This document shows, piece after piece, positions 1 to 64,000 of a DNA stretch of 64,000 nucleotides. The notes under the pieces were generated by a model. It made no database searches and had not been told where the DNA came from. It saw only the letters and a program-made list of their open reading frames with translations. Source of the stretch: Alcanivorax sp. DG881 (GTDB lineage: Bacteria > Pseudomonadota > Gammaproteobacteria > Pseudomonadales > Alcanivoracaceae); assembly GCF_000155615.1 (NCBI RefSeq), contig NZ_DS989915.1, positions 2,374,039 through 2,438,038 on the forward strand, in the 5' to 3' direction. A program made the position numbers and the translations under genes. Position 1 is the stretch's first letter, and the number at the start of each line of letters is the position of its first letter.

Positions 1-205
1 TGGGGCTCAACCCGAAGGGCTGGTCCCTTTTTCCGCCCAGCAGCGCCATCCGCTGTTTATGTAGAATGACTACACGGCACACCGGCTGACACCACTGGAC
101 GAAAAAATGCATCCAGCAGGCGTTATCTCGGTAGTGTTAACAGGCCCTAACAACGCGAGCCAGGCAAATCCGCTAGCATGAGCCAAGACAAAAAAGGAGA
201 TCGGA
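1..205. other. Left-edge non-coding stretch
   Basis: No gene is supported here. The stretch holds a short dyad (TGTAG, five bases, CTACA) at 60-74 and, at 195-200, the AGGAGA that serves as ribosome binding site for the antiporter gene that follows. A minus-strand gene could start near the edge (an ATG around position 54 reads out of the window), but too little is visible to name it. Confidence 0.4.
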
Positions 206-1969
206 GTGGACGGATTTTTCTCGCAGGCGCTGGTGTTGCTGGGGGCGACACTGGTGCTGTTGCCGTTGTTTCAGCGGTTGGGACTGGGCAGCATCCTGGG
301 CTACCTGGCGGCTGGTATCGCAGTAGGACCGCTGGGGTTTGGCCTGGTCAGCGGCGGTAACGATGTGCTGCACTTTGCCGAGCTGGGTGTGGTGCTGATG
401 CTGTTTTTGGTGGGCCTGGAACTGGCCCCCCAGCAGTTGTGGGCGCAGCGTCGTCGACTGGTGGGGCTGGGTGCCAGCCAGATGGTCTTCAGCGCGTTGT
501 TGCTGGCAGGCGGGTTTTGGCTGGTGGGTTTCAGCACCAACCAGAGCCTGGCCATCGGCGCGACGCTGGCGCTGTCGTCCACGGCTTTTGTGGTGCAGAT
601 GCTGGTAGAGAACAACCAGCTGGGCACCCCGCAGGGCCGCTCCGCGTTTTCCATTTTGCTGTTTCAGGATCTGGCGGTGATTCCCATCCTGCTGCTGTTG
701 CCGGTGCTCGCTGGCGCCCAGGCGGGGGAGGACAGCCCGCAATTGCTGGCGGGCCTGGCGGCGCTGGTGGCCATGGTGTTGGCGGGCAAGTATGCGCTGA
801 ACCCCTGGCTGGGCTGGCTGGCCAAGCTGCGTAACCGGGAGTTGATGACCGCCAGTGCACTGATGCTGGTGCTGGGCTCTGCGGCGCTGATGGAGCACCT
901 GGGCCTGTCCATGGGCCTGGGTGCGTTTGTTGCGGGTGTGTTGCTGGCCAACTCGCCCTATCGGGAGCAATTGGAAACCGACATTCAGCCCTTCAAGGGC
1001 CTGCTGCTGGGGCTGTTTTTCCTGGCGATCGGCATGACCATGGACCTGCGTTTGCTGCTGGACCACCCGGGTAACATCGCCCTCTTCCTGGTGATGCTGT
1101 TGGGCCTGAAGGCGCTGGTGCTGATAGTGATCAGCCGCCTGCGCGGTGGCGAGTGGCGCAGTACCTTCATGTTCGGCATTTTGCTCAGCCAGGGGGGCGA
1201 ATTCGCCTTTGTGCTGCTGACCCAGGCGCAAACATTGAACCTGCTCGACCCGGCCATCGCCGGGCAGCTCAATCTGGTGGTGGCATTGTCCATGGCGTGT
1301 ACGCCGTTATTGCTGAAGCTGATGGCGATGTTGTGGCCCAAGGCGAGTAGCAAGGGGCCACGCAAGGACCTGGAAGAAGAAAGCATGCCTGCGCACCATC
1401 CCCAGGTGGTGATTGCCGGGCTTGGCCGCTTCGGGCAGATCACCGCTCGGATTCTGGTAGGCCGCCAAATTCCTTTCACCGCACTGGATTCCGACCCGGA
1501 CGAAATTGATATGCTGCGGCGCTACGGCAACGAAGTGTACTTCGGCGATGTAACCCGGCTCGATCTATTGCACAACGCGGGCCTGGAGCATGCCAAGGTG
1601 CTGGTGCTGGCGGTGGATGATGTGGACGCCTCCCTGAAAGCCGCAGAACTGGTACGCCACCACTTTCCCAACGTGACCATCGTGGCTCGCGCCCGCGACC
1701 GCTATCACGCTTACAAGCTACATGCCCTGGGCGTGGATCAAGTGATTCGGGAAAGCTTTGAATCAGCCCTGCTCAGTGCCCGCCTGACGCTGATGCAGTT
1801 GGGCGTTCCCGAATCCACCGCCATTGATCTGGTACGCAGCTTCCGGGATCTGGATGAGCGCCTGTTGCTGGAACAGATTGAGCATCGTGCCGATGTGGAC
1901 ATGCTGGTGGAAACCAATGCCAAAGGCCGGGCGGAGCTGCAGTCGTTGCTGTCGGAGGGAAAGTCATAG
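206..1969 (+). CDS. KefB/KefC-type monovalent cation:proton antiporter
   Basis: A 587-residue inner-membrane protein of the CPA2 family, predicted to exchange K+ (or Na+) for H+. Residues 1-380 are a chain of hydrophobic segments typical of the Na_H_exchanger domain. From about residue 395 a cytosolic RCK/TrkA-N Rossmann domain follows, with the nucleotide-binding run VVIAGLGRFGQ and a distal acidic FTALDSDPDEID. The length is close to E. coli KefB and KefC (about 600). The GTG start is chosen because AGGAGA lies just upstream at 195-200 and the membrane domain begins immediately. No KefF/KefG-type quinone reductase sits beside it, so glutathione-adduct gating as in E. coli Kef cannot be assumed. 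It stands alone on the plus strand and converges with the next gene. Confidence 0.9.
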   Translation: MDGFFSQALVLLGATLVLLPLFQRLGLGSILGYLAAGIAVGPLGFGLVSGGNDVLHFAELGVVLMLFLVGLELAPQQLWAQRRRLVGLGASQMVFSALLLAGGFWLVGFSTNQSLAIGATLALSSTAFVVQMLVENNQLGTPQGRSAFSILLFQDLAVIPILLLLPVLAGAQAGEDSPQLLAGLAALVAMVLAGKYALNPWLGWLAKLRNRELMTASALMLVLGSAALMEHLGLSMGLGAFVAGVLLANSPYREQLETDIQPFKGLLLGLFFLAIGMTMDLRLLLDHPGNIALFLVMLLGLKALVLIVISRLRGGEWRSTFMFGILLSQGGEFAFVLLTQAQTLNLLDPAIAGQLNLVVALSMACTPLLLKLMAMLWPKASSKGPRKDLEEESMPAHHPQVVIAGLGRFGQITARILVGRQIPFTALDSDPDEIDMLRRYGNEVYFGDVTRLDLLHNAGLEHAKVLVLAVDDVDASLKAAELVRHHFPNVTIVARARDRYHAYKLHALGVDQVIRESFESALLSARLTLMQLGVPESTAIDLVRSFRDLDERLLLEQIEHRADVDMLVETNAKGRAELQSLLSEGKS

Positions 1970-1992
1970 TGGTGCTGCGATAAGCCGCGTTT

Positions 1993-2015
1993 CCGGGGCG
2001 CCGGAGATGCCCCGG
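1993..2015. terminator. GC-rich hairpin after the antiporter gene
   Basis: CCGGGGC and GCCCCGG form a 7-bp stem around a 9-base loop, 24 bases after the stop codon. There is no T-run after it, so intrinsic termination is only a possibility. Confidence 0.4.
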
Positions 2016-2021
2016 CCAGTG

Positions 2022-2056
2022 CAGGTCGGATTGCGCCTTTCAGGCTAATCTGACCT
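2022..2056. repeat. REP-like palindrome between convergent genes
   Basis: The arms GGTCGGATT (2023-2031) and AATCTGACC (2047-2055) pair with one mismatch around GCGCCTTTCAGGCT, which itself contains CCT/AGG. This resembles the widespread extragenic palindromes of the type GTAGGTCGGATTAGCC. It lies in the gap between two converging genes, the usual place for REP elements, and could protect mRNA ends or stop transcription in both directions. Other copies outside the window were not examined. Confidence 0.55.
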
Positions 2057-2067
2057 ACACGAGACGA

Positions 2068-2487
2068 TTACAGCTTCAGCTTGTTCAGCCCACGGCTGAT
2101 GGCCTGGCCCAGGCCGGCTTTGATGATCGGGCCGATCAGGGGCAGCTTGCCTTCAAATTCGATGGTGTAGTCCAGCTGGCTGCCGCCATTGGCCGCTTCG
2201 GAAAAGCGCATGATGCCTTTATGGTGCTTCAGCGGGCTGCCCTTGGTGATGGTGTATTCAATGCGCTCGTTGGGAACCACCTTGGTGACGGTTTCTTCGA
2301 ACGGTGGCGCCACCAGAATCTGCATTTTCCGGGTAGAGCCCACACCGTTGGGGCTGTCCTGTCCGTCCTTGATGCGCTTGATCTTGGCCGGGGCAAAAAT
2401 CAGCTCCAGGTTTTCGTGCACACTGAGAAAGTCGAACAGCTTGTCCACGGAGAACGGGAAAGTCTTGGAAATGTCGATGCGTTGCAT
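2068..2487 (-). CDS. SRPBCC-family protein (polyketide cyclase/START-like)
   Basis: A 139-residue soluble protein with the pattern of the SRPBCC ligand-binding fold. It has an N-terminal beta strand (QRIDISKTFPFSVDKLFDFL), a central strand pair around a VNERIEYTI-like segment, and a long C-terminal helix ending in GLNKLKL. Such proteins bind hydrophobic ligands; the ligand here is unknown. The ATG at 2487 is preferred over the GTG at 2502 because GGGAG lies 8 bases before it and would overlap the earlier start. It is a single minus-strand gene followed by the convergent antiporter gene. Confidence 0.75.
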   Translation of the reverse strand: MQRIDISKTFPFSVDKLFDFLSVHENLELIFAPAKIKRIKDGQDSPNGVGSTRKMQILVAPPFEETVTKVVPNERIEYTITKGSPLKHHKGIMRFSEAANGGSQLDYTIEFEGKLPLIGPIIKAGLGQAISRGLNKLKL

Positions 2488-2652
2488 GGCGGTTGCTCCC
2501 ACTTCTGCCCGGCAGGCCGCCGGAAACGTTTCATACTACCTAAGGCGGTAGTAAACAGGGTGTCGATTCTGCCTGTTGGCTGTCCACCCGCAAGGTTAAT
2601 TTGGGCCATAGCGCTGCCAGTGGCGACTACGCTCCCCCCACAGAGTGTGCTA

Positions 2653-3684
2653 TCAGAACCCTTCAGCCAACCAGGCGGTGATCATTGCTGCGCTGTCCTC
2701 GCGGCAGTCGCTGGCGTTCTGCCCGGCCCACAATGGCGAACAGTCCCCGCTGCCCTGGGCTTCTGCGGCGGCACGCAGTGGCCCGATAGCGTTGCCCGCC
2801 AGCGGGAATGCCGGTGCGGTGTCCGGGAAGCAGCCCAGCTCGTGCATCAGCCGATTGACCATGCCCCGGGCGGGACGCCCGGAAAAAACCGTGGTTAATG
2901 CGGTGTGTCGGGCCCGGTCGCTGTTCAGCCATTCTCGATGCACGGGTTTGGTGGTGGCTTCCGGACACAACAAGTAGGCCGTGCCCACTTGCACTGCGGT
3001 TGCGCCTAACGCCATGGCGGCCCGCACGCCGGCCGGGCTGGCAATGCCGCCGGCGGCGATCACCGGAATGGAGACGGCATCGGCGACCTGCGGCAACAGA
3101 CTAAAGGTGCCCTGCTGGCGACTCAGATCATCGCTGAGAAAATGGCCCCGGTGCCCACCCGCTTCCAGTCCTTGGGCAATCACCGCATCGGCGCCTTGTG
3201 CCTGGAGCCAGAGTGCCTCTTCAACCGTGGTGGCGCTGGACAGAACCGTAGCCCCGGTGGCTTTTACCCGATCCAGCAGGCTGGCCTCCGGCAAGCCGTA
3301 ATGAAAACTCACCACCGCAGGCTGGAATTGTGCCAGCACTGCCGCGCAATCGGCATCAAACGGCTTGCGTGATGGGCCTTCGGGAATCGCTGATGGATCG
3401 GCGCCGAACTCGTCATAGTAAGGGTGGAGGGTTTCTACCCAGCGTTGTTCGCCTTCCGGGTTGGGCGCCGGGGAATCGTGGCAGAAAAAATTCACGTTCC
3501 AGGGGCTGTTGGTGGCGGCACTCAGTTGCGCCAGTTGCTGCTCCAGGCCGGCGGCATCGAGCATGCCGGCCGGCACAGAGCCCAAACCTCCCGCCGCACA
3601 GACCGCAGCTGCCAGACGCCAGTCCTGCACCCCGGCCATGGGTGCCTGGATCAGTGGCAGGGCAGTGTTGAACAGCGGTCGCAT
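2653..3684 (-). CDS. Nitronate monooxygenase (2-nitropropane dioxygenase family)
   Basis: A 343-residue FMN-dependent TIM-barrel enzyme predicted to oxidise alkyl nitronates, such as propionate-3-nitronate, to aldehydes and nitrite. Visible family landmarks are the N-terminal PLIQAPMAGVQDW, the FMN/active-site segment AQGLEAGGHRG near residue 175, and the phosphate-binding PVIAAGGIASPAGV followed by ALGATAVQVGTAYL. The ATG at 3684 has GAGGAA just upstream. The nearest gene on the same strand lies 30 bases upstream, so it may end a small operon. The true substrate may be a different nitro compound or an enoyl thioester, since this fold also includes FabK-like enzymes. Confidence 0.88.
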   Translation of the reverse strand: MRPLFNTALPLIQAPMAGVQDWRLAAAVCAAGGLGSVPAGMLDAAGLEQQLAQLSAATNSPWNVNFFCHDSPAPNPEGEQRWVETLHPYYDEFGADPSAIPEGPSRKPFDADCAAVLAQFQPAVVSFHYGLPEASLLDRVKATGATVLSSATTVEEALWLQAQGADAVIAQGLEAGGHRGHFLSDDLSRQQGTFSLLPQVADAVSIPVIAAGGIASPAGVRAAMALGATAVQVGTAYLLCPEATTKPVHREWLNSDRARHTALTTVFSGRPARGMVNRLMHELGCFPDTAPAFPLAGNAIGPLRAAAEAQGSGDCSPLWAGQNASDCREDSAAMITAWLAEGF

Positions 3685-3714
3685 AGGCGGTTCCTCGTCA
3701 GGCTGGAAAGAGGG

Positions 3715-4251
3715 TCAGCGAATCACACGATCCAGGATGAATTCGGCCCGGATGTGGACCGGGGCTTGGGGCACCTCCACTAGCGTATAGCCAAAATGCC
3801 GATAGGCCGTTTGCATGATCTCGAAGGTGGCAACGGCTTCAGCAAACGATTGTTTGCGTTCCTTGTCGTTGGTAAAGATAGCCTCCCAGGGAGGGAAGAG
3901 GAAGACGGGGTCATGGTATCGCTGCGCTTCGCAGGCTTTAACCAGAGAGGAGGGGACCGCCAGACCTTCAAGGCGCGAGTAGCCATAGATATCGACCAGG
4001 CCCCGATCAAAAAAGACCGCCCCCTTATGGTCCGCAACGCGGGCATGGTTGGCCTGCTCGGCTGACAGCATCCGGTCACGAAAAGCGGTTTTGTCTTGCC
4101 AGGGAACGGCCTTTCCGCCCTGCTCAACCTGGGATTGAATCACTTGACGGCCGACTTCTTCGCAACAGTGAAAACCAAGGTGGGCAATATGCTCGATAAC
4201 CGCTGTCTTGCCGGCGCCGGGTCCGCCGGTCAGCACGATGGCTGTTGTCAT
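3715..4251 (-). CDS. AAA family ATPase (AAA_28, NadR/Ttd14-like P-loop protein)
   Basis: A 178-residue soluble P-loop protein. The Walker A motif GGPGAGKT occupies residues 9-16, and a VFFDRGLVDIYGY segment near residue 80 supplies the Walker B-like acidic residue. The domain order matches the small AAA_28 family of kinase-like ATPases, whose substrates are mostly unknown. The start overlaps the stop of the upstream acetyltransferase gene by four bases (ATGA), which implies translational coupling. The three genes from the thioesterase to this one lie close together and may be one transcript. Confidence 0.7.
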   Translation of the reverse strand: MTTAIVLTGGPGAGKTAVIEHIAHLGFHCCEEVGRQVIQSQVEQGGKAVPWQDKTAFRDRMLSAEQANHARVADHKGAVFFDRGLVDIYGYSRLEGLAVPSSLVKACEAQRYHDPVFLFPPWEAIFTNDKERKQSFAEAVATFEIMQTAYRHFGYTLVEVPQAPVHIRAEFILDRVIR

Positions 4252-4796
4252 TTGCCGGAACCTGAGGTGCTTGCATGGCTGTCAGATGCGAGCAGTGAGT
4301 AGAGCGCCTGGTCCAGGAATCGGCCATAAAGCCTTTCCGATTGCCTGAGCGTGCCTTCATGGATAAAGCCCAATCGTTCCGGCAGAGCCCGGCTTTGTCG
4401 GTTGTTGACGGCACAGCGAATCTCGATCCGGTTAAGGTCACATTCCGTGAACCCGATAGTAATGAGTTGTCGGACGGCGGTTGTCGCAATGCCTTGGCCG
4501 GTGTGGTCCTGCCCGAGCCAGTAACCGATGGATCCGGTGCCGTGCGGCTTGTTTATGCTGTGGAACCCGGTAACGCCACATAAGTCCCCTGCATGAATAA
4601 TGGCAAAAGTGGGGGCGCTATTGGATGCGGCCATTCTTTCTGCGCTTTCAATAAAGTGCCGGGTGTCATCGACGGTGCGTACCTGATCCAGCCAGGGTAG
4701 CCACTCGCGCAGGAAGCGGCGATTGCAATCAGTGAGTGCAAACAACGCGGGCGCAAGGCCTTGATTGAGTGGTTGTAGTGTGACGTCGGGTTGCAC
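4248..4796 (-). CDS. GNAT N-acetyltransferase, RimL-like
   Basis: A 182-residue acyl-CoA-dependent acetyltransferase. It begins with the characteristic RimL-type block (LFALTDCNRRFLREWLPWL). Further on it has GSIGYWLGQDHTGQGIATTA, which holds the acetyl-CoA pyrophosphate-binding motif, and EIRCAVNNRQSRALPERLGF near the C terminus. RimL-type enzymes acetylate ribosomal proteins or other amines; the substrate here is unknown. The reading frame stays open to 4883, but that start would overlap the thioesterase gene and add a low-complexity tail. The GTG at 4796 gives the normal family length, although its ribosome binding site is weak. Confidence 0.75.
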   Translation of the reverse strand: MQPDVTLQPLNQGLAPALFALTDCNRRFLREWLPWLDQVRTVDDTRHFIESAERMAASNSAPTFAIIHAGDLCGVTGFHSINKPHGTGSIGYWLGQDHTGQGIATTAVRQLITIGFTECDLNRIEIRCAVNNRQSRALPERLGFIHEGTLRQSERLYGRFLDQALYSLLASDSHASTSGSGK

Positions 4797-4842
4797 GCGG
4801 CTATCCGTCCGATGGCAGGCGTTTTGCCGTGCCGGGGGTGAG

Positions 4843-5256
4843 TTAACGTTTGCCTTCCACCTTGCTGATGGTGCCCTGGGCAACAGCGACGAGCCGTTCT
4901 TCGCCGTTATTCAGGGCGATCACTTCACACTGGCAGACAGCCTGTTTTTGGCCACTGGAAAGCACTGTGGCACGGGCCGTTAGCCGTTCCCCCAGCGCCG
5001 GGCGCAGATAGTTGATCTTGTATTCGGAGGTCACCGAGTCCCCCAGTACGGAGCCGCCAGCATAGGTGAGCGCATTGTCGGCGAGATAGCTGACAACACC
5101 GCCGTGGACAAACCCGTGTTGTTGCTTCAGTTCATCGCGCACAGCCAGTGTCAGCACGGCCTTGCCGGGTTCAAAGGCCTCGAGTTCGGTGCCCAGCAGC
5201 GCGCTGAATGGCTGGCTGGCAAGAACCTGTTTGCCGAACTGGAAAAGCTCACTCAT
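4843..5256 (-). CDS. PaaI-family acyl-CoA thioesterase (hotdog fold)
   Basis: A 137-residue single-hotdog protein. The active-site region ELKQQHGFVHGGVVSYLAD matches the PaaI/YbgC-like HGG motif, followed by the long hotdog helix and the strand SEYKINYLRPA. The family hydrolyses aryl- or acyl-CoA esters in the cytosol, often relieving CoA trapping during aromatic or fatty-acid breakdown. It lies 41 bases after gamma-glutamyltransferase and 46 bases before the acetyltransferase on the same strand. Confidence 0.82.
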   Translation of the reverse strand: MSELFQFGKQVLASQPFSALLGTELEAFEPGKAVLTLAVRDELKQQHGFVHGGVVSYLADNALTYAGGSVLGDSVTSEYKINYLRPALGERLTARATVLSSGQKQAVCQCEVIALNNGEERLVAVAQGTISKVEGKR

Positions 5257-5297
5257 GACAGGGCTCCGGTTTTAATCAGGCGTATGAAAGCCGGTGG

Positions 5298-6983
5298 TCA
5301 CTCGGCGTGCGGCTGGGGTGAGCGCACTTCGGCACTGCCAATACCACGGGGGTCGCTGGCGGCGGTGACTTCGCCGCTGTTCTTGCCACTGCCCTTGCGC
5401 CACAGGATGGCCTGCATGTTGCCGTAGTTGCGGCCGGTGGAAACCACCTTGTGGCCCATCAGCATCAATTCCTTGGCGGCCTGGCTGCCGACGAATTCCG
5501 GCTCTGCCTGGACTTCGTCAGGCAGAAACTGATGGTGGAATCGCACGCGACTGACCCAGTCTTCGATGGGTTTATCGTTGGCGGCTTCAATGACACCCAG
5601 CATCACCATGGAGATGATGCGGCTGCCGCCGGGGGTGCCGAGAATGGCGACCCGGTCGTCGAACTCCACGAAGGTGGGGGTCATGGAAGAAAGCGGGCGC
5701 TTGCCGGGGGCAATGGCGTTGGCCTGGCTGCCGACCAGGCCGTAGGCGTTGGGGCTGCCGGGTTTGGCGGAGAAGTCGTCCATTTCGTTGTTGAGCAGCA
5801 CTCCGGTGCCGGGGGCCACAAAGCCGCTACCGAACGGCAGGTTAATACTCAGGGTGGCGGCGACTCGGTTGCCGTCTTTATCCAGTACCGAGAAATGGGT
5901 GGTGTGAAAGCCTTCCTCCACGCCGATGGGCTCGCCCAGGCTGCTGCTGGGGGTGGCCTTGTCCAGGGTGATGCTGCTGGCGCGCTGTTTGGCGTAGTCG
6001 TTACTCAACAGCTTATCCACAGGCATATCCACAAAGTCCGGGTCGCCCAGATACCGTGCCCGGTCCTGGTAGGCGCGGCGCATGGCTTCGATGGCCAGGT
6101 GCGGGGTCATGTCGCCGGTGTCACCGGCGTTGAACTGGCTGAGGATGTTCAGTGCTTCGCCCATGACGATGCCGCCGGAGGACGGCGGCGGTGCGGAGAT
6201 GACCCGCCCCTCGCGGAACGGGCTGACGGTGGGTGTGCGTTCCACCACGGTGTAGTCAGCCAGATCGTCCAGGGTCCAGATGCCGCCGGCCTGCTGCACG
6301 CCGTCTACCAGCTGTTTGGCCACTTCGCCCTGATAGAACCCTGCGTTGCCCTGTTCAGCGATGGCGGTGAGTACCCGGGCCAGATCCGGTTGCTGGATCA
6401 GGTGGTTGTTGGGGGGCACCTTGCCGTTGTGCAGGAAAATGGCGGCGGCTTCCGGGAAACGGTTGAGCACGTCTTCGCGGTAACCGGCCAGCTTGCGGTA
6501 ATGCTCTTCTACGCGGAAGCCTTTCTCGGCCAGTGCAATGGCCGGGGCCAGGGTGGCAGTGAGGGGTAATTTGCCGTAGTTGTCCGCAAGGTGGGCGAAG
6601 GCGGCAGCCTGGCCGGGAATACCGGCGGCGCTGGGGCCGTTCACCGCCCAGTCGCGCATTACCTTGCCATCCTTGTCCTGATACATGGTGGCCGTAGCGG
6701 CGCCGGGGGCGGTTTCACGGGCGTCTACAAAGGTCTGCAAACCGTCCTGTTCCCGGTGCAGCAGCCAGAAGCCGCCCCCGCCCATACCGGCAGAATAGGG
6801 TTCGACCACCGCCAGGGCAGCCGCCACGGCCACGGCCGCATCGAAGGCATTACCGCCCTGCTCGAGAATGTTGAGCCCGGCTTCTGTAGCCAGAGGGTGG
6901 GCGCTGGCCACCGCGTTCTTGCCCGGCCCGGCCGCCTGGGCGGTAACGGTGATCAGCAGCAGTAACGGGATCAGGGTGCGCAT
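5298..6983 (-). CDS. ggt: Gamma-glutamyltransferase (periplasmic)
   Basis: A 561-residue Ntn-hydrolase that cleaves or transfers the gamma-glutamyl group of glutathione and related peptides. An N-terminal signal peptide (MRTLIPLLLLITVTAQA) precedes the mature start, so it acts in the periplasm. The family substrate-binding block NAFDAAVAVAAALAVVEP follows. The autoprocessing site with the catalytic threonine is seen as HTTHFSVLDKDGNRVA near residue 365, followed by PFGSGFVAPGTGVLLNNEMD. The C-terminal GTPGGSRI motif is present. The length matches E. coli Ggt (about 580). Together with gshB about 43 kb away it points to ordinary glutathione turnover. Confidence 0.93.
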   Translation of the reverse strand: MRTLIPLLLLITVTAQAAGPGKNAVASAHPLATEAGLNILEQGGNAFDAAVAVAAALAVVEPYSAGMGGGGFWLLHREQDGLQTFVDARETAPGAATATMYQDKDGKVMRDWAVNGPSAAGIPGQAAAFAHLADNYGKLPLTATLAPAIALAEKGFRVEEHYRKLAGYREDVLNRFPEAAAIFLHNGKVPPNNHLIQQPDLARVLTAIAEQGNAGFYQGEVAKQLVDGVQQAGGIWTLDDLADYTVVERTPTVSPFREGRVISAPPPSSGGIVMGEALNILSQFNAGDTGDMTPHLAIEAMRRAYQDRARYLGDPDFVDMPVDKLLSNDYAKQRASSITLDKATPSSSLGEPIGVEEGFHTTHFSVLDKDGNRVAATLSINLPFGSGFVAPGTGVLLNNEMDDFSAKPGSPNAYGLVGSQANAIAPGKRPLSSMTPTFVEFDDRVAILGTPGGSRIISMVMLGVIEAANDKPIEDWVSRVRFHHQFLPDEVQAEPEFVGSQAAKELMLMGHKVVSTGRNYGNMQAILWRKGSGKNSGEVTAASDPRGIGSAEVRSPQPHAE

Positions 6984-7043
6984 CGGGTGTCCTCCTTGAG
7001 AACCGGTGGGTGTGGAGCGGTGTCCGGCTTTGTTGTTATGGTT

Positions 7044-7190
7044 GAGTTGAAAGTTAAAAGTTTAAAGTTGAAACGCGGACAGGGCTCGATTTCTGCCTGG
7101 TCGTGCCCGCGTACACTGGTAATGGCGCGGGTATAGCCGTTCAGAACCCAATCACCTGGCGCGCGCTTTTTAACTTTCAACTTTGAACTC
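7044..7190. repeat. Word-repeat inverted element, copy 1 (GTTGAAAG type)
   Basis: The left arm (7044-7077) is made of imperfect tandem copies of a GTTGAAAG/TTTAAAGTTG word and ends in CGCG. The right arm (7161-7190) begins GCGCG and carries the inverted words TAACTTTCAACTTTGAAC. About 85 unrelated bases separate them. The same arm design occurs at 31661-31858. The element fills the gap between coaD and ggt and ends exactly at the coaD stop. No ORF lies inside it. Confidence 0.6.
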
Positions 7191-8113
<923 letters not shown>

Positions 8114-9112
8114 ATGCCGATTTCATGGATTGTGGAAACGATGAGAAAGCAACGGCTGGGCTTTGTAGGATTGGGGGATGACACGGCAAGCGCCTGCTTG
8201 TCCATGTTGAAGATCATGGATGGCCGGTCTGAAGTAGATTGGAGCCACAGTGATCCCGACAGCGCAGATGTGCTGATGATTTCCTGCGATCAAACAGATG
8301 AAACGCAACGCTGGGAGCGCAGCGACAAGCCGCGCATTGTCGTATACCACGGTAATCAGCAAAAACCGGCGTCGCCGTTTATTCTGCAGCACCCTTTCCG
8401 GGTCATGCAGTTGTTATCCGTGCTCGACGAAGTTGCGGACACCTTGTCGTCCGGGGGGGCGTCACCGTCCCATTCCTCTGCCCAGGTAGCTGCGCCCTCT
8501 GCCGCTGTATCCAATAATGTCTCCCCTTTCTGGTTATCCCTGCATGAGGCAGTTAACGGAAACGTGCCTGACCCGGCGGGGCTGCTGGTGTCGTCGTCGT
8601 CCCATGGCGTGCTGTATTTCAAGCCGGCGTCCCAGCGTTTCTATGCAAGCAAGGCGCTGTTCCGCCAGTTGGCTGCAGGCTCCGTAGAGTTAGGCCCCCT
8701 GACGCCTACCACAGAGGCGGTACCGGAAGAGATGGTGGCTTGCCCGCTGTTTTCATTGTGCTGGATGGTGTCACGTTACGGCGCAACGCATCTGGCGCCG
8801 TGGATGAATCCTGAAGGGGCGTTTCATCTTAAACGCTGGCCCAGTTTTGGCACCCTGGAAAAGAGCCGCACGCATTTGTCTCTGTGTGCCTTGATGACCA
8901 AGCGCCCCCTGACCCGTCAGCAACTTCAGCAAGTTTCACACTGCAGTGAGGAAGAGCTGGACCGGTTCATCAATGCATGTGAAATGAGTGACCTGATGGT
9001 GTTCGAGGAAGCCGTCCAGGTACCGTTGCCGGAGGCCGCTGCCGAGGAAGGAAAAGGACGCTTTGGTGGTTTGATCAAAGGCTTGCGCAGTCGATTGGGG
9101 TTGAGTGCTTAG
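8114..9112 (+). CDS. Uncharacterised protein heading a GTPase-roadblock operon
   Basis: A 332-residue soluble protein not matched to a named family. The first 110 residues alternate strands and helices and look like a Rossmann/receiver-type fold (LGFVGLGDD, DVLMISCDQ, RIVVYHGNQ, then a helix ending in VLDEVADTL). A serine/alanine-rich linker follows. The C-terminal part contains a helical segment (LTRQQLQQVSHCSEEELDRF) suggestive of a winged helix. An internal ATG at 8141 (MRKQRLGF) is an equally plausible start. It ends 2 bases before the GTPase gene, so the two are surely co-transcribed. A role as sensor or effector of the GTPase is inference. Confidence 0.6.
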   Translation: MPISWIVETMRKQRLGFVGLGDDTASACLSMLKIMDGRSEVDWSHSDPDSADVLMISCDQTDETQRWERSDKPRIVVYHGNQQKPASPFILQHPFRVMQLLSVLDEVADTLSSGGASPSHSSAQVAAPSAAVSNNVSPFWLSLHEAVNGNVPDPAGLLVSSSSHGVLYFKPASQRFYASKALFRQLAAGSVELGPLTPTTEAVPEEMVACPLFSLCWMVSRYGATHLAPWMNPEGAFHLKRWPSFGTLEKSRTHLSLCALMTKRPLTRQQLQQVSHCSEEELDRFINACEMSDLMVFEEAVQVPLPEAAAEEGKGRFGGLIKGLRSRLGLSA

Positions 9113-9114
9113 CA

Positions 9115-9666
9115 ATGACAAATGACGAATTCAAAATTCTTTTTACCGGCCCCATGGGGGCAGGGAAAACCACGGCAATTACTGCGTTAAGTGACCAGGA
9201 ATGTGTGTCCACGGATGTGGTGAATACCGATATTGATCAGTGCGACAAGGAAATGACCACGGCAGCGCTGGACTATGGCTTCATCGATATTCCTGGCGGG
9301 GGTGGTGTGCGCCTTTATGGCACGCCGGGGCAGGAACGGTTCCGGTTTATGTGGCCGATCCTTGCCAATAATGCTGCTGGTGTGATCGTGCTGTTGAATG
9401 GCGAGCATCCGGATCTGGATAGCCACCTGTCAGTGTTCGTCGATGCATTCTGGGAGCAGGGTGCCATGCCAATGGTAATCGGCGTAGGCCGGCTGGCCAG
9501 CGAGGATTTTGAAATTATCGAACGGATCACCGATACCTTGCTGGAACGTCATATTTCACCGCCCATTTTTTCGGTGGATGTCAGGGAAAAAGACGATGTT
9601 TTGTTACTGGTCGAGGCGTTGCTCTGCCAGATTGAAGTTAACGAAATGGGAATGATGCAAGCATGA
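9115..9666 (+). CDS. Small Ras-like GTPase (COG2229/MglA-like)
   Basis: A 183-residue cytosolic P-loop GTPase. The G1 motif GPMGAGKTT is at residues 11-19 and the G3-type motif YGTPGQERFRFMW near residue 66. The usual G4 NKxD is not visible: the equivalent strand reads VIGVGRLASED. Guanine specificity may therefore be altered. In Myxococcus MglA/MglB and the Streptomyces conservons, such GTPases work with roadblock proteins that act as activators or platforms, and two roadblock genes follow here. Its stop overlaps the next start by four bases (ATGA). Confidence 0.8.
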   Translation: MTNDEFKILFTGPMGAGKTTAITALSDQECVSTDVVNTDIDQCDKEMTTAALDYGFIDIPGGGGVRLYGTPGQERFRFMWPILANNAAGVIVLLNGEHPDLDSHLSVFVDAFWEQGAMPMVIGVGRLASEDFEIIERITDTLLERHISPPIFSVDVREKDDVLLLVEALLCQIEVNEMGMMQA

Positions 9667-10067
9667 AAGTCGCCTCTCCGCTGGGAAAAACCGAAACAGC
9701 GGTTGCCCAGAAAGAACTGGAAAATTTTCAGGAAAATACCAAAGGCGTTACCTCGGCAGTATTGCTGAGTGCCGACGGGTTTGAAGTGGCCTCGTTACAG
9801 GTGAACAAGGACAGCGCAAGCCGGCTTGCAGCCATGGGGAGTTCGTTGGCGGCGATAAGTTCCGCCATCGCCAAGGAGGCGGGCATCTCCGAATGCAGCA
9901 GATTGATTGTTGAATCGGACGAAGGTGTGGTTGCGGTCATGAAGGTTCCGAATCTAAAGCCACCACTGGCTCTTGCAGTGGTGGCGAACGATGCCTCTTT
10001 GTTGGGGCAGCTTCTCTGGGGGGCCAAGAACTGTTGTGCCGCTCTTGAGGAAAAACTAAAAAAGTAA
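9663..10067 (+). CDS. Roadblock/LC7-domain protein 1
   Basis: A 134-residue protein with the roadblock/LC7 alpha-beta pattern: a helix (QKELENFQENTKGV), a strand AVLLSADGFEVASL, the long helix ASRLAAMGSSLAAISSAIAKEAG and the closing strands GVVAVMKVP and LALAVVAND. The family binds small GTPases and often acts as GAP or dimerisation platform (MglB, conservon CvnB). It overlaps the GTPase gene by four bases, so coupled synthesis is expected. The first 20 residues form a polar extension. Confidence 0.8.
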   Translation: MKVASPLGKTETAVAQKELENFQENTKGVTSAVLLSADGFEVASLQVNKDSASRLAAMGSSLAAISSAIAKEAGISECSRLIVESDEGVVAVMKVPNLKPPLALAVVANDASLLGQLLWGAKNCCAALEEKLKK

Positions 10068-10122
10068 ATTTTATAATCCGATGAAAATATCGAAATAACA
10101 TAAGTGTTGAAGGAGATTTACC

Positions 10123-10482
10123 ATGGCGAGTGTCAAAGAAAGTATGGACGTATTGCTGCAGTCTGACGGTGCCATGTGTACCGCCATTGTTGATGCCAAC
10201 AGTGGCATGGTGCTGGGTCAGGCCGGTACCGGTCTGGACCTGGAGTTGGCAGCGGCGGGCAACACGGAAGTGGTCCGCGCCAAGTTGAAAACCATGAAGT
10301 CCCTGGGTCTGAATGACAAGATTGAAGACATCCTGATTACCCTCGGAACCCAGTATCACATTATTCGTCCGGTAGCTTCGAAAGAAGGGCTGTTTATCTA
10401 TCTGGTGCTGGACAAAAGCAAATCGAATTTGGCCCTGGCCCGCCGTAACTGTCAGGAAGTGGAATCCACGCTGGCGTTGTAA
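10123..10482 (+). CDS. Roadblock/LC7-like protein 2
   Basis: A 119-residue protein with the same general fold: N-terminal helix (ASVKESMDVLLQSDGAM), strand CTAIVDANSGMVLGQ, helix LELAAAGNTEVVRAKLKTM, then strands ILITLGTQYHIIRPV and LFIYLVLDKSKSNLALARR. It is diverged from its upstream neighbour, so the two are unlikely to be a recent duplication. A strong ribosome binding site (AAGGAGA) at 10110-10116 supports the start. It is separated from the first roadblock gene by 55 AT-rich bases. It ends the operon, followed by a terminator. Confidence 0.75.
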   Translation: MASVKESMDVLLQSDGAMCTAIVDANSGMVLGQAGTGLDLELAAAGNTEVVRAKLKTMKSLGLNDKIEDILITLGTQYHIIRPVASKEGLFIYLVLDKSKSNLALARRNCQEVESTLAL

Positions 10483-10492
10483 TCTGCTTTCA

Positions 10493-10527
10493 CCCCGCCA
10501 TGCCTTTTGGTTGGCGGGGTTTTTTCT
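10493..10527 (+). terminator. Intrinsic terminator of the GTPase-roadblock operon
   Basis: CCCCGCCA pairs with TGGCGGGG around a short loop and is followed by TTTTTTC. It lies 11 bases after the stop codon of the last gene. Confidence 0.85.
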
Positions 10528-10579
10528 TATTCCTCTTTTTCTTTTCCCTTTCCGTTTTTCCTTATTCCTTCTTGGGAAT

Positions 10580-11638
10580 TTATTGTGCCTCAGTGTTGGC
10601 TTGCTGCTGATGGTATCGCCGGGTGCTCCTTTCTATCACCTCCTTGATGTTTGGGGCGGTGGCGTGATGATGTTGGAGAAAAGCGTCCGTAATGGCGGTA
10701 TCAAAGCGTGTAGGTTGAATAAAGTGGAGCGCTTCCGGGTAGGTATTCATCAATGCTGCAAGGCCGGGCAGGCGTAGCAGCGCAGTCAGAACGGGAATGG
10801 GGATATAGCGCCGCGGGGCATGTTTGTTCATGTGAGCGGCCGCTTGCGCGAGCATCGGTTGAAGATTCGGTGTCTGCCCATCCAGGGCCAGCAGTTTTTC
10901 CGGCACGGCCTCCGCTGTGGCGGCCAGGCGGATGATGTCTGCGAGGTGGTCCACGGCCACCAGAGGCAACCAGTGTGCCGGCGTGCCGGGCACCAGTGCC
11001 AGGCGACCGCGAGCGAGGTTGTCGAGCAGGCTGTATAGCGGCTGGCTGTTATCCAGCTCGCCGGTCTGGCTGTTTCCGGCCACCGTAGCGGGCTGGACTT
11101 CCACAAAATCGAGCGCGTGCTGTTTGGCAAAAGCCCGGGCCCGAAAGGCGGCTTCCAGTTTGCTGGCTTCATAACCGCCGGCCCGTCGGTAGACCTTTGG
11201 CCAGTCGGTGCCTGATGGCGCGGCGGTATCAATACCAATCCGATTCAGGTGCGCCTGGTTTTCCAGCATGAAACCACTGATAAATACCAGGCGGCATTGG
11301 TGTTGACGGGCCAGTTCTGCCACGGCCAGGCTGCCCGCTACATTGGTGTGGCGGGCGGTCCTGGTGTCCAGCCGCCAGGCGAAACGGGCGCCGAGATGAA
11401 TGACGGCGTCGAGTTCGGTAAGGGGGGCGGTCAAGCCCAGATTAGGCTGATCCAGGTCGCCGCTGACCGGCTGGAGCAAGTGGCCTTGCCCGCCAAGGGC
11501 GTCTACCTGTTGGCGCAGGGTATCCAGCTGGGCTTCTGGGCGTCGCAGCATGGCGACGACGGTATGGTTCTGGCGGGTCAGGCTGGCGCAGACGTGGCGA
11601 CCGATAAAACCGGTGGCCCCGGTGATAAAGAAGATCAT
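10580..11638 (-). CDS. NAD(P)-dependent epimerase/reductase (extended SDR)
   Basis: A 352-residue extended short-chain dehydrogenase. The dinucleotide-binding motif TGATGFIGRHV is at residues 6-16. The family's YxxxK catalytic pair appears as GGYEASKLEAE-like (YEASK) near residue 160. The sequence resembles dihydroflavonol-4-reductase/ketoreductase relatives acting on NADPH-dependent carbonyl substrates. Its promoter region contains a MerR-type operator and it is divergent from a MerR gene, so it is probably the regulator's main target. The substrate is unknown. Confidence 0.8.
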   Translation of the reverse strand: MIFFITGATGFIGRHVCASLTRQNHTVVAMLRRPEAQLDTLRQQVDALGGQGHLLQPVSGDLDQPNLGLTAPLTELDAVIHLGARFAWRLDTRTARHTNVAGSLAVAELARQHQCRLVFISGFMLENQAHLNRIGIDTAAPSGTDWPKVYRRAGGYEASKLEAAFRARAFAKQHALDFVEVQPATVAGNSQTGELDNSQPLYSLLDNLARGRLALVPGTPAHWLPLVAVDHLADIIRLAATAEAVPEKLLALDGQTPNLQPMLAQAAAHMNKHAPRRYIPIPVLTALLRLPGLAALMNTYPEALHFIQPTRFDTAITDAFLQHHHATAPNIKEVIERSTRRYHQQQANTEAQ

Positions 11639-11689
11639 GGTGATGTCCTTTTCCTGTTTTCACGGAGGTGCGGAGCAAGCTCACCACTA

Positions 11690-11720
11690 CGCTAAGGTGT
11701 AGAGTATGCTCTAAGGTCAA
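11690..11720 (-). promoter_or_regulatory. MerR-type promoter with 19-bp spacer
   Basis: Read on the minus strand, a -35 box TTGACC (11715-11720) and a weak -10 box TTAGCG (11690-11695) are separated by 19 bp. The spacer contains the perfect dyad TAGAGCATACTCTA (11700-11713). An overlong spacer with a centred dyad is the hallmark of promoters that MerR-family proteins activate by DNA distortion. It points toward the SDR gene, and the divergent MerR gene starts 22 bases away. Confidence 0.75.
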
Positions 11721-11741
11721 CAGGGAATAAGTGAGCCTCCT

Positions 11742-12125
11742 ATGCGCATTGCAGAACTGGAACAGCGGACCGGTGTGAGCCGGCATACCTTGCGGTATTA
11801 CGAGAAAGAGGGGTTGCTGCTGGAGGTCGGCAGGCGGGGTAATAACTACCGGGATTATTCGGACAAAGCGGTGCAGCGGGTAGGCATGGTGCGCCAGCTG
11901 AAGGCACTTGGTTTTTCGCTCAAGGAGATCCGCGAGGTGCTGGACGCCCTGCGCAATGACAGTATCAATTGTGATCAGGGCGCGGCGTTGATGGCCGAGA
12001 AGAAAGCCGCGGTGGATCGCAAGATCACGGAACTGAAGGCGGTTAGCCGGATGTTGGGTGCGGAGCAGAAACGCTTGCTTGCCAGTGCCGAGGCCCAGCG
12101 GCGGAGCCAGGCCTGCGCAGGGTAA
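11742..12125 (+). CDS. MerR-family transcriptional regulator
   Basis: A 127-residue DNA-binding protein. The N-terminal winged helix is complete, from MRIAELEQRTGVSRHTLRYY through NNYRDYS to VGMVRQLKALGFSLKEIREV. A dimerisation coiled coil (MAEKKAAVDRKITELKAVSRML) follows. Only one cysteine pair candidate is seen (C93 region and a C-terminal C), without the metal-binding spacing of MerR or CueR. An organic effector or redox signal is therefore as likely as a metal. It probably controls the divergent SDR through the dyad at 11700-11713. Confidence 0.88.
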   Translation: MRIAELEQRTGVSRHTLRYYEKEGLLLEVGRRGNNYRDYSDKAVQRVGMVRQLKALGFSLKEIREVLDALRNDSINCDQGAALMAEKKAAVDRKITELKAVSRMLGAEQKRLLASAEAQRRSQACAG

Positions 12126-12294
12126 ATGTATTGCACCAGAAAGTTTACTGCTTGTGGGGAGATCGATACTTCTCGTCAATTCTGGTGGTTTTGGTTAGCG
12201 CCCTGGTCGGACAAGTGCGGTTTTTTACTGGTGCAGGGACGGCGCGGCCATTAGCGTGATTCCCCCATCTATTCATCACCTGTGAGGAATGCCC

Positions 12295-12882
12295 ATGAAT
12301 CGAGCAACGCAAGCCAACCCTTCTGTTCAGGCTGTACCGGGCCTGTCTTTCACTGCGGCAAAGGCACAGGGGCAAGCGACCGGTGGTGAGGCACTGGCCA
12401 TTTTTGATGCGCTGGAACCGGTGGCCCCGGATTTCATGATCGGTGCCTGGAAAGGCGAAGGGTTTGAAACCGGCCACCCGCTGGATGGGGTGCTGGAGCG
12501 TTGCCATTGGCACGGCAAGCGTTTCGAGAGCGAAGAGCATGTGCACCCGCTGGTGTTCCGCAAGGTCTCCGGCAAGCTCACCTCGGTGAAGCCGTTACTG
12601 ACCATGCCCGGGCTGGGGTTGCTGGATCAGATGCCGTTCCTGAATTCGGCGTTTGTGGGCAAGGTGTTCCAGTGGATCTTGCCGTTGCTATCCGGGCGCA
12701 AGTCCGCCGCGCGACTGCGCACCACCACCTACCGGGGGGTGGCCACGGCGACCATGATGTACGACAACCTGCCGATCAACGATGTGTTCCGCAAGGTGGA
12801 TGACAACACCGTGCTCGGCATCATGGACTTGAAAGGCATGAAGCAGCCGTTTTTCTTTGTGCTGCGTCGCGACGGAAACTGA
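12295..12882 (+). CDS. GXWXG/DUF4334-domain protein
   Basis: A 195-residue protein with two recognisable blocks: the GXWXG module (MIGAWKGEGFETGHPLDG, near residue 47) and a DUF4334-like C-terminal half (ARLRTTTYRGVATATMMYDN, then DDNTVLGIMDLKG). No catalytic activity is established for the family; homologues are common in fatty-acid-degrading bacteria. The ATG at 12295 sits 7 bases after GAGG and is preferred to the one at 12289. It stands alone, with its own promoter region upstream. Confidence 0.75.
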   Translation: MNRATQANPSVQAVPGLSFTAAKAQGQATGGEALAIFDALEPVAPDFMIGAWKGEGFETGHPLDGVLERCHWHGKRFESEEHVHPLVFRKVSGKLTSVKPLLTMPGLGLLDQMPFLNSAFVGKVFQWILPLLSGRKSAARLRTTTYRGVATATMMYDNLPINDVFRKVDDNTVLGIMDLKGMKQPFFFVLRRDGN

Positions 12883-13016
12883 GCTCTGCAGTCGGAATGT
12901 TCTTTGAATGATCCGCTCACGGAATCGCGCTTCCGGGCTCCGCCTTGCAGCAGCTATTTCAAAATGCGCACACATTTGCTTTAGTGAAGGTTCGCTTCAA
13001 TGACAAGGAGGTTGTC

Positions 13017-13394
13017 ATGCGAACGTGGGTGATTGTGTTATTGCTGATATCGCCGCTGGTGTCTGCAGAGTCGGTGGGGCGTCTTGAAGGCCAGAGTGAC
13101 GACGGTCAGACGTTTCGTCTTGGTATGGAAAGCATCGGTGTTGTCCGGTTGCCTCAAGCGGCGGATAGCGGCTTCGACTCGATACACCGGTTCACGGATG
13201 AGCCTTGTGTCTTCATGAAGGGCGATACCATGATGCTGGTGTGCTCCGGGTCGCCCGGCAATGGCCTGAGTGGTTCGCTGTATCAGCAGGTGGGCGAGCC
13301 GGAAAAGAAAACCCGCGTGGTGACGATGGAATGTGTGCGTGGCTGTTCCGACAGGGTGCCGGCAGTGATGCAATACATTCCAGTCCAGTGTTGA
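13017..13394 (+). CDS. Small exported protein of unknown function
   Basis: A 125-residue protein starting with a clear signal peptide (MRTWVIVLLLISPLVSA). The start is fixed by AAGGAG at 13005-13010. The mature part is beta-rich and has four cysteines (in CVFMK, MLVCS, MECVRGC and the terminal C region), which could form disulfides in the periplasm. I do not recognise a family. No operon partner is apparent. Confidence 0.65.
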   Translation: MRTWVIVLLLISPLVSAESVGRLEGQSDDGQTFRLGMESIGVVRLPQAADSGFDSIHRFTDEPCVFMKGDTMMLVCSGSPGNGLSGSLYQQVGEPEKKTRVVTMECVRGCSDRVPAVMQYIPVQC

Positions 13395-13450
13395 TTGCCA
13401 GGGCTCACGGCGGCTGAGCGTTAGCGCCAGCCCGGTGTGTTCAGGGCCGT

Positions 13451-14314
13451 TCAGTAACCATTGTCCTCTGCGTCGCCGCTAAGGCGTTCGCGCCGTTCCT
13501 GCTCTTCTTCGAAGGCGGCCTTGATCTCTGCCAGCACATCATCCACATCGGCAATGTGCTCGTCGTCGTCCACCTGGCCGGTCAGTTCGCTGTCCGGTGT
13601 CAGCTCCCCGCTTTCATACAGGGCCCAGATTTCCTGGCCGTAGCGGCTGCCGCGCAGTGACGGTGCGTATTGGCCGTAATAGCGGGTCATGTTGTCCACA
13701 TCCCGGTAGAGCATGGCTTCAGCGTTGTTGTTGGCGGCGGCATCCACGGCCTGGGGGAGGTCGATGATGACCGGGCCGTAGTCGTCCACCAGCACATTGA
13801 ATTCCGACAGATCACCGTGAACCACGCCGGCGCAGAGCATGCGCACTACGTACTGCATCATCAGGGCATGGTCTTCCTCGGCTTGCTCGGCGGACATCAC
13901 CACCTCGCTTAGCCGGGGAGCCACATCGCCTTCGTCGTCGGTGACCAGTTCCATCAACAGCACGCCTTCGAGCATGTCGTAGGGCTTGGGCACGCGCACC
14001 CCGGCGCTGGCAAGCAGGCGCAGGGCATCCACTTCCGCGCTCTGCCAGATTTGCTCCTGCTGTTCGCGGCCAAATTTGGAGCCCTTTTCCATGGCCCGGC
14101 TGCGGCGGCTGTTACGCACCTTGCGCCCTTCCCGATACTGGGCGGCTTTCTTGAAGTTGCGCTTGGCGGCTTCCTTGTAGACTTTCGCGCAGCGGATCTC
14201 CTGGCCACAGCGGACCACGAAAATATCGGCTTCCTTGCCACTCATCAGACGGCTGATGACCTCATCGACGAGACCGTCATCGACCAGGGGCTGTAAACGT
14301 TGCGGGGTTTTCAT
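13451..14314 (-). CDS. RIO1-family serine protein kinase
   Basis: A 287-residue atypical kinase. It has the nucleotide loop SGKEADIF, the ATP-lysine segment CAKVYKEA, the catalytic loop VVHGDLSEFNVLV (HxDxxxxN) and the metal loop PVIIDLPQAVD in place of a DFG motif, all in RIO order. A strongly acidic tail (residues 240-287) follows. Bacterial RIO1 proteins are soluble kinases of unknown target; the eukaryotic relatives act in small-subunit ribosome maturation. The ATG at 14314 opens on MKTPQRL, the usual beginning of proteobacterial homologues; a GTG at 14341 is an alternative. Confidence 0.85.
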   Translation of the reverse strand: MKTPQRLQPLVDDGLVDEVISRLMSGKEADIFVVRCGQEIRCAKVYKEAAKRNFKKAAQYREGRKVRNSRRSRAMEKGSKFGREQQEQIWQSAEVDALRLLASAGVRVPKPYDMLEGVLLMELVTDDEGDVAPRLSEVVMSAEQAEEDHALMMQYVVRMLCAGVVHGDLSEFNVLVDDYGPVIIDLPQAVDAAANNNAEAMLYRDVDNMTRYYGQYAPSLRGSRYGQEIWALYESGELTPDSELTGQVDDDEHIADVDDVLAEIKAAFEEEQERRERLSGDAEDNGY

Positions 14315-14410
14315 GCCGCACTTATACCTTATTTGGCGCACGGCTTCGCCTGCTTCCTGCGGTTTTCGGCGAGGATGGGCAGAGAAAGTCGGGTGTGGCG
14401 GTAAGGGGGA

Positions 14411-14449
14411 TGATGAAAAGCCCTGCTGCGCGAGGGTGGCGCAGCAGGG
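14411..14449 (-). terminator. Intrinsic terminator of the alcohol-oxidation operon
   Basis: On the minus strand CCCTGCTGCGC pairs perfectly with GCGCAGCAGGG (11 bp) around a 7-base loop, then CTTTTC follows. It lies 14 bases after the stop of the GMC oxidoreductase gene. Confidence 0.82.
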
Positions 14450-14462
14450 TGACAGGGGGCGC

Positions 14463-16073
14463 TCAGGCTTTCAGCTTGTCGGCCAGAGCCGAGGCATTGC
14501 GTGCACTGAGACCGTATATGGACAACTGCGGGTTGGCCCCGATGCTGGTGGGGAACACCGAGCCGTCGATGACGTAGAGGCCGTTCAGGTGTTTGTAGCT
14601 ACCGTCGCTGTTGACGGTACAGCGGCTCTCATCGGCTCCCATGGTCAGGCCGCCCATGACGTGGGCGCTGCCCAGGCCGGTGATGACCGGGGCATAGTCC
14701 AGTTGTGCAACACCTTCGCGGGCCGCCTTCCAGCTTTTGTAGTACCCGGCATCAGCGTGGCTGGGGCGAACCTCTTTGGCGCCGGCAGCAAACTGCATTT
14801 CCAGCATGGTCAGGTGGGCCCGTTTGGTGCCATCCAGCAGGTACTCGTTAACCGGGTAATCCAGCAGTGGTTCGCCGTTATCGCGCAATTCCACGGTGCC
14901 GCCCTGGTTATCGTCGTGGAAGCCGTCGCGGATCATGGCGATGGACGCGGCCAGGTTGGGCAGACGTTCGATTTCATCGCGGGCCCGTTTGCCAAACCCG
15001 CCCATCAGCGCACCGGACAGGCCGGGGTGCATGGGCATCATTTCCATCTTGTAACCTGCCGGCCCGTTGACGCCGTGCTTGAAGTTGAATTCGTCGGAAT
15101 ACACCGATTGCGGCGCGCCATAGTACGGGGCGATTTCCTTGTCGTAGATGCCGAACGCAAAACTGGTGGGATGCAGGAAGGTGCGTTTGCCGACCAGGCC
15201 ATTGGGGTCCGGGGCATCGGAGCGCATCAGCAGTGCGGGGCTCTGGATACCGCCGCCGGCCGCGATCACGGTTTTTGCCTTGAGGGTGACGGTGGCGCCG
15301 GTGGGGACTTTGTCGTCGTTCAGGGGGCGCACCCGTACGCCGGTGACGGTGTCACCGTCGATGATCAGGGTGTCGGCCTGGGCGCTGTGAATCAGCGTGG
15401 AGCCATGATCCAGTGCGCCGGGAATGGTGGTGACCAGCATGGATTGTTTGGCGTTGGTGGGGCAGCCCATGCCGCAATAACCGATGTTCCAGCAGCCGCT
15501 CACGTTGCGGGGGATCAATGCGGAGTGCCAGCCCTTGCTGTCGCAGCCACGCTTCATCACGTCGTTGTTGGCGTTGGGGGGGATGGCCCACTTTTCTACC
15601 TTGAGTCGGGTTTCCATCTGCTGGAACCACGGGTCCATTTGCGCCCGGCTGAGGCCCTGTACGCCGAATTCGTCGTGCCAGTATTGCAGGGTTTCGTGGG
15701 GGGTGCGGAAACAGCTGGTCCAGTTGATCACGGTGGTGCCGCCCACGGTGCGACCTTGCAGCACGGTCATGCCGGCGTCTTTGGTCGCACGCAGGGCGCC
15801 TTCCTGGTACAGGTCGCGATAGGCGGCGCCTTCATCCAGTTTGAAATCGTCGGAGCTTTTCAGTTTGCCGGCTTCGACCAGAATGACCTTGAGGCCACGC
15901 TGGCTGAGGATTTCCGCACTGACGCCGCCGCCAGCGCCGGTGCCAACGATGATCACATCGGCTTCCAGGGTGCGGTTGTCGGTGATGGTGCGACCGTCGA
16001 GCACGTCCCAGCCGTTGGCCGGGTCTTTCCACGGATCTTTCACATTGATGGTGAGAGTAGTCAGGTCCTGCAT
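14463..16073 (-). CDS. GMC-family FAD-dependent alcohol oxidoreductase
   Basis: A 536-residue flavoprotein. The FAD motif VGTGAGGGVSAEILSQRG starts near residue 41, and GGTTVINWTSCFRTP is the GMC signature 1-like region. The C-terminal active site contains GSAHVMGGLTMG and GANPQLSIYGLS, matching the His/Asn catalytic pair of the family. Its closest relatives by eye are long-chain alcohol/cholesterol-oxidase-like BetA members rather than choline dehydrogenase. It follows a Tat-exported lipoprotein gene and an aldehyde dehydrogenase in one operon, so it probably converts alcohol to aldehyde. The electron acceptor is unknown. Confidence 0.85.
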   Translation of the reverse strand: MQDLTTLTINVKDPWKDPANGWDVLDGRTITDNRTLEADVIIVGTGAGGGVSAEILSQRGLKVILVEAGKLKSSDDFKLDEGAAYRDLYQEGALRATKDAGMTVLQGRTVGGTTVINWTSCFRTPHETLQYWHDEFGVQGLSRAQMDPWFQQMETRLKVEKWAIPPNANNDVMKRGCDSKGWHSALIPRNVSGCWNIGYCGMGCPTNAKQSMLVTTIPGALDHGSTLIHSAQADTLIIDGDTVTGVRVRPLNDDKVPTGATVTLKAKTVIAAGGGIQSPALLMRSDAPDPNGLVGKRTFLHPTSFAFGIYDKEIAPYYGAPQSVYSDEFNFKHGVNGPAGYKMEMMPMHPGLSGALMGGFGKRARDEIERLPNLAASIAMIRDGFHDDNQGGTVELRDNGEPLLDYPVNEYLLDGTKRAHLTMLEMQFAAGAKEVRPSHADAGYYKSWKAAREGVAQLDYAPVITGLGSAHVMGGLTMGADESRCTVNSDGSYKHLNGLYVIDGSVFPTSIGANPQLSIYGLSARNASALADKLKA

Positions 16074-16149
16074 GGCGTTATCCTTTTTCTTTGGCTAGCA
16101 GTAACACGCGATAACGGCCAAAAGTGGTGCGGGCCGAAAGCGGCGCGTG

Positions 16150-16683
16150 TCAGGCAACGATTTTCCGGGGTGGGCCGGGATAGCCGGTGGTACGGGCGCC
16201 GGTGGGTTTGACATACCAGGCCATATAGATCGGCTGGGTCAGGCCCTTGAAGGCCATGCGGGACAGGCTCCGTTCGCTGGCAGACCAGTTCGCCAGGGTT
16301 TGCTGGAGCTCGTCGTCGCTCTGGTCGGCAAAGCTGGCCCAGCTGCCGGTGATATACCAGCGGGCGGCGCCCAGTTGCATCAGATCCAGTACCTGAAACA
16401 GCGCACCCCGAGTGCCGGGCATGCCGCCGTCGAGCAGGTCGTCGAAGGCTTTCATGCCGTCTTCGGCAGTGGCGCCCGCATCGCTGAGGGCAGAGCCGAG
16501 CACGGCGCCCACCAGCGGGGTCAGCAGGTCCACGTCTTGCTGTCGGAAGTGTTTATAGCCGGTTGCCGGGCCGTCATTGCTGGAGCAACCGGTGAGCAGG
16601 GCCAACCCGGAACCGGTGGCCAGTACTGCACTGCCGGCGGCGCTCAGCTTGAGAAAGCCGCGGCGATTGATTCCCTGATCCAT
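16150..16683 (-). CDS. Tat-exported lipoprotein, small partner of the GMC oxidoreductase
   Basis: A 177-residue protein with a twin-arginine signal (NRRGFLKLS) followed by a hydrophobic core and a lipobox-like ALLTGC. It is therefore probably folded in the cytosol, exported by Tat and lipid-anchored. The remainder resembles the gluconate 2-dehydrogenase subunit 3 type of small subunit that accompanies GMC flavoproteins; this is a family-level guess. As the GMC subunit has no signal of its own, it could be carried across by hitch-hiking. It sits between the aldehyde dehydrogenase and the GMC gene. Confidence 0.75.
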   Translation of the reverse strand: MDQGINRRGFLKLSAAGSAVLATGSGLALLTGCSSNDGPATGYKHFRQQDVDLLTPLVGAVLGSALSDAGATAEDGMKAFDDLLDGGMPGTRGALFQVLDLMQLGAARWYITGSWASFADQSDDELQQTLANWSASERSLSRMAFKGLTQPIYMAWYVKPTGARTTGYPGPPRKIVA

Positions 16684-16783
16684 AGCGCACTCTTCTTATT
16701 CGTTAGTCGTTATCTGCAGGAACGTCGCTGGCGGAGCGATTGCATGCGCTGGGATATGGCGCTGCCAGCGACGCTACTGCAAA

Positions 16784-16801
16784 GGCAGGTCAGGACCTGC
16801 C
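16784..16801 (-). terminator. Hairpin after the aldehyde dehydrogenase gene
   Basis: GGCAGGTC and GACCTGCC are exact inverted copies around two bases; on the minus strand TTTGC follows. Only three Ts follow, so partial termination or mRNA processing between the first gene and the rest of the operon is more likely than a full stop. Confidence 0.5.
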
Positions 16802-16808
16802 GGCGTTT

Positions 16809-18251
16809 TTATTTCAGCATGTATTTATCGATGAACTTGTGCATGCCCCGGCCGTAAGGCGGCAGGATAAACTTGGTGGCGTTGAACTTGCCCTTTTTGT
16901 AGATCCCTTTGGCCTTGGAGAAGGTCTTGAAACCTTCCGGGCCGTGGTAGGCGCCCATGCCGGACGGGCCGATACCGCCGAACGGAATGTCATCCACGCC
17001 CACGTGGGAGATGGTGTCGTTCAGGCAGACACCACCGGAGTGAGTGCTTTTGAGCACCTTGTCGCCGTTGGCCTGGTTCCAGTCGAAGTAGTACAGGGCC
17101 AGCGGACGGGGGCGCTCGTTCACGTAATCGATGGCGTCGTCCAGGGTCTTGTAAGGCACCACGATCATCAGCGGGCCGAAGATCTCGTCGTGGCTGATCT
17201 GCATATCGTCGGTGGCGTTGAGCACCATGGTATGGGGCAGTTTCTGGCTGCCGCTGAAGTCTTCATTGGCCGGGTTGATCTCAATCACCTCGGCGCCCTT
17301 CTCACGGGCTTCGGTGACGTAGCCTTGCAGTCGTTTGAGCTGACGCTCGTTAACGATGGCCGTGTAATCGGGGTTATTGACCATGGTGGGGTAAGACTGC
17401 TTCACCTGGGCGGTCCAGGCGTCCACGAATTCCTGCACGCGATTTTCCGGGCACAGGATGTAGTCAGGGGCTACACAGGTCTGGCCGGAGTTCATGCACT
17501 TGCCGAAGGCAATCCGTTCGGCCACGTCCTTCATGGGGAAGTCCTGGCCGATGATGCAGGGGCTCTTGCCGCCCAGCTCCAGAGTGACCGGAGTCAGGTT
17601 GTTGGCCGCAGCGCGCATGATGTGTTTGCCCACGGCGGTTGAGCCGGTGAACAGCAGATGGTCAAAGGGCAGTTCGGAGAAGGCCTGGGCCACGTCCACT
17701 TCCCCATTGACCACGGCGAGTTGCTCTTCCGGGAAAGCGGCGCTGACCAGCTTTTCCAGCAAGGCGCCGGTGCGCGGGGTGGCTTCGCTCATTTTGACCA
17801 TGACCCGGTTGCCGGCGGCCAGCGCGGTGAGCACGGGCACGATGGCCAGCTGGATGGGGTAATTCCACGGCACGATAATGCCCACCACGCCCAGCGGCTG
17901 GTATTCCACCCAGGTTTTGCCGGGCCAGCTCAGGGCGCTGACACTGCGTTTTTCCGGCTTCATCCACTTGCGCAGCTTCTTGCTGTTGTACTTCAGCGCT
18001 TCCACGCTGAGCATAATTTCTGCCAGCTTGGTTTCGTCTGCTGCGCGGTTGGAAAAATCGTTGCTGACCGCTTCGACCCAGGCGTCGATGTTATCCAGCA
18101 GCATCGGCTTGATAGGGTTCATCAGCGCGATGCGTTGCTCGGCACTGGGATAAGGGTGTTGGCGAAATGCGGCCTTTTGGGCATCAAAGATGCGGTGCAT
18201 GCGCTCAATTGCGGTGGTGTTGCCTTGCAGTTCTTTTACTTCGGCGACCAT
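16809..18251 (-). CDS. Aldehyde dehydrogenase, coniferyl-aldehyde type
   Basis: A 480-residue NAD(P)-dependent enzyme oxidising aldehydes to acids. It shows GIIVPWNYPIQLA (N-catalytic region), the cofactor loop FTGSTAVGKHIM, the general-base block TLELGGKSPCII with its Glu, and the nucleophile in MNSGQTCVAPDYIL. The hydrophobic C terminus (FILPPYGRGMHKFIDKYML) is typical of class 3/coniferyl-type enzymes that associate with membranes. It is the first gene of the operon with the Tat lipoprotein and GMC oxidoreductase, so it likely finishes alcohol-to-acid conversion. The TetR palindrome lies 70 bases upstream. Confidence 0.9.
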   Translation of the reverse strand: MVAEVKELQGNTTAIERMHRIFDAQKAAFRQHPYPSAEQRIALMNPIKPMLLDNIDAWVEAVSNDFSNRAADETKLAEIMLSVEALKYNSKKLRKWMKPEKRSVSALSWPGKTWVEYQPLGVVGIIVPWNYPIQLAIVPVLTALAAGNRVMVKMSEATPRTGALLEKLVSAAFPEEQLAVVNGEVDVAQAFSELPFDHLLFTGSTAVGKHIMRAAANNLTPVTLELGGKSPCIIGQDFPMKDVAERIAFGKCMNSGQTCVAPDYILCPENRVQEFVDAWTAQVKQSYPTMVNNPDYTAIVNERQLKRLQGYVTEAREKGAEVIEINPANEDFSGSQKLPHTMVLNATDDMQISHDEIFGPLMIVVPYKTLDDAIDYVNERPRPLALYYFDWNQANGDKVLKSTHSGGVCLNDTISHVGVDDIPFGGIGPSGMGAYHGPEGFKTFSKAKGIYKKGKFNATKFILPPYGRGMHKFIDKYMLK

Positions 18252-18320
18252 GGTCCTCGCCTCCCGAGTTCAATCGTTATGTATGATGGAATGATTAAAA
18301 ATTCACCTTGAGTCTGATTT

Positions 18321-18338
18321 TTAGAGTAATTACTCTAA
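18321..18338. promoter_or_regulatory. Perfect 18-bp palindromic operator
   Basis: TTAGAGTAATTACTCTAA is identical on both strands. It lies between the divergent aldehyde dehydrogenase and TetR genes, 42 bases before the TetR start, and is a very likely binding site for that regulator, controlling both directions. Confidence 0.8.
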
Positions 18339-18379
18339 GAGTCAACATCGTGTATCGAAAAGACCACATTTGGCCCCTT

Positions 18380-19081
18380 ATGACCAGCACCAAAGATCGC
18401 ATTCTGGAAACCAGCCTCTCCCTGTTCAACCGCCAGGGGGAACGCAACGTGACGACCAATCACATTGCGGATGCCTTGGGAATCAGCCCGGGCAACCTGT
18501 ACTACCACTTCCGCAACAAGGGCACGATTGTGGCGGCTCTGTTCGACCGCTATCAGCTCCAGCTGCTGGCTCTGCTGGAAGCGCCACAGGGGCCGTTAAG
18601 CTGGCAAGTGAAGGTGCATTATTTCGAGGGGTTGCTGGCGTCCATGTGGCAGTACCGGTTTTTCCACCGGGATCTGTCTCACTTTCTGCACGCGGACCCG
18701 GCACTGGCGGCCCGTTATCAGCAGTTTGTGGAAACGGTGCTGGTGCGCGGGACGGTGATTTACGAGGAGTTGCGCAGCAGCGGGATTCTGGCGCTGGACG
18801 ATGAGCAGCTACAGGGCTTGATGGTCAATACCTGGGTACTGATGTCTTCGTGGGCGGCCCTGATACATGGCCTGCGCCCGGACGCGGCGGCAGATGAAGG
18901 CCTGGATGAGCGCCTGATGCGCCATGGCGTCTATCAGATCATCTGCCTGGAGGAGCCCTTCCTGAAAGGGGAGGCCCGGGAGCATCTGGCGGAAATGAAG
19001 GCGCGCTACCGGGCGGCGGACAACACCAGCGAATTGTTGCTGGGCCATATGCCCAGGCTGGACAGAACCGGCAGCGAATAG
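18380..19081 (+). CDS. TetR-family regulator of the alcohol/aldehyde operon
   Basis: A 233-residue repressor. The N-terminal HTH (TKDRILETSLSLFNRQGERN, then TTNHIADALGISPGNLYYHF) is a canonical TetR domain. The C-terminal two thirds are helical and probably bind a hydrophobic ligand, perhaps a fatty acyl compound. The frame extends upstream to 18308, but that would place the coding region over the operator. The ATG at 18380 (MTSTKDR) is the sensible start. The divergent layout with a palindrome in the shared promoter suggests autoregulation and control of the oxidation operon. Confidence 0.88.
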   Translation: MTSTKDRILETSLSLFNRQGERNVTTNHIADALGISPGNLYYHFRNKGTIVAALFDRYQLQLLALLEAPQGPLSWQVKVHYFEGLLASMWQYRFFHRDLSHFLHADPALAARYQQFVETVLVRGTVIYEELRSSGILALDDEQLQGLMVNTWVLMSSWAALIHGLRPDAAADEGLDERLMRHGVYQIICLEEPFLKGEAREHLAEMKARYRAADNTSELLLGHMPRLDRTGSE

Positions 19082-19118
19082 CTGCCCTTTCATCCCGCTG
19101 CCGCTATAAAAACGGTTT

Positions 19119-19177
19119 ACCACTGAGGGCACAGAGAACACTGAGGGAAACCCTCATTTCTCAGTGTGCTCTGTGGT
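19119..19177. repeat. Word-repeat hairpin (CACTGAG/CACAGAG type)
   Basis: The left arm (ACCACTGAGGGCACAGAG and further to 19147) is pairable with the right arm 19151-19177, which ends CTCTGTGGT. The arms consist of degenerate repeats of a CACAGAG-like word. The element lies after the TetR gene. Confidence 0.55.
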
Positions 19178-19340
19178 GAAGGCGCCAGGCTTATCCCTGC
19201 TAAGAACCCATCCCACCAATCCCTTTCAAGCGCGGGCGTTGATGATCGCTGAATGTCTGGTTGTCAGTTTGCGGATGTTCCCTCCCCATGTTTGTTTTGC
19301 TCGCCATCCCGCCGTTTTTCACCAGCGCGCAAGTTGAATA

Positions 19341-19358
19341 TGTAGGATATGGCTTACA
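19341..19358. promoter_or_regulatory. Imperfect dyad resembling the one at 7863
   Basis: TGTAGGATATGGCTTACA shares 13 of 18 positions with the perfect palindrome at 7863-7880 and the same TAAA follows. It could be a weaker site for the same unknown regulator. Confidence 0.3.
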
Positions 19359-19599
19359 TAAATTTGTAAGTGGTTGAGCTAAAGTGATTTTTTAAATTTG
19401 GCAGTGCAAGAAAAGTCGGGACTAAAATTCCTGTTCAACACGCAAGTGCAAGAAAATCCAGGTGATAATGATTCCTGGCTTGCGGATAAAGCACTGGTCG
19501 GCTTGGTTTTTTGAGTAGATTCGGCGAAGAATGGGAACGGGGATAAATTGCAAAGTGATATATCGCATCTGCAATTGAATATGCTGTTAGGCTTCTGAA

Positions 19600-19842
19600 A
19601 TGCACAAAATAGGCGCTCTAATATCGTTAATAGGCTATTTTTCTAGGCTGGCGATCCTGATTATTCTTGGGTATGCAGCTAGGGAAAGTCTTAACTCTTT
19701 TGGGCGGTTCGAAGTTTTAGAAGGTATCGCGTACTTGCTATACGCTTGTGTTGGCGGGCCCATAGTCTATGTAATTGGAAATATAATAATAGGCATTGGG
19801 GTTTCAATCTCGGAAAAGGGGGTGGGAGATGAACTGGATTAG
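19600..19842 (+). CDS. Cassette 1 ORF a: small membrane protein
   Basis: An 80-residue protein with two predicted membrane segments (LISLIGYFSRLAILIILGYA and a second around YLLYACVGGPIVYVIGNIII) and a short acidic tail. No family is recognised. The start lies 8 bases inside the cassette after the core site, the usual tight spacing of cassette genes. Its 3' end overlaps the next ORF by 14 bases, so the two products are probably made together. Confidence 0.6.
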   Translation: MHKIGALISLIGYFSRLAILIILGYAARESLNSFGRFEVLEGIAYLLYACVGGPIVYVIGNIIIGIGVSISEKGVGDELD

Positions 19843-20026
19843 CGGTGCATTTTTTCTTTTGGCCATACATTCAATCGGTATGATTTTATTTATTCATGCG
19901 AACAACGAATGGTATTACCAAAAGGCCTTCGCGGCTGGAGTGGAGCCAAATCTTGCAGCTGCAACTGTTTCAAAGCTCATTTTGGCAGCTATAGGGATTG
20001 GAGTTGGCGTGTGGCTGCTCAACTAA
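19829..20026 (+). CDS. Cassette 1 ORF b: second small membrane protein
   Basis: A 65-residue hydrophobic protein with an N-terminal membrane segment (FFLLAIHSIGMILFI) and a C-terminal one (LILAAIGIGVGVWLL), joined by a polar loop. The start at 19829 has GGGAG just before it; an earlier ATG at 19796 would add 11 residues inside the previous ORF. The stop codon is directly followed by the attC site. Function unknown. Confidence 0.6.
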   Translation: MNWISGAFFLLAIHSIGMILFIHANNEWYYQKAFAAGVEPNLAAATVSKLILAAIGIGVGVWLLN

Positions 20027-20028
20027 TA

Positions 20029-20103
20029 GCCTAACAATTCGTGGCAGTTCGCGCCTTTCGGCGCCGGACTCGCTACGCTCGCCGCTGCACAGGGGCGTTA
20101 CGT
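20029..20103 (+). repeat. attC site of cassette 1 (75 bp)
   Basis: R'' GCCTAAC, spacer AATTC, L'' GTGGCAG, then an imperfect stem, L' CTGCAC and R' GTTACGT. L'' pairs with L' when one G is left unpaired (GTG[G]CAG against GTGCAG), the extrahelical base that directs strand choice in attC recombination. Confidence 0.85.
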
Positions 20104-20116
20104 TGCAAGGTGAAGT

Positions 20117-20647
20117 ATGAAGCAAGCATCACGGTTCATGCCCAAGTACGAGCCTAGAAGGGCAAGCAAGCCTGCGCTAGTTGCTTTTTTCGTCATAGCG
20201 CTGGCAGTCGTTATTTATCAGCCTTGGTACCTGCTAGTGGCTGCAGGAATAGCCATTTTAGTAATAGCTTGGAGTGCAATAGATCAGCCTAAAGTAGAGA
20301 GACATTTCCAAGATTTGTGCAAAGAGCGTAGTGGTTTATCTATCTGTGAATTTGCCAAGGAATTTGATCCAAAGGTCGTAGATACTTGGATTATCCGAGC
20401 AGTCTATGAGCAGCTTCAAGCCGCACTTCCAACTAAGCAACGTGTACCTATAACGGCTTCAGATGGGCTATTCGACACATTGATGCTTGATCAAGATGAT
20501 CTCGATCTGGATTTAGTTGAGGAAATTGCGCAACGAACTAGCCGAAGTTTTGATGGCTACGAAAGTAACCCTTACTACGGCAAGGTGACAACGGCACGAA
20601 ACTTGGTGTTATTTTTCAATCATCAGGCCCGTGCCAGTGCAACGTAA
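20117..20647 (+). CDS. Cassette 2 ORF: membrane-anchored protein of unknown function
   Basis: A 176-residue protein with two closely spaced N-terminal membrane segments (ALVAFFVIALAVVIYQ, LLVAAGIAILVIAW) and a soluble C-terminal domain. The soluble part contains MLDQDDLDLDLVEEIAQRT and later ESNPYYGKVTTARNLVLFF. The acidic LDxDDLD helix region is reminiscent of acyl-carrier-like DUF1493 proteins, but no phosphopantetheine serine is obvious in a DSL motif. The stop codon lies inside the R'' box of its attC, as is common for cassette genes. Confidence 0.6.
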   Translation: MKQASRFMPKYEPRRASKPALVAFFVIALAVVIYQPWYLLVAAGIAILVIAWSAIDQPKVERHFQDLCKERSGLSICEFAKEFDPKVVDTWIIRAVYEQLQAALPTKQRVPITASDGLFDTLMLDQDDLDLDLVEEIAQRTSRSFDGYESNPYYGKVTTARNLVLFFNHQARASAT

Positions 20648-20746
20648 CAAGCGGCTGCACCGGATAAATTTCCGCTGTCATCTTTTGTGCATAAAGCCGC
20701 ACAAAAGCCGCCATCAAAAATTTACCCGGTGAGCCGGGCGTTAGGT
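20642..20746 (+). repeat. attC site of cassette 2 (105 bp)
   Basis: R'' ACGTAAC, spacer AAGCG, L'' GCTGCACCGG, L' CCGGTGAGCC and R' GTTAGGT. L'' pairs with L' with one extrahelical G (GGCT[G]CACCGG against GGCTCACCGG), and the stem continues through ATAAATTT/AAATTTAC. Confidence 0.88.
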
Positions 20747-20750
20747 TGTG

Positions 20751-21119
20751 ATGAGATACAAGTGCCAAAATTGTGGTGAGCTTTTCTCTCCCCGTAATGC
20801 GGGATGCGAGGATTGGAGGGAAAAGAAGCTGTCTTTTATATGTCCTCATTGTGGCGTTTATCTAAAAAGGCCTGAGAATTTTATCAAAGAAAAGGGTTGG
20901 AAGGGTGCGGCTCCTACACTGATAAGATATTGCTTGGTAGCATTTGGCTTGCAGTTTTTAGCTATATATCTCGGTGCTAACCATCCATTGGTACTTGTCA
21001 TTGTTGGAGGGGTTGCCTTGATTGCTTTGTTCCTTTACGCATGGAGAGCGCCTGAAGAAGTGAGGCTGGTTGAGGTTATTGTGCCGCAACCTAACAAGAA
21101 GCTCCAGTCCGACCGCTGA
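20751..21119 (+). CDS. Cassette 3 ORF: zinc-ribbon membrane protein
   Basis: A 122-residue protein. A CxxC pair at the N terminus (YKCQNCGELF) and a second CPHCG about 25 residues later form a probable zinc ribbon. Two membrane segments follow (LIRYCLVAFGLQFLAIYLG, LVLVIVGGVALIALFLYAW), ending in a short cytosolic tail. A GTG three bases upstream (20748) could also initiate. The C-terminal codons and the stop lie within the attC site, so the attC stem encodes the last residues. Function unknown. Confidence 0.65.
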   Translation: MRYKCQNCGELFSPRNAGCEDWREKKLSFICPHCGVYLKRPENFIKEKGWKGAAPTLIRYCLVAFGLQFLAIYLGANHPLVLVIVGGVALIALFLYAWRAPEEVRLVEVIVPQPNKKLQSDR

Positions 21120-21145
21120 CGCGGCGGCTGAGCATGGCGTTATGC
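21089..21145 (+). repeat. attC site of cassette 3 (57 bp)
   Basis: R'' ACCTAAC, spacer AAGAA, L'' GCTCCAG, L' CTGAGC and R' GTTATGC. L'' pairs with L' with one extrahelical C (GCT[C]CAG against GCTCAG). This is the shortest complete site of the array and overlaps the 3' end of its gene. Confidence 0.85.
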
Positions 21146-21180
21146 GAGAAAATAAGACAGATCCGCTCTAAGGAACAAGC

Positions 21181-21774
21181 ATGGAAAAACTATTGATCGG
21201 TGTCTCAGGCGTAATCCTAGGTGCAATTCTTACAGTGGCCAGAGAATTCTGGAACGATTATAGAACCAAGAAGAAGAAAGCCCAATTTTTAGCAATCAGG
21301 GTAACTACAATGCTTGATCGTTTTGTTGAAGGCTGCGTTTCAGTCGTAAGTGACGATGGCGAAATGTACGGAAGAGATGAGCAAGGATGTCTACGTGTAA
21401 ACTCAACTACTCCAGTATTAAACTTCGATTCGCTTGATGTTGACTGGCAATCCCTTCCTTTTGATCTTATGTATGAAATTCTTAACTTCCCTTTAGGAAT
21501 CGAAGAGGCCAATGGAATGATTGGCAGTGTTTGTGAACATGTTGCATCCCCGCCCGATTACGAAGAAGGCTTCGAGGAGAGGCATTTCCAATATTCAAAT
21601 CTTGGCCTCCAAGCTTATGAGTTATCAAAGAAGATACGGGAAAGGTATGGCATGCCAAAAAATGAATTCAAGTACTGGAATCCAATTGATTTTCTTGAAA
21701 AAAATAAGAAAGAGATAGATGAGAGAAGAGCTAAACGTGAAGAACGTGCAGCCAAATTTTACCAAAGCGCATAA
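21181..21774 (+). CDS. Cassette 4 ORF: N-terminally anchored unknown protein
   Basis: A 197-residue protein with one N-terminal membrane segment (LLIGVSGVILGAILTVA) followed by a basic stretch (RTKKKKAQ). A long soluble domain follows, and a highly charged C-terminal helix (EKNKKEIDERRAKREERAAK) that may be a coiled coil. No catalytic motif or family is recognised. The stop codon is part of R'' GCATAAC. The gene is AT-rich compared with the host genes. Confidence 0.6.
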   Translation: MEKLLIGVSGVILGAILTVAREFWNDYRTKKKKAQFLAIRVTTMLDRFVEGCVSVVSDDGEMYGRDEQGCLRVNSTTPVLNFDSLDVDWQSLPFDLMYEILNFPLGIEEANGMIGSVCEHVASPPDYEEGFEERHFQYSNLGLQAYELSKKIRERYGMPKNEFKYWNPIDFLEKNKKEIDERRAKREERAAKFYQSA

Positions 21775-21846
21775 CAAGTGGCGGCAGTCAGACCAAATTT
21801 CCGCTCCTCCGTCGCTCCAATTTGCCTGCTGCGCCAGGCGTTAATC
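21769..21846 (+). repeat. attC site of cassette 4 (78 bp)
   Basis: R'' GCATAAC, spacer AAGTG, L'' GCGGCAGTCAG, L' CTGCTGCGCC and R' GTTAATC. Pairing leaves two extrahelical bases (GGCG[G]CAG[T]CAG against GGCGCAGCAG), a classic attC configuration; CAAATT/AATTTG extends the stem. Confidence 0.88.
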
Positions 21847-21861
21847 TCAAAGAGGAAACCC

Positions 21862-22350
21862 GTGAGGGATCTCATAAAAAGAATTCAAAACACTCCTGAT
21901 TGCAGGGTTTTTCCGCCCAAAGGCATTCCCAAAATACCGGATCATTTGTCGCTTCCGTTAGATGTCCAGTCTTTTTATTCATTGGCCGGGGGAGCGGTCC
22001 TATTGCAAAACTCCCTTTCACCGTACGAGATACCTGAGCCCCAGAATTTCGTTCCCTCCAACGAGATTATTTTTCCAGAGGGGTACGACTGGGATTTACC
22101 GGAAAATGATAGGTCATATGATTGGTATGTTGCCGCTAACAGCGGGCCAGAACAATATATTTCGATAGATTTGAATCCAGATAGACTGGGGCGATGCTAC
22201 GATAGCTTTTGGCAACTACATGCAACGGAGGATGCGGAAATCGTAGCACTTAGTTTCCGGGAAATGATTGAGCACCTTTTAGATCATAGAGGTGACGGCC
22301 CGTACTGGGTTGAAGATGGATTTCCGCGTCTTGGTTTTGCCTACGACTAA
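21862..22350 (+). CDS. Cassette 5 ORF: SMI1/KNR4 (SUKH)-like protein
   Basis: A 162-residue soluble acidic protein. The pattern IPDHLSLPLDVQSFYSLAGG, followed about 70 residues on by YISIDLNPDRLGRCYDSFW and a final FREMIEHLLDHRGDG, fits the SUKH fold, common among immunity proteins of polymorphic toxins and in phage/mobile DNA. The GTG at 21862 has AGAGGA 6 bases before it; the frame continues upstream to 21778, but that start would lie inside the previous attC. No toxin partner is present in the window. The identification is by pattern only. Confidence 0.65.
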   Translation: MRDLIKRIQNTPDCRVFPPKGIPKIPDHLSLPLDVQSFYSLAGGAVLLQNSLSPYEIPEPQNFVPSNEIIFPEGYDWDLPENDRSYDWYVAANSGPEQYISIDLNPDRLGRCYDSFWQLHATEDAEIVALSFREMIEHLLDHRGDGPYWVEDGFPRLGFAYD

Positions 22351-22352
22351 GA

Positions 22353-22384
22353 GATTAACAAGTCACGCAAGGCGGACGTTGTAG
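22353..22384 (+). repeat. Shortened terminal attC of cassette 5
   Basis: R'' GATTAAC exactly complements the left core GTTAATC of its own cassette, but only 18 bases separate it from a core-like GGACGTTGTAG. No L''/L' pair of normal length is present, so the central stem seems to have been lost. It probably marks a damaged right end of the array. Confidence 0.6.
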
Positions 22385-22429
22385 TTCCCCCGCTTTAGTG
22401 GACACCTTCTCTTAACCAGAGTTGCCCTA

Positions 22430-22487
22430 AGGGCACGCAGAAGGGCACAGAAGGGCACGGGGTCAGACCTCACATTTCACTGACCTC
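22430..22487. repeat. GGGCAC word repeats with a GGTCAG/CTGACC hairpin
   Basis: Three to four degenerate copies of AAGGGCAC(AG) run from 22430 to 22459. They are followed by GGTCAG (22461-22466) and CTGACC (about 22480-22485) as arms of a hairpin around ACCTCACATTTCA. This resembles GGGGTCAGACC-type extragenic repeats. It lies between the cassette array and the hydrolase gene. Confidence 0.45.
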
Positions 22488-22557
22488 CATGGCATCCTGG
22501 CATGACCCCATGTTGTTATTGGCCTTGCGTCCCCCTCTCTGCCGAGAACCATCCCTG

Positions 22558-23544
22558 TCAGCGAAACCCAAACCCCTGCACAAACGCCAGCAGGCGTTGC
22601 TCCAGCCAGTAACGTTGGCTTTTATCCCCTACAAACCCTACATGCCCGCCGTAATCACTCACTTCCAGCGTTACGGCAGGCCCCAGTTCTTCCTGGTGCG
22701 GCAGGGTTTGCGGTGTCATGAAGGGGTCGTCGCGGTTCTGCAGCATCAAGGTCGGGGTGCGAATCTGCAGCAGCTTGGGGCCGGCGGAGCATTGTGCGTA
22801 ATAGTGGTAGGCGCTACGGAAACCGTATAGCGGCGCGATGATCTGGTCGTCGTAACGCCAGAACGAGCGGATGCCGCTCATGTTCAGGCGATGCAGGCGC
22901 TTGGCTTCCGGGGGATTCACCTCGTCCAGATGGGCTTTCTGAACGGCAAAATTGCCCAGCAAGGCTTTCAGCAGGTGCTGGCGGTACAGTTTCGACAGGC
23001 CCTGATCCAGCCGGTTGGCGCAGATGTCCAGCCGCAAGGGGGAGCAGACTGTGGCCACGGCACTCAGGTCGCCATTGTCCCGGTGGGCCAACCAGTTCAG
23101 CAGGCGGCTGCCGCCGAGTGAAACGCCAATGGCAATGCGATGCCCGGTGGGGTTCTCATGGAACACATGCTTGATGACCGCATCCACATCGTCCACTTCC
23201 CCGGCGTGGTAGCACAGGGCGGTGTCGTTGGGTTTCTTGGCGCCCCGGCTGTTGATGGCCACGGAACGAATGCCCGCCTCGGCCAGCACCTTCTGCATGC
23301 CGCGCATGTAATGGGAGTCGCTGCAGCCGGACAGCCCATGCAGTAACAGCACGGTGAGCTGCCCCGGTCGACTTTCCGGCCCGGCCCAGTCCAGCAGTAA
23401 ATAGTCACCGTCTTTCAGGTTCAGCCGCTCGCTGCGCCGTGTCACTTCGGGCAGGCTGCGGCCCATGGGCCCCCACAGGGTCTGCAGGTGCGGGTTGCGT
23501 AACCATAGTGGCGGTCGAAATGCTGACCGTACGATCTCGCCCAT
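22558..23544 (-). CDS. YheT-family alpha/beta hydrolase
   Basis: A 328-residue soluble hydrolase. It opens with FRPPLWLRNPHLQTLWG, diagnostic of the YheT/EMB8 group. The first strand and oxyanion region are VLLLHGLSGCSDSHYMRG, the nucleophile elbow is IGVSLGGSRLLNWLA (GxSxGG) near residue 145, then come an acid in MLQNRDDPFM and a His in DYGGHVGFVG near the C terminus. The family hydrolyses short esters and is linked to fatty-acid or polyhydroxyalkanoate breakdown. The ATG at 23544 fits the family N terminus; one at 23637 is possible. It is divergent from rsmE. Confidence 0.85.
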   Translation of the reverse strand: MGEIVRSAFRPPLWLRNPHLQTLWGPMGRSLPEVTRRSERLNLKDGDYLLLDWAGPESRPGQLTVLLLHGLSGCSDSHYMRGMQKVLAEAGIRSVAINSRGAKKPNDTALCYHAGEVDDVDAVIKHVFHENPTGHRIAIGVSLGGSRLLNWLAHRDNGDLSAVATVCSPLRLDICANRLDQGLSKLYRQHLLKALLGNFAVQKAHLDEVNPPEAKRLHRLNMSGIRSFWRYDDQIIAPLYGFRSAYHYYAQCSAGPKLLQIRTPTLMLQNRDDPFMTPQTLPHQEELGPAVTLEVSDYGGHVGFVGDKSQRYWLEQRLLAFVQGFGFR

Positions 23545-23649
23545 AGGCAGGGTCTCATCCAGCGGGAAGGAAAAATCACGCCTGACGCGTGGCGCACGTA
23601 TGGTAGCCTTTTGTTTTTCTCGCTGGCAGCTATTCATGACGGAGATTCC

Positions 23650-24369
23650 ATGCCGCGCCGTTTTTTTGATGATCAGGATTTCCTCTCCGGGCAAGCCGTA
23701 GAGCTGGGGGCCAGCGCCAGTCACCACATTGGCAAGGTGTTGCGCATGGCGGTGGGCGATGAGTTGGTGGTGTTCAACGGTCGTGGCGGTGAATGGTTGG
23801 CGAGTATCGCTGCCATCAGCAAGAAAGCCGTCACCATCGAACCGCAGGCGTTTACTGATGAAGACCGCACTGCCCCGCTGGCGGTGACGGTGGCGTTGCC
23901 GATGATCAAGGGCGAGCGCATGGATTATGCGATCCAGAAAGCCACCGAGCTGGGTGCCGGGGAGTTGGTGATTCTCGACACCGAACGCTGCGAAGTGCGC
24001 CTCAAGGGTGAGCGCCAGGACAAGAAGCTGGCCCATTGGCAGCAGGTGGCGATCAGTGCGTGCGAGCAGTGCGGGATGAACCGGGTGCCTGCCGTGCGTG
24101 GCGTGTTGAGTCTGCGTGACTGGCTGGCGTCGGACCTTCCCGCCCTGAAGTTGATTGCCCACCCGGGTGAAAAGCCCTTCTCTCCGGCTGCCTTGCAGAC
24201 GCAACCCGCACTGGCATTGCTGACGGGGCCGGAAGGCGGGTTTTCCGATGACGAGTTGCAGCGCGCAGCGGATGCCGGGTTTACCCCTTTCGCCCTGGGC
24301 AACCGGGTGCTGCGGGCGGAAACCGCCCCGGTGGCGCTATTGGCAGCGCTGTGGGCGTGGTGGGGATAA
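23650..24369 (+). CDS. rsmE: 16S rRNA (uracil-1498-N3)-methyltransferase
   Basis: A 239-residue SPOUT-fold enzyme that methylates U1498 of 16S rRNA using SAM. It has the N-terminal RNA-binding PUA-like region (SHHIGKVLRMAVGDELVVFNG). The trefoil-knot motifs are KGERMDYAIQKATELG, LTGPEGGFSDDEL (SAM loop) and LGNRVLRAETAPVALLA. The size matches E. coli RsmE (243). The start is set by GGAG at 23641 and the conserved MPRRFF opening. Its stop overlaps the next start (TAATG). Confidence 0.95.
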   Translation: MPRRFFDDQDFLSGQAVELGASASHHIGKVLRMAVGDELVVFNGRGGEWLASIAAISKKAVTIEPQAFTDEDRTAPLAVTVALPMIKGERMDYAIQKATELGAGELVILDTERCEVRLKGERQDKKLAHWQQVAISACEQCGMNRVPAVRGVLSLRDWLASDLPALKLIAHPGEKPFSPAALQTQPALALLTGPEGGFSDDELQRAADAGFTPFALGNRVLRAETAPVALLAALWAWWG

Positions 24370-25025
24370 TGACATTGCAGCAAGGAAAACTGATTCAGTG
24401 GGATGATGCCAAGGGTTATGGCTTTATTGTCCCTTGTGATGGTGGTGACAGGGTATTTGTTCATATCAGTGCTTTTGTAGCTAGGCGAGCCAGGCCCTCA
24501 ATAGGGGACAAGGTCCGATACCGCGCTAGGAGAGACAGAAATAAGGGGCTACGAGCTGAAGAAGTGCTTGGTCCTCGGCAATGCCAAGACAGAATCCCGG
24601 TAGGGGTGTTGGTTGCAATGGTTGCGGCGGCTGTGTTCTTGGGCGGGGTTCTATGGTTGAGTCGGGATTATGTGTTTTCGCCTTTTTTGGTAGCGGCATT
24701 GGTAGCGCTCAGTATTATCACGCTGTTGTTCTATGGCTGGGATAAACGGGCAGCAGTAAAATCGAAACCGCGGACGCGGGAGGACACCCTTCATCTACTG
24801 GCGCTGACGGGAGGTTGGCCGGGGGCGTTGATCGCCCGACCATTGTTTCGCCACAAGACGCGAAAACAGCCGTTCACGGGCATATTTTGGGCCACAGCTA
24901 TTTGCAATGCCGCAGCGGTATTGTTTTTCTTGGTGGGGGAGCAAGCCGCTCCGTTTCGTGATTGGCTGGATATTGAAGCCATGCAGTGGCGGATTCTTAT
25001 GCAGCCATTTATCCCTCTTCGTTGA
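24369..25025 (+). CDS. Cold-shock domain/DUF1294 membrane fusion protein
   Basis: A 218-residue protein in two parts. Residues 1-65 are a cold-shock-like OB fold (GKLIQWDDAKGYGFIVP with the RNP1-like KGYGFI, and RVFVHISAF as RNP2), predicted to bind single-stranded nucleic acid. From about residue 78 two hydrophobic segments precede a DUF1294 domain (FYGWDKRAAVKSKPRTREDT, LTGGWPGALIARPLFRHKT), an integral-membrane module of unknown role. The fusion is known in proteobacteria. The start codon overlaps the rsmE stop by one base, so the genes are co-transcribed. Confidence 0.85.
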   Translation: MTLQQGKLIQWDDAKGYGFIVPCDGGDRVFVHISAFVARRARPSIGDKVRYRARRDRNKGLRAEEVLGPRQCQDRIPVGVLVAMVAAAVFLGGVLWLSRDYVFSPFLVAALVALSIITLLFYGWDKRAAVKSKPRTREDTLHLLALTGGWPGALIARPLFRHKTRKQPFTGIFWATAICNAAAVLFFLVGEQAAPFRDWLDIEAMQWRILMQPFIPLR

Positions 25026-25173
25026 TGCCGTTTATGGCCATCGGTATAAGTGCAGTGGCAGACTTGTTTTTGTCTATTGTTAGTGCAGCAGACGTAGCAG
25101 GAAGAGCGCCAATGCTGTTAGCCAGTCCGATTGTTGCCCCGCTGGTCTTCACCCTTAATACGTTCTCTGTGGA

Positions 25174-26031
25174 ATGTTAATGACTGTGACTCGTAGCCTG
25201 TGGTTAACAGCATTAGCCATGGTGGCCTTTGCGGCCAATTCGGTGCTGTGCCGTCTCGCCCTGCGCGAAGGTGCGATAGATGCCGCCAGCTTTACGGCGG
25301 TGCGGCTGGTGTCCGGCGCAGTGGCACTGGGGTTGATCCTGTTGCTGCGGGATCGCAGTGTGAAAGCCATGGCTACGCAGGGTAATCAGGGGTCGGCGTT
25401 GGCGTTGTTTGTCTACGCTGCCGGGTTCTCGCTGGCCTACGTTGAGCTTGCCACGGGCACTGGCGCCTTGCTGCTGTTTGGCGCAGTGCAGGCCACTATG
25501 ATCGGTATCGGTTTGTATCGTGGTGAGCGATTGGCGCCGCTGCAGTGGTTGGGGCTGATGCTGGCGTTGGCGGGTCTGGTCGCGCTGATGTTGCCCGGCG
25601 CCACGGCACCGCCGCTGGCCGCCGCCGCCTTGATGCTGGTGGCGGGCGCCGCCTGGGGGGTGTACTCCTTGCGCGGCAAGGGCGCGGCCGATGCGACGGC
25701 GGTAACCGCCGGCAATTTCTTGCGGGCGTTGATCTGGCTACTGCCACTGGCGCTATTTGCCTGGCCGGCACAATGGCCCCAGGGGGCCGGGCTGGTGTAT
25801 GCGGTATTGTCCGGTGCCCTGGCGTCGGGAGCCGGTTATGCCATCTGGTACCTGGCGTTGCGGGGGCTGGCCAGCTCCACGGCGGCCACGGTGCAGCTGA
25901 GTGTGCCGGTGCTGGCGGCCCTGGCCGGGGTGGTATGGCTGGACGAGGCCTTCACCCTGCGTTTGCTGCTGGCATCGGCGGCGATTCTGGGCGGCATTGC
26001 GTTAGTGATTCGGCGCGGCGCGTCCCGCTGA
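25174..26031 (+). CDS. DMT-superfamily (EamA) transporter
   Basis: A 285-residue inner-membrane protein with about ten hydrophobic segments in two EamA repeats. The first starts TALAMVAFAANSVLCRLAL; the second ends AGVVWLDEAFTLRLLLASAAILGG, the usual signature of the closing repeat. The family exports metabolites or amino acids; the substrate cannot be inferred. A second ATG at 25180 has a better-spaced GTGGA and may be the real start. The next gene follows after 22 bases. Confidence 0.85.
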   Translation: MLMTVTRSLWLTALAMVAFAANSVLCRLALREGAIDAASFTAVRLVSGAVALGLILLLRDRSVKAMATQGNQGSALALFVYAAGFSLAYVELATGTGALLLFGAVQATMIGIGLYRGERLAPLQWLGLMLALAGLVALMLPGATAPPLAAAALMLVAGAAWGVYSLRGKGAADATAVTAGNFLRALIWLLPLALFAWPAQWPQGAGLVYAVLSGALASGAGYAIWYLALRGLASSTAATVQLSVPVLAALAGVVWLDEAFTLRLLLASAAILGGIALVIRRGASR

Positions 26032-26053
26032 GCGGCATGGTCGAGAGGGATTG

Positions 26054-26389
26054 ATGGCATTCGATGGTGAGCTGGCCCAGCGCGTACGGGAACAATGGCT
26101 GCAGGTGGCCGGCACGCTGCCAGATGAAAAACGCATGTTCGGCGGCTTGTGCTTCATGCTCGCGGGCAACATGTGTTGCGGTATTCTTGGCGAGCGGTTG
26201 TTGGCCCGGGTTGGGCCGCAGGCTTATGACGCTTTGTTGCTGGAGCCGGGGGCCAGCGAAATGGATTTCACCGGTCGGCCCATGAAGGGCATGATCATGG
26301 TGGATGATGCGGTGCTGTCGGACGATGAGGTGCTGCAACGCTGGCTTTCCGCGTGCTTTGAATTCGTGCGTCTTCTTCCCGCTAAATAA
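26054..26389 (+). CDS. TfoX N-terminal domain protein
   Basis: A 111-residue protein consisting of a TfoX-N domain alone: the helix around LAQRVREQWLQVAG, KRMFGGLCFMLAGNMCCGIL with the conserved FGG, and SEMDFTGRPMKGMIMV. Proteobacterial stand-alone TfoX-N proteins lack the C-terminal half needed for competence activation in Haemophilus Sxy/TfoX, so a regulatory role is uncertain. GAGGGA before the ATG at 26054 sets the start. Confidence 0.8.
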   Translation: MAFDGELAQRVREQWLQVAGTLPDEKRMFGGLCFMLAGNMCCGILGERLLARVGPQAYDALLLEPGASEMDFTGRPMKGMIMVDDAVLSDDEVLQRWLSACFEFVRLLPAK

Positions 26390-26404
26390 TGGACAGGAGC
26401 GGTC

Positions 26405-26995
26405 ATGCTGCAAATCGGAATTGTAATCTTTGATGAGGCCGAGGTGCTGGACTTTGCTGGCCCCTATGAGGTGTTTGCCACCGCGGCCCGGCTGTGTGAC
26501 GCCCCGCCCTGGCGCGTCTCGTTAATCAGCGAAAAAACGACGGTAATGGCTCGGGGTGGTTTTCCTGTGCAAAGTCACTTCACCCTGGCGAACCACCCGC
26601 CTCTGGATGTGCTGCTGGTCAGCGGTGGGGTGCATACCGAAGCCATGAGCAGTGCTGCCCTGCTTGCCGCTATTCGCCGGGCCGGGGAACAGGTCCGCTG
26701 GGTAACGTCGGTCTGTACGGGCGCGTTTCTGCTGGCCAAAGCCGGGCTGCTGACCGATGAAAAAGTGACAACCCACTGGGAAGACATTACTGAGCTGCGC
26801 GCGTGTTTTCCGGGGCTGGACGTTCAGAGTGGGGTCCGCTGGGTTGAGGATGGCAATCGGCTAACCTCTGCCGGTATTTCAGCGGGTATTGATATGAGCC
26901 TGCATCTGGTGGAACGGTTGCACAGCCGCGAACTGGCCGTGCGCACCGCTCGGCAGATGGATTATGCCTGGCAGGTGTCGCCCTCTGGTTTCTGA
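26405..26995 (+). CDS. DJ-1/PfpI-family protein (GlxA-like, no HTH)
   Basis: A 196-residue class I glutamine-amidotransferase-like protein. The opening GIVIFDEAEVLDFAGPYEVF and the nucleophile elbow VTSVCTGAFLLAKAGLL with Cys are both clear, and TTHWEDITELR follows. This is the N-terminal half of GlxA/AraC-type regulators but without the DNA-binding half, as in stand-alone isonitrile hydratase-like or stress proteins. Activity is unproven. It lies 15 bases after the TfoX-N gene. Confidence 0.82.
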   Translation: MLQIGIVIFDEAEVLDFAGPYEVFATAARLCDAPPWRVSLISEKTTVMARGGFPVQSHFTLANHPPLDVLLVSGGVHTEAMSSAALLAAIRRAGEQVRWVTSVCTGAFLLAKAGLLTDEKVTTHWEDITELRACFPGLDVQSGVRWVEDGNRLTSAGISAGIDMSLHLVERLHSRELAVRTARQMDYAWQVSPSGF

Positions 26996-27029
26996 CTCAC
27001 TGGCGCGAAATAAGCAGGGTTTCTTGCAA

Positions 27030-27056
27030 GAAAAAGTAATTCCGGATTACTTTTTC
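27030..27056. terminator. Bidirectional terminator
   Basis: GAAAAAGTAAT and ATTACTTTTTC are perfect inverted copies (11 bp) around a 5-base loop, with A/T runs on both sides. It sits between converging genes and includes the stop codon of the lysine-rich protein. Confidence 0.8.
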
Positions 27057-27472
27057 TTCTTTTTTTTGTCTTTTTTCGATTTGGAATTTTTGCCTTTCTT
27101 ACTGTCTTTTTTCTTTCCTTTCTTTTCAGTTTTTTTGTTCTTTTTCTTTTCGGTATTCTTGCTTCCCTTGTCTGATTTTTCTTTTTTGTCGGATTTTTTC
27201 TTGGGCTTTTTTTCTTTGGTTTTTTGGGTGTTGGTTGCGCTGTCTTTTGTCGGTTTCAGTTTTGTAAAAACATCCAGGCCTACCAGCCGGAAGCGGCGCA
27301 GGCAGTAACGCACCTGGCCAATGCTGAGGCCGGAATCGGCGGCGGCTTGCTGCTGTGTTGCCCCGTTGTTGAGAGCCAGCAGCGCTTTGGCGCGCGGGCC
27401 GTTGGGTGCAGGGCTGTGTTCGTGAGATTGACAGGCTTTCTTCTGTGCCGCGGTAAGCAAGGTGGTCATCAA
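27047..27472 (-). CDS. HTH protein with a long polylysine tail
   Basis: A 141-residue protein. Residues 1-70 hold a helix-turn-helix of the homeodomain/transposase type (AKALLALNNGATQQQAAADS, GLSIGQVRYCLRRF). Residues 72-141 are a tail in which lysine makes up about half of the residues, broken by Ser, Thr, Asp, Glu, Gly and Asn, and ending in a run of lysines. It would bind DNA through the head and coat it through the tail, like a small histone-H1- or AlgP-like protein; this is inference. The tail is encoded by A-rich codons in an otherwise GC-rich region. It is not a known family to me. Confidence 0.65.
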   Translation of the reverse strand: MMTTLLTAAQKKACQSHEHSPAPNGPRAKALLALNNGATQQQAAADSGLSIGQVRYCLRRFRLVGLDVFTKLKPTKDSATNTQKTKEKKPKKKSDKKEKSDKGSKNTEKKKNKKTEKKGKKKDSKKGKNSKSKKDKKKKKK

Positions 27473-27539
27473 GTCATCCCCGTATGGTGAGTTCGGCGTT
27501 ATGCCAAACTCAAACCATAAGGGAGAGTCAGGAGGGAAT

Positions 27540-27557
27540 GCAAAAAGGAATTTTTGC
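27540..27557. repeat. AT-rich hairpin
   Basis: GCAAAAA and TTTTTGC flank GGAA. It lies 27 bases beyond the stop of the minus-strand gloA gene and could help end its transcription. Confidence 0.4.
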
Positions 27558-27583
27558 TGTCAAAAAAGTGAAATAAAAAACAA

Positions 27584-28126
27584 TCAGGATTGCTGCTTCT
27601 CCATCATGTTGGCTTGCAGGATTTCAATCCAGTAACCGTCCGGGTCCTTGATAAAGGCAAGGCCTTTCATTTTTCCGTCATCAGGACGTTTAATAAAGCT
27701 CACGCCGAGTTTTTCGAAGCGCTCCGCCGCTGCGTAAACGTCGGGAACGGTAATGCCGATATGGCCAAAGCCCTGGGGTTCGGCATTGCCATCGTGGTAG
27801 GAAAACTCCGGCTCATCTTCGGTACCCCAATTGTGGGTCAGCTCCAGCATGGCCTCGCGGCCGAAGGTAAAGGTCAGTCGTTTGGCGTCGTTGCCAGGTA
27901 CGTCACCGGCTTCCTCTTCGCTCAGATAACCGAGGAAATAGAGGCTGAATTTCATCTCGGGGAAATCCAGCTTGCGCACCAGTCGCATGCCCAGCACCCG
28001 GGTGTAGAAGTCCAGGCTTGGTTTTGGATCCTTGATCCGCAACATGGTCTGGTTGAACAGGTACTCATGGGTGACCTCATCCGGGTGTTCGAACAGGCCT
28101 TCCGCTTTTTCAAAATGACGGGACAT
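27584..28126 (-). CDS. gloA: Lactoylglutathione lyase (glyoxalase I)
   Basis: A 180-residue metalloenzyme converting the methylglyoxal-glutathione hemithioacetal to S-lactoylglutathione. It has the eukaryote-like longer form. Landmarks are [29 protein letters not shown] with the metal-binding Glu, [12 protein letters not shown] with the metal-binding His, and [13 protein letters not shown] with the final Glu. It is cytosolic and a single gene. It fits the glutathione metabolism of this organism (gshB, ggt). Confidence 0.93.
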
Positions 28127-28295
28127 GGGGGCTCCAGATCAGTCAGTGCATAGGGTGCTACAGACTATCGGGACGGCGGGGAGGGAATGCAACCCGGTAG
28201 GGAGTGAAAGTGCGACCGCAATAGTTTGAAAGCATGGGGTAGGTGCAAGGTGTGCTGCAAGAATGTGTCCCGCACGACGTTTGGTGATGGACCTG

Positions 28296-28324
28296 AAAAA
28301 AGGGGCGCTGAGTGCGCCCCTTTC
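28296..28324 (-). terminator. Intrinsic terminator of the DUF1254 gene
   Basis: On the minus strand AGGGGCGC pairs with GCGCCCCT around ACTCA and is followed by TTTTTTC-like Ts (28295-28300 on the plus strand are As). It lies 8 bases after the stop. Confidence 0.85.
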
Positions 28325-28331
28325 GGATAGC

Positions 28332-29858
28332 TTACGGGCTGACCTTCTTGATGACCGGAGGTTTCCAGGTGCCATCGAGAATGGCTTGTTTGCCCCAATA
28401 GGCTCGAATGTAGAGAGAGAAGGTGCCTTTCGGTGCTGGCAGCCAGTTACTTAGCTTGTCCTCTGATGGCTTGTTGTGCCCGGCGTACAAGGTAAGGGAG
28501 CCGTCATCGTTACGCTTCAGGTCCTTGTTCTTGGTGCCCAGAGAGTAACGCTGAAGATCATTGGGATAGAACAAATGTTTATCGTTGTACAGCGTCAGCG
28601 ACCAGAAGCCCTTCACCGGCGGGGTTTCTCCCTTGGCAAAAGTAATGCTGTAGAGATTATCCCCGGTTAGCTGTTGGTCATTGCCGTCGTTGTCTGTATA
28701 GAAATATTGGGTTTCGTTGGGGCGGTTATCAAACATGTTGGAGCGGGCGGTGCCGGTGCGCATGGTGTAATCCACGCCCCACTCTGCATTGTTGACGGAA
28801 CGGTTCCAGCCATTGCCGGCAGGCTTGCCGTTGTTTTCCCATTTGAAAAAGTCGGCAATCACCGTCTTTTCCGTTTCGATGGCAACGTCGAGAATGGCTT
28901 GTTTGATGTCAGGATCGCGCTCGGCGGCGGCAAGCAGTGCACGAACATTGGCGTAAATGGCTTCCTCGCCTGGCAAGGGTGGCACCTGATCCAGTACGGC
29001 GGGCAATTGCTCGAAGAATTTTTCCGGCACCACCCACTTGGTCTCTCCATCGCTTTGGGGGGCCGGGAAAGAGGGAAGTTGCGACCAGTCTACGGTTTTC
29101 ATTTCCCCATCGAACTCTGACAGCGGGTAGGCATTGATTTGGCGAATCACCGGTTGAATGGCTTTCTTGTCTTCTTCTGTGGAATCCATGAACGCCCGGG
29201 GAATCATGTTGGCCAGCTCCGTCGAGGAATGGATCACATCATTGATCCCTTCGGGAACCTCTCCTTCCCAGTCCGGGCCTACCAACAGGTAAAAGCCGGG
29301 TTTGGTGCCGTAGGGTGTGCCAAGCTCGCCTACCTGATCGGTGCGCTGGTCATAAATTGCGTAGACCCAGAAACGGTCGCCAAAATCCGGCACCTGGATG
29401 ACAACGGGTTGCTCGTTCAGTGAGAAGAAACCCAGGCCATAAACCACATCCTGATTGGGGCAGGTGACAAAGGTTTCTGCCGGATCGATGTAGTCACTGA
29501 GCATGGCAATGTGCCCCTGCGGGGCCACCGGTACGATGCCGTTGAGTAACCCGGGTTTGGGTGCCTGGGTAATGCCCGCGCGCCGATTCGCCTGGTTGAC
29601 CATGGGCCAGGCCCAGACATAGGCCTGAGCGGCAACCACCCTGGCGTAAGACTCTGACATGGATGCCCCTTCTTCGGGCTGGTTCAGGTCTTCAAATGAG
29701 CGAGAAAGGGTTTCACTGTCAGGAGCTGTGGTGGCTGCTGCGGGGGTGTTTTCGGGAGGCGCTGTGTTGGTCGGTGCGGATTCTTCAGAGCTGTCGTTGT
29801 TGCAGCCGACAAGGGCAACAGCCCCAAGCAGACCAGCGGCTAGGAGTCCGGGTTTCAT
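28332..29858 (-). CDS. DUF1254/DUF1214 lipoprotein
   Basis: A 508-residue exported protein. A lipoprotein signal ([16 protein letters not shown]) ends in a lipobox and is followed by a Ser/Thr/Ala-rich linker. The DUF1254 domain occupies about residues 100-260 ([32 protein letters not shown]). DUF1214 lies near the C terminus ([37 protein letters not shown], then [19 protein letters not shown]). The double domain is widespread and uncharacterised; it is probably envelope-associated. GGAGAG before the ATG supports the start. Confidence 0.85.
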
Positions 29859-30031
29859 AATACTCTCCGTGTCAGAATTCCTGTCCTTATGAAATCTATA
29901 GCAGAGGCCGGTTAATTACCATGGGCCAGATAACAGGCTTTTCTATTTATACGGGTTAACCAAGGAAGGGGGAACAGGGCGAGGTTTGCGGGGCGCTAGC
30001 AGGGGAAGAAGAGTGCGAAGAAGGGAATAAT

Positions 30032-30064
30032 CCTGCGAGCGATCGCATGACGATCGCTCGCAGG
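30032..30064. repeat. Perfect 14-bp inverted repeat containing GCGATCGC
   Basis: CCTGCGAGCGATCG and CGATCGCTCGCAGG flank CATGA. It lies 8 bases after the stop of the stomatin-like gene. It is long enough to act as a terminator or mRNA-stabilising hairpin on the minus strand, although no T-run follows. Confidence 0.7.
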
Positions 30065-30072
30065 GTCGGGAA

Positions 30073-31032
30073 TCAAGCCGGGGTTTTTTCCACGGTCTTG
30101 AGGACTTTTTGCAGGCTGGCGACGGTGCCACCAATATCGCTGAGGCCCTGGGGCAGCAGCATGGTGGTGGATTCCTTGGCCACTTTCTCGAAAGCGGTAA
30201 CGTATTGCTCTGCGATGCGCAGGCTGACCGCTTCCTGGCCGCCGTCTTCTTTCACGGCCGCAGCAACCTGGCGCAGACCTTCACCGGTGGCGGTGGCGAT
30301 CAGCTCGATTTGCTGGGCGCGCCCTTCCGCTTCGTTGATCTGCTTCATTTTTTCACCTTCAGAGATGTTGATCATCTCCTGCTTTTCACCTTCGGAGCGG
30401 TTGATCGCCGCCTGGCGGTCACCCTCAGAACGGTTAATGGCGGCCTGGCGCTCACCTTCGGATTCAGCAACCACCGCGCGACGTTCCCGCTCGGCGCGGA
30501 CCTGTTTCTCCATGGCATCCTTGATGGATACGGGCAGGTTGATGTCGGCCACTTCGTAACGCAGGACTTTCACGCCCCAGGGCTGGGCTGCTTCATCCAC
30601 TGCCTTGACCACTTCCATATTGATTTCGCCGCGTTCCTCGAAAGTCTTGTCCAGATCGATTTTACCGATCACGGAACGCAGGGTGGTCTGGGCCAGTTGC
30701 TGGGCAGCCATGACATAGTCATCCACACCGTAACTGGCGGACTTGGGATCAATTACCTGCAGGTACATGACGCCGTCGATGGAGACTTCGATGTTGTCCT
30801 TGGTGATACAGCTCTGGCGTGGCACGTCACGGACGATTTCCTTCTGGGAATGCTTGTAGGCAACCCGGTCGATAAAGGGCATCAGAAAGTGAAGGCCCGC
30901 CTCCAGGGATGTCTGGTACTTGCCCAGCCGTTCCACCACATACACCTGCCGCTGCGGCACGATGCGAATCACCATGAAGAGCAGAATGACAACGCCGAGG
31001 GCGATGAGAGCGGAAATAATTAAACCTGCCAT
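30073..31032 (-). CDS. SPFH/stomatin-like membrane protein (QmcA type)
   Basis: A 319-residue protein with one N-terminal membrane anchor (IISALIALGVVILLFMVI), then the SPFH/PHB domain (VPQRQVYVVERLGKYQTSLE to VLRYEVADINLP). A long alanine/glutamate-rich coiled coil follows, with repeated NRSEGDRQAAI units. It forms large oligomers associated with membrane microdomains and quality control by FtsH-type proteases. It follows a NfeD gene by 58 bases; stomatin-NfeD pairs are a conserved operon. Confidence 0.92.
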   Translation of the reverse strand: MAGLIISALIALGVVILLFMVIRIVPQRQVYVVERLGKYQTSLEAGLHFLMPFIDRVAYKHSQKEIVRDVPRQSCITKDNIEVSIDGVMYLQVIDPKSASYGVDDYVMAAQQLAQTTLRSVIGKIDLDKTFEERGEINMEVVKAVDEAAQPWGVKVLRYEVADINLPVSIKDAMEKQVRAERERRAVVAESEGERQAAINRSEGDRQAAINRSEGEKQEMINISEGEKMKQINEAEGRAQQIELIATATGEGLRQVAAAVKEDGGQEAVSLRIAEQYVTAFEKVAKESTTMLLPQGLSDIGGTVASLQKVLKTVEKTPA

Positions 31033-31090
31033 GGATAGGGTTCCTTGTTATTGCTAGCGAGTTGAGATGAAAACGGGTTGGCGATAGGGG

Positions 31091-31564
31091 TCATTCAGCC
31101 GGTGGCGTCTGCGGTCCTGGCATCCAGGGCTCTACGGTGAGCCAGAGGCCGTCGTGGTGGGTGATGCGCACCATGTCGCCGGGCTGTAGGGGCTGGGCGC
31201 ATTGTGCCTGCCAGCGAGCACCGCGATAGTTGACGGTGCCGGTACCTTTGGCGAAGGCTTCAGCCACGGTGGCGCGGCCACCGACCAGGCCGGCACTGTC
31301 TGCCTCACCTTCACCACGGGGTCGCTCATTGCCCATCAGCTTGTCGTTGAGCACGCGGCGGACAAACACCAGCAATAACAGGCTGGTGGCGGCAAAAATG
31401 GTGAGCTCCCAGGTCGTGTCATCCAGCAGCCCGAGAAACTTGAGGCTGCCTACCAGCAAAGCGGCGATCCCGAAGAAGATCACCACCAGCCCGGACACGG
31501 CAAATTCGGCAATCACAAAGGCGAGCCCGGCGATAATCCAGTAACTGTACTCCGGCAGATCCAT
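31091..31564 (-). CDS. NfeD-family membrane protein
   Basis: A 157-residue protein with three hydrophobic segments in the first 75 residues (YWIIAGLAFVIAEFAVSGLV and others). A C-terminal OB-fold soluble domain follows (LVGGRATVAEAFAKGTGTVN, RGARWQAQC, LQPGDMVRITHHDGLWLTV). It is the short NfeD1b type without the ClpP-like protease. It partners the stomatin encoded immediately downstream. Confidence 0.9.
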   Translation of the reverse strand: MDLPEYSYWIIAGLAFVIAEFAVSGLVVIFFGIAALLVGSLKFLGLLDDTTWELTIFAATSLLLLVFVRRVLNDKLMGNERPRGEGEADSAGLVGGRATVAEAFAKGTGTVNYRGARWQAQCAQPLQPGDMVRITHHDGLWLTVEPWMPGPQTPPAE

Positions 31565-31660
31565 TCCTGTGCCCCTGTAGCGTGTGCATTATTTTGATGG
31601 ACTAAGATAGCACGTTGGTGACAGGTTCGTCGGTAGGAAATGGCTGAAAATGAGAGAGAC

Positions 31661-31858
31661 GAGTTGAAAGTTCAAAGTTGAAAGTTACAAAGCGCGAGAG
31701 GGCCATTCAGCAACCGTTGAAAGTTGTCGCCGCGGCTCAACCCCGTGCGCTATTCAACACCTAATGTCTTGGGCCTCGTTCTACTTTGCGGCGCGGCGAA
31801 GATGTCTGCCGGGTGTCCCCAGAACCTGCCCGCGCTTTTCAACTTTCACCTTTCAACT
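31661..31858. repeat. Word-repeat inverted element, copy 2 (GTTGAAAG type)
   Basis: The left arm GAGTTGAAAGTTCAAAGTTG runs on to GCGCG (31661-31696). The right arm CGCGCTTTTCAACTTTCACC runs to 31858. About 135 bases lie between, including another GTTGAAAGTTG at about 31715. The arm design is the same as at 7044-7190. It fills the gap between nfeD and the isomerase gene. Confidence 0.6.
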
Positions 31859-31860
31859 GG

Positions 31861-32349
31861 TTAGTGCTGATGCCCGCCAACCCCGTGGGCATGCTTGTGG
31901 GCTTTTTCGTCGTCGGTGGCATCACGGATATCGGTGATTTCCACCACGAAGCGCAGGGACTTGCCGGCGAGTGGATGGTTGGCGTCCACGTCTACGGCTT
32001 TCAGGCCAACTTTCAACACGGTGAGCATGCGCGGGCCTTCATCGGTGGAAACGGTGACCACTTTGCCGGGCTCCAGTTTGCCTGCGTGTTTCAGGTATTT
32101 GCGGGAAATACGCTGGAACAGCTCGTTGTTGTATTCGCCGTAGGCGTCTTCCGGGCTGATGGTGACATCCACTTCGTCACCGGTGTTCTTGCCTTCCAGA
32201 GCCGCTTCCAGCCCCTTGATGATGTTGTTGTAGCCGTGCAGGTAGGCCATGGGCTCGCCGGTTTCCCGGGAGCTTTCAATTTCACTGCCGTCATCGGCGT
32301 TGAACAGGCTGTATTGCAAGGTGACCACCTTGCCGTTTTCGATAGTCAT
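31861..32349 (-). CDS. slyD: FKBP-type peptidyl-prolyl isomerase, SlyD-like
   Basis: A 162-residue cytosolic chaperone-isomerase. The FKBP half is seen in GKVVTLQYSLFNADDGSEIE, then YLHGYNNIIKGLEAAL. The inserted IF chaperone domain contains AYGEYNNELFQRI, and the FKBP part closes with DANHPLAGKSLRFVVEI. A His-rich tail (HKHAHGVGGHQH) probably binds Ni2+ or Cu2+, as in SlyD. The ATG at 32349 starts at the domain; a longer frame to 32436 is spurious. It could be called a SlyD/FkpB-like paralogue. Confidence 0.88.
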   Translation of the reverse strand: MTIENGKVVTLQYSLFNADDGSEIESSRETGEPMAYLHGYNNIIKGLEAALEGKNTGDEVDVTISPEDAYGEYNNELFQRISRKYLKHAGKLEPGKVVTVSTDEGPRMLTVLKVGLKAVDVDANHPLAGKSLRFVVEITDIRDATDDEKAHKHAHGVGGHQH

Positions 32350-32436
32350 GCGCGCCACTCCAGGGGCTGAAAATAGGGGGAGCCGGATGCGAGCCCGGGG
32401 TGGCAGCATTGTGCCGCCGCCCTGAGCCGCAGGCAA

Positions 32437-33957
32437 TTAGGCTTGTTGCTTGCGCAACAGTTCGCCGGCCAGTGCCGGGCCGGTCCACAGGCTGGGCAAC
32501 AGAACCAGTGAAACCGGCACCGCAGTGACCACAATGAACTTCTGCAAGGCGTCAATGCCGCCATCACCGATGCTGATCAAAATGGCGGCGCTGGCGCCCA
32601 TCATGATGCCCCAGAATACCCGTATGGCGGAGGGGGGCTCTTCTGTGCCGGTCATCACCACGGACACGCTATAGGTCATGGAGTCGCCGGTGGTAGCCAC
32701 GAAGATGGTGGTCAGCACCAGAAACAGGCCGGACAACAAGGTGCCCCAGGGCAGGGCCTGGGTAGTGGCCAGCAAGGCGGCGGGCAGATTAAAGCCTTCG
32801 AATGGTTGGGAAATAATACCGGGCTGGGCAATTTCCAGGGAGATGCCGGTGCCGCCGACAATAGTGAACCAGAAGCAGGTGACGAGAGGGGCCACCAGGG
32901 CTACGACGCCGACCAGCTGTCGCAGGGTGCGACCGCGGGAAATGCGTGCCACAAACAGTGCCATCAAGGGGCCATAGCCGATAAACCAGCCCCAGAAGAA
33001 CACCGTCCACCAGTCCAGCCAGCCAGGGTCACCACGGAAGGTGGCCATGGGGAAAAACTCACCCAGGTAGGTGCCAAGGCCCTGCACGAAACCGTCGATA
33101 ATGAACGCCGTCGGGCCGGCGATCAGGATAAAGGCCATTAGCGCAATGGCGAGCAATACATTGAAGCGGCTGAGTATCTGGATGCCCCGGTTTACGCCGG
33201 TAATGGCGCTGATGGTATAGATACAAACCAACCCGAGGATGACCGCTAGCTGGGTGCGGAAGGTGTCGGCGATACCGAATAGATCATTGAGCCCGAAGCT
33301 GACTTGCAGGCCAAGAAAGCCGATGGGCCCCACCGTGCCAGCGACGACCGCCAGTACACAGCAGGCATCGACAATTGCCCCGCCGGCGCCGTGGATAATG
33401 CGGTCACCGAATACCGGATACAGCAGGGTCCGGGGCTTTAGCGGCAAGCCCTTTTCATAGTGCAGTACCATCAGGGTGACACTGGTCAGGCAACCGAGAA
33501 TGGCCCAGGCCAGAAAGCCCCAGTGCATGAAGCTTTGCGCCAGCGCATTGGTGCCCTGCTCCATGGGCGTGTTGCCTTCCCCAAACAACGGCGGCGCCGA
33601 GATGAAATGGGCAATGGGCTCCGCTGCCGCCCAGAACACGCCACCACCGGCGAGCAGGGTACACATAATGATCGACACCCACTTGAAGGTGGACAGCTCC
33701 GGTTTGTCCATCCCTCCCAGGCGAACGTTACCGGTGCGGCTGATGGCCAAGTACAGGGAGACGAAAAAGGTGGCCAGCATAAGCAGCTGCCAATAGGCAC
33801 CAAACAACTTGGTGGACCAGGCAAAGCTGGTTTGTACCCAGGCGGCGGTTTGCTCAATATCCCAGAGGGACAGGCCCACAAACAGCAGGATCAGGCCGCC
33901 GCTGAGAATAAAGACCGGCACATCCACGGCCTGAAAGGTACGAGACAAGAAAGACAT
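32437..33957 (-). CDS. BCCT-family betaine/carnitine/choline transporter
   Basis: A 506-residue inner-membrane symporter with about twelve hydrophobic segments. Family marks are AEPIAHFISAPPLFG, MHWGFLAWAILGCLTSVTL (with the MHWG motif), and WTVFFWGWFIGYGPLMALFVARISRGRT (WxxxFWxW type). It imports compatible solutes such as glycine betaine driven by Na+ or H+. The C-terminal tail is short, without the long regulatory extension of BetP. It suits a marine lifestyle. Confidence 0.92.
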   Translation of the reverse strand: MSFLSRTFQAVDVPVFILSGGLILLFVGLSLWDIEQTAAWVQTSFAWSTKLFGAYWQLLMLATFFVSLYLAISRTGNVRLGGMDKPELSTFKWVSIIMCTLLAGGGVFWAAAEPIAHFISAPPLFGEGNTPMEQGTNALAQSFMHWGFLAWAILGCLTSVTLMVLHYEKGLPLKPRTLLYPVFGDRIIHGAGGAIVDACCVLAVVAGTVGPIGFLGLQVSFGLNDLFGIADTFRTQLAVILGLVCIYTISAITGVNRGIQILSRFNVLLAIALMAFILIAGPTAFIIDGFVQGLGTYLGEFFPMATFRGDPGWLDWWTVFFWGWFIGYGPLMALFVARISRGRTLRQLVGVVALVAPLVTCFWFTIVGGTGISLEIAQPGIISQPFEGFNLPAALLATTQALPWGTLLSGLFLVLTTIFVATTGDSMTYSVSVVMTGTEEPPSAIRVFWGIMMGASAAILISIGDGGIDALQKFIVVTAVPVSLVLLPSLWTGPALAGELLRKQQA

Positions 33958-34137
33958 TGCGGTCTCCTGTGAGACGCGACCGGGGCGCAGGCGATGCTGC
34001 GGCGAACAAGGAGACCAGAACGGAAAACCCGGTAACTGCGGCCAGGACCTTGGGTCACAGATGAATGAGCGCGTTGCGTAAACGCATGAAACAATGGCGT
34101 TATTCTACACCACCCGAGCGCTGGCCGGCAGCGGGGT

Positions 34138-35130
34138 TCACGGCTTCGCGTCGGGATGCAGGCCCAGCGCTTTGCGATCTGTACCCGTGCGAATCTCACT
34201 CAGCAGGCGGTTGGACTGCCGGTACCAGTTACGGCGGCCGCGGGGGCTCCATTTGAAGCGCTTGTAGGTCCACTGGTACTGGCTCAGGTTGCGGTCAATG
34301 CAGCGTTGCAGGCCGCTGTTCATGGCGGTGAGGATTTCGGCGGTGTCGTTGGCCTGCTCGATGGCCGGGGCCTCTTCGAAGTGCAGGTGGATATCTTTCA
34401 CTCCGCCTTCGCCGCGAATGCAGGAAACGATAAACACATGGGGGCGGTAACGCTGGACCAGTTTGTCGATCAGCGCCGGGGTGGGCACGTCATAGCCAAA
34501 GAAAGGCACAGAGGGATTACTGCGGTTGCCTGGATTATGGTCGGAGAGAATACCCAGAGTGCCACCGGCTTTCATGGCCGCCAGCGCCTGTTTGACGCCC
34601 TGGCTGTTGGTGGGGATAAGCACGGATCCGGTGCGTTCGCGGGCCGCCTTGACCATGGCATCCATCAGCGTGGCCGGGTGAGGCTGGTACATGATCAGGG
34701 TCTTGTCCCGGCTGCCTTTGTCGCCCACATACAGGTTGCTGATTTCCCAGCTGCCCTGGTGCAGTGACAGCATCAATACCGGCCGTTCGCTGGCGCAGGC
34801 ATCGAGAAAGGCCTGCTCGCCATGGATATGGGTGACCCGTGACAGGGTTTCCTCCACGGGCCGGTGCCAGACGTGGCTGAATTCGGTGAGCGTGCGGCCC
34901 AGTTCGCGCAAGCTCTGGCGGCCGATTTTTTTGGCTTGGGCATAGGTCATGTGCGGGTGCGTGGCCAGCAGGTTGATCAGCACCACCCGGTAGGCGCTGG
35001 CATAGCGCAGCGGTACCAGGGTCACCAGGGTAGCAACGGCGGCACCGAATCCGGTGACCAGTGGCAAGGGAAGCCAGGCAAGAAGGCGAACCACCATCCA
35101 GAGACGGCGGCCGGGGTATTGTTTATTCAT
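34138..35130 (-). CDS. LpxL/LpxM-family (lysophospholipid) acyltransferase
   Basis: A 330-residue membrane-bound acyltransferase. An N-terminal hydrophobic anchor (MVVRLLAWLPLPLVTGFGAA) precedes the catalytic HX4E motif in SLHQGSWEISNLYVG near residue 128. Later come LGILSDHNPGNRSNPSVPFFG, typical of the lipid A late acyltransferase family, and QYQWTYKRFKWSPRG. It likely adds a fatty acyl chain to lipid A or another lipid. Its start overlaps the stop of the MBL gene by eight bases. Confidence 0.88.
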   Translation of the reverse strand: MNKQYPGRRLWMVVRLLAWLPLPLVTGFGAAVATLVTLVPLRYASAYRVVLINLLATHPHMTYAQAKKIGRQSLRELGRTLTEFSHVWHRPVEETLSRVTHIHGEQAFLDACASERPVLMLSLHQGSWEISNLYVGDKGSRDKTLIMYQPHPATLMDAMVKAARERTGSVLIPTNSQGVKQALAAMKAGGTLGILSDHNPGNRSNPSVPFFGYDVPTPALIDKLVQRYRPHVFIVSCIRGEGGVKDIHLHFEEAPAIEQANDTAEILTAMNSGLQRCIDRNLSQYQWTYKRFKWSPRGRRNWYRQSNRLLSEIRTGTDRKALGLHPDAKP

Positions 35131-36130
35131 GTGTCAGTTCAATGGTCAGGGTTTCGCCATGCTGCGGAACCCGAAAATGTGCGTGTTCAATGTGTTGTTC
35201 TGTCAGGGCCCGAGCCAGCGCTTTGGGCGGCGCATCCATGGGTTCGTCAGTGAGCACGAAGGTGCCCCAGTGCATGGCCAGGGACTGGCGCGCCTGAATA
35301 TCCTGATGGATTTTAACCGCTTCTGCCGGGTTGATGTGCACCGGTGACATGAACCAGCGCGGCTCGTAGGCCCCAATGGGCAATAATGCCAGATCTACCG
35401 GCCCGAATACTTGTCCAATTTCGTTAAACAGCGGTGCATACCCGGTATCACCGGCAAAATAGAGGCTGAAGTCCGGAAAGTTCAGGCGCCAGCTGCACCA
35501 CAGGGTCTGGTTGTGATCGTTGGCGCCGCGCCCGCTGAAATGTTGGGCGGGCAAACAGAAAGCCTCCACCTGGCCGTGGTAGTCGCTCTGCCACCAGCCC
35601 AGCTCGATGATCCGCTCTACACCCAGTTTGCGCAGCCAGGCGGCGATACCCTGGGGCACAAACCAGAGAATGTCGCGCCCGAAGCGGGCCTGTAATTGCT
35701 TTACCGAGGCCTTGTCCAGGTGGTCGTAGTGGTTATGGGATATCAGCACCGCATTGATGTCGGGCAGTTGCTCGATGGTCAGTGCTGGTGGCACCGCCCG
35801 TTTCGGGCCGGCGAAGGTGAACGGGGAGCAACGGTCGGAAAACACCGGATCAGTGAGCAGGTTCCAGCCACGGTGCTGGAACAGGTAGGTGGCATGGCCA
35901 ATCCAGGTAATCTGCGGGTGATTGCCTGGCTGGGCCAGCTGTTCCGGGTCCGGGGTGTGTAGCGGAAAGGACTGATGGTCGGGAAAACGTCCGCGCGATT
36001 GCCACTGCCAGCGCAGGAAGGAGCCGAGTCCGTGGTGCGCAGTGGCATACCGGTTACGGAAAGCGTGCTTGCGGCGCTGGCTGGCGGGTTCTTCGGCGGC
36101 CAGCGCCGCCAGTCGCTCACGGTCGATCAT
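35123..36130 (-). CDS. Metallo-beta-lactamase-fold hydrolase (NAPE-PLD/UlaG-like)
   Basis: A 335-residue MBL-fold enzyme. The metal site ISHNHYDHLDKASV (HxHxDH) lies near residue 135. ITWIGHATYLFQ opens the fold, then come FAGDTGYAPLFNEIG with the bridging Asp and MHWGTFVLTDEP with the last His. The N-terminal FLRWQWQSRGRFPDH segment is typical of the NAPE-phospholipase-D-like group, so a phosphodiesterase acting on lipid head groups is plausible. Its start overlaps the chpC stop (ATGA) and its end overlaps the acyltransferase gene, tying lipid enzymes to the end of the chp operon. Confidence 0.85.
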   Translation of the reverse strand: MIDRERLAALAAEEPASQRRKHAFRNRYATAHHGLGSFLRWQWQSRGRFPDHQSFPLHTPDPEQLAQPGNHPQITWIGHATYLFQHRGWNLLTDPVFSDRCSPFTFAGPKRAVPPALTIEQLPDINAVLISHNHYDHLDKASVKQLQARFGRDILWFVPQGIAAWLRKLGVERIIELGWWQSDYHGQVEAFCLPAQHFSGRGANDHNQTLWCSWRLNFPDFSLYFAGDTGYAPLFNEIGQVFGPVDLALLPIGAYEPRWFMSPVHINPAEAVKIHQDIQARQSLAMHWGTFVLTDEPMDAPPKALARALTEQHIEHAHFRVPQHGETLTIELTHE

Positions 36131-36582
36131 GCCGGTTTCTGTAGTCCCGCCACAGCACCTTCAATGGCATCCAGATCCGGGATTACCGCCAGGTCGCCAC
36201 CGACCTGAATATACATGGCCTCCGCCGGGCCGGTGTCCACCGGCTCTTCCACCGGGTCGTCCTTGGCCACTTTCATCAGGCGGGGAATCCCCTGCACGAT
36301 TACTGCATAAAAAGGCGCCTTGCTGGCTACCGTGTTGAGCACGGCAATCCGGGCATCCTGGCCGATGGTGACCTGGCCGGATTCGTTGAGTTTTTCGAAT
36401 GACAGCAGCGGGATCTGCTGGTCACGCCAGCTCAGCCAGCCTAGCAGCCATTCCGGACCATGGCCCGGGCGATCCGGCTGGCGCAACGGAATCACCTCGG
36501 CCACCACAATATTGGGCACCATCCAGGGGCGTCCCTGCATGGGGATCAGCAGGCTGGAAATATCGGAGGGCAACTGCGCCAT
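36127..36582 (-). CDS. chpC: CheW-like protein ChpC
   Basis: A 151-residue single CheW domain protein (QGRPWMVPNIVVAEVIPLRQ, then WRDQQIPLLSFEKLN and the final GDLAVIPDLDAIEG). CheW proteins couple receptors to the histidine kinase; in P. aeruginosa ChpC is the accessory CheW of the Pil-Chp system that governs twitching motility and cAMP. It lies 103 bases after chpB and overlaps the MBL gene by four bases. Confidence 0.85.
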   Translation of the reverse strand: MAQLPSDISSLLIPMQGRPWMVPNIVVAEVIPLRQPDRPGHGPEWLLGWLSWRDQQIPLLSFEKLNESGQVTIGQDARIAVLNTVASKAPFYAVIVQGIPRLMKVAKDDPVEEPVDTGPAEAMYIQVGGDLAVIPDLDAIEGAVAGLQKPA

Positions 36583-36685
36583 AGTGCTGTTCCTTTTCTT
36601 GTCATCGCGTATGTCGTCGCGGGCCGGCTGGTGGCCAAGCGCGTGTTGTACTGTTGGTGCTACCGTTCTGTGGTTAAGGGTGCTG

Positions 36686-37705
36686 TTATTGCGGCAGCGG
36701 CGCCTGCGTCAGCTCCCTTCTTACCCGTTCCACCAGCTGCAGTGCAAGCTGTTCGGGGGAACCGCTGAAGCTGACGCAGCCGGTCTCGCGCACGGAATCC
36801 GGCTGGCTGCTGACCGCGCAGGTGTCTGCGCTTTGCGCCCACACCGGGCAACCAGTGGCTGCAAGGCGCGGCGCGGCGATGGCGCCGTCGTTGCCCATGC
36901 CCGAGAACAGAATGGCGCCGCAGGCGTTGCCAAAGCCGTCCCCCACATGCTGGATAACCTGGTCGATGGAGGGGGCATAGGGGCCTTCCCAGGTCTCGCC
37001 AGTGGACTGGATGCGGCCGTCATGGCGGAAGCGCACGGCGTACTCTACCGGCACAATGGCCAGTTCGCCGTGTCGCAAGGCTTCACCATCGACACCGATT
37101 TTGCACTGGATCGGGTTATCCCGGCCCAGCACCCCGCACAGGGTATCCAGGAAACTGCCGTCAATGTGCTGGGCCAGCACAAACGCCACGGGTAAATTGG
37201 CGGGCAGGCAGTCGAGAAACAGTTTTACCGCGGCCGGCCCGCCCAGGCTGGCGCCCAGTACCCACACCTGGCGGGGGCGATCGCCGGGGCGGATGGCCTG
37301 GAACTCCCGTGGCTGGGGAATGCGGATCCGGGGTGGTGGTGCGGGGATCACGTCCAGCCGCTCTTCCGCCGCCGGCTTACCGATAAAACTCACCAGCTTG
37401 GTGACCAGGCGCCGCTCCCATTTGGGGTAGCGCACATCGGTGCGCGCCGGGGCCTGGCCGTCACAAAACAGAATCGGTACCTCGGCGCGCTCCAGCAGGT
37501 CGTCGAGGAAGTGCTGCCAGCGATCTTCGCTGGACAGATCCACCACCCACAGGTCCAGCGCGTCTGCGGCCAGCCAGCGGTCCTCCAGGGCTTCCGGTTC
37601 GGTGCTGACCAGTACCTGATAGCCCTGGCCCTTCACCGCACTGGACAGCAGGTGCCCCTGCAATGTGCTGTCGGCAATCACGCCGACGCGGCCGGGCGCG
37701 GTCAT
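36686..37705 (-). CDS. chpB: CheB-type methylesterase ChpB
   Basis: A 339-residue protein. Residues 1-115 form a degenerate receiver-like domain with no standard phospho-acceptor pocket (IADSTLQGHLL, LDLWVVDLSSED). The C-terminal methylesterase has all three catalytic residues: Ser in LGASLGGPAA, His in LAQHIDG and Asp in GMGNDGAI. It removes methyl groups from PilJ in opposition to PilK. Its start overlaps the chpA stop by four bases. Confidence 0.9.
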   Translation of the reverse strand: MTAPGRVGVIADSTLQGHLLSSAVKGQGYQVLVSTEPEALEDRWLAADALDLWVVDLSSEDRWQHFLDDLLERAEVPILFCDGQAPARTDVRYPKWERRLVTKLVSFIGKPAAEERLDVIPAPPPRIRIPQPREFQAIRPGDRPRQVWVLGASLGGPAAVKLFLDCLPANLPVAFVLAQHIDGSFLDTLCGVLGRDNPIQCKIGVDGEALRHGELAIVPVEYAVRFRHDGRIQSTGETWEGPYAPSIDQVIQHVGDGFGNACGAILFSGMGNDGAIAAPRLAATGCPVWAQSADTCAVSSQPDSVRETGCVSFSGSPEQLALQLVERVRRELTQAPLPQ

Positions 37706-40700
37706 CCGTTATCCGTTTCCTGCAGTTCGCCCAGCAGTTCGCGAATGGTGGACAGCAATTCGTTCTCCTGGAACGGTTTGCCCATGTAACAGTTCACGCC
37801 AATATCGAAGGCCCGCTCGCGGTGTTTCTCACCGGTTCGGGAGGTGATCATGATGATCGGCACATCCTGCAGGCGACTGTCATGGCGTACGTGGGTGGCC
37901 ACTTCAAAACCGTCCATGCGGGGCATTTCGATATCCAGCAGCATCACATCCGGGCGAATATCTTCCAGCTTGGCGATGGCGTCGATGCCATCTTTGGCGG
38001 TGACCACTTCGTAGCCATTACGCTCCAGCAGGCGGGTGGTGACCTTGCGCACGGTAACCGAGTCATCGGTGACCATGACCAACGGCGTGTCACGCTGCGG
38101 CTGGAGCTCTTCTTCCGGTTCCTGGGGCAGTGTCGGTACGGTCTCGCCGGCTGCCAGGGCGGTGGTCTGCACGTGAGCGGCACGGATCAGGGAATGGATA
38201 TCCAGAATGATCACCACCGAGCCATCCCCGAGGATGGTGGCGCCGCTGATGCCAGCCACGGTGGCGAGCTGCGGGCCCACCGCTTTCACCACCACTTCCC
38301 GGGAACCCACCAGGTCGTCCACGACGATGGCGACGGTGTGCTCGGTGCTGCGAATCAGCAGTACCGGCATGGGGGTGGTCTGGTTCTCCAGGTGCGGGAC
38401 CCGGTTGCCGTGGACAAAGTGGCCCAGGTACTGCAGTTCGTAATCCTGGCCCACATAGGTGTAAACCGGGTTCTCTTCTTCGAAATAGTGCTGCAGTTCG
38501 AACGGGCTGATCCGCACGATACCTTCGATCTGGTTCAACGGAATCGCGTAGGAGTCTTCCGCCGCTTTCACCATCAGGGCGCGGTTCATGGCCAGGGTAA
38601 ATGGCAGGCGGATGATAAAGCGGGTGCCCTGCCCTTTACGGGAGTCGATGGTGACCGAGCCGCCCATCTGCTTGATTTCACTGGCGACCACGTCCATGCC
38701 CACGCCGCGCCCGGAAATCTGGGTCACGGCGGCGGCGGTGGAGAAGCCGGCGTGGAAGATGAACTGCTGAATTTCCTGCTCGGAAAGTTGCGCGTCGGCG
38801 GCGATCAGGCCTCGCTCGATGGCTTTTTGGCGCACCGCATCGGTATCGATGCCCTTGCCGTCGTCGGACAGGGTGATTACCACCTCGCCCCCTTCACGAC
38901 CCAGCTCCAGGTTGATGCGGCCGGTGCCGTCCTTGCCGGCAGACTGGCGGCCTTCGCTGGTTTCGATACCGTGGTCCACGGCATTACGCAGCATATGTTC
39001 CAGCGGGGCGACCACACGTTCCATCAGGGAACGGTCCAGTTCGCCTTCCGGGTTGAGTACATCGAAGTCCACGCGCTTGTCCACTTCGCCGGAGATCTGC
39101 CGGACGATACGGCGCAGACGCGGCACCAGGCGGCTGAAGGGCACCATGCGGGTGCGCATCAGTTTTTCCTGCAGCTCGGTGTTGATCCGTGCCTGCTGCA
39201 GCAGCAGGGTTTCGGTGTCCTTGTTGCGGTCCAGCAGGGTGTTCTTCAAATCCAGCAAGTCAGAGGCGGACTCGGACAGCTGCTTGGTGATCTGGTGCAG
39301 CTCGGAGTACTGGTCCATTTCCAGCGGATCGAAGTCCTCGTCGTATTCGCCGAGATCCACGCCCTTCTGGTAGTTGGACATGATCTGCGCTTCGGTTTCC
39401 GAATCCAGCCGGCGTAGCTGTTCGTAAAGGCGCTGTACCGTGTTGCCCATTTCTTCCACGTTGAAGGCGAACTCGGTGATGCCCTGCTCGACCCGGCCAC
39501 GGTTGATGGAGGTCTCCCCCGCCAGGTTGACCAGGGCCTCCAGCACATCTGCGCCAACCCGTACCATTTCCTGCGGTTGCGCCTGATTCTGGCGCTGGCG
39601 CCGGTCGTCTTTCTGCGGTTGCTGTGGCGCGGGCTGTTTGTCGGTGGCTGCCGGCAAGGTGTTGGCCGGTGCCGCGGCATCTGGGGTCTCGGCGACCGGT
39701 GCGTTGGTTTGTGCGGCCGCCGCGACGGACTCCATGCCCCGATTGATCTGGTCGTGCCAATCCAGCATGGGCTGGAAGTCGCTCTGGGCGGGCGTCTGGC
39801 GACGGCTTTCCAGTTCCAGCAAATAGGTTTCGAAATCGTGGCTGATGTCGCCCAGCTGTTTGAGGCCGGCCAGTCGTGCGCCCCCTTTCAGGGTGTGCAG
39901 CGCCCGTTTCAGATCGTCGATAAAGTCGGCGCTTTCCGGGTGATCTTTCCAGGAGGTCAGGCAGGCATCGATGATGTCCGACAGCTCTTCGGATTCTTCC
40001 AGGAAAATTTCCAGGATTTCCGGGTCGCTGTCTGCCTGCCAGGCGTCATCGGCGGCGGTGTTGGCCGGCGCGGGTGCCTCGCTGGCTGCTGTTGCTGGCG
40101 GCGGGCTGGCCGGTTGTGCCGCCGGGCTGGCCGCCATGGTGGGCAGGGTAAAGCCCGCCGGGTCGGCTGCGTAGCCATGGATGGCGGAGATCAGCACCTC
40201 GCCACTGGGCAACGGCCGGTTGGCTTTCAGGGCTTCCACCATTTCCGCCAGCTGGTCGTGGCAGCGGTGGAGCAGGTCAAACAAGGTGGGTTCGATGGCC
40301 AGCTGACTTTGCGCCAGGCCCTCATAAAGGGTTTCCAGCTCGTGGCCCAGGTCGCCCAGCTCCGGCACTTCCGCCATGCGTGCGCCACCCTTGAGGGTGT
40401 GCAGATCCCGTTGCAGGGATTGCAGCTCAATCAGGTTGTCTTGCTGGCTGATCCACAGTTCCAGGCTATTGCCGGCGGATTCGAGAATTTCGTCCGCTTC
40501 TTCCAGGAAGATTTCTACCAGTTCCGGGTCGCGCTCCGGTTGAGGGGGCGCCTCGGTGGGCTCGGGCGCGTCCTCAACCGCAACGGGCGCGGGGGCGTCA
40601 GTAGCGTTGGCGGCGGGCATCACCGGGCTATCGGCAGATTCACTCTCCCCGGTATTCGAGAACGGTGAAGTGCTGTCGTCGTCCGGGGCCGAGGGGGTAA

Positions 40701-43700
40701 CTGCCCCCGGGGCCTCGCCACGGATGAAGGCCTGAATGGCCGCCACCAGGGCCGGCGCATCCGCCGGGGCGATATTGGCCTGCAGGTTTTCGATCATCAC
40801 CGCCAGGCTGTCATGGCACTGATGCAGCAGCTGGAACAGGGCAGCATCAGACTCCAGCTGGCCGGCGTTGTAGCCTTCGTACAGGTTTTCCAGTTCGTGG
40901 GCCAGGTCGCCGACCGGGGCAACACCGGCCATGCGGGCTCCGCCCTTGAGCGTGTGCAGGTCTCGCTGCAGGCTGCTCACGTTACTGCTGTCGCCGGCTT
41001 CCCACTGGTCGAGAATGTGGCTGGCAGATTCGAGAATTTCCTCGGCTTCTTCCAGGAACAGTTCCACCAGCTCCGGGTCCAGGTGCGCTTCGTAGCGGCT
41101 GCTGTCCGGGGTCTCTGCGGAGAGCTCGCTAACCGGGGCTGAGTTGTTTTGCAGGGTGTTGCTGCTGTCGTCGTTATGGTCATCGACAGGCAGGCCGCCG
41201 TCCGGGCCGCCATCGGGTCCGTCGCCTTCGGCCAGCTCGCGCAGGGCATCCACCAGTCCCAGCTCCGGGCGGACGGTCTGGCCGGCGGCCAGGCAGTCCA
41301 TCATGTTCATCAGCGCGTCCTGGCCTTCGCCCGCCAGGGCGAACAAGCGCTCGCTGTAGGCCAGGCGGCCGCCTTCCACCGCGCTGTAGCAGCCCGCCAG
41401 AGCCGCGGCCAGATCGTGAATCTCGTTGAGGCCGGCGGTGGTGGCGCTGTTGGACAGCAGTTCCAGTTCGTCGCGCAGCCGCACCAGTTCATCGGTGTGC
41501 TCGGGGTGCTGTGCCCACTGGCTGAGCAGCTGCTCAGCATCCACGATCAGGTCCATGCCTTCGGACAGGAACACGGACAGAATATGCGGATCCGGGCCGG
41601 GGCTGTCGCAGCCCTGCAGTTGATCGCGTTGCTGATTCAGCGACTGGATCAGGGCGTCGGCGCCGGGCAGATGGGCCGGCGGGGTCGGGTCCAGTTGATC
41701 CAGGCTGGTGAGAATCAGATCGTGGCTCTGGGCCAGCAGGTCAACCTGTTGCTGGTTGGCGCGGCGGTTGCTGCTGATCAGGTCCCGGGCCAGCTTTTCG
41801 GCTGGCTCGGCCACTTCGGCCACGGCTTCGATTTCTGCCATGCGCGCGCTGCCCTTGAGGGTGTGCAGGGCGCGATGCACGCTGTCATCCACCGGGTGCT
41901 CGGACAGGTCGGTGTCATTGCCGGCCAGCCATTGGGCGATCAATGCCAGGTTGCGGCGGGCTTCGCTGGAAAAGATTTCCAGCAGGACGGTGTCCGGGCC
42001 TTCGTCGCTATTATTGCCATCCCCGGGCGCATCATCTCCGGGCGCGCCGTCGCTCATGTCCGGAATGTCGGACAGGCTCTCGGCAGCCGCAGCACTGCTG
42101 TGGGCGGGGGCCTGGGCGTCGTAGTCCGGTTCCTGCTCTGGCAGGTCCAGAGTGAGGCTTTCGTCGATCTCGGTAAGGTCGTTGTCCACCGGCAGCACGT
42201 GGATGTCATCGCTGCTGTCGTCAGTGTCCCAGGGGGTGAGGGTATCTTCACTGGCGGCGGCATCAAAGGCGGCCAGATCCTCGGCGGACAGGGTATGCTC
42301 GCTGGATGGGGCGTCGGCGTTTTCAGCGGACGGCAGCTCGGTGAGTTCCAGGGTGCTGTCGGGCTCGCTGTGCGCATCGGCTTCCAGGACGAGGGTGTCC
42401 GGGGCGTCCGGGCTGACATCAGCGATAGTGTCTGTGGCGGTGTCGTCGATGGCGTCGGTGGTGCTGTCGTCGGCAACGATCACGGGCACCTGATCGATCT
42501 GGCCACCGGCGGCCAGGGTGTCGGCGGCATCGGCCAGCGGCTGCACGTCAAACGGGTCCGGTTGGCGCAGGGTAAAGGCATTGACCAGGGCGGGTACGCG
42601 ATTGCGAACTTCCTGGACCAGGGCGATCAACACGGCAGTGGGCACAATGGTGCGGTCGATAACCCGGTTCAGCATGTTTTCTACGGACCAGCCCAGTTCC
42701 CCCACGGTGCTGGCACCGACCATGCGGCCGGACCCTTTCAGGGTGTGGAAGGCGCGACGGAATTCCACCAGGGATTCTTCATCGCTGGTGTTGGCGGCCC
42801 AGCGCGGGAAATATTCATCCAGGGCGTCCAGTACTTCGCCCACTTCTTCCTGGAAGATCTCGATGATTTCGTCATCGATCAGGTCGTCGTCATCGTGGTT
42901 ATGGGTGTCGGCGTCTGATGCTTCCGGTGCGTGCGTTTCGGGCTCTGCCGGGGCGGTGATTTCCAGGGTGGGATCGAGCAGTTCGTCATCGTCGCTGCTG
43001 TCGAAATCCGGGGCCTCGTCGTCGCTTTCCAGCGGTTGTAGTTCCAGCGTGGGGTCCTGGTCCTGCGCGGTGGTGTCGGTTTCGTCGTCGAGCTGCTCGT
43101 TGGCAGAGAACCCGGACCAGGCATCCACGTCGTGCTCCGCCACGGCACTGTCGGCAGAGTCGTGGCTCTCTGCCGGGCTGTCCAGTCCCGTTTGTTCCAG
43201 CTCAATGCGTTCTACATCGATATCGTTGTCGGCAAAGTCCTGCTCTTCTTCCAGCGGATAGCCGAGCGCTTCCACACTGGCGCGGGCCAGCTGCAGGATA
43301 TCGTCGGTGGTGGCCGGGTCGTCGCTGAGGCGCTCCAGGTAGTATTCCACCGAGGTGATGGCGTCAGCGAGGGTGTCCATGCTGCGCCAGTCCGGCTTGG
43401 GCTGGTCCGCTTGCAGCAGCTTTTCTTCGATGAACTGCACACATTGGCGCAAAATCAGGGCCGGTTTGCCCAGCTGGATCACGTCCAGGCCACCGCGCAC
43501 GGCGTTCAGGCGTTCGGGGACCACTTGTAGCGGATCGGTATTCCACTGTGACGCAATGAATTCCACGATGCCGTCTTTGGCTTCTTCCAGCCCGGCCCGG
43601 CATTCGCGCAGCACGGCGTCCATGGCCTGACCCACATGGCTGGGCATGTCGTCGCCCTGGCCGTTGTAGCTGGCACTGCGGCGGTCGCCACTGATGCCGG

Positions 43701-44931
43701 CCAGGGTGGCTTCCACGTAGAGCAGGGCCCCGGCGATGTCCATCAGGCTTTCGCGCTCGGCGGGCGCCTTGCCGGCGACGATATCCTCCATGGCGTGCAG
43801 TTGCTCTTCCACCAGCGTGCGAGGCTGGCCCAGGCCGAGTACGGCCACGGTGTCGGCCACCTGCTTCAGGGTGAGCGTGAGTGGCTGCAGCTTGCTGGTA
43901 TCGGTGTCGCCGCTGTGCACGAAGCTTTCCAGCGCGTCTTTTACTGTGGTGAGCTCTTCGGAAAGCGCCTGCACCACGGAGTTCATGGCCTGGGCGTCCG
44001 GGCCGGTCATCCGTTGGCGTTCTTCATTGACCAGATCATCGGACGGCAGCGCTTCATCCAGCCGGAAACGGGCTTTTACATCGCGGATGCGCGGGCTGTC
44101 CACGTCGGCCTTGGCCACGTAGTAGAGCAGGTTCTTGATCAGTTCGGTGGGGGCTGGCCGGTTCAGGCTGGCAGCCCCTTCTACCGCTAGCTCGCGCAGG
44201 TTGCGGTCCACGTGACCAAGCATCAGTTTGACGGAGGTGCCGAGAATAATGGCGTCTTCTGAGAGGCCTTCCACCAGCGCATTGCTGATCGACCACAGCG
44301 GTGCACGTGGTGCGTCGCCGGTGACCTGTTCCAGTTTGGTGAAGACCTTGGCCATGTAGCCCAGGTTTTCGCCCATGTTGTCGTTGCGCAGTACGCCAAG
44401 CAGGGCAATCTGGAACATCTGGCGGATTTTTTTCGCCAGCAGGATAAAGCGTGGATCGTTGAGCAGGTCGTCGGGAATCTGGCCCTGGCCGGTTGCTTCG
44501 CTGAGATCCGGTTTGAACAGGGAGGTTTCCGACAACAGGGATTCGCCGCGGGCGGCGCGCAGGTCATTGAGCAGTGGCAGCAGCACCACCGGCAGATCAC
44601 GGCGGTTGCTGGCGACCCGGTCCAGGTACGGCGGCAGCTGCAGGATCGCCCGCATCAGGGTTTCCTGGCTGTCAGTCACATTGCCTACATTGCCGTCGAG
44701 CAGTGCCTGCGCCAGTTTTTCCATTTCTTCGGCGAGCAGTGCCGCACCGTAGAACTCCACCATCTGCAAGGTGCCGTACACCTGATGCAGGTGGGTCTGG
44801 CAGAAACGCATGCGAGTGGCGTCGTCCGGGTTGTCCACGAACGATTCCAGTGCCTGTTGCGCCTGGTTCAGGGTTTCCTGGATTTCCCCGCGAACCCAGT
44901 CCAGAGCCAGATAGTCGTGACGGTCACTCAT
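37702..44931 (-). CDS. chpA: Giant hybrid histidine kinase ChpA
   Basis: A 2409-residue CheA-type kinase, the core of the Pil-Chp system. In order: an N-terminal region with degenerate HPt-like repeats (for example THLHQVYGTLQMVEF); five HPt domains with the HTLKG motif near residues 730, 1025, 1325, 1510 and 1680, separated by acidic Ala/Pro/Asp-rich linkers; a P3-like dimerisation helix from about 1790; the ATPase with NAVDHG and DDGKGID; a CheW domain near 2110-2250; and a C-terminal receiver (DVMLLDIEMPRMDG). P. aeruginosa ChpA has more phosphotransfer sites. ATG at 44931 follows AGGAGA; an ATG at 44994 is poorer. Confidence 0.95.
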   Translation of the reverse strand: MSDRHDYLALDWVRGEIQETLNQAQQALESFVDNPDDATRMRFCQTHLHQVYGTLQMVEFYGAALLAEEMEKLAQALLDGNVGNVTDSQETLMRAILQLPPYLDRVASNRRDLPVVLLPLLNDLRAARGESLLSETSLFKPDLSEATGQGQIPDDLLNDPRFILLAKKIRQMFQIALLGVLRNDNMGENLGYMAKVFTKLEQVTGDAPRAPLWSISNALVEGLSEDAIILGTSVKLMLGHVDRNLRELAVEGAASLNRPAPTELIKNLLYYVAKADVDSPRIRDVKARFRLDEALPSDDLVNEERQRMTGPDAQAMNSVVQALSEELTTVKDALESFVHSGDTDTSKLQPLTLTLKQVADTVAVLGLGQPRTLVEEQLHAMEDIVAGKAPAERESLMDIAGALLYVEATLAGISGDRRSASYNGQGDDMPSHVGQAMDAVLRECRAGLEEAKDGIVEFIASQWNTDPLQVVPERLNAVRGGLDVIQLGKPALILRQCVQFIEEKLLQADQPKPDWRSMDTLADAITSVEYYLERLSDDPATTDDILQLARASVEALGYPLEEEQDFADNDIDVERIELEQTGLDSPAESHDSADSAVAEHDVDAWSGFSANEQLDDETDTTAQDQDPTLELQPLESDDEAPDFDSSDDDELLDPTLEITAPAEPETHAPEASDADTHNHDDDDLIDDEIIEIFQEEVGEVLDALDEYFPRWAANTSDEESLVEFRRAFHTLKGSGRMVGASTVGELGWSVENMLNRVIDRTIVPTAVLIALVQEVRNRVPALVNAFTLRQPDPFDVQPLADAADTLAAGGQIDQVPVIVADDSTTDAIDDTATDTIADVSPDAPDTLVLEADAHSEPDSTLELTELPSAENADAPSSEHTLSAEDLAAFDAAASEDTLTPWDTDDSSDDIHVLPVDNDLTEIDESLTLDLPEQEPDYDAQAPAHSSAAAAESLSDIPDMSDGAPGDDAPGDGNNSDEGPDTVLLEIFSSEARRNLALIAQWLAGNDTDLSEHPVDDSVHRALHTLKGSARMAEIEAVAEVAEPAEKLARDLISSNRRANQQQVDLLAQSHDLILTSLDQLDPTPPAHLPGADALIQSLNQQRDQLQGCDSPGPDPHILSVFLSEGMDLIVDAEQLLSQWAQHPEHTDELVRLRDELELLSNSATTAGLNEIHDLAAALAGCYSAVEGGRLAYSERLFALAGEGQDALMNMMDCLAAGQTVRPELGLVDALRELAEGDGPDGGPDGGLPVDDHNDDSSNTLQNNSAPVSELSAETPDSSRYEAHLDPELVELFLEEAEEILESASHILDQWEAGDSSNVSSLQRDLHTLKGGARMAGVAPVGDLAHELENLYEGYNAGQLESDAALFQLLHQCHDSLAVMIENLQANIAPADAPALVAAIQAFIRGEAPGAVTPSAPDDDSTSPFSNTGESESADSPVMPAANATDAPAPVAVEDAPEPTEAPPQPERDPELVEIFLEEADEILESAGNSLELWISQQDNLIELQSLQRDLHTLKGGARMAEVPELGDLGHELETLYEGLAQSQLAIEPTLFDLLHRCHDQLAEMVEALKANRPLPSGEVLISAIHGYAADPAGFTLPTMAASPAAQPASPPPATAASEAPAPANTAADDAWQADSDPEILEIFLEESEELSDIIDACLTSWKDHPESADFIDDLKRALHTLKGGARLAGLKQLGDISHDFETYLLELESRRQTPAQSDFQPMLDWHDQINRGMESVAAAAQTNAPVAETPDAAAPANTLPAATDKQPAPQQPQKDDRRQRQNQAQPQEMVRVGADVLEALVNLAGETSINRGRVEQGITEFAFNVEEMGNTVQRLYEQLRRLDSETEAQIMSNYQKGVDLGEYDEDFDPLEMDQYSELHQITKQLSESASDLLDLKNTLLDRNKDTETLLLQQARINTELQEKLMRTRMVPFSRLVPRLRRIVRQISGEVDKRVDFDVLNPEGELDRSLMERVVAPLEHMLRNAVDHGIETSEGRQSAGKDGTGRINLELGREGGEVVITLSDDGKGIDTDAVRQKAIERGLIAADAQLSEQEIQQFIFHAGFSTAAAVTQISGRGVGMDVVASEIKQMGGSVTIDSRKGQGTRFIIRLPFTLAMNRALMVKAAEDSYAIPLNQIEGIVRISPFELQHYFEEENPVYTYVGQDYELQYLGHFVHGNRVPHLENQTTPMPVLLIRSTEHTVAIVVDDLVGSREVVVKAVGPQLATVAGISGATILGDGSVVIILDIHSLIRAAHVQTTALAAGETVPTLPQEPEEELQPQRDTPLVMVTDDSVTVRKVTTRLLERNGYEVVTAKDGIDAIAKLEDIRPDVMLLDIEMPRMDGFEVATHVRHDSRLQDVPIIMITSRTGEKHRERAFDIGVNCYMGKPFQENELLSTIRELLGELQETDNG

Positions 44932-44949
44932 GACGTCTCCTGTCATACA

Positions 44950-44980
44950 TAAACCCGCCTTCTTTGGTGGGCAGGTTTTT
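44950..44980. promoter_or_regulatory. Hairpin in the pilK-chpA gap
   Basis: AAACCCGCC and GGCAGGTTT pair with one mismatch in the 178-base gap that precedes chpA; five Ts follow on the plus strand. On the minus strand it could be an attenuator or leader structure before chpA. The function is unproven. Confidence 0.4.
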
Positions 44981-44985
44981 ATAAT

Positions 44986-45095
44986 GCGCAACACGTAACA
45001 TGCAGCAGGCCCCGAGCCGGTGGTTGCTGATGGGTGCTACCCCAAGCCTTTTCTTTTTTCGCGTGCCGCATGTTGCGTGCCGCGTGTTGCGTTAT
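44986..45095. repeat. Word-repeat inverted element inside the pil-chp operon (GCGTGTTGC type)
   Basis: The left arm GCGCAACACGTAACATGCAG (44986-45005 and on to 45011) is pairable with the right arm 45061-45095, which is made of tandem GCGTGCCGCATGTT and GCGTGCCGCGTGTT words. It has the same architecture as the GTTGAAAG elements but a different word. It separates pilK from chpA. Confidence 0.55.
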
Positions 45096-45109
45096 GTCTT
45101 TCTGCGTTT

Positions 45110-45988
45110 CTATCGACAGCGCCGGAATGCCAGCGTATCGGCAAAGTGAATCCGTTCCAGATCCGGATGTTGCCAATCAGTCACTTCCCCGGGCCCGAGT
45201 ATCAGGATGCCTCCTGGTGCGAGCCGTTCCGCCAGCCGGTTCACGATCTGGCGTTTCCGCCAGCGGCGGAAGTAAATCAGCATGTTCTGACAAAAAATCA
45301 GATCCATGTTGTTCATTGGTGCGGTGCTGAGATCCAGCACGTTAAGCCGCGCGAAGCAGATGCGTTCGCGTAGTGCCCCGGTGATGGTCACGGTTTGCCC
45401 GTTTCCGGTGGGCTCGAAATACTTGTCCCGCAACAGCGGATCGACCTGCAATACCCGGCGTGCGGCATATTCGCCTTTGCGGGCCTTGGCCAGGGTGGGC
45501 AGGCTGATGTCGGTGGCGGTGATGCCGTAGAACCGTTTCTGCTCGCTGGCGGAAAACTGCTCGTTGATCATCATGGCGAGGGAATAGGCTTCCTCACCGG
45601 TGGAGCACCCCACGCTCCACACGTCCAGGCTGGCGCTCGCCGGCTGTTCGGCCATGAAGCGCTGAGTAAATTCTTCCACCAGCGCGTAGGAACCGGGATG
45701 CCGGAAGAAACTGGTTTCCTGGACGGTCAGACGGTCCACCAGCACGGACCATTCCATGGCCCGTGACTGGGTGGAACCCACCATCAGGTGTTCGTAATAG
45801 GTGTCGTAGTCCTCGATGCCCAGCTCGCGCATGCGAATGTTCAAGCTGGTTTCGAGGAAGGTCTTGCGCTCGTTGGACAGCGACATGCCGGTGCGGTCTT
45901 CCAGCAGCGCCTGCCATAGCTGGAACTGCTCCGCATCCATGGCGGGCGTGCTTTTGATCGACCAGCGATCTGTCACTGCAGCACCCAT
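45110..45988 (-). CDS. pilK: CheR-type methyltransferase PilK
   Basis: A 292-residue SAM-dependent protein-glutamate methyltransferase. It has the N-terminal CheR helical domain (LEDRTGMSLSNERKTFLETS), the EFxR-equivalent TVQETSFFRHPGSYA, the SAM loop VWSVGCSTGEEAYSLAM, and the catalytic-domain segment MDLIFCQNMLIYF. It methylates the receptor PilJ. It lies 31 bases after pilJ. Confidence 0.92.
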   Translation of the reverse strand: MGAAVTDRWSIKSTPAMDAEQFQLWQALLEDRTGMSLSNERKTFLETSLNIRMRELGIEDYDTYYEHLMVGSTQSRAMEWSVLVDRLTVQETSFFRHPGSYALVEEFTQRFMAEQPASASLDVWSVGCSTGEEAYSLAMMINEQFSASEQKRFYGITATDISLPTLAKARKGEYAARRVLQVDPLLRDKYFEPTGNGQTVTITGALRERICFARLNVLDLSTAPMNNMDLIFCQNMLIYFRRWRKRQIVNRLAERLAPGGILILGPGEVTDWQHPDLERIHFADTLAFRRCR

Positions 45989-46019
45989 GGCATGTCTCCC
46001 GAGACCGGCTCAGGCCGGA

Positions 46020-48044
46020 TCAGGAGTGCTCCGGCAGGCGGAAGCCGGCAACGGAGTTACGCATTTCCTGGGCCATCTCGGCCAGGTTACCAATGGACCG
46101 TGCTGTTGCGGTGGTACCGGCAGAGGTCTGCGAGGTAATTTCCTGGATCACGTTCATGGTGTTGGAAATGTGGCCCGCGGAGGCCGCCTGCTGGCGTGCC
46201 GCGTTGGAAATGTTCTGGATCAGGTCCGCCAGGGTCTTGGATACGTTCTCGATTTCTTCCAGTGCCACACCCGCATCCTGTGCCAGGCGTGCCCCTTTCA
46301 CTACCTCGGCAGTGGTGGCTTCCATGGAGATAACCGCTTCGTTGGTATCGGTCTGAATCGTTTTAACCAGGGTTTCAATCTGCTTGGTTGCCGCAGCAGA
46401 ACGTTCCGCGAGGCGTTGTACCTCATCCGCAACCACCGCGAAGCCCCGGCCGGCTTCGCCGGCCATGGACGCCTGAATGGCGGCGTTCAATGCGAGGATG
46501 TTGGTCTGGTCGGCGATGTCGTTAATCAGGGATACGATGTCACCAATTTCCTGGGAGGATTCACCCAGACGCTTGATCCGTTTGGAGGTTTCCTGGATCT
46601 GTTCGCGGATGGTGTCCATGCCGTGGATGGTGGCCTGTACCACTTCGGCGCCCTTGTTGGCGATGGCTACCGCCCGTTCCGCTACCGCTGCCGATTCGGC
46701 GGCGTTGGCGGATACCTGGTCAATGGACACCGCCATTTCGTTTACAGCGGCGGAGGCGCCGGCAATTTCCTGGGCCTGGTGCTCGGACGCTTCGGCCAGA
46801 TGCATCGCCGTGGACTGGGTCTCCTGGGCCGCCGAGGCCACCTGTACCGCTGAGTTGTTGATCGTCTGTACCAGGCTGCGCAGCTGGTCAATGGAGTAGT
46901 TGATGGAGTCAGCGATGGCACCGGTGAAGTCCTCGGTTACCGTTGCCTGTACCGTCAGGTCACCGTCAGCCAGGTCGCCCAGTTCATCAAGCAGACGCAG
47001 AATCGCCGCCTGGTTACGCTGGTTCTCACTTTCCAGTTCGTCTTTCAGCTTCGCCGCCTGGCGGTTCCGCTGGGCCATGATGATAAAGAAGAACAACACG
47101 GCCAGACCGGCGCAAACGCCACCCAGCCATACCGACGGGAACAGCCCGCTGGTGCTGTCTTCGAACTGGTTGTTCAGGTTGGTGGATTCCTGCAGCAGGT
47201 CCTGGGAGCGACGGAAGATGGTGTCGGCCGCGTTACGTACCTGGAACAGCTCGGGGGCGGTTTCCAGAATCTCATCCACGGACTGGTTTACGAATTCGTC
47301 GAACAGGTCAGCAATTTCGGCCAGGTAGTCCAGGGCATCGGGGTCATTCACCTGGTCAATACCCATGGCGGCGTCGCCTTCGATCATGCCGTTCATGACA
47401 CGACCGAACAGGCTGGCATCACGGCCGAAGGAGTCTGCCGCGATCACCGCGCCGTCGCCGCCTTCCAGTACCTTGGCGATGGACCGTACGATGCGCTCAG
47501 CCAGCCAGGATTGGCGCTGCGCAAAGGCGATCTGTTCCGGTTCCGCATCGGTGGCCACCAGAATTTCCACGACGCCTTCGTATTCAGCCTGCAGGGAAGG
47601 AATGGTCTGGGCCAGAGTGTCTGCCACTTCGTGCAGATCCAGTACCGTGTCTTCCCCTTTCAGGATCACGCCGGCGTTGGCGTTCACTTCATCCCACAGG
47701 GTTTGCAGGCGCGCCATGGCTTGCGGGTCGCTGACCGGCTCGTCCTTGACGTTGTCCCAGGCGGACTGGAAGCTTTTCTGGGATTTATCCAGCAGTTCGA
47801 AGGCGTCGGCGTTACCGGCGGCCGCTTCCAGGGCGTTTTTGGCGATCTGCTGGGAAATTACCCGCATTTCGGAGGCGCGGGTAATGTTTTCCTGCGCCCG
47901 GTTTGCCGTGGTGGCGGACAGCAGGAAGTTGGCCAGTGCCAGTACGATAAAAATGGCAAGGCCCACATAAAGGGCAATATTCAGCGTGCCGCCGCCTGAG
48001 CCCCCCCGCAGTTTTTCGAACAATGCTCCCGAATTGAACTTCAT
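46020..48044 (-). CDS. pilJ: Methyl-accepting chemotaxis protein PilJ
   Basis: A 674-residue receptor. An N-terminal membrane helix ([20 protein letters not shown]) and a second near residue 310 ([16 protein letters not shown]) enclose a periplasmic sensory domain of about 270 residues with repeated helical segments. The cytosolic part is a HAMP-like linker and the long signalling helix pair with the hairpin tip [20 protein letters not shown]. It senses type IV pilus/surface signals and feeds ChpA through PilI and ChpC. Confidence 0.94.
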
Positions 48045-48102
48045 AGTCTGGCTCCTGGCCTGGCGTTCACTCTTCTTATATTCCCCGAGTTGTTCTATGC
48101 GG

Positions 48103-48651
48103 TTAGCCGGTACGGGCTACCTGCATAAAACGCGGGTCCTCTGCCAGCCGGGTGAGGCTGAACACGGACCAATACTCCCCTTCCCGTCGGTAGGCTCCGC
48201 GCACAAAGTTCGTGACGCTGGTGTCGCTGACCGGCAGTGATTCCACAAATTCATCAATGGGAAAATGTTGCATCCCCAGTACCTCGTCCACGGCCATGCC
48301 GGTGTAGAGGTCGTCCTGGTCCAGCACCAGCAGCCGGCGGCGCTTTTCCTGAACCGGTGAACTCTTTTCCAGAAAGCCGCTGAGATCCATGACGGTCATC
48401 AGGCGGCCCCGGACGTTGGCTACCCCTTTCATCCAGCTGCGTGCGCCGGGAATGCGGGTGTAAGCCGGCACCGAGAGGATTTCGGAAACCTCATCCAGCG
48501 GTGCCACGTATTTCTTGCCGTCGAGCACAAACCCCACGCCACTCCAGTAGCTGACCGCATCCTGCTGCATGGGCAGATCTTTGGCCTGCTCCCGGCAGCG
48601 CTGATTGTATTCAGCGAGTTTAATGTAGGCGGCGGAGGCGTTGCTGCTCAT
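48103..48651 (-). CDS. pilI: CheW-like protein PilI
   Basis: A 182-residue adaptor consisting of one CheW domain ([53 protein letters not shown]) with a short helical N-terminal extension. It links PilJ to ChpA. It sits between pilJ (58 bases away) and pilH (11 bases away). Confidence 0.92.
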
Positions 48652-48662
48652 GGGTGGCTCCT

Positions 48663-49031
48663 TCAGGCGTCGGCCAGCATGCGGTCGACGGTTTGCAGGA
48701 GCACGTCTTCGTCCACCGGCTTGGTCAGGTAATCCCGGGCGCCCTGGCGTTTGCCCCAGACGCGGTCGGTTTCCTGATCCTTGGTGGTAACGATAACGAT
48801 CGGAATATGGGCGGTGTCCGCCCCTTTGGTGAGCTGGCGGGTGGCCTGGAAGCCATTCAGGCCAGGCATTACCACATCCATCAGAACCAGCTCGGGAAGC
48901 TCGGAACGGGCCGTGGCAACGCCATCGGCTCCATTGGCGGCCTCGATTACCTCGTGGCCATGTTTTTCCAGAATCTCGCGCAACTTGTATGTCTCGGTGG
49001 GCGAGTCATCCACAATCAGAATACGTGCCAT
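48663..49031 (-). CDS. pilH: CheY-like response regulator PilH
   Basis: A 122-residue single receiver domain: acidic pair in LIVDDSPTE, phospho-acceptor Asp in LVLMDVVMPGLNGFQ, and the conserved Lys in ARDYLTKPVDED. In P. aeruginosa PilH governs pilus retraction and modulates ChpA output. It lies 11 bases before pilI. Confidence 0.92.
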   Translation of the reverse strand: MARILIVDDSPTETYKLREILEKHGHEVIEAANGADGVATARSELPELVLMDVVMPGLNGFQATRQLTKGADTAHIPIVIVTTKDQETDRVWGKRQGARDYLTKPVDEDVLLQTVDRMLADA

Positions 49032-49063
49032 CTTACCCTCTTCAGGTTCAGCGGCGATGCCGC

Positions 49064-49447
49064 TTAACCGTTGATATGCTGACGAATCGCACCCAGTAGC
49101 TCGTCCTTGGAGAACGGCTTGGTCAGGTACTCATCGGAACCGACAATGCGCCCCTTGGCCTTGTCAAACAGGCCATCCTTGGACGACAGCATGATCACCG
49201 GGGTTGCCTTGAAAGCGCTGTTATTCTTGATCAGCGCGCAGGTCTGATAGCCATCGAGACGCGGCATCATGATATCGACGAAAATGATATTGGGCTTGCT
49301 GTCGGCGATTTTGGCCAAGGCATCGAAGCCATCGGTGGCCGTGATTACTTCACAACCCGCTTTCTTCAACAAGGTTTCGGCGGTACGACGAATCGTCTTG
49401 GAATCGTCGATTACCATCACCTTGAGGTCTTGGAAATTGTCAGTCAT
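49064..49447 (-). CDS. pilG: CheY-like response regulator PilG
   Basis: A 127-residue single receiver domain, first gene of the cluster. It has VIDDSKTIRRTAETLLKKAG with the acidic pair, IIFVDIMMPRLDGYQTC with the phospho-acceptor Asp, and SDEYLTKPFSKDEL with the conserved Lys. PilG is the extension-linked regulator of the Pil-Chp system. gshB lies divergently upstream, as in P. aeruginosa. Confidence 0.94.
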   Translation of the reverse strand: MTDNFQDLKVMVIDDSKTIRRTAETLLKKAGCEVITATDGFDALAKIADSKPNIIFVDIMMPRLDGYQTCALIKNNSAFKATPVIMLSSKDGLFDKAKGRIVGSDEYLTKPFSKDELLGAIRQHING

Positions 49448-49766
49448 GGAAACTGCCTTTAACCGTGAACCGTAATTGGCCGCAACTTATTGTAATTTTT
49501 GGCCTTTCTAGTAATTCGCTGGGCGGGGCCTGTGGCGGTGTCAGCCCAAGCGAAGTTTTTAACACAGATTCTACAATCAATCTATAAGACCCTATGAAAC
49601 TTGAGAAAATGTCCCTCAGACGGGACGTTGAATAAGCTTCTCCGCGCATAGCGAACCTGCCTGTGCGCTGCTAACATTGCCCCGGTCATTGTTGGTATAC
49701 GCAATGCCCGTACCAATCCCCGCGCGCAGCCGTCAGGCTGCCCGCGCCCTGTAGAACGGAGACTTC
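49448..49766. other. 319-base divergent promoter region of pilG and gshB
   Basis: No gene. It is AT-rich at 49480-49610, where promoters for the minus-strand pil-chp operon are expected. It contains a small hairpin (GTCCC, six bases, GGGAC; 49611-49626). No convincing -35/-10 pair could be fixed by eye. Confidence 0.45.
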
Positions 49767-50720
49767 ATGAGCCTGCGTGTTGGTGTGGTGATGGACCCCA
49801 TCGCCAAAATCAAACCCTGGAAAGACAGCACCTTTGCCATGCTGCTGGAAGCGCAGCGGCGCGGCTGGTCCCTGCTCTACATGGAGCCCGGAGACCTTTA
49901 TGTCCGCGATGGTCGCACCTTTGCCACTACCCGGGCACTGTCTGTCACCGACAATAACGACGATTGGTACCGTCTGGCCGACGCCGTGAATCACGACCTG
50001 GCCGATCTGGACATTATCCTGATGCGCCAGGACCCGCCCTTTAATGCGGAATACATCTACGCGACCTATCTGCTCGAGAAAGTGGAGCGTGAAGGGGTGC
50101 TGGTGGTGAACCGCCCGGGCAGCGTGCGCGACAGCAATGAAAAGCTGTTCGCCACCGACTTCCCGCAGTGCTGCGCGCCGACTCTGGTATCCAGCCAGTC
50201 CACACTGCTGCGCAACTTTGTACAGGAGTTTGGTGACACCGTGATGAAGCCGCTGGACGGCATGGGCGGCAGCAACATTTTCCGGGTGCGCAAGGATAGC
50301 CCGAACATCTCGGTGGTGATCGAGGTGCTCACCCAGCACGGCAAGACGCCGATCATGGCCCAGCGCTTTGTGCCGGAGATCACCGAAGGCGACAAGCGCA
50401 TTTTGATGATCAACGGTGAACCGGTGCCCTATGCGCTGGCGCGCATTCCCAAGGAGGGCGAGCTGCGCGGCAATCTGGCGGCGGGTGGTACCGGCCAGGG
50501 CCGGGAGCTGAGTGATCGGGACCGCTGGATCTGCGAGCAGGTGGGGCCGACCCTGAAACGCAAGGGGCTGTATTTTGTCGGGCTGGATGTGATCGGCGAT
50601 TATCTCACCGAAATCAACGTGACCAGCCCTACCTGCATCCGCGAGCTGGATGCGATTTTTGACATCAATATCGCCGGGCAGCTGTTTGATACCCTGCTGG
50701 AGTTGCGGCCGTCGTCATAG
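49767..50720 (+). CDS. gshB: Glutathione synthetase
   Basis: A 317-residue ATP-grasp ligase joining gamma-glutamylcysteine and glycine. The N-terminal LRVGVVMDPIAKIKPWKDST, the ATP-binding DTVMKPLDGMGGSNIFRV and the glycine-rich loop RGNLAAGGTGQGREL are diagnostic, and VTSPTCIRELD closes the active site. The length equals E. coli GshB (316). It is divergent from pilG and precedes the tonB-like gene. Confidence 0.96.
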   Translation: MSLRVGVVMDPIAKIKPWKDSTFAMLLEAQRRGWSLLYMEPGDLYVRDGRTFATTRALSVTDNNDDWYRLADAVNHDLADLDIILMRQDPPFNAEYIYATYLLEKVEREGVLVVNRPGSVRDSNEKLFATDFPQCCAPTLVSSQSTLLRNFVQEFGDTVMKPLDGMGGSNIFRVRKDSPNISVVIEVLTQHGKTPIMAQRFVPEITEGDKRILMINGEPVPYALARIPKEGELRGNLAAGGTGQGRELSDRDRWICEQVGPTLKRKGLYFVGLDVIGDYLTEINVTSPTCIRELDAIFDINIAGQLFDTLLELRPSS

Positions 50721-50837
50721 ACCCGGCCGCCGCTGCGGGGCACACTGGCCGACCTTCTGTTGTGGCGGGCGCTGTCCGCCATGGCTGAATTCAATGGCTG
50801 ACTGAGGCCGCTTAAAAGTAGTAGCGAAAACAATAAC

Positions 50838-51716
50838 ATGGCATCAAATCCGGCATCTGTTACCGCCTCCGACCGTCTCACCTTCACCGTTTTTCTGGCG
50901 GTGGCGTTCCATGGCATCCTGATTTTCGGGGTGAGCTTTGCGCCGGAGTTGCAGCGTGCGGCCCCGCATACCCTGGAAGTCACCCTGGCCCAGCATCGCA
51001 GCGACAGCGAGCCGGAAGAAGCGGACTTCATTGCCCAGAGTAATCAGGAAGGCTCCGGTGATCAGGCTGACAAGCAGGAGCTCACCACCACGGAACAGGC
51101 AGATTTTGCCGACAGTAAACTGGAAAACGTGCAGCTCAAGGAGAAAACCACCCGCGAGCGCCGGGAGCGGGTCAGCCAGCAACTGGTAATCACCACCGCC
51201 CGTGACAGTGAGCACAAGGTTAACGCTGACCAGAAAGAAAAGACCGAACCCAAACCCCTGAAAGTGGCCAAGCAGGAAAACCTGCAGGACCTGAGCCAGC
51301 AGATCGCCAGCCTGCAGGCGCGTCTGGACGAACAAAAGCAAGCCTATGCCAAGCGCCCGCGGGTACGGCGCCTCACCTCTGTGTCCGCCAAGGCGCACTT
51401 CGAAGCGGTCTACATCGATGGCTTTCGCCGCAAGGTGGAAGACATGGGTACCCGCAACTTCCCCGCCCGGGCCCTGAACAGCAATACCTATGGTTCTGTG
51501 CGCCTGATGGTAGCGATCCAGAAAGACGGCTCACTGCAAGAAGTGCGGCTGCTAAAGTCTTCCGGCCATAAGTTCCTTGATCAGGCCGCTATCCAGAGTG
51601 TGCGTCTGGCGGCTCCGTTCGATGCGTTTACAGCGGAAATGCGCCGGAACATGGACGTGCTGGAAATTATCCGCACCTGGAAGTTCGACAGGAACAAGCA
51701 AGTATCGTCCCGGTAG
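50838..51716 (+). CDS. TonB-family energy transducer (TonB3-like)
   Basis: A 292-residue periplasm-spanning protein. An N-terminal membrane anchor (LTFTVFLAVAFHGILIFGVS) is followed by a long charged coiled-coil spacer rather than the usual proline-rich one. The C-terminal TonB domain contains YGSVRLMVAIQKDGSLQEVR and LEIIRTWKFD. In P. aeruginosa the tonB3 gene sits at this position next to gshB and is needed for twitching motility, which fits the neighbouring pil-chp cluster. The name is given by position and domain only. Confidence 0.85.
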   Translation: MASNPASVTASDRLTFTVFLAVAFHGILIFGVSFAPELQRAAPHTLEVTLAQHRSDSEPEEADFIAQSNQEGSGDQADKQELTTTEQADFADSKLENVQLKEKTTRERRERVSQQLVITTARDSEHKVNADQKEKTEPKPLKVAKQENLQDLSQQIASLQARLDEQKQAYAKRPRVRRLTSVSAKAHFEAVYIDGFRRKVEDMGTRNFPARALNSNTYGSVRLMVAIQKDGSLQEVRLLKSSGHKFLDQAAIQSVRLAAPFDAFTAEMRRNMDVLEIIRTWKFDRNKQVSSR

Positions 51717-52200
51717 CGTGCAGGCATCATGCCTGCCCAAGCCCTTCCCTTCTCCATCCGGTCTGCGTGCCACCAATGAGTATCGCGCTGGCGGCGTCAA
51801 TTTTCCTGCTTCACGATTGAAGACGGAGGGGGTTGGCGTGCCAGTTATTATGGCGTTAGTGCGGTAAGAAAGTGTTCGGCAGCTGCCCTGAACGAAACAT
51901 CACAAAGGCGAATATAAATCATCAGTGGGCAGCTTCGAGTCAGAGGGATTGCCGGCGTTTTTCCAATGATAGAAGCAGACTATATGGTTGATGATGTTAT
52001 ACAGTTTGCCGAGAGCGAAGCAGGTATGCTGTATTAAAGGTCTGTGCAACGGGCATGTTTTAACATGCAGCGGAGAGGCGTCAGATATGCAATGTGATGC
52101 TCTCCTGGCAGCCTTGCTGGCCATCGTGCGCGTGGGAAGATGAATTATCCAGGCTTTCCTTGGCAAGATAGATACCTTAACCGTGCTTTAAGCGATACCT
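51717..52200. other. 484-base left flank of the inserted cluster
   Basis: No supported gene. It holds a palindrome GCAGGCAT-C-ATGCCTGC just after the tonB stop (51720-51736, no T-run) and GCATGTTTTAACATGC at 52053-52068. The composition shifts from GC-rich to AT-richer around 51830-51900, which is where the insertion boundary probably lies. No tRNA, integrase or clear direct repeat was seen. Confidence 0.45.
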
Positions 52201-52782
52201 ATGGCAAGAAAAAAGAGCTTCAATAAAGACGATGTTCTGGAGCGTGCAATGAACCTGTTCTGGAAGCAGGGGTTTCACGCCACCAGCATGCAAGATATTG
52301 TTCAGAACGTCGGGCTGAGCCGCTCTAGTCTTTATGAGTCGTTTGGTAGCAAACAGGGGCTTTTTGACCAGGCTCTGAGTAATTACTGCCGCACTAACAG
52401 GGAGGGAGTTAAGGCCCTGTTGAGTAATGAGAAAAGCGTCAAGTCAGGAATAAGAAACCTGCTTGAGTCATCTATCCACTGCACAATTAGTGATGCAGAC
52501 AAGAAAGGCTGTTTTGTGGTCAATTCAACCACAGAGCTTGTACCGGGGGATGACGAAATGCTGAAGGCGCTTTCAAAAAATAGAGCGTCTTTTGAGAAAG
52601 TGTTTTTCGAATTTCTGCAGAAAGGTCAGGCGACAGGTGAAATACCGCCGAATAAAGACATAAAAACACTGTCGGGTTTGATATATACCGTTTTTTCAGG
52701 GCTCAATGTGATTGCCAAGCTGGAGAAAAGCCCGAAAAAGTTGATGGCCCAGATTGATCAAATTGTTGGCTTGCTGGATTGA
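52201..52782 (+). CDS. TetR-family regulator of the inserted cluster
   Basis: A 193-residue repressor. The DNA-binding head KDDVLERAMNLFWKQGFHAT, then SMQDIVQNVGLSRSSLYESF and GSKQGLFDQAL, is canonical. The C-terminal domain (FVVNSTTELVPGDDEMLKAL) matches the TetR_C subgroup that often controls oxidoreductases responding to quinones or other electrophiles. It converges with the SDR gene and probably recognises the GGAATGATCGTTC sites found before the SDR and before the flavoprotein operon. Confidence 0.88.
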   Translation: MARKKSFNKDDVLERAMNLFWKQGFHATSMQDIVQNVGLSRSSLYESFGSKQGLFDQALSNYCRTNREGVKALLSNEKSVKSGIRNLLESSIHCTISDADKKGCFVVNSTTELVPGDDEMLKALSKNRASFEKVFFEFLQKGQATGEIPPNKDIKTLSGLIYTVFSGLNVIAKLEKSPKKLMAQIDQIVGLLD

Positions 52783-53094
52783 TGTCCGTTGCCTGAGTCG
52801 ACAAATTCGCCTTGGCCTCCCGGTGGGGATAGTAAGAAAGCGAAGCCATTTTGTTGGGTTTTCCGCACGAAATTTCCAGAACCGTCTGTTCAAAGAAGCT
52901 CTGCATGACGCATGCGCCATTGCATCAATGATGCGGTCTAAATAGCGCCGATCCCCGTTTTGCTCTTTCCTCTCTCGCCAGAATACGCCACATCCCTGTT
53001 CTTTTTGATCCTTAATGTAAATGCAAGAGCTATGCATGTGGGAGTGGTCATGCATAGCGTTTTCTCAATGAGAGCTAACAGTCTGACGAATCTG
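52783..53094. other. 312-base gap between converging TetR and SDR genes
   Basis: No supported gene, RNA or clear terminator. Short frames exist but lack ribosome binding sites and family features. The stretch is of mixed composition. Confidence 0.4.
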
Positions 53095-53853
53095 CTAGCC
53101 GGCAAGAATCGGATTGATATTGGCGCCGCCGTCAATGTTGAATTCAGCGCCGGTGACAAAGGCCGCGTCGTCAGAAGCCAGATAGGAAACCAGGCTGGCT
53201 ATCTCGTCGGGCTGCGCAAAGCGCTTGAGGGGAATATTCGCCTGGAGTGCCTGGGCAAAGCCGCCAAGCTCTTCCTGTGACATGCCTGTCTTTCCGAAAA
53301 TCGGGGTTTCAGTCGGACCAGGATTGACAGCATTGACACGGATTTTTCTGGGTGCAAGCTCTGTGGCTGCTGTTCGAGTGTAAGCATTGAGTGCTGCTTT
53401 TGAAGCAGCATAAACAGCGGTCATGGGCATCCCGGTATAGGCATTGATCGATGACAAATTAATGATTGACGCCCCTTCATTGAGAACGGGAAGGAGCTTC
53501 TCAATGGTGAAGATGGCGCCTTTAAAGTTAATCCCCATTTGTTGGTCAAACATTTCTTCCGAAATCTGACCTATTGGTGCCGGTGCGAAGATGCCGGCAT
53601 TAACAAACAGAATGTCGATCGTGCCAAACTCCCTCTTGACTTGATCGACCAGATTATCGATCTGGGACAGGTCCTGAACGTCAGCAACAGCACCGATAAC
53701 AGAGAGGGACTCAGCAGCGGAAGACACCTTGTCAGCTGACCGGCCGGTGATCATTACTTGCGCGCCGAGTTCAGAAAACTTTTTGGCAGTGGCAAAGCCA
53801 ATGCCGCTGTTGCCGCCCGTAATGACAGCCTTCTTTCCTTTCAGGTCATTCAT
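53095..53853 (-). CDS. Short-chain dehydrogenase/reductase
   Basis: A 252-residue classical SDR. It has the cofactor motif TGGNSGIGFATAKKF (TGxxxGIG), NAG in VNAGIFAPA, a Ser in NLSSINAYTG and the catalytic YxxxK in YAASKAALNAY. The C-terminal GAEFNIDGG is the family end signature. The start at 53853 is preceded by AAGGA; the frame extends to 53889 but without support. It is transcribed away from the biosynthetic operon, from a promoter overlapped by an operator, so it is probably a regulon member for detoxifying or reducing a pathway carbonyl. Confidence 0.9.
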   Translation of the reverse strand: MNDLKGKKAVITGGNSGIGFATAKKFSELGAQVMITGRSADKVSSAAESLSVIGAVADVQDLSQIDNLVDQVKREFGTIDILFVNAGIFAPAPIGQISEEMFDQQMGINFKGAIFTIEKLLPVLNEGASIINLSSINAYTGMPMTAVYAASKAALNAYTRTAATELAPRKIRVNAVNPGPTETPIFGKTGMSQEELGGFAQALQANIPLKRFAQPDEIASLVSYLASDDAAFVTGAEFNIDGGANINPILAG

Positions 53854-53900
53854 CCTTTTTCCTTGGTTTGTGTATTTAATGCAGATCATTTCCTTTATTT

Positions 53901-53947
53901 AGGAATGATCGTTCCTGAAAGTATCATGACGTTATTTGGCAGGTCAA
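53901..53947 (-). promoter_or_regulatory. SDR promoter with TetR operator 1
   Basis: On the minus strand -35 TTGACC (53942-53947) and -10 GATACT (53920-53925) are 16 bp apart. Immediately downstream lies the near-perfect palindrome AGGAATGATCGTTCCT (53901-53916), where a repressor would block the transcription start. Confidence 0.72.
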
Positions 53948-54286
53948 ACAGGGCCTGTTTAGTGTGTAAACAAATACAGGGAAAGTGCGAATAGGATCCC
54001 ATTAATGATCACAGAAGGTGCAAATCGTGGGCATTCAGGTAATAGTTGCGCTGGCACTCAGAATGCTTTCGGCGGTGCCTATATTCTGAATATTATTCAG
54101 ATTTTTCTTTGGTACGAGTGTGCCTTTTGTTGAGAAAGAAAGGTTGTCCGGCTAGATAGAGTGCCCAGGAAAGGGCACAAAACTTCAGGTAGCACAGGGA
54201 TGGTGCAAGAAAACCTACGGGTGCTCATATATTTAAATTCTCTGTTGCAAAAGAAATTTTGCTTATGTAGTTTGTTGCCCAATACT
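53948..54286. other. Divergent regulatory region of the cluster
   Basis: AT-rich DNA between the SDR promoter and the second operator. No gene is supported. It must contain the promoter for the flavoprotein operon, but no clear -35/-10 pair was fixed. Confidence 0.4.
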
Positions 54287-54299
54287 GGAATGATCGTTC
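54287..54299. promoter_or_regulatory. TetR operator 2 before the biosynthetic operon
   Basis: GGAATGATCGTTC is identical to the core of the operator at 53902-53914. It lies 39 bases before the first start codon of the operon, which makes a shared regulator very likely. Confidence 0.75.
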
Positions 54300-54338
54300 T
54301 TGTTTGTTTTTGGTTGGACTCCTAAAGGAACTAGGATA

Positions 54339-55586
54339 ATGAGAATTGGTATTGTGGGGGCCGGTGTAGGAGGGCTGACGCTGGCGTTATCTCTGATAGA
54401 TAAGGGCTACAGAGACATACAGATCTACGAAGCGGCAGAAGAGATAAGCGATCTCGGTGTAGGCATTAATATTCTTCCTCATGCCATGCAGGTTATGAGC
54501 GGGCTTGGTTTACTGGCCCCGCTTGTGGCGGCCAGCGTGGAAACGGGCACCCTGAGTTATTACACCCAATGGGGGCAGTTGATCCTTTCAGATGAGAGAG
54601 GGATAAACGCAGGCTACCGTTGGCCTCAGATCTCTATTCATAGATCACAATTAATACAGATACTGCACGCGGCCGTAGTCGAGCGATTAGGTATAGATAG
54701 AATCAAGGCAGGTCACCGTTGTACGGGGTTTTCGTCCACCCCAGGGGCGCCTGCCCAGGCCTACTTTGAGAATGGCCAGGAAGAATTTGATTTACTGATT
54801 GGCTGTGATGGGATTCATTCTGCAATAAGAAAAGAGATGTATCCCAATGAAGGTGATCCCAAATGGGACGGGATTACAATGTGGCGGGCGGTGTCCTATA
54901 TGCCGGCCAACACGATCTTCGAATCCATGATAATTGCCGGAAAATCCGAGCACAGAATGGTTATGTACCCCATCGAGAAGGGCGGGGATGGCCGTTATCT
55001 GGTGAACTGGGTTGCTAAATACAAGACCGCTTCAGCACAGGAAATGCCGCGCCAGGACTGGATACACCAGGCTGAAGATAGCGAGATACCAGAAGATTTC
55101 CGAAAGTTTGATTTTCTGATGGCATCTGAGCTGATCGCTAATGCCGAAGTGATATACAAATACCCTCAGGTAGATCGTGACCCCCTTCCTTCCTGGAATC
55201 TGAATAACGTCACCTTGCTTGGTGATGCCGCTCATCCAATGTACCCCTCTGGCTCCAATGGTGCGTCGCAAGCGATTCTGGATGCTGAATCGTTGTCGCA
55301 GTCACTCATGAGTGAGCCCGGTATCGGCTTGGCGCTTGATCGGTACGATCAAGAGAGAAGGCCAGCGACATCTGAAATCGTCATGAAAAACCGACGGGCA
55401 GGGCCCGAGCGATGTATTGATCTTGTTGAGCAAAGAGCTCCACTTGGTTTTGATCACATTGATGATGTCATCGCTCATGAGGAGCTGCAGTTCATTCTTA
55501 AAGATTACAAGAAAGTCGCGGGGTTTGATCGTGAAAGTCTGGACAAGGTCGAGAGAAAAGCAGCGACCTTGATGGGTGCCAAGTAA
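54339..55586 (+). CDS. PhzS-like FAD-dependent aromatic hydroxylase
   Basis: A 415-residue single-component class A flavoprotein monooxygenase. It has the FAD motif IGIVGAGVGGLTLALSL at the N terminus, the DG motif LIGCDGIHSAIRKEMYP, and the GD motif LLGDAAHPMYPSGSNGASQA. Segments such as WPQISIHRSQL, LVNWVAKY and VDRDPLPSWNL closely follow PhzS of P. aeruginosa, which performs decarboxylative hydroxylation of a phenazine carboxylate. No phenazine core genes are present, so a different aromatic acid, perhaps 4-hydroxybenzoate, is inferred. It is the first gene after the operator. ATG at 54339 follows AAAGGA. Confidence 0.88.
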   Translation: MRIGIVGAGVGGLTLALSLIDKGYRDIQIYEAAEEISDLGVGINILPHAMQVMSGLGLLAPLVAASVETGTLSYYTQWGQLILSDERGINAGYRWPQISIHRSQLIQILHAAVVERLGIDRIKAGHRCTGFSSTPGAPAQAYFENGQEEFDLLIGCDGIHSAIRKEMYPNEGDPKWDGITMWRAVSYMPANTIFESMIIAGKSEHRMVMYPIEKGGDGRYLVNWVAKYKTASAQEMPRQDWIHQAEDSEIPEDFRKFDFLMASELIANAEVIYKYPQVDRDPLPSWNLNNVTLLGDAAHPMYPSGSNGASQAILDAESLSQSLMSEPGIGLALDRYDQERRPATSEIVMKNRRAGPERCIDLVEQRAPLGFDHIDDVIAHEELQFILKDYKKVAGFDRESLDKVERKAATLMGAK

Positions 55587-55622
55587 AAATAAAGAAAAGA
55601 GAAGGGATGTCAGGAGCGGACA

Positions 55623-56273
55623 ATGGATGCCGATAAGGAAGGAAGTAAGGAAGGAAGTGGTTATAGCCACTATCGTTCAAGTCTTGAGTGTGGTGGCCAG
55701 GAAACTGCTAATGCGGACTATTACCCTGATAAGCTGTTGATCAATAAAAACATTAACAAAAACAAATTAAGCCACCTTCAGAAAATACTGTTGATGACTG
55801 ATGGCACGGTGACTGAGCTTCTAGAACATCTTTCTCGCGAGCCGATTGTAATCGAGAAATTGTATCAGGCGATTATCAATAACCATGATGAGGTTCCCGC
55901 ATCACATGCTCACGGCGTATACCAGAATGAAGGCCCTGTATTGATAAGAAAGATAATTCTTAAAGGGAAGCATACAGATAAAAACTATATATATGCTGAG
56001 TCAACAATACTCATTGATAGGCTTCCTGAATGTTTTCGTAATGAATTAATTGATTCGAAAACACCAATTGGAAAGCTTTGGTCAAAGCATAAGCTTGAAA
56101 CATATAAAACAGACTTTTCCGCAGAAAGTGAAAATTCCAATGTTGAGATATCTGGGTACCTTTCGGTTCCAGTCGACAGTGAATTGCTGTCCCGAACATA
56201 TAGTGTTTATTCCTGCGGTGAAAAATCAATGATCATAACCGAGAAGTTCTCTTCGTCTCTTTTTGTTAGTTAG
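55623..56273 (+). CDS. Chorismate lyase-like protein (UbiC/DUF98 fold)
   Basis: A 216-residue protein. After a variable polar N terminus of about 45 residues, the segment LSHLQKILLMTDGTVTELLE starts the chorismate-lyase fold. VLIRKIILKG, then YIYAESTILIDRLPE and TPIGKLWSKHKLET, and a late Glu in SMIITEKFSSSLF, match the conserved blocks of the DUF98/UbiC family. The reaction would be chorismate to 4-hydroxybenzoate plus pyruvate. AGGAG lies 7 bases before the ATG. It follows the PhzS-like gene by 36 bases. Identity is by pattern; remote UTRA-like ligand-binding function is the alternative. Confidence 0.75.
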   Translation: MDADKEGSKEGSGYSHYRSSLECGGQETANADYYPDKLLINKNINKNKLSHLQKILLMTDGTVTELLEHLSREPIVIEKLYQAIINNHDEVPASHAHGVYQNEGPVLIRKIILKGKHTDKNYIYAESTILIDRLPECFRNELIDSKTPIGKLWSKHKLETYKTDFSAESENSNVEISGYLSVPVDSELLSRTYSVYSCGEKSMIITEKFSSSLFVS

Positions 56274-56325
56274 TTATCGACTGCTGCCGGCTAGGCGGTT
56301 TGTGTTCATTATGGGAAGAATGAAT

Positions 56326-57879
56326 ATGGAATCTTCAGACAATATCTATGAGTGTATTGTTGTTGGTGCTGGCCCTGGTGGCATCGTTGCCACGAAAGAG
56401 TTGTTGGAGAACGGATTCGACAACGTGCTCTGCCTGGAACAGTCCGGTGGCATTGGTGGGGTCTTTGCAAAAGGGTATGACAATCTTGAATTAACGTCTT
56501 CGGCAACTTTCAGTATGTTCTCTGATTTTCTTAACAAGCCAGGAGAAGAAAACCATTTCTGGTCAAAAGAAGAGGCCGTGTCTTACTGGAAACGATATGC
56601 GGATCGATTTGATGTAACTCAAAAAATACTCTTTGACACCAAAGTGACCAAGGTAAGCCGCAAGGATGAGGGGGAATGGGTTCTGGAAACGAATTCCCAG
56701 GCGTTTCTGGCCAGGAGGATTGTTCTGGCTACCGGAAACAATAGCGCTGAAAGTTATCCTGGTTGGACTGAAAAATTAACTGATATCGATTATTCGCATT
56801 CAAAGAAATATAAAAACGCAAGTCAGTATGCCGGGAAAAGGGTCCTGGTGGTCGGGGGCGGGGAGTCAGCTTCAGATATTGCTCTTGAGGTTTCTCAGGT
56901 TGCTGATCAGTGCTGGATAAGCTTAAGGGAAAGTGCCGGCTGGGTCGTGCCTAGAAAACGTGGAAAGTATGCCACTGATATTTCAACGCACAGAGGTGTA
57001 TGGGATCTTCCTCGTCACTATGGGGCTTATTTTACTCGACGTTCAATTGAAATTGAAAAATCAAAGAATGACCCTCTTTTCGATGCTGTTGCGATGCTCA
57101 ATAGCCGTATTCCCGACCCAAAAGGAATATGGAGTACTTATGGAACAAAGACCATAGCGCTCGCGGAGGCGATAGCTCATTACAACTGTAAAGTTGTTGA
57201 GGAAGTCACGGAGGTTGAAGACGGCGGTAAACATCTGGTTTGTGCTGATGGAATGAGACTGGAAGATATTGATGCTGTTGTCTTTTCGACAGGCTATAAA
57301 AACATCACCAATTTCATGCCTGAAGAATACCGTCAGTGCGACCCCAGGCATCTTTACAAGCATATGATCCATAAAGATATGGGTGAGTCACTGTGTTGGA
57401 TCGGCGTCGCCAGGCCTGGCTTTGGAAGCCAGTTTCCAATAATGGAGATGCAGGCGCGGTATTTTGCGCTGCTTTGTGCGGGTCGGTTGAAGCTGCCTGA
57501 CGAAGCGGCTATGACGGAATCAATAAAGCAGGACTATGAGGACAACATGGCGCAGTTTGGCAAAAACGCAAAACGGATCCGGAGCCTGGTGGATTACTTC
57601 AGGTACATGGATGGCCTTGCCGACATCATCGGCTGCAAGCCACCGTTAAAGGAATATTTTAGGCGTCACCCGCTTATCTGGCTAACTATTATGTATGGCC
57701 CGACTCAGGCTACCCAGTATCGGTTAGTCGGCCCAGGAAGCAAGAAAAGGGAGGCACACAAAATAATAAAGCAGTTGCCAGTGAGCAAGTTCAACAATGT
57801 GGTAAAGATTGGCTTCAGGATGCGTTTGGCCCATGCGCTGGACTCGATTAACGGTTTTGCTCAACAGAAGCTTCTGTGA
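56326..57879 (+). CDS. FMO-type flavoprotein monooxygenase 1
   Basis: A 517-residue class B flavoprotein. It has the FAD motif VVGAGPGGIVATKELL near the N terminus, an NADPH motif VVGGGESASDIALEV near residue 175, a diverged FMO fingerprint (DIDYSHSKKYKNAS) just before it, and a VFSTGYKN motif late. The block EMQARYFALLC is shared with the second FMO of the cluster, so the two are related. ATG at 56326 is chosen for GGGAAG 7 bases upstream; earlier in-frame ATGs at 56311 and 56320 have poorer spacing. FMO-like halogenases (Bmp5) are one precedent for using 4-hydroxybenzoate. Confidence 0.85.
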   Translation: MESSDNIYECIVVGAGPGGIVATKELLENGFDNVLCLEQSGGIGGVFAKGYDNLELTSSATFSMFSDFLNKPGEENHFWSKEEAVSYWKRYADRFDVTQKILFDTKVTKVSRKDEGEWVLETNSQAFLARRIVLATGNNSAESYPGWTEKLTDIDYSHSKKYKNASQYAGKRVLVVGGGESASDIALEVSQVADQCWISLRESAGWVVPRKRGKYATDISTHRGVWDLPRHYGAYFTRRSIEIEKSKNDPLFDAVAMLNSRIPDPKGIWSTYGTKTIALAEAIAHYNCKVVEEVTEVEDGGKHLVCADGMRLEDIDAVVFSTGYKNITNFMPEEYRQCDPRHLYKHMIHKDMGESLCWIGVARPGFGSQFPIMEMQARYFALLCAGRLKLPDEAAMTESIKQDYEDNMAQFGKNAKRIRSLVDYFRYMDGLADIIGCKPPLKEYFRRHPLIWLTIMYGPTQATQYRLVGPGSKKREAHKIIKQLPVSKFNNVVKIGFRMRLAHALDSINGFAQQKLL

Positions 57880-58835
57880 TGAATATTCGAGTCGCTGACA
57901 TAAGGAAAAGTGTCCTTATTATTCCCAATATTGGGAATTTGACAGTAATGCGTATCGTTTTTTATATGCTTAGCTGTGTCATTCTTTTTAGTCTTGGTGA
58001 GTCCATGCTGAGCCAACAGCCAGCAGATGAATCCTTCATGACCGGTCGTGCTTTATTGTTCTTCTTAATGGGTATTGCTGGTGCGACCATTGCCAGCTCT
58101 ACAGGCGCTGGAGGTGGAATTGTCTTTCTGCCGATATTTATCAGCCAAGGGTTTTCCCCGCTCGAATCGTTGTCCACGAGCATTGCGATACAGTGTTTTG
58201 GCATGAGCTCCGGCGCCTTGGCATGGGTTCAGTATCAGAATAGTGAAAAGGTAAATTTTCCTAATCAGTGGAAAGGGTTTTATCCAGTTCTTCTGGTCGC
58301 TTTACTCTCATCTTGTGCGGGTATTCTTCTGACGCTACGTCTATTGCCCGATCCATATATAGACATAGAACTCCTTTTCTCCGTTTTTTCTTTGTTTGTC
58401 GGTTCATACATTCTGGCAAGAACACTAAAAGTTACTGTTGAATTGAAAGGAAGGGAAAGCGCGCTTTCAAGATTGGAGCTGATGGGGCTTGTTCTGGTTA
58501 GCTTTTTCGGGGGCGTGATTACAGCATGGATATCAGTGGGTGTCGGGGAGTTGCTGCTGATTTTCCTCATCATTATTGGTGTGCGTCTTAATGTGGCCGT
58601 CGCCGTGGCGGTGTGTGTAAGTGCGGTTAGCGTTCTTGCGGCAGTTCCCTACTTTATTTCTAAGCAAGCTATCAGCCTCGATGTCCTGGTTTTCGCTGCT
58701 CCAGGCGCGTTGATAGGGGGCTTTCTCGCTCGACATCTGGCGGTGTGGCTCGGAGCACACAAGCTAAAGATCGCCGCTTCCGGATGGATAATATTGAGTT
58801 CATTACCATACTTAACGTTTCACTTTATAGATTAG
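57879..58835 (+). CDS. TauE/SafE-family permease
   Basis: A 318-residue inner-membrane protein with about eight hydrophobic segments. The repeat signature GATIASSTGAGGGIVFLPIF and its second-half counterpart around ITAWISVGVGELLLIFLI fit TauE/SafE proteins, which move sulfite, sulfonates or organic anions. The start codon overlaps the stop of FMO 1 by one base, so it belongs to the same operon and may export the product or an intermediate. The first 20 residues are atypical, and a later start is possible. Confidence 0.8.
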   Translation: MNIRVADIRKSVLIIPNIGNLTVMRIVFYMLSCVILFSLGESMLSQQPADESFMTGRALLFFLMGIAGATIASSTGAGGGIVFLPIFISQGFSPLESLSTSIAIQCFGMSSGALAWVQYQNSEKVNFPNQWKGFYPVLLVALLSSCAGILLTLRLLPDPYIDIELLFSVFSLFVGSYILARTLKVTVELKGRESALSRLELMGLVLVSFFGGVITAWISVGVGELLLIFLIIIGVRLNVAVAVAVCVSAVSVLAAVPYFISKQAISLDVLVFAAPGALIGGFLARHLAVWLGAHKLKIAASGWIILSSLPYLTFHFID

Positions 58836-58882
58836 ATCTTGATCGTCTCAATGTCTGGGCTTTTAACTAACAGGGGTTTGCA

Positions 58883-59695
58883 ATGGAAATGCGCAGCAAA
58901 GTAAGCATAGGGATAATGGTAATCGGGATGGCGTGGATGCCGTTAGACCTCAAGGCCCATGACTTTTCAAGCCAGCGAGTGGATGCTTCCGGTCAGCTTA
59001 AGCAGGACTGGTACTGGCAAAAAAACAAAGGACGCGGTCGAGGCCGAGATCACGGACATGGTCATGGTCATGGTCACGGCGGAGGTGGGGATGACAGTGG
59101 AAATCATGAGCCTGATATCACTGTGACGTATACCCCCGCAGATGCGCTTGATAACGATTTTGTCACGGAAAGCGGTGAGCTTATCCAGGATATTATCCCG
59201 GACCGGGAGATAGCTCGTCTTCATGCTGCCAGTGAGTATCAGACTATTCCGCTGGAGCGGCATCTTTTACCCGCCTACTACTATTTACCTGCCATGAACA
59301 CGGTTGAAGATTACGTCACAACTGAGGATGAATTCGTCAACATTAACCCGGCTCCTGGTGAGTGGGTGCGCATAATGGAAGGCAAGCGTCACGGCTTCCA
59401 GTCAACCACAGTGGGCATTACCTATACCCAGCAAGGTGGCGGCGCGCCGCTGCATACCCATGAAAGTGAAGAAACCCATGTTCTCAAAGAAAATGGGAAA
59501 GTCAGATACCAATTGGGCAATGAGGTCTTTGAAGTTGAAGGGCCCTACGTGATTAATATCCCGCCCATGGTTCCCCATGCCTTCATGAACCTTAAAGAAG
59601 ATCCCATCGAGCTGGTTGTCTTTTTCCCCTATAACAAATGGGAAGCTGATTTTGTTCAGCATGACGATGCAATGAACTTCTTTACGTTACCCTGA
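58883..59695 (+). CDS. Secreted cupin protein with His/Gly-rich linker
   Basis: A 270-residue exported protein. A signal peptide ends near MPLDLKA. A linker of GRGRGRDHGHGHGHGHGGGG follows, able to bind metal. The C-terminal half holds a cupin: GGGAPLHTHESEETHVLKEN supplies the HxHxxxxE metal ligands, and PPMVPHAFMN supplies the last His. Periplasmic cupins of this kind may be dioxygenases or isomerases acting on a phenolic product. It lies 47 bases after the TauE gene. No close family name is known to me. Confidence 0.78.
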   Translation: MEMRSKVSIGIMVIGMAWMPLDLKAHDFSSQRVDASGQLKQDWYWQKNKGRGRGRDHGHGHGHGHGGGGDDSGNHEPDITVTYTPADALDNDFVTESGELIQDIIPDREIARLHAASEYQTIPLERHLLPAYYYLPAMNTVEDYVTTEDEFVNINPAPGEWVRIMEGKRHGFQSTTVGITYTQQGGGAPLHTHESEETHVLKENGKVRYQLGNEVFEVEGPYVINIPPMVPHAFMNLKEDPIELVVFFPYNKWEADFVQHDDAMNFFTLP

Positions 59696-59702
59696 TTATC
59701 CA

Positions 59703-59733
59703 GCCTCTCACCCATTTGTTTATGTGAGGGAGG
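59703..59733 (+). promoter_or_regulatory. Imperfect hairpin after the cupin gene
   Basis: CCTCTCAC and GTGAGGGAGG pair imperfectly in the 153-base gap before the reductase gene. No T-run follows, so it may stabilise the upstream mRNA or attenuate the operon rather than terminate it. Confidence 0.4.
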
Positions 59734-59848
59734 CGTCAGAATAAATTTCTCTTAATAGCGGATGGTAATGGCTGTTATGGCCTTGCTTTGCCATTTTTAT
59801 GCCTTGGCAGTGTATCCGCGAAACTTGAAAACAAGGAAGTGACTCCTG

Positions 59849-60451
59849 ATGAGCACACTACTTATGGATTGTAGCGCCAGAAACGAGTTGTCGATAAGCA
59901 GGGAGCTGACTCGTTATCTTGCTGAAGGCCTGGGTGAATCGATTACTGATCGTGATTTAGGGAATACCTCCTTTCCTTCTCTTTCTGGGCAAGATTTGAT
60001 TGATCTGCATAACGCGAAGCGTATTGATCGGCCTAGTCTGGTCAGGCATCACTTTTTTGCAGATCAGTTTATCGATGAGCTCCGTAGCGCCACTTCGCTT
60101 GTGGTTGGGGTGCCAATCTATAACTTTACGGTTCCTGCTGTTTTGAAACAGTGGGTCGACTATGTGCTCCAACCCGGTGTGACATTCAAGTACGAGTCGG
60201 GGAGCGCGGTTGGGCTTTGTGACAATCTCCGTAATGTCTACATCGTGACCTCTTCGGGAGGCACTCCGGTAGGTGGAGAAAAAGACTTTGCAAGCTCTTA
60301 CTTCAGCTTTGTTTGCAAATTTATCGGCGCTAGAAACATCGAGCTTATTGATGCGGGCGGATCAAAAAGGGAGCGAGAGCAAATTGTTGTTCAGGCAAGA
60401 TCCCGAATTGATCAAATTCTGTCGAATCAGCGGCTTGTCGCCATCAAGTAA
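59849..60451 (+). CDS. azoR: FMN-dependent NADH:quinone/azo reductase
   Basis: A 200-residue flavodoxin-like enzyme. It has the start block STLLMDCSARNELSISRELT, the substrate/FMN loop GVPIYNFTVPAVLKQWVDYV (P-x-YNF), and the second FMN loop VTSSGGTPV. AzoR-type enzymes reduce quinones by two electrons and detoxify electrophiles; in this cluster a self-protection or biosynthetic quinone-reduction role is plausible. It lies between the cupin and FMO 2 genes. Confidence 0.9.
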   Translation: MSTLLMDCSARNELSISRELTRYLAEGLGESITDRDLGNTSFPSLSGQDLIDLHNAKRIDRPSLVRHHFFADQFIDELRSATSLVVGVPIYNFTVPAVLKQWVDYVLQPGVTFKYESGSAVGLCDNLRNVYIVTSSGGTPVGGEKDFASSYFSFVCKFIGARNIELIDAGGSKREREQIVVQARSRIDQILSNQRLVAIK

Positions 60452-60501
60452 TCAGGCTTTTCAGCCTTGGTATTAACCGTAATGAATAAACGGGAATTAT
60501 T

Positions 60502-62241
60502 ATGAAAGTCTGTGTTATTGGTGCTGGCCCTTCCGGGTTAACGACAATCAAACAATTGCTTGATGAAAGCCATGATGTCACTTGCTTTGATGCCAACGAA
60601 AGTGTCGGTGGCATATGGTATCGAGGTGGTGATGATGGGCAGCAGATGAAGGCCTATGACAACATGATGCTTACTGTTTCTATGAAAATGATGTCTTTTT
60701 CTGATTTTATTTTCAAAGACGGCAGGAAGTTTACGGACCATAAAGGATATCTTCGTTATCTTGAAGAGTATTCTGATAAATTTGGCCTTGCCAGACACAT
60801 ACAATTCAACAGTCTCGTCAAGGAAGTGATCCGAGAAAGTGATGGCTCCTGGATAGTAAAGGTAAAGGTGGGGGATAAAAGAGTGTCGTCCCACCGCTTT
60901 GAGGCTGTTGCAATTTGCAGTGGACCGTTTAAGACGGCCAATACTGAAATTAGTGAAATTGATGGCTTCACTGGCGAGGTTGTCCACTCCAAGTCTTATC
61001 GGAATAGTAAAGACTTTGAGGGTAAGAAAGTTTTGGCGATCGGCCTGGCTGAGTCGGGTGCGGATATGCTTAGAGAAGTTTCCAATGTTGCCCAGAAATG
61101 CGTGGTTTCGATCAGGTCCCATACTTTTCTTATTCCCCGTCTTATCTACGGGAAGTATTCGACGGACACGTTAACCACCCGGTCTCATCATTATGAAATG
61201 TGGAACAGGGCTTCGAAAATAAAATTCCAGATGAAATCCTATAGCCAGGATAGTTGGGCCCTCAGGAATATTTTTCTGGGGGTTGCGAATGCCTATGGTC
61301 TGGCCTCGATCCCGGCTAACTTTCTTTACAGAAAGATAATGGGTGATAAAAAAAATAATGATCCTGGAAAGAATAATATGGGCCAGGATAGCGACCCATC
61401 AAAAATTGACTATGATACAAAAAATGAAAAAGAGGTGGTGGATTTCATTAACAAATGGAATAAAAAATCCCATCATGACAAAGGGAATTGGTCTCAAAAG
61501 ATAATTTTCTCAAAGAATGTAAGTTTTGTCCCTAATATCCTTAACAACAAGCTTGTTGTTAAGGATTGTGGCATTGGAAGGGTTGAGGGAAATACGATTT
61601 ACTTTAATGATTCAACTTCGGAAGAATTTGACAAGATTCTGTTGTGTACGGGGTTCAAGAAAGATTTTTCGTTGCTGAGCAATGTGGAGATTAAAGACAA
61701 TAACGTTCGAAATCTCTACAAGCATGCTTTTCATCCGGATCATAATGGGCGCCTGGCCATGATCGGCTTTGTTCGTCCTATTAGTGGCGGCATTCCAATT
61801 TGCTCAGAAATGCAGGCGCGCTATTTTGCCCTTTTATGTAGTAATAAGATCAATCTCCCCGAAGACGTTGGCGATCGAATTGAAAGAGAGAAGGATTGGG
61901 AAGAGCAGTGGATGTGCCTCAGTCCGAATCATACTGAATCCATGCCTTCTCAGATCATGTTTCTGGACTCTATTGCAAAAGAAATTGGTTGCCACTACCC
62001 GTTTCATAAACTGATCACCAAGCCTCGGCTACTAGTAAGGTTATGGTTTTATTCCTTTAACCAGTCTTGCTACCGAATGACCGGACCTCATCATCATTAC
62101 GATGAGGCAGTTAAAGATATTATGACTGAGGAAGTTCCTCTTCATGACTACGGGTTTATGCTGACGATGATAGCGCTCTCTTTCATGCCATCATTTGTAC
62201 ACCCCAAAAATCTCGATTTCCAATACGGTGTAAAGAACTGA
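60502..62241 (+). CDS. FMO-type flavoprotein monooxygenase 2
   Basis: A 579-residue class B flavoprotein. It has FAD motif VIGAGPSGLTTIKQLL, the exact FMO fingerprint FTGEVVHSKSYRN near residue 155, an NADPH site with an unusual LAIGLAESGADMLREV, and LLCTGFKKDF further on. It shares EMQARYFALLC with FMO 1 but carries an extra Lys/Asn/Asp-rich insertion around residues 280-330. Group members include hydroxylases, Baeyer-Villiger enzymes and single-component halogenases such as Bmp5; I cannot tell which applies. A clean upstream gap of 50 bases follows the azoR gene. Confidence 0.86.
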   Translation: MKVCVIGAGPSGLTTIKQLLDESHDVTCFDANESVGGIWYRGGDDGQQMKAYDNMMLTVSMKMMSFSDFIFKDGRKFTDHKGYLRYLEEYSDKFGLARHIQFNSLVKEVIRESDGSWIVKVKVGDKRVSSHRFEAVAICSGPFKTANTEISEIDGFTGEVVHSKSYRNSKDFEGKKVLAIGLAESGADMLREVSNVAQKCVVSIRSHTFLIPRLIYGKYSTDTLTTRSHHYEMWNRASKIKFQMKSYSQDSWALRNIFLGVANAYGLASIPANFLYRKIMGDKKNNDPGKNNMGQDSDPSKIDYDTKNEKEVVDFINKWNKKSHHDKGNWSQKIIFSKNVSFVPNILNNKLVVKDCGIGRVEGNTIYFNDSTSEEFDKILLCTGFKKDFSLLSNVEIKDNNVRNLYKHAFHPDHNGRLAMIGFVRPISGGIPICSEMQARYFALLCSNKINLPEDVGDRIEREKDWEEQWMCLSPNHTESMPSQIMFLDSIAKEIGCHYPFHKLITKPRLLVRLWFYSFNQSCYRMTGPHHHYDEAVKDIMTEEVPLHDYGFMLTMIALSFMPSFVHPKNLDFQYGVKN

Positions 62242-62273
62242 CATCAGTGCATGGATGCTTAAGGATATTGAAA

Positions 62274-63368
62274 ATGGAACTCAATAATACGGACAATTTG
62301 AATATTGAATCCCAGTTCATGCTGGTCAACCCTGAACAGCTTAAAACATCTATGCCAGTGTCTGAATCGGGTGCAAAAACGGTTAGCGATAGTCGCCGTG
62401 TCATCAAGAACATCCTTGAAAAAAAGGATCACCGCCTCATTGCTATTGTTGGCCCTTGCTCTATCCATGATGTGGAATCGGCACTTGAGTATGCAAAAAG
62501 ATTAAAAGCGCTCCCCGAGAAGCTTTCCGACACGCTCTATATTGTTATGCGGGTTTATTTCGAGAAGCCCAGAACTACTGTGGGGTGGAAAGGGCTTATC
62601 AATGACCCTCACCTGGATAACAGTTTCAGGATAGAAGAAGGGTTGCAGATCGCGAGAAAACTCCTAATGGAGATCACTTCAATGGGGGTTCCTGTGGCTA
62701 CAGAAGCTCTCGATCCGGTAGCACCACAGTACCTGTCTGATTTGATCAGCTGGTATGCCATTGGTGCGCGAACCACCGAATCCCAGACCCATCGGGAAAT
62801 GGCCAGTGGTCTCTCGTCGCCGGTGGGGTTCAAGAATGCCACTGACGGTAGTTTGATGGTGGCGGTTAATGCGCTGAAGTCTTCTTCCCATCCTCATCGC
62901 TTCCTTGGCATCAATGGTCAGGGGCAGGTGGCGGTTATCAAAACCAAAGGCAATGATTATTCACATATCGTGCTGCGTGGTGGTGATGGTGGGCCAAATT
63001 ACGACAGGCAGAGTGTCGGGAAGTGTGAGGCTGTATTAGCGGATGCCGGGTTGGAGCCCACCATTATGGTGGATTGCAGTCACGCCAATTCAGGGAAGGA
63101 TCCCACACGCCAGCCCTTGGTGGTGAGTGATATTGCCTCCCAGATTCAGCAAGGTAATCGCTCCGTCGTTGGCTTCATGATGGAAAGCCATCTTAACTTT
63201 GGCAATCAAAGCCTCGACGTTAAAGGCAAGGAAGAGCTTCGCCACGGGGTTTCCATAACGGACTCTTGCCTTGACTGGTCAAGCACGGAGAGCTGCCTGA
63301 TCAATTTAGCCAATGATATTCGGGTGGCATTGAGGGCCCGCTGCCAGTCGGAGCTTGAGCCCGCCTGA
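62274..63368 (+). CDS. 3-deoxy-7-phosphoheptulonate (DAHP) synthase, class I
   Basis: A 364-residue AroF/G/H-type enzyme, first step of the shikimate pathway (PEP plus erythrose-4-phosphate). It has IAIVGPCSIHD, MRVYFEKPRTTVGWKGLIND, the metal/PEP segment GARTTESQTHREMASGLSSP, and the VDCSHANSGKDP metal site. The ATG at 62274 has AAGGA 9 bases before it. It lies 32 bases after FMO 2, so it is the last gene of the operon. A dedicated isozyme beside a chorismate lyase argues that the pathway draws on chorismate; whether it is feedback-sensitive cannot be read directly. Confidence 0.92.
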   Translation: MELNNTDNLNIESQFMLVNPEQLKTSMPVSESGAKTVSDSRRVIKNILEKKDHRLIAIVGPCSIHDVESALEYAKRLKALPEKLSDTLYIVMRVYFEKPRTTVGWKGLINDPHLDNSFRIEEGLQIARKLLMEITSMGVPVATEALDPVAPQYLSDLISWYAIGARTTESQTHREMASGLSSPVGFKNATDGSLMVAVNALKSSSHPHRFLGINGQGQVAVIKTKGNDYSHIVLRGGDGGPNYDRQSVGKCEAVLADAGLEPTIMVDCSHANSGKDPTRQPLVVSDIASQIQQGNRSVVGFMMESHLNFGNQSLDVKGKEELRHGVSITDSCLDWSSTESCLINLANDIRVALRARCQSELEPA

Positions 63369-63557
63369 AAGGTGAGGGGCGGATCAGCGATAGCTCCAGA
63401 CTTTGCGAGTCGGGCTTGGTCCGAGGGAAGGCGGATCTGGCCGGGCTTGGTCTTCCAGCGCTTGCCCTCCCTGCTTCATGTACGAAATTCTCCCAGGTTG
63501 CCCCTCTCGGGGCTCCTTGAGCTTGCAGCGCTCCTCCCCTCCCCGGATACTGTGCCC

Positions 63558-64000
63558 ATGGAAAACACACCCTTGAAGCACCAGTTGCTGGTGGCCATGC
63601 CACAAATGGCTGACCCGGACTTTGAACATTCCGTTACCTATATCGTTGAGCACAGCAGCGAGGGCGCCATGGGGCTGACGCTCAACCGCCCGGTGCAGAT
63701 CAGCCTGGGTGATATCCTCAGCGACATGGATATTGAAATCGAAGTGCCGCCCTCCGAGCGGCATCGCGTGGTGGCCGGTGGGCCGGTCCAGCAGGAAGCC
63801 GGCTTTGTGCTGCACAGTGCCGCCACCCGCTGGCACGCCAGCACTGTCCTCAGTGATGGCCTGATTCTGACCACCAGCCGTGACATTCTCGAAGCCATCG
63901 CCATTGGTGAAGGCCCGGAGCAGTCCCTGATTTGCCTGGGCTATGCGGGTTGGGATGCCGGGCAGCTGGAGCAGGAGCTGGTGGATAACGCCTGGCTCAG
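63558..64000 (+). CDS. yqgE: YqgE/AlgH-family protein (partial, cut by window end)
   Basis: The first 147 residues of a DUF179 protein (usual length about 185): the opening LKHQLLVAMPQMADPDFEHS, then SEGAMGLTLNRPVQI and RHRVVAGGPVQQEAGFVLHS are the family blocks, with SLICLGYAGWDAGQLEQEL near the cut. The function is unknown. In P. aeruginosa the gene directly follows tonB3, so its position here shows that about 12 kb lies between normally adjacent genes. No stop codon occurs before the window end. Confidence 0.9.
   Translation, partial: MENTPLKHQLLVAMPQMADPDFEHSVTYIVEHSSEGAMGLTLNRPVQISLGDILSDMDIEIEVPPSERHRVVAGGPVQQEAGFVLHSAATRWHASTVLSDGLILTTSRDILEAIAIGEGPEQSLICLGYAGWDAGQLEQELVDNAWL

Follow-up and report, generated by a model that had tools for sequence, protein, structure and literature searches.

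The closest described relatives of the locus reported here are the marine bmp and 4-BP clusters of Pseudoalteromonas, Marinomonas and Microbulbifer sp. RZ01 which, like our locus, combine a chorismate lyase with a Bmp5-like flavin monooxygenase. In Microbulbifer sp. RZ01, a DAHP synthase lies beside the chorismate lyase and the Bmp5-type flavin monooxygenase (FMO) of the 4-BP cluster, which also includes a P450 (PMC10579414). Bmp5 itself was given in the 2023 paper on AetF as the only other known single-component flavin halogenase, and the nearest structural neighbours of AetF, ancestral FMOs (AncFMOs) included, were placed there with Bmp5 in subgroup B2, whose motifs are GXGXXG for FAD, GXGXXG/A for NADP and a C-terminal YRLXG (PMC10306068). 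Another cluster of interest, which directs the formation of 3,6-dihydroxy-1,2-benzisoxazole (DHB) in Photorhabdus and Vibrio, is thought to begin from 4-hydroxybenzoate (4-HBA) or salicylate (PMC11481567).

The window that we analysed, a 64,000-nucleotide stretch of the genome of Alcanivorax sp. DG881, contains ten intact ORFs, none of them interrupted, at 52201-63368 in the interval between tonB and yqgE. We regard it as probable that these genes form a foreign, self-regulated biosynthetic cluster, leading from chorismate through 4-HBA to an oxidised phenol or (hydro)quinone, with a TetR-family regulator acting on the 12-bp sequence GAATGATCGTTC. The same site is empty in all 16 other genomes of the genus that were compared, where the tonB-side and yqgE-side blocks lie at most 300 bp apart (blastn). 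Against these genomes, the tonB-side alignment stops at 51691-51710 and the yqgE-side alignment restarts at 63516-63543, which outlines an unstranded inserted segment of about 11.8 kb (51711-63516, approximate ends taken from the last and first bases aligning to the congeners). Its GC content is 0.468 (51720-63510), against 0.589 for positions 1-51700, and the flanking genes encode TonB and an AlgH-like/YqgE protein (PF02622). The gaps between the plus-strand genes amount to about 36, 49, -4, 47, 153, 50 and 32 bp. An initial annotation, made from the sequence alone, had described ten genes between tonB and yqgE, AT-richer than their flanks, the eight of the operon with short gaps or overlaps, and this description holds. 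The gene identities that it proposed are also borne out by ten Pfam matches above the curated cut-offs (TetR_N/TetR_C_13, adh_short_C2, FAD_binding_3, Rv2949c-like chorismate lyase, FMO-like twice, TauE, Cupin_2, Flavodoxin_2 and DAHP_synth_1), with small corrections to the lyase type and to gene starts: from our reading of the ORFs, the PhzS-like gene starts at the ATG at 54339, and FMO1, which has several in-frame starts, probably at the ATG at 56320. No terminal repeats were found at the insertion ends among the 20 largest of 51 direct families or the 25 longest of 33 inverted pairs (51700-63560), and no tRNA was found in the window.

Relatives of the cluster occur in two other genomes. A congener (G004) carries all ten genes in identical order at a different site, with identities of 57-83%, and its cluster holds an additional transketolase. 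The genome of a member of another order (G760) has a seven-gene core with identities of 51-73%; DAHP synthase, AzoR and FMO2 are missing from the stretch examined there, so the argument from precursor supply cannot be carried over to the core. The shared gene order in the second genome and the core in the third indicate a grouping beyond chance and, together with the empty site in congeners and the common 12-bp sequence, suggest that the ten-gene block is a single transferred and probably self-regulated unit. By eye, a sigma-70 (RpoD-like) gene lies beside the G004 cluster, and a dnaG-like gene was noticed in locus L026. A query with FMO2 also recovered one 3.6-kb contig (L020), binned with an uncultured Lewinella metagenome-assembled genome, which is 100% identical over 250 FMO2 residues; AzoR and the terminal part of FMO1 are also readable there, in a single frame. 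The contig is most likely mis-binned and derived from the species of the window or a very near one. Three scans of viral contigs returned no relative, and plasmids gave no match for the lyase or the cupin and a single FMO of 31% identity, on a Vibrio plasmid with unrelated neighbours. A PADLOC search produced only weak desaturase matches, for the PhzS-like protein and FMO2.

The regulatory part of the cluster comprises a TetR-family gene of the TetR_C_13 type (52201-52782, plus strand), with Cys104 in a GCFVVN motif common to the three clusters, and a divergent SDR oxidoreductase gene (53095-53889, minus strand; 83% identity in G004 and 73% in G760). In all three clusters, GAATGATCGTTC precedes both the SDR gene and the PhzS operon. 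In the window, the candidate operators lie upstream of the two start codons, at 53903-53914 for the SDR gene (distance 13 bp) and at 54288-54299 for the PhzS-like gene (distance 39 bp), both read on the plus strand. Although two such matches are not beyond chance when the window is taken alone, exact sites number two, three and two in the genomes of the window, G004 and G760, six of these seven being the cluster sites, against none in any of the three for a control pattern. Moreover, all strings of at least 7 bases shared among the six 150-bp upstream regions derive from GAATGATCGTTC. The third site of G004, which by eye precedes an OmpA-like gene, may be a chance occurrence or part of a wider regulon, and no site accompanies the TetR gene itself, even with one mismatch allowed. 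The TetR protein would bind GAATGATCGTTC before the SDR gene and the PhzS operon and let go upon sensing the product or an electrophile. The candidate operator predicts a regulon of two promoters. Consensus promoters (15 found, 16.8 expected) were not above chance and terminators (17 found, 12.0 expected, sd 3.2) only slightly so, and neither was used.

In the pathway that we propose, flux into the shikimate pathway would be raised by the DAHP synthase of the operon (62274-63368, plus strand), an extra class I enzyme of the AroFGH type that exceeds the cut-off of the aroFGH equivalog profile TIGR00034 (491.7 bits, cut-off 173.2). Both carriers in the genus encode four members of PF00793 (DAHP synthase), against three in 14 and two in one of the 15 non-carriers. 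Its nearest PDB chain is the Tyr-sensitive AroF type, and it keeps Asn8, a residue that we presume to take part in the Tyr sensitivity of AroF; the enzyme is thus not taken as feedback-free. The chorismate so supplied would be converted to 4-HBA by a predicted chorismate pyruvate-lyase (55623-56273, plus strand), which reaches 55.7 bits on PF01947 (cut-off 22), matches the PDB entry 2nwi (E 1.9e-11) and carries the conserved Arg and Glu of the family as R109 and E207, invariant in all eight aligned sequences. With the NCBIfam chorismate-lyase profile it scores 34.2 bits, far below the cut-off of 175 (E 2.1e-8), and the relatives in G004 and G760 gave no NCBIfam match at 1e-10, a limit that the window lyase also misses. 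The initial annotation had called this protein chorismate-lyase-like; the family stands, as an Rv2949c-like member and not one of the UbiC type. Its identity to the five further relatives that the order yielded is only 23-35%, no match to it turned up in 15 of the 16 other congeners, and a separate UbiC is encoded elsewhere in the genome. In G004, the transketolase inside the cluster is a second strong match in that genome and only 61% identical to the other copy, so it is not a recent duplicate. The second copies of both shikimate-linked enzymes, the lyase (beside UbiC) and the DAHP synthase, and the G004 transketolase argue for a dedicated supply, and hence for biosynthesis. Two doubts raised beforehand, that the DAHP synthase could be the only housekeeping isozyme and the lyase inactive, are answered, as far as sequence tells, by the four PF00793 members against two or three and by the retained R109 and E207. 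The 4-HBA-derived product proposed earlier is likewise upheld in part: the cluster appears to be biosynthetic and fed by chorismate, with 4-HBA as the likely first intermediate, while product and lyase activity stay predictions.

The next step would fall to the PhzS-like group A FAD monooxygenase (54339-55586, plus strand), a candidate 4-HBA hydroxylase that would oxidise 4-HBA, most likely by decarboxylative hydroxylation to hydroquinone. It belongs to the NCBIfam subfamily PRK07538, with 482.9 bits in the window and 495.8 and 535.5 in the other two clusters (cut-off 400), and its best PDB chains are 2rgj and 3c96 (E 2.6e-71), which we take to be PhzS. The reaction of PhzS is a decarboxylative hydroxylation. 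The subfamily is broad, so that sequence does not fix the substrate; 88 plasmid records match, all below 60% identity (41-46% among the 20 listed). FMO1, joined by FMO2 in the larger version of the cluster, would then modify the ring further by oxygenation or halogenation. Both are class B flavin monooxygenases (PF00743) encoded on the plus strand, FMO1 (56320-57879; C-terminal QYRLVGP) with identities of 74% in G004 and 65% in G760, and FMO2 (60502-62241) with 78% in G004.

A halophenol product is a tentative alternative, in which FMO1, FMO2 or both would be single-component halogenases of the Bmp5/AetF kind, turning 4-HBA, with loss of CO2, or hydroquinone into a bromophenol or bromohydroquinone. 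Described marine clusters in which a Bmp5-type FMO accompanies a DAHP synthase and a chorismate lyase favour this product (PMC10579414), as does the best structural match of both enzymes, AncFMO, which groups with Bmp5 in subgroup B2 and its C-terminal YRLXG (PMC10306068). FMO1 has the B2 motifs (GAGPGG for FAD, GGGESA for NADP and YRLVG); in FMO2 the FAD motif GAGPSG fits, while GLAESG for NADP and YRMTG (YRLTG in G004) each deviate at the third position. In addition, one alignment column holds Lys in nine of 11 FMOs (Lys276 of FMO1, numbered from codon 56323, and K338 of FMO2), namely the three FMO1, the two FMO2 and four from loci without the cluster, with Val in AncFMO5 and L060, and this residue is a candidate match to the catalytic Lys. 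Bmp5 Lys277 and AetF Lys258 belong to a segment inserted into the NADP-binding domain, and ancestral FMOs are without this Lys; the same source warns that the two lysines are not brought together by aligning the sequences alone (PMC10306068). A profile search for a Bmp5-type neighbour in 390 genomes of the order (E <= 1e-40) reached 13 genomes, the window's own included, and yielded no Bmp5 sequence with which to align the Lys column to Lys277. When the ten proteins of the window and the transketolase of G004 were searched by tblastn at eight of the 12 other loci (L054-L060 and L065, with L061-L064 left out), only FMO1 and FMO2 found matches, and by eye the short flanks examined there showed no P450. 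The Lys is also common to four FMOs of other loci, two of them from one genus, and may therefore only mark a clade. Against the halophenol, too, no P450 occurs among the ten Pfam-scanned proteins. Taken together, the resemblance to the Bmp5 class and the candidate Lys make halogenation by FMO1 or FMO2 possible but unproven. Less likely still is a route to a halogenated hydroquinone or quinone, in which the PhzS-like enzyme would make hydroquinone from the 4-HBA of the lyase, FMO1 and FMO2 would act as new single-component halogenases by means of the conserved lysine, and the product would be exported, processed by a periplasmic metal cupin and sensed through a Cys of the TetR protein on GAATGATCGTTC, as a feedback. 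If true, marine bromophenol chemistry would gain a branch that needs no P450 and brings parts of its own for quinone handling and sensing.

To return to the oxidised phenol or (hydro)quinone that we favour, its quinone form could be taken care of by the SDR and the AzoR-like FMN quinone reductase (59849-60451, plus strand; Flavodoxin_2), whose best PDB match, the FMN-dependent NADH:quinone oxidoreductase 8h4j (E 1.7e-19), suggests quinone-reductase affinity and favours quinone handling. Our guesses for the remaining two proteins are that the TauE/SafE-type membrane protein (57876-58835, plus strand; PF01925 88.1 bits, cut-off 32.6) is the exporter and that the cupin (58883-59695, plus strand; PF07883 29.7 bits, cut-off 27.2), with a signal-like N-terminus by eye, is exported and works outside the cytoplasm. 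The cupin residues H191, H193, E197 and H232, presumably an intact metal-ligand pattern, are invariant in the three clusters; a single-sequence structure prediction (mean pLDDT 34) was discarded.

Most of these enzyme classes, taken singly, are common in catabolic operons, and a TetR regulator together with an SDR and a quinone reductase is typical of detoxification. An operon for the catabolism or detoxification of an environmental aromatic or sulfur compound, a possibility entertained at the outset, is nevertheless improbable as far as sequence tells, since the cluster has its own chorismate lyase and extra DAHP synthase which, like the G004 transketolase, do not readily fit a breakdown pathway. 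More improbable yet is that the cluster provides additional 4-HBA for making ubiquinone or some other constituent of the cell, while its oxygenases serve a separate purpose. Lyase and DAHP synthase would increase this ubiquinone precursor, but the genome already has UbiC, 15 of 16 other congeners give no match to the lyase, and no UbiA-type match occurs among the ten proteins. Finally, chance neighbours in an AT-rich island, an idea in line with low GC and sporadic occurrence, can practically be dismissed in view of the order kept at different sites in two genomes, the core in a genome outside the order and the common candidate operators.

Rv2949c sits in a glycolipid locus, whereas the lyase described here, with PF01947 above cut-off and the conserved Arg and Glu of that type, belongs to an oxygenase operon. 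Similarly, the PhzS-like protein resembles PhzS-type hydroxylases in its PRK07538 score and best PDB chains, but no phenazine-type family occurs among the ten and its substrate is presumably 4-HBA. The DHB cluster is also low in GC and probably transferred, and a ring-hydroxylating dioxygenase, absent among our ten proteins, was proposed for DhbBC (PMC11481567). The cluster is without PKS or NRPS genes, and standard genome mining may overlook such clusters; its supply side is clear (DAHP synthase, chorismate lyase and, in one copy, transketolase) and its product would be compact and testable. If the FMOs halogenate, they would be new members of the very small characterised set of single-component flavin halogenases and would link bromophenol-type chemistry to quinone sensing. 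The initial annotation knew of no described cluster with this gene set, a claim to be narrowed: DAHP synthase, lyase and Bmp5-type FMO are known together from Microbulbifer sp. RZ01 (PMC10579414), and it is the full set, without P450 and with PhzS-like protein, second FMO, cupin, TauE, AzoR and SDR, that was not found in the literature searched. Compared with bmp and 4-BP, the present cluster, whose lyase belongs to PF01947, has no P450 among its ten proteins and adds the PhzS-like protein, a second FMO, TauE, cupin, AzoR, SDR and TetR.

The ten-gene segment at 52201-63368 (TetR, SDR, PhzS-like, chorismate lyase, the flavin monooxygenase FMO1, TauE, cupin, AzoR, FMO2 and DAHP synthase), flanked by genes for glutathione synthetase, TonB and an AlgH-like (YqgE) protein, is an insertion. 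A TonB search covered 17 genomes of the genus including that of the window, and the 16 other loci were aligned to the window: all 16, even that of a congener whose TonB is 97% identical (G007), have the tonB block less than 300 bp from the yqgE block, and only in the window does ~11.8 kb separate the two. The initial annotation had described an AT-richer segment of ten genes, and both points held: GC is 0.468 at 51720-63510 vs 0.589 at 1-51700, and every gene was found with an open reading frame and a family match above the Pfam cut-off, the start codons of the PhzS-like gene and FMO1 being shifted slightly, to 54339 and probably to 56320. The short gaps and overlaps noted in the plus-strand operon number seven and span -4 to 153 bp, as would fit one transcription unit. 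A second AT-rich stretch lies at 19001-22000 (GC 0.45-0.47).

The cluster travels as a unit. Of 143 relatives, counting the window's own genome, 7 have a match to the lyase. In one congener (G004) the ten genes recur in unchanged order (57-83% identity) at a different genomic site, where a sigma-70-like gene follows 2-3 kb downstream (by eye) and a transketolase gene is inserted between TetR and SDR; the other nine genes are absent from the 7.6-20 kb stretches around the five remaining matches. FMO1 was matched (E <= 1e-50) in one of 368 other Gammaproteobacteria sampled, in none of 397 other genomes sampled in the phylum and in none of four congeners of that single genome (G760), while FMO2 (E <= 1e-60) was matched in none of 389 others of an order sample evidently without G004, itself an FMO2 carrier. 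In G760, a member of another order, a single block contains the genes for TetR, SDR, cupin, TauE, FMO1, the lyase and the PhzS-like protein (51-73% identity), together with one for an additional AhpD-like protein that has a signal-like start and no Pfam match; AzoR, FMO2 and DAHP synthase were not found in the 20 kb of sequence available there. This block is AT-rich too (GC 0.31-0.38 vs 0.38-0.46 in the available flanks).

Both carriers within the genus have a lipoprotein-like gene near the cluster, in the window's genome beyond yqgE, just past the end of the window (L024:683-2092, coinciding with an alignment gap against the four congener loci that extend that far) and after DAHP synthase in G004 (L012:17180-18688); the two are distantly related (23% identity, E 1e-13). 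An FMO2 stretch identical to that of the window's operon lies on a contig binned in an uncultured Lewinella MAG (CAJXUM010000943.1), which is probably mis-binned and hints that the window's species or a near one is present in that metagenome. Another Rv2949c-like lyase, 35% identical (G079, L013:3128-3634), has as neighbours ADC/anthranilate synthase-like, thioesterase-like and efflux-type transporter genes as well as an ORF resembling a carrier protein; judged by eye, this is a distinct natural-product locus.

In each of the three clusters a 12-bp candidate operator, GAATGATCGTTC, precedes both the SDR gene and the PhzS operon (53903 and 54288 in the window; 7504 and 7767 in the G004 locus, L012; 5876 and 11587 in the G760 locus, L023), and every string of at least 7 bases common to the six 150-bp upstream regions derives from it. 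The window's genome has 2 exact copies in all, G004 has 3 and G760 has 2, six of these seven being the cluster sites, and a control pattern has 0 in each; the third G004 copy precedes an OmpA-like gene (by eye). With one mismatch allowed, shuffling reached two matches in 14 of 100 trials for the 64-kb window and in 3 of 200 each for L012 and L023; the weight of the candidate comes from its position and its conservation across three genomes. Upstream of the TetR gene no copy with up to one mismatch was found in the window, L012 or L023. The TetR proteins of all three clusters keep Cys104, in a GCFVVN motif, reminiscent of the sensing cysteine of NemR.

Combined, the supply-side genes say that the cluster's product would be made, not broken down. 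That the DAHP synthase might be the only housekeeping isozyme, as the initial annotation had allowed, is, as far as sequence can tell, contradicted by a nearest paralogue in the same genome that is 59.6% identical; moreover, both carriers have four PF00793 members vs three in 14 of the 15 non-carriers and two in the other, counts that cover more than DAHP synthases, since the family presumably also contains KDO-8-phosphate synthase. A catabolic set, another reading that the initial annotation named as a refutation, fits poorly with this extra member, with a lyase encoded beside a separate UbiC, and with the transketolase of G004, which has two strong matches (E < 1e-150; cluster copy and other 61% identical) vs one each in G000 (the window's genome), G007, G015 and G760, weaker matches being other enzymes. 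The lyase is of the Rv2949c type (Pfam) and keeps, in 8 of 8 aligned sequences, R109 and E207, which we take to be the counterparts of the catalytic Arg and Glu of UbiC.

In each of the three clusters the PhzS-like protein scores above the PRK07538 cut-off, and its best match is 2rgj/3c96, which we take to be PhzS; by analogy with the PhzS reaction, it would turn 4-hydroxybenzoate into hydroquinone by decarboxylative hydroxylation. AzoR is nearest to NADH:quinone oxidoreductases, and the cupin, with a signal-like N-terminus (by eye), keeps all four usual metal ligands in the three clusters.

The best matches of FMO1 and FMO2 are ancestral FMO (AncFMO) proteins. FxG, presumably part of the usual FMO fingerprint, is absent from FMO1 and present in FMO2, whose NADP motif, GLAESG, is one position off consensus. 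PMC10306068 assigns the halogenases Bmp5 and AetF to subgroup B2 along with the proteins structurally nearest to them, with a common YRLXG, and describes ancestral FMOs as being without AetF Lys258/Bmp5 Lys277. FMO1 has YRLVG and FMO2 YRMTG, and both have a lysine in one alignment column where AncFMO5 and the L060 sequence have valine; the lysine is shared by four FMOs of other loci, two of them from a single genus. With the lysine column a candidate equivalent of Lys277, these features make halogenation by FMO1 or FMO2 possible and no more. The best-scoring non-own FMO of the order sample (L054:1432-3270, G281) adjoins genes that resemble those for phenylalanine-4-hydroxylase and pterin dehydratase (by eye), neighbours which suggest another uncharacterised aromatic FMO.

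The claim that no such cluster had been described stood for the whole ten-gene set, which was not found among the matches listed from open-licence PMC papers, and gave way in that a near kind is described. One review describes the decarboxylative bromination of p-hydroxybenzoic acid by Bmp5, giving 2,4-dibromophenol (PMC8407142), and another has the chorismate lyase Bmp6 and the brominase Bmp5 supplying the phenol arm of pentabromopseudilin (PMC5577590). In Microbulbifer a DAHP synthase (BP607), a Bmp5-like protein (BP608), a chorismate lyase (BP609) and a P450 (BP610) are reported, and BP608 by itself yielded no dibromophenol that could be detected (PMC10579414). These 4-BP/bmp clusters, whose P450 is missing from the window's cluster, are the nearest described kind.
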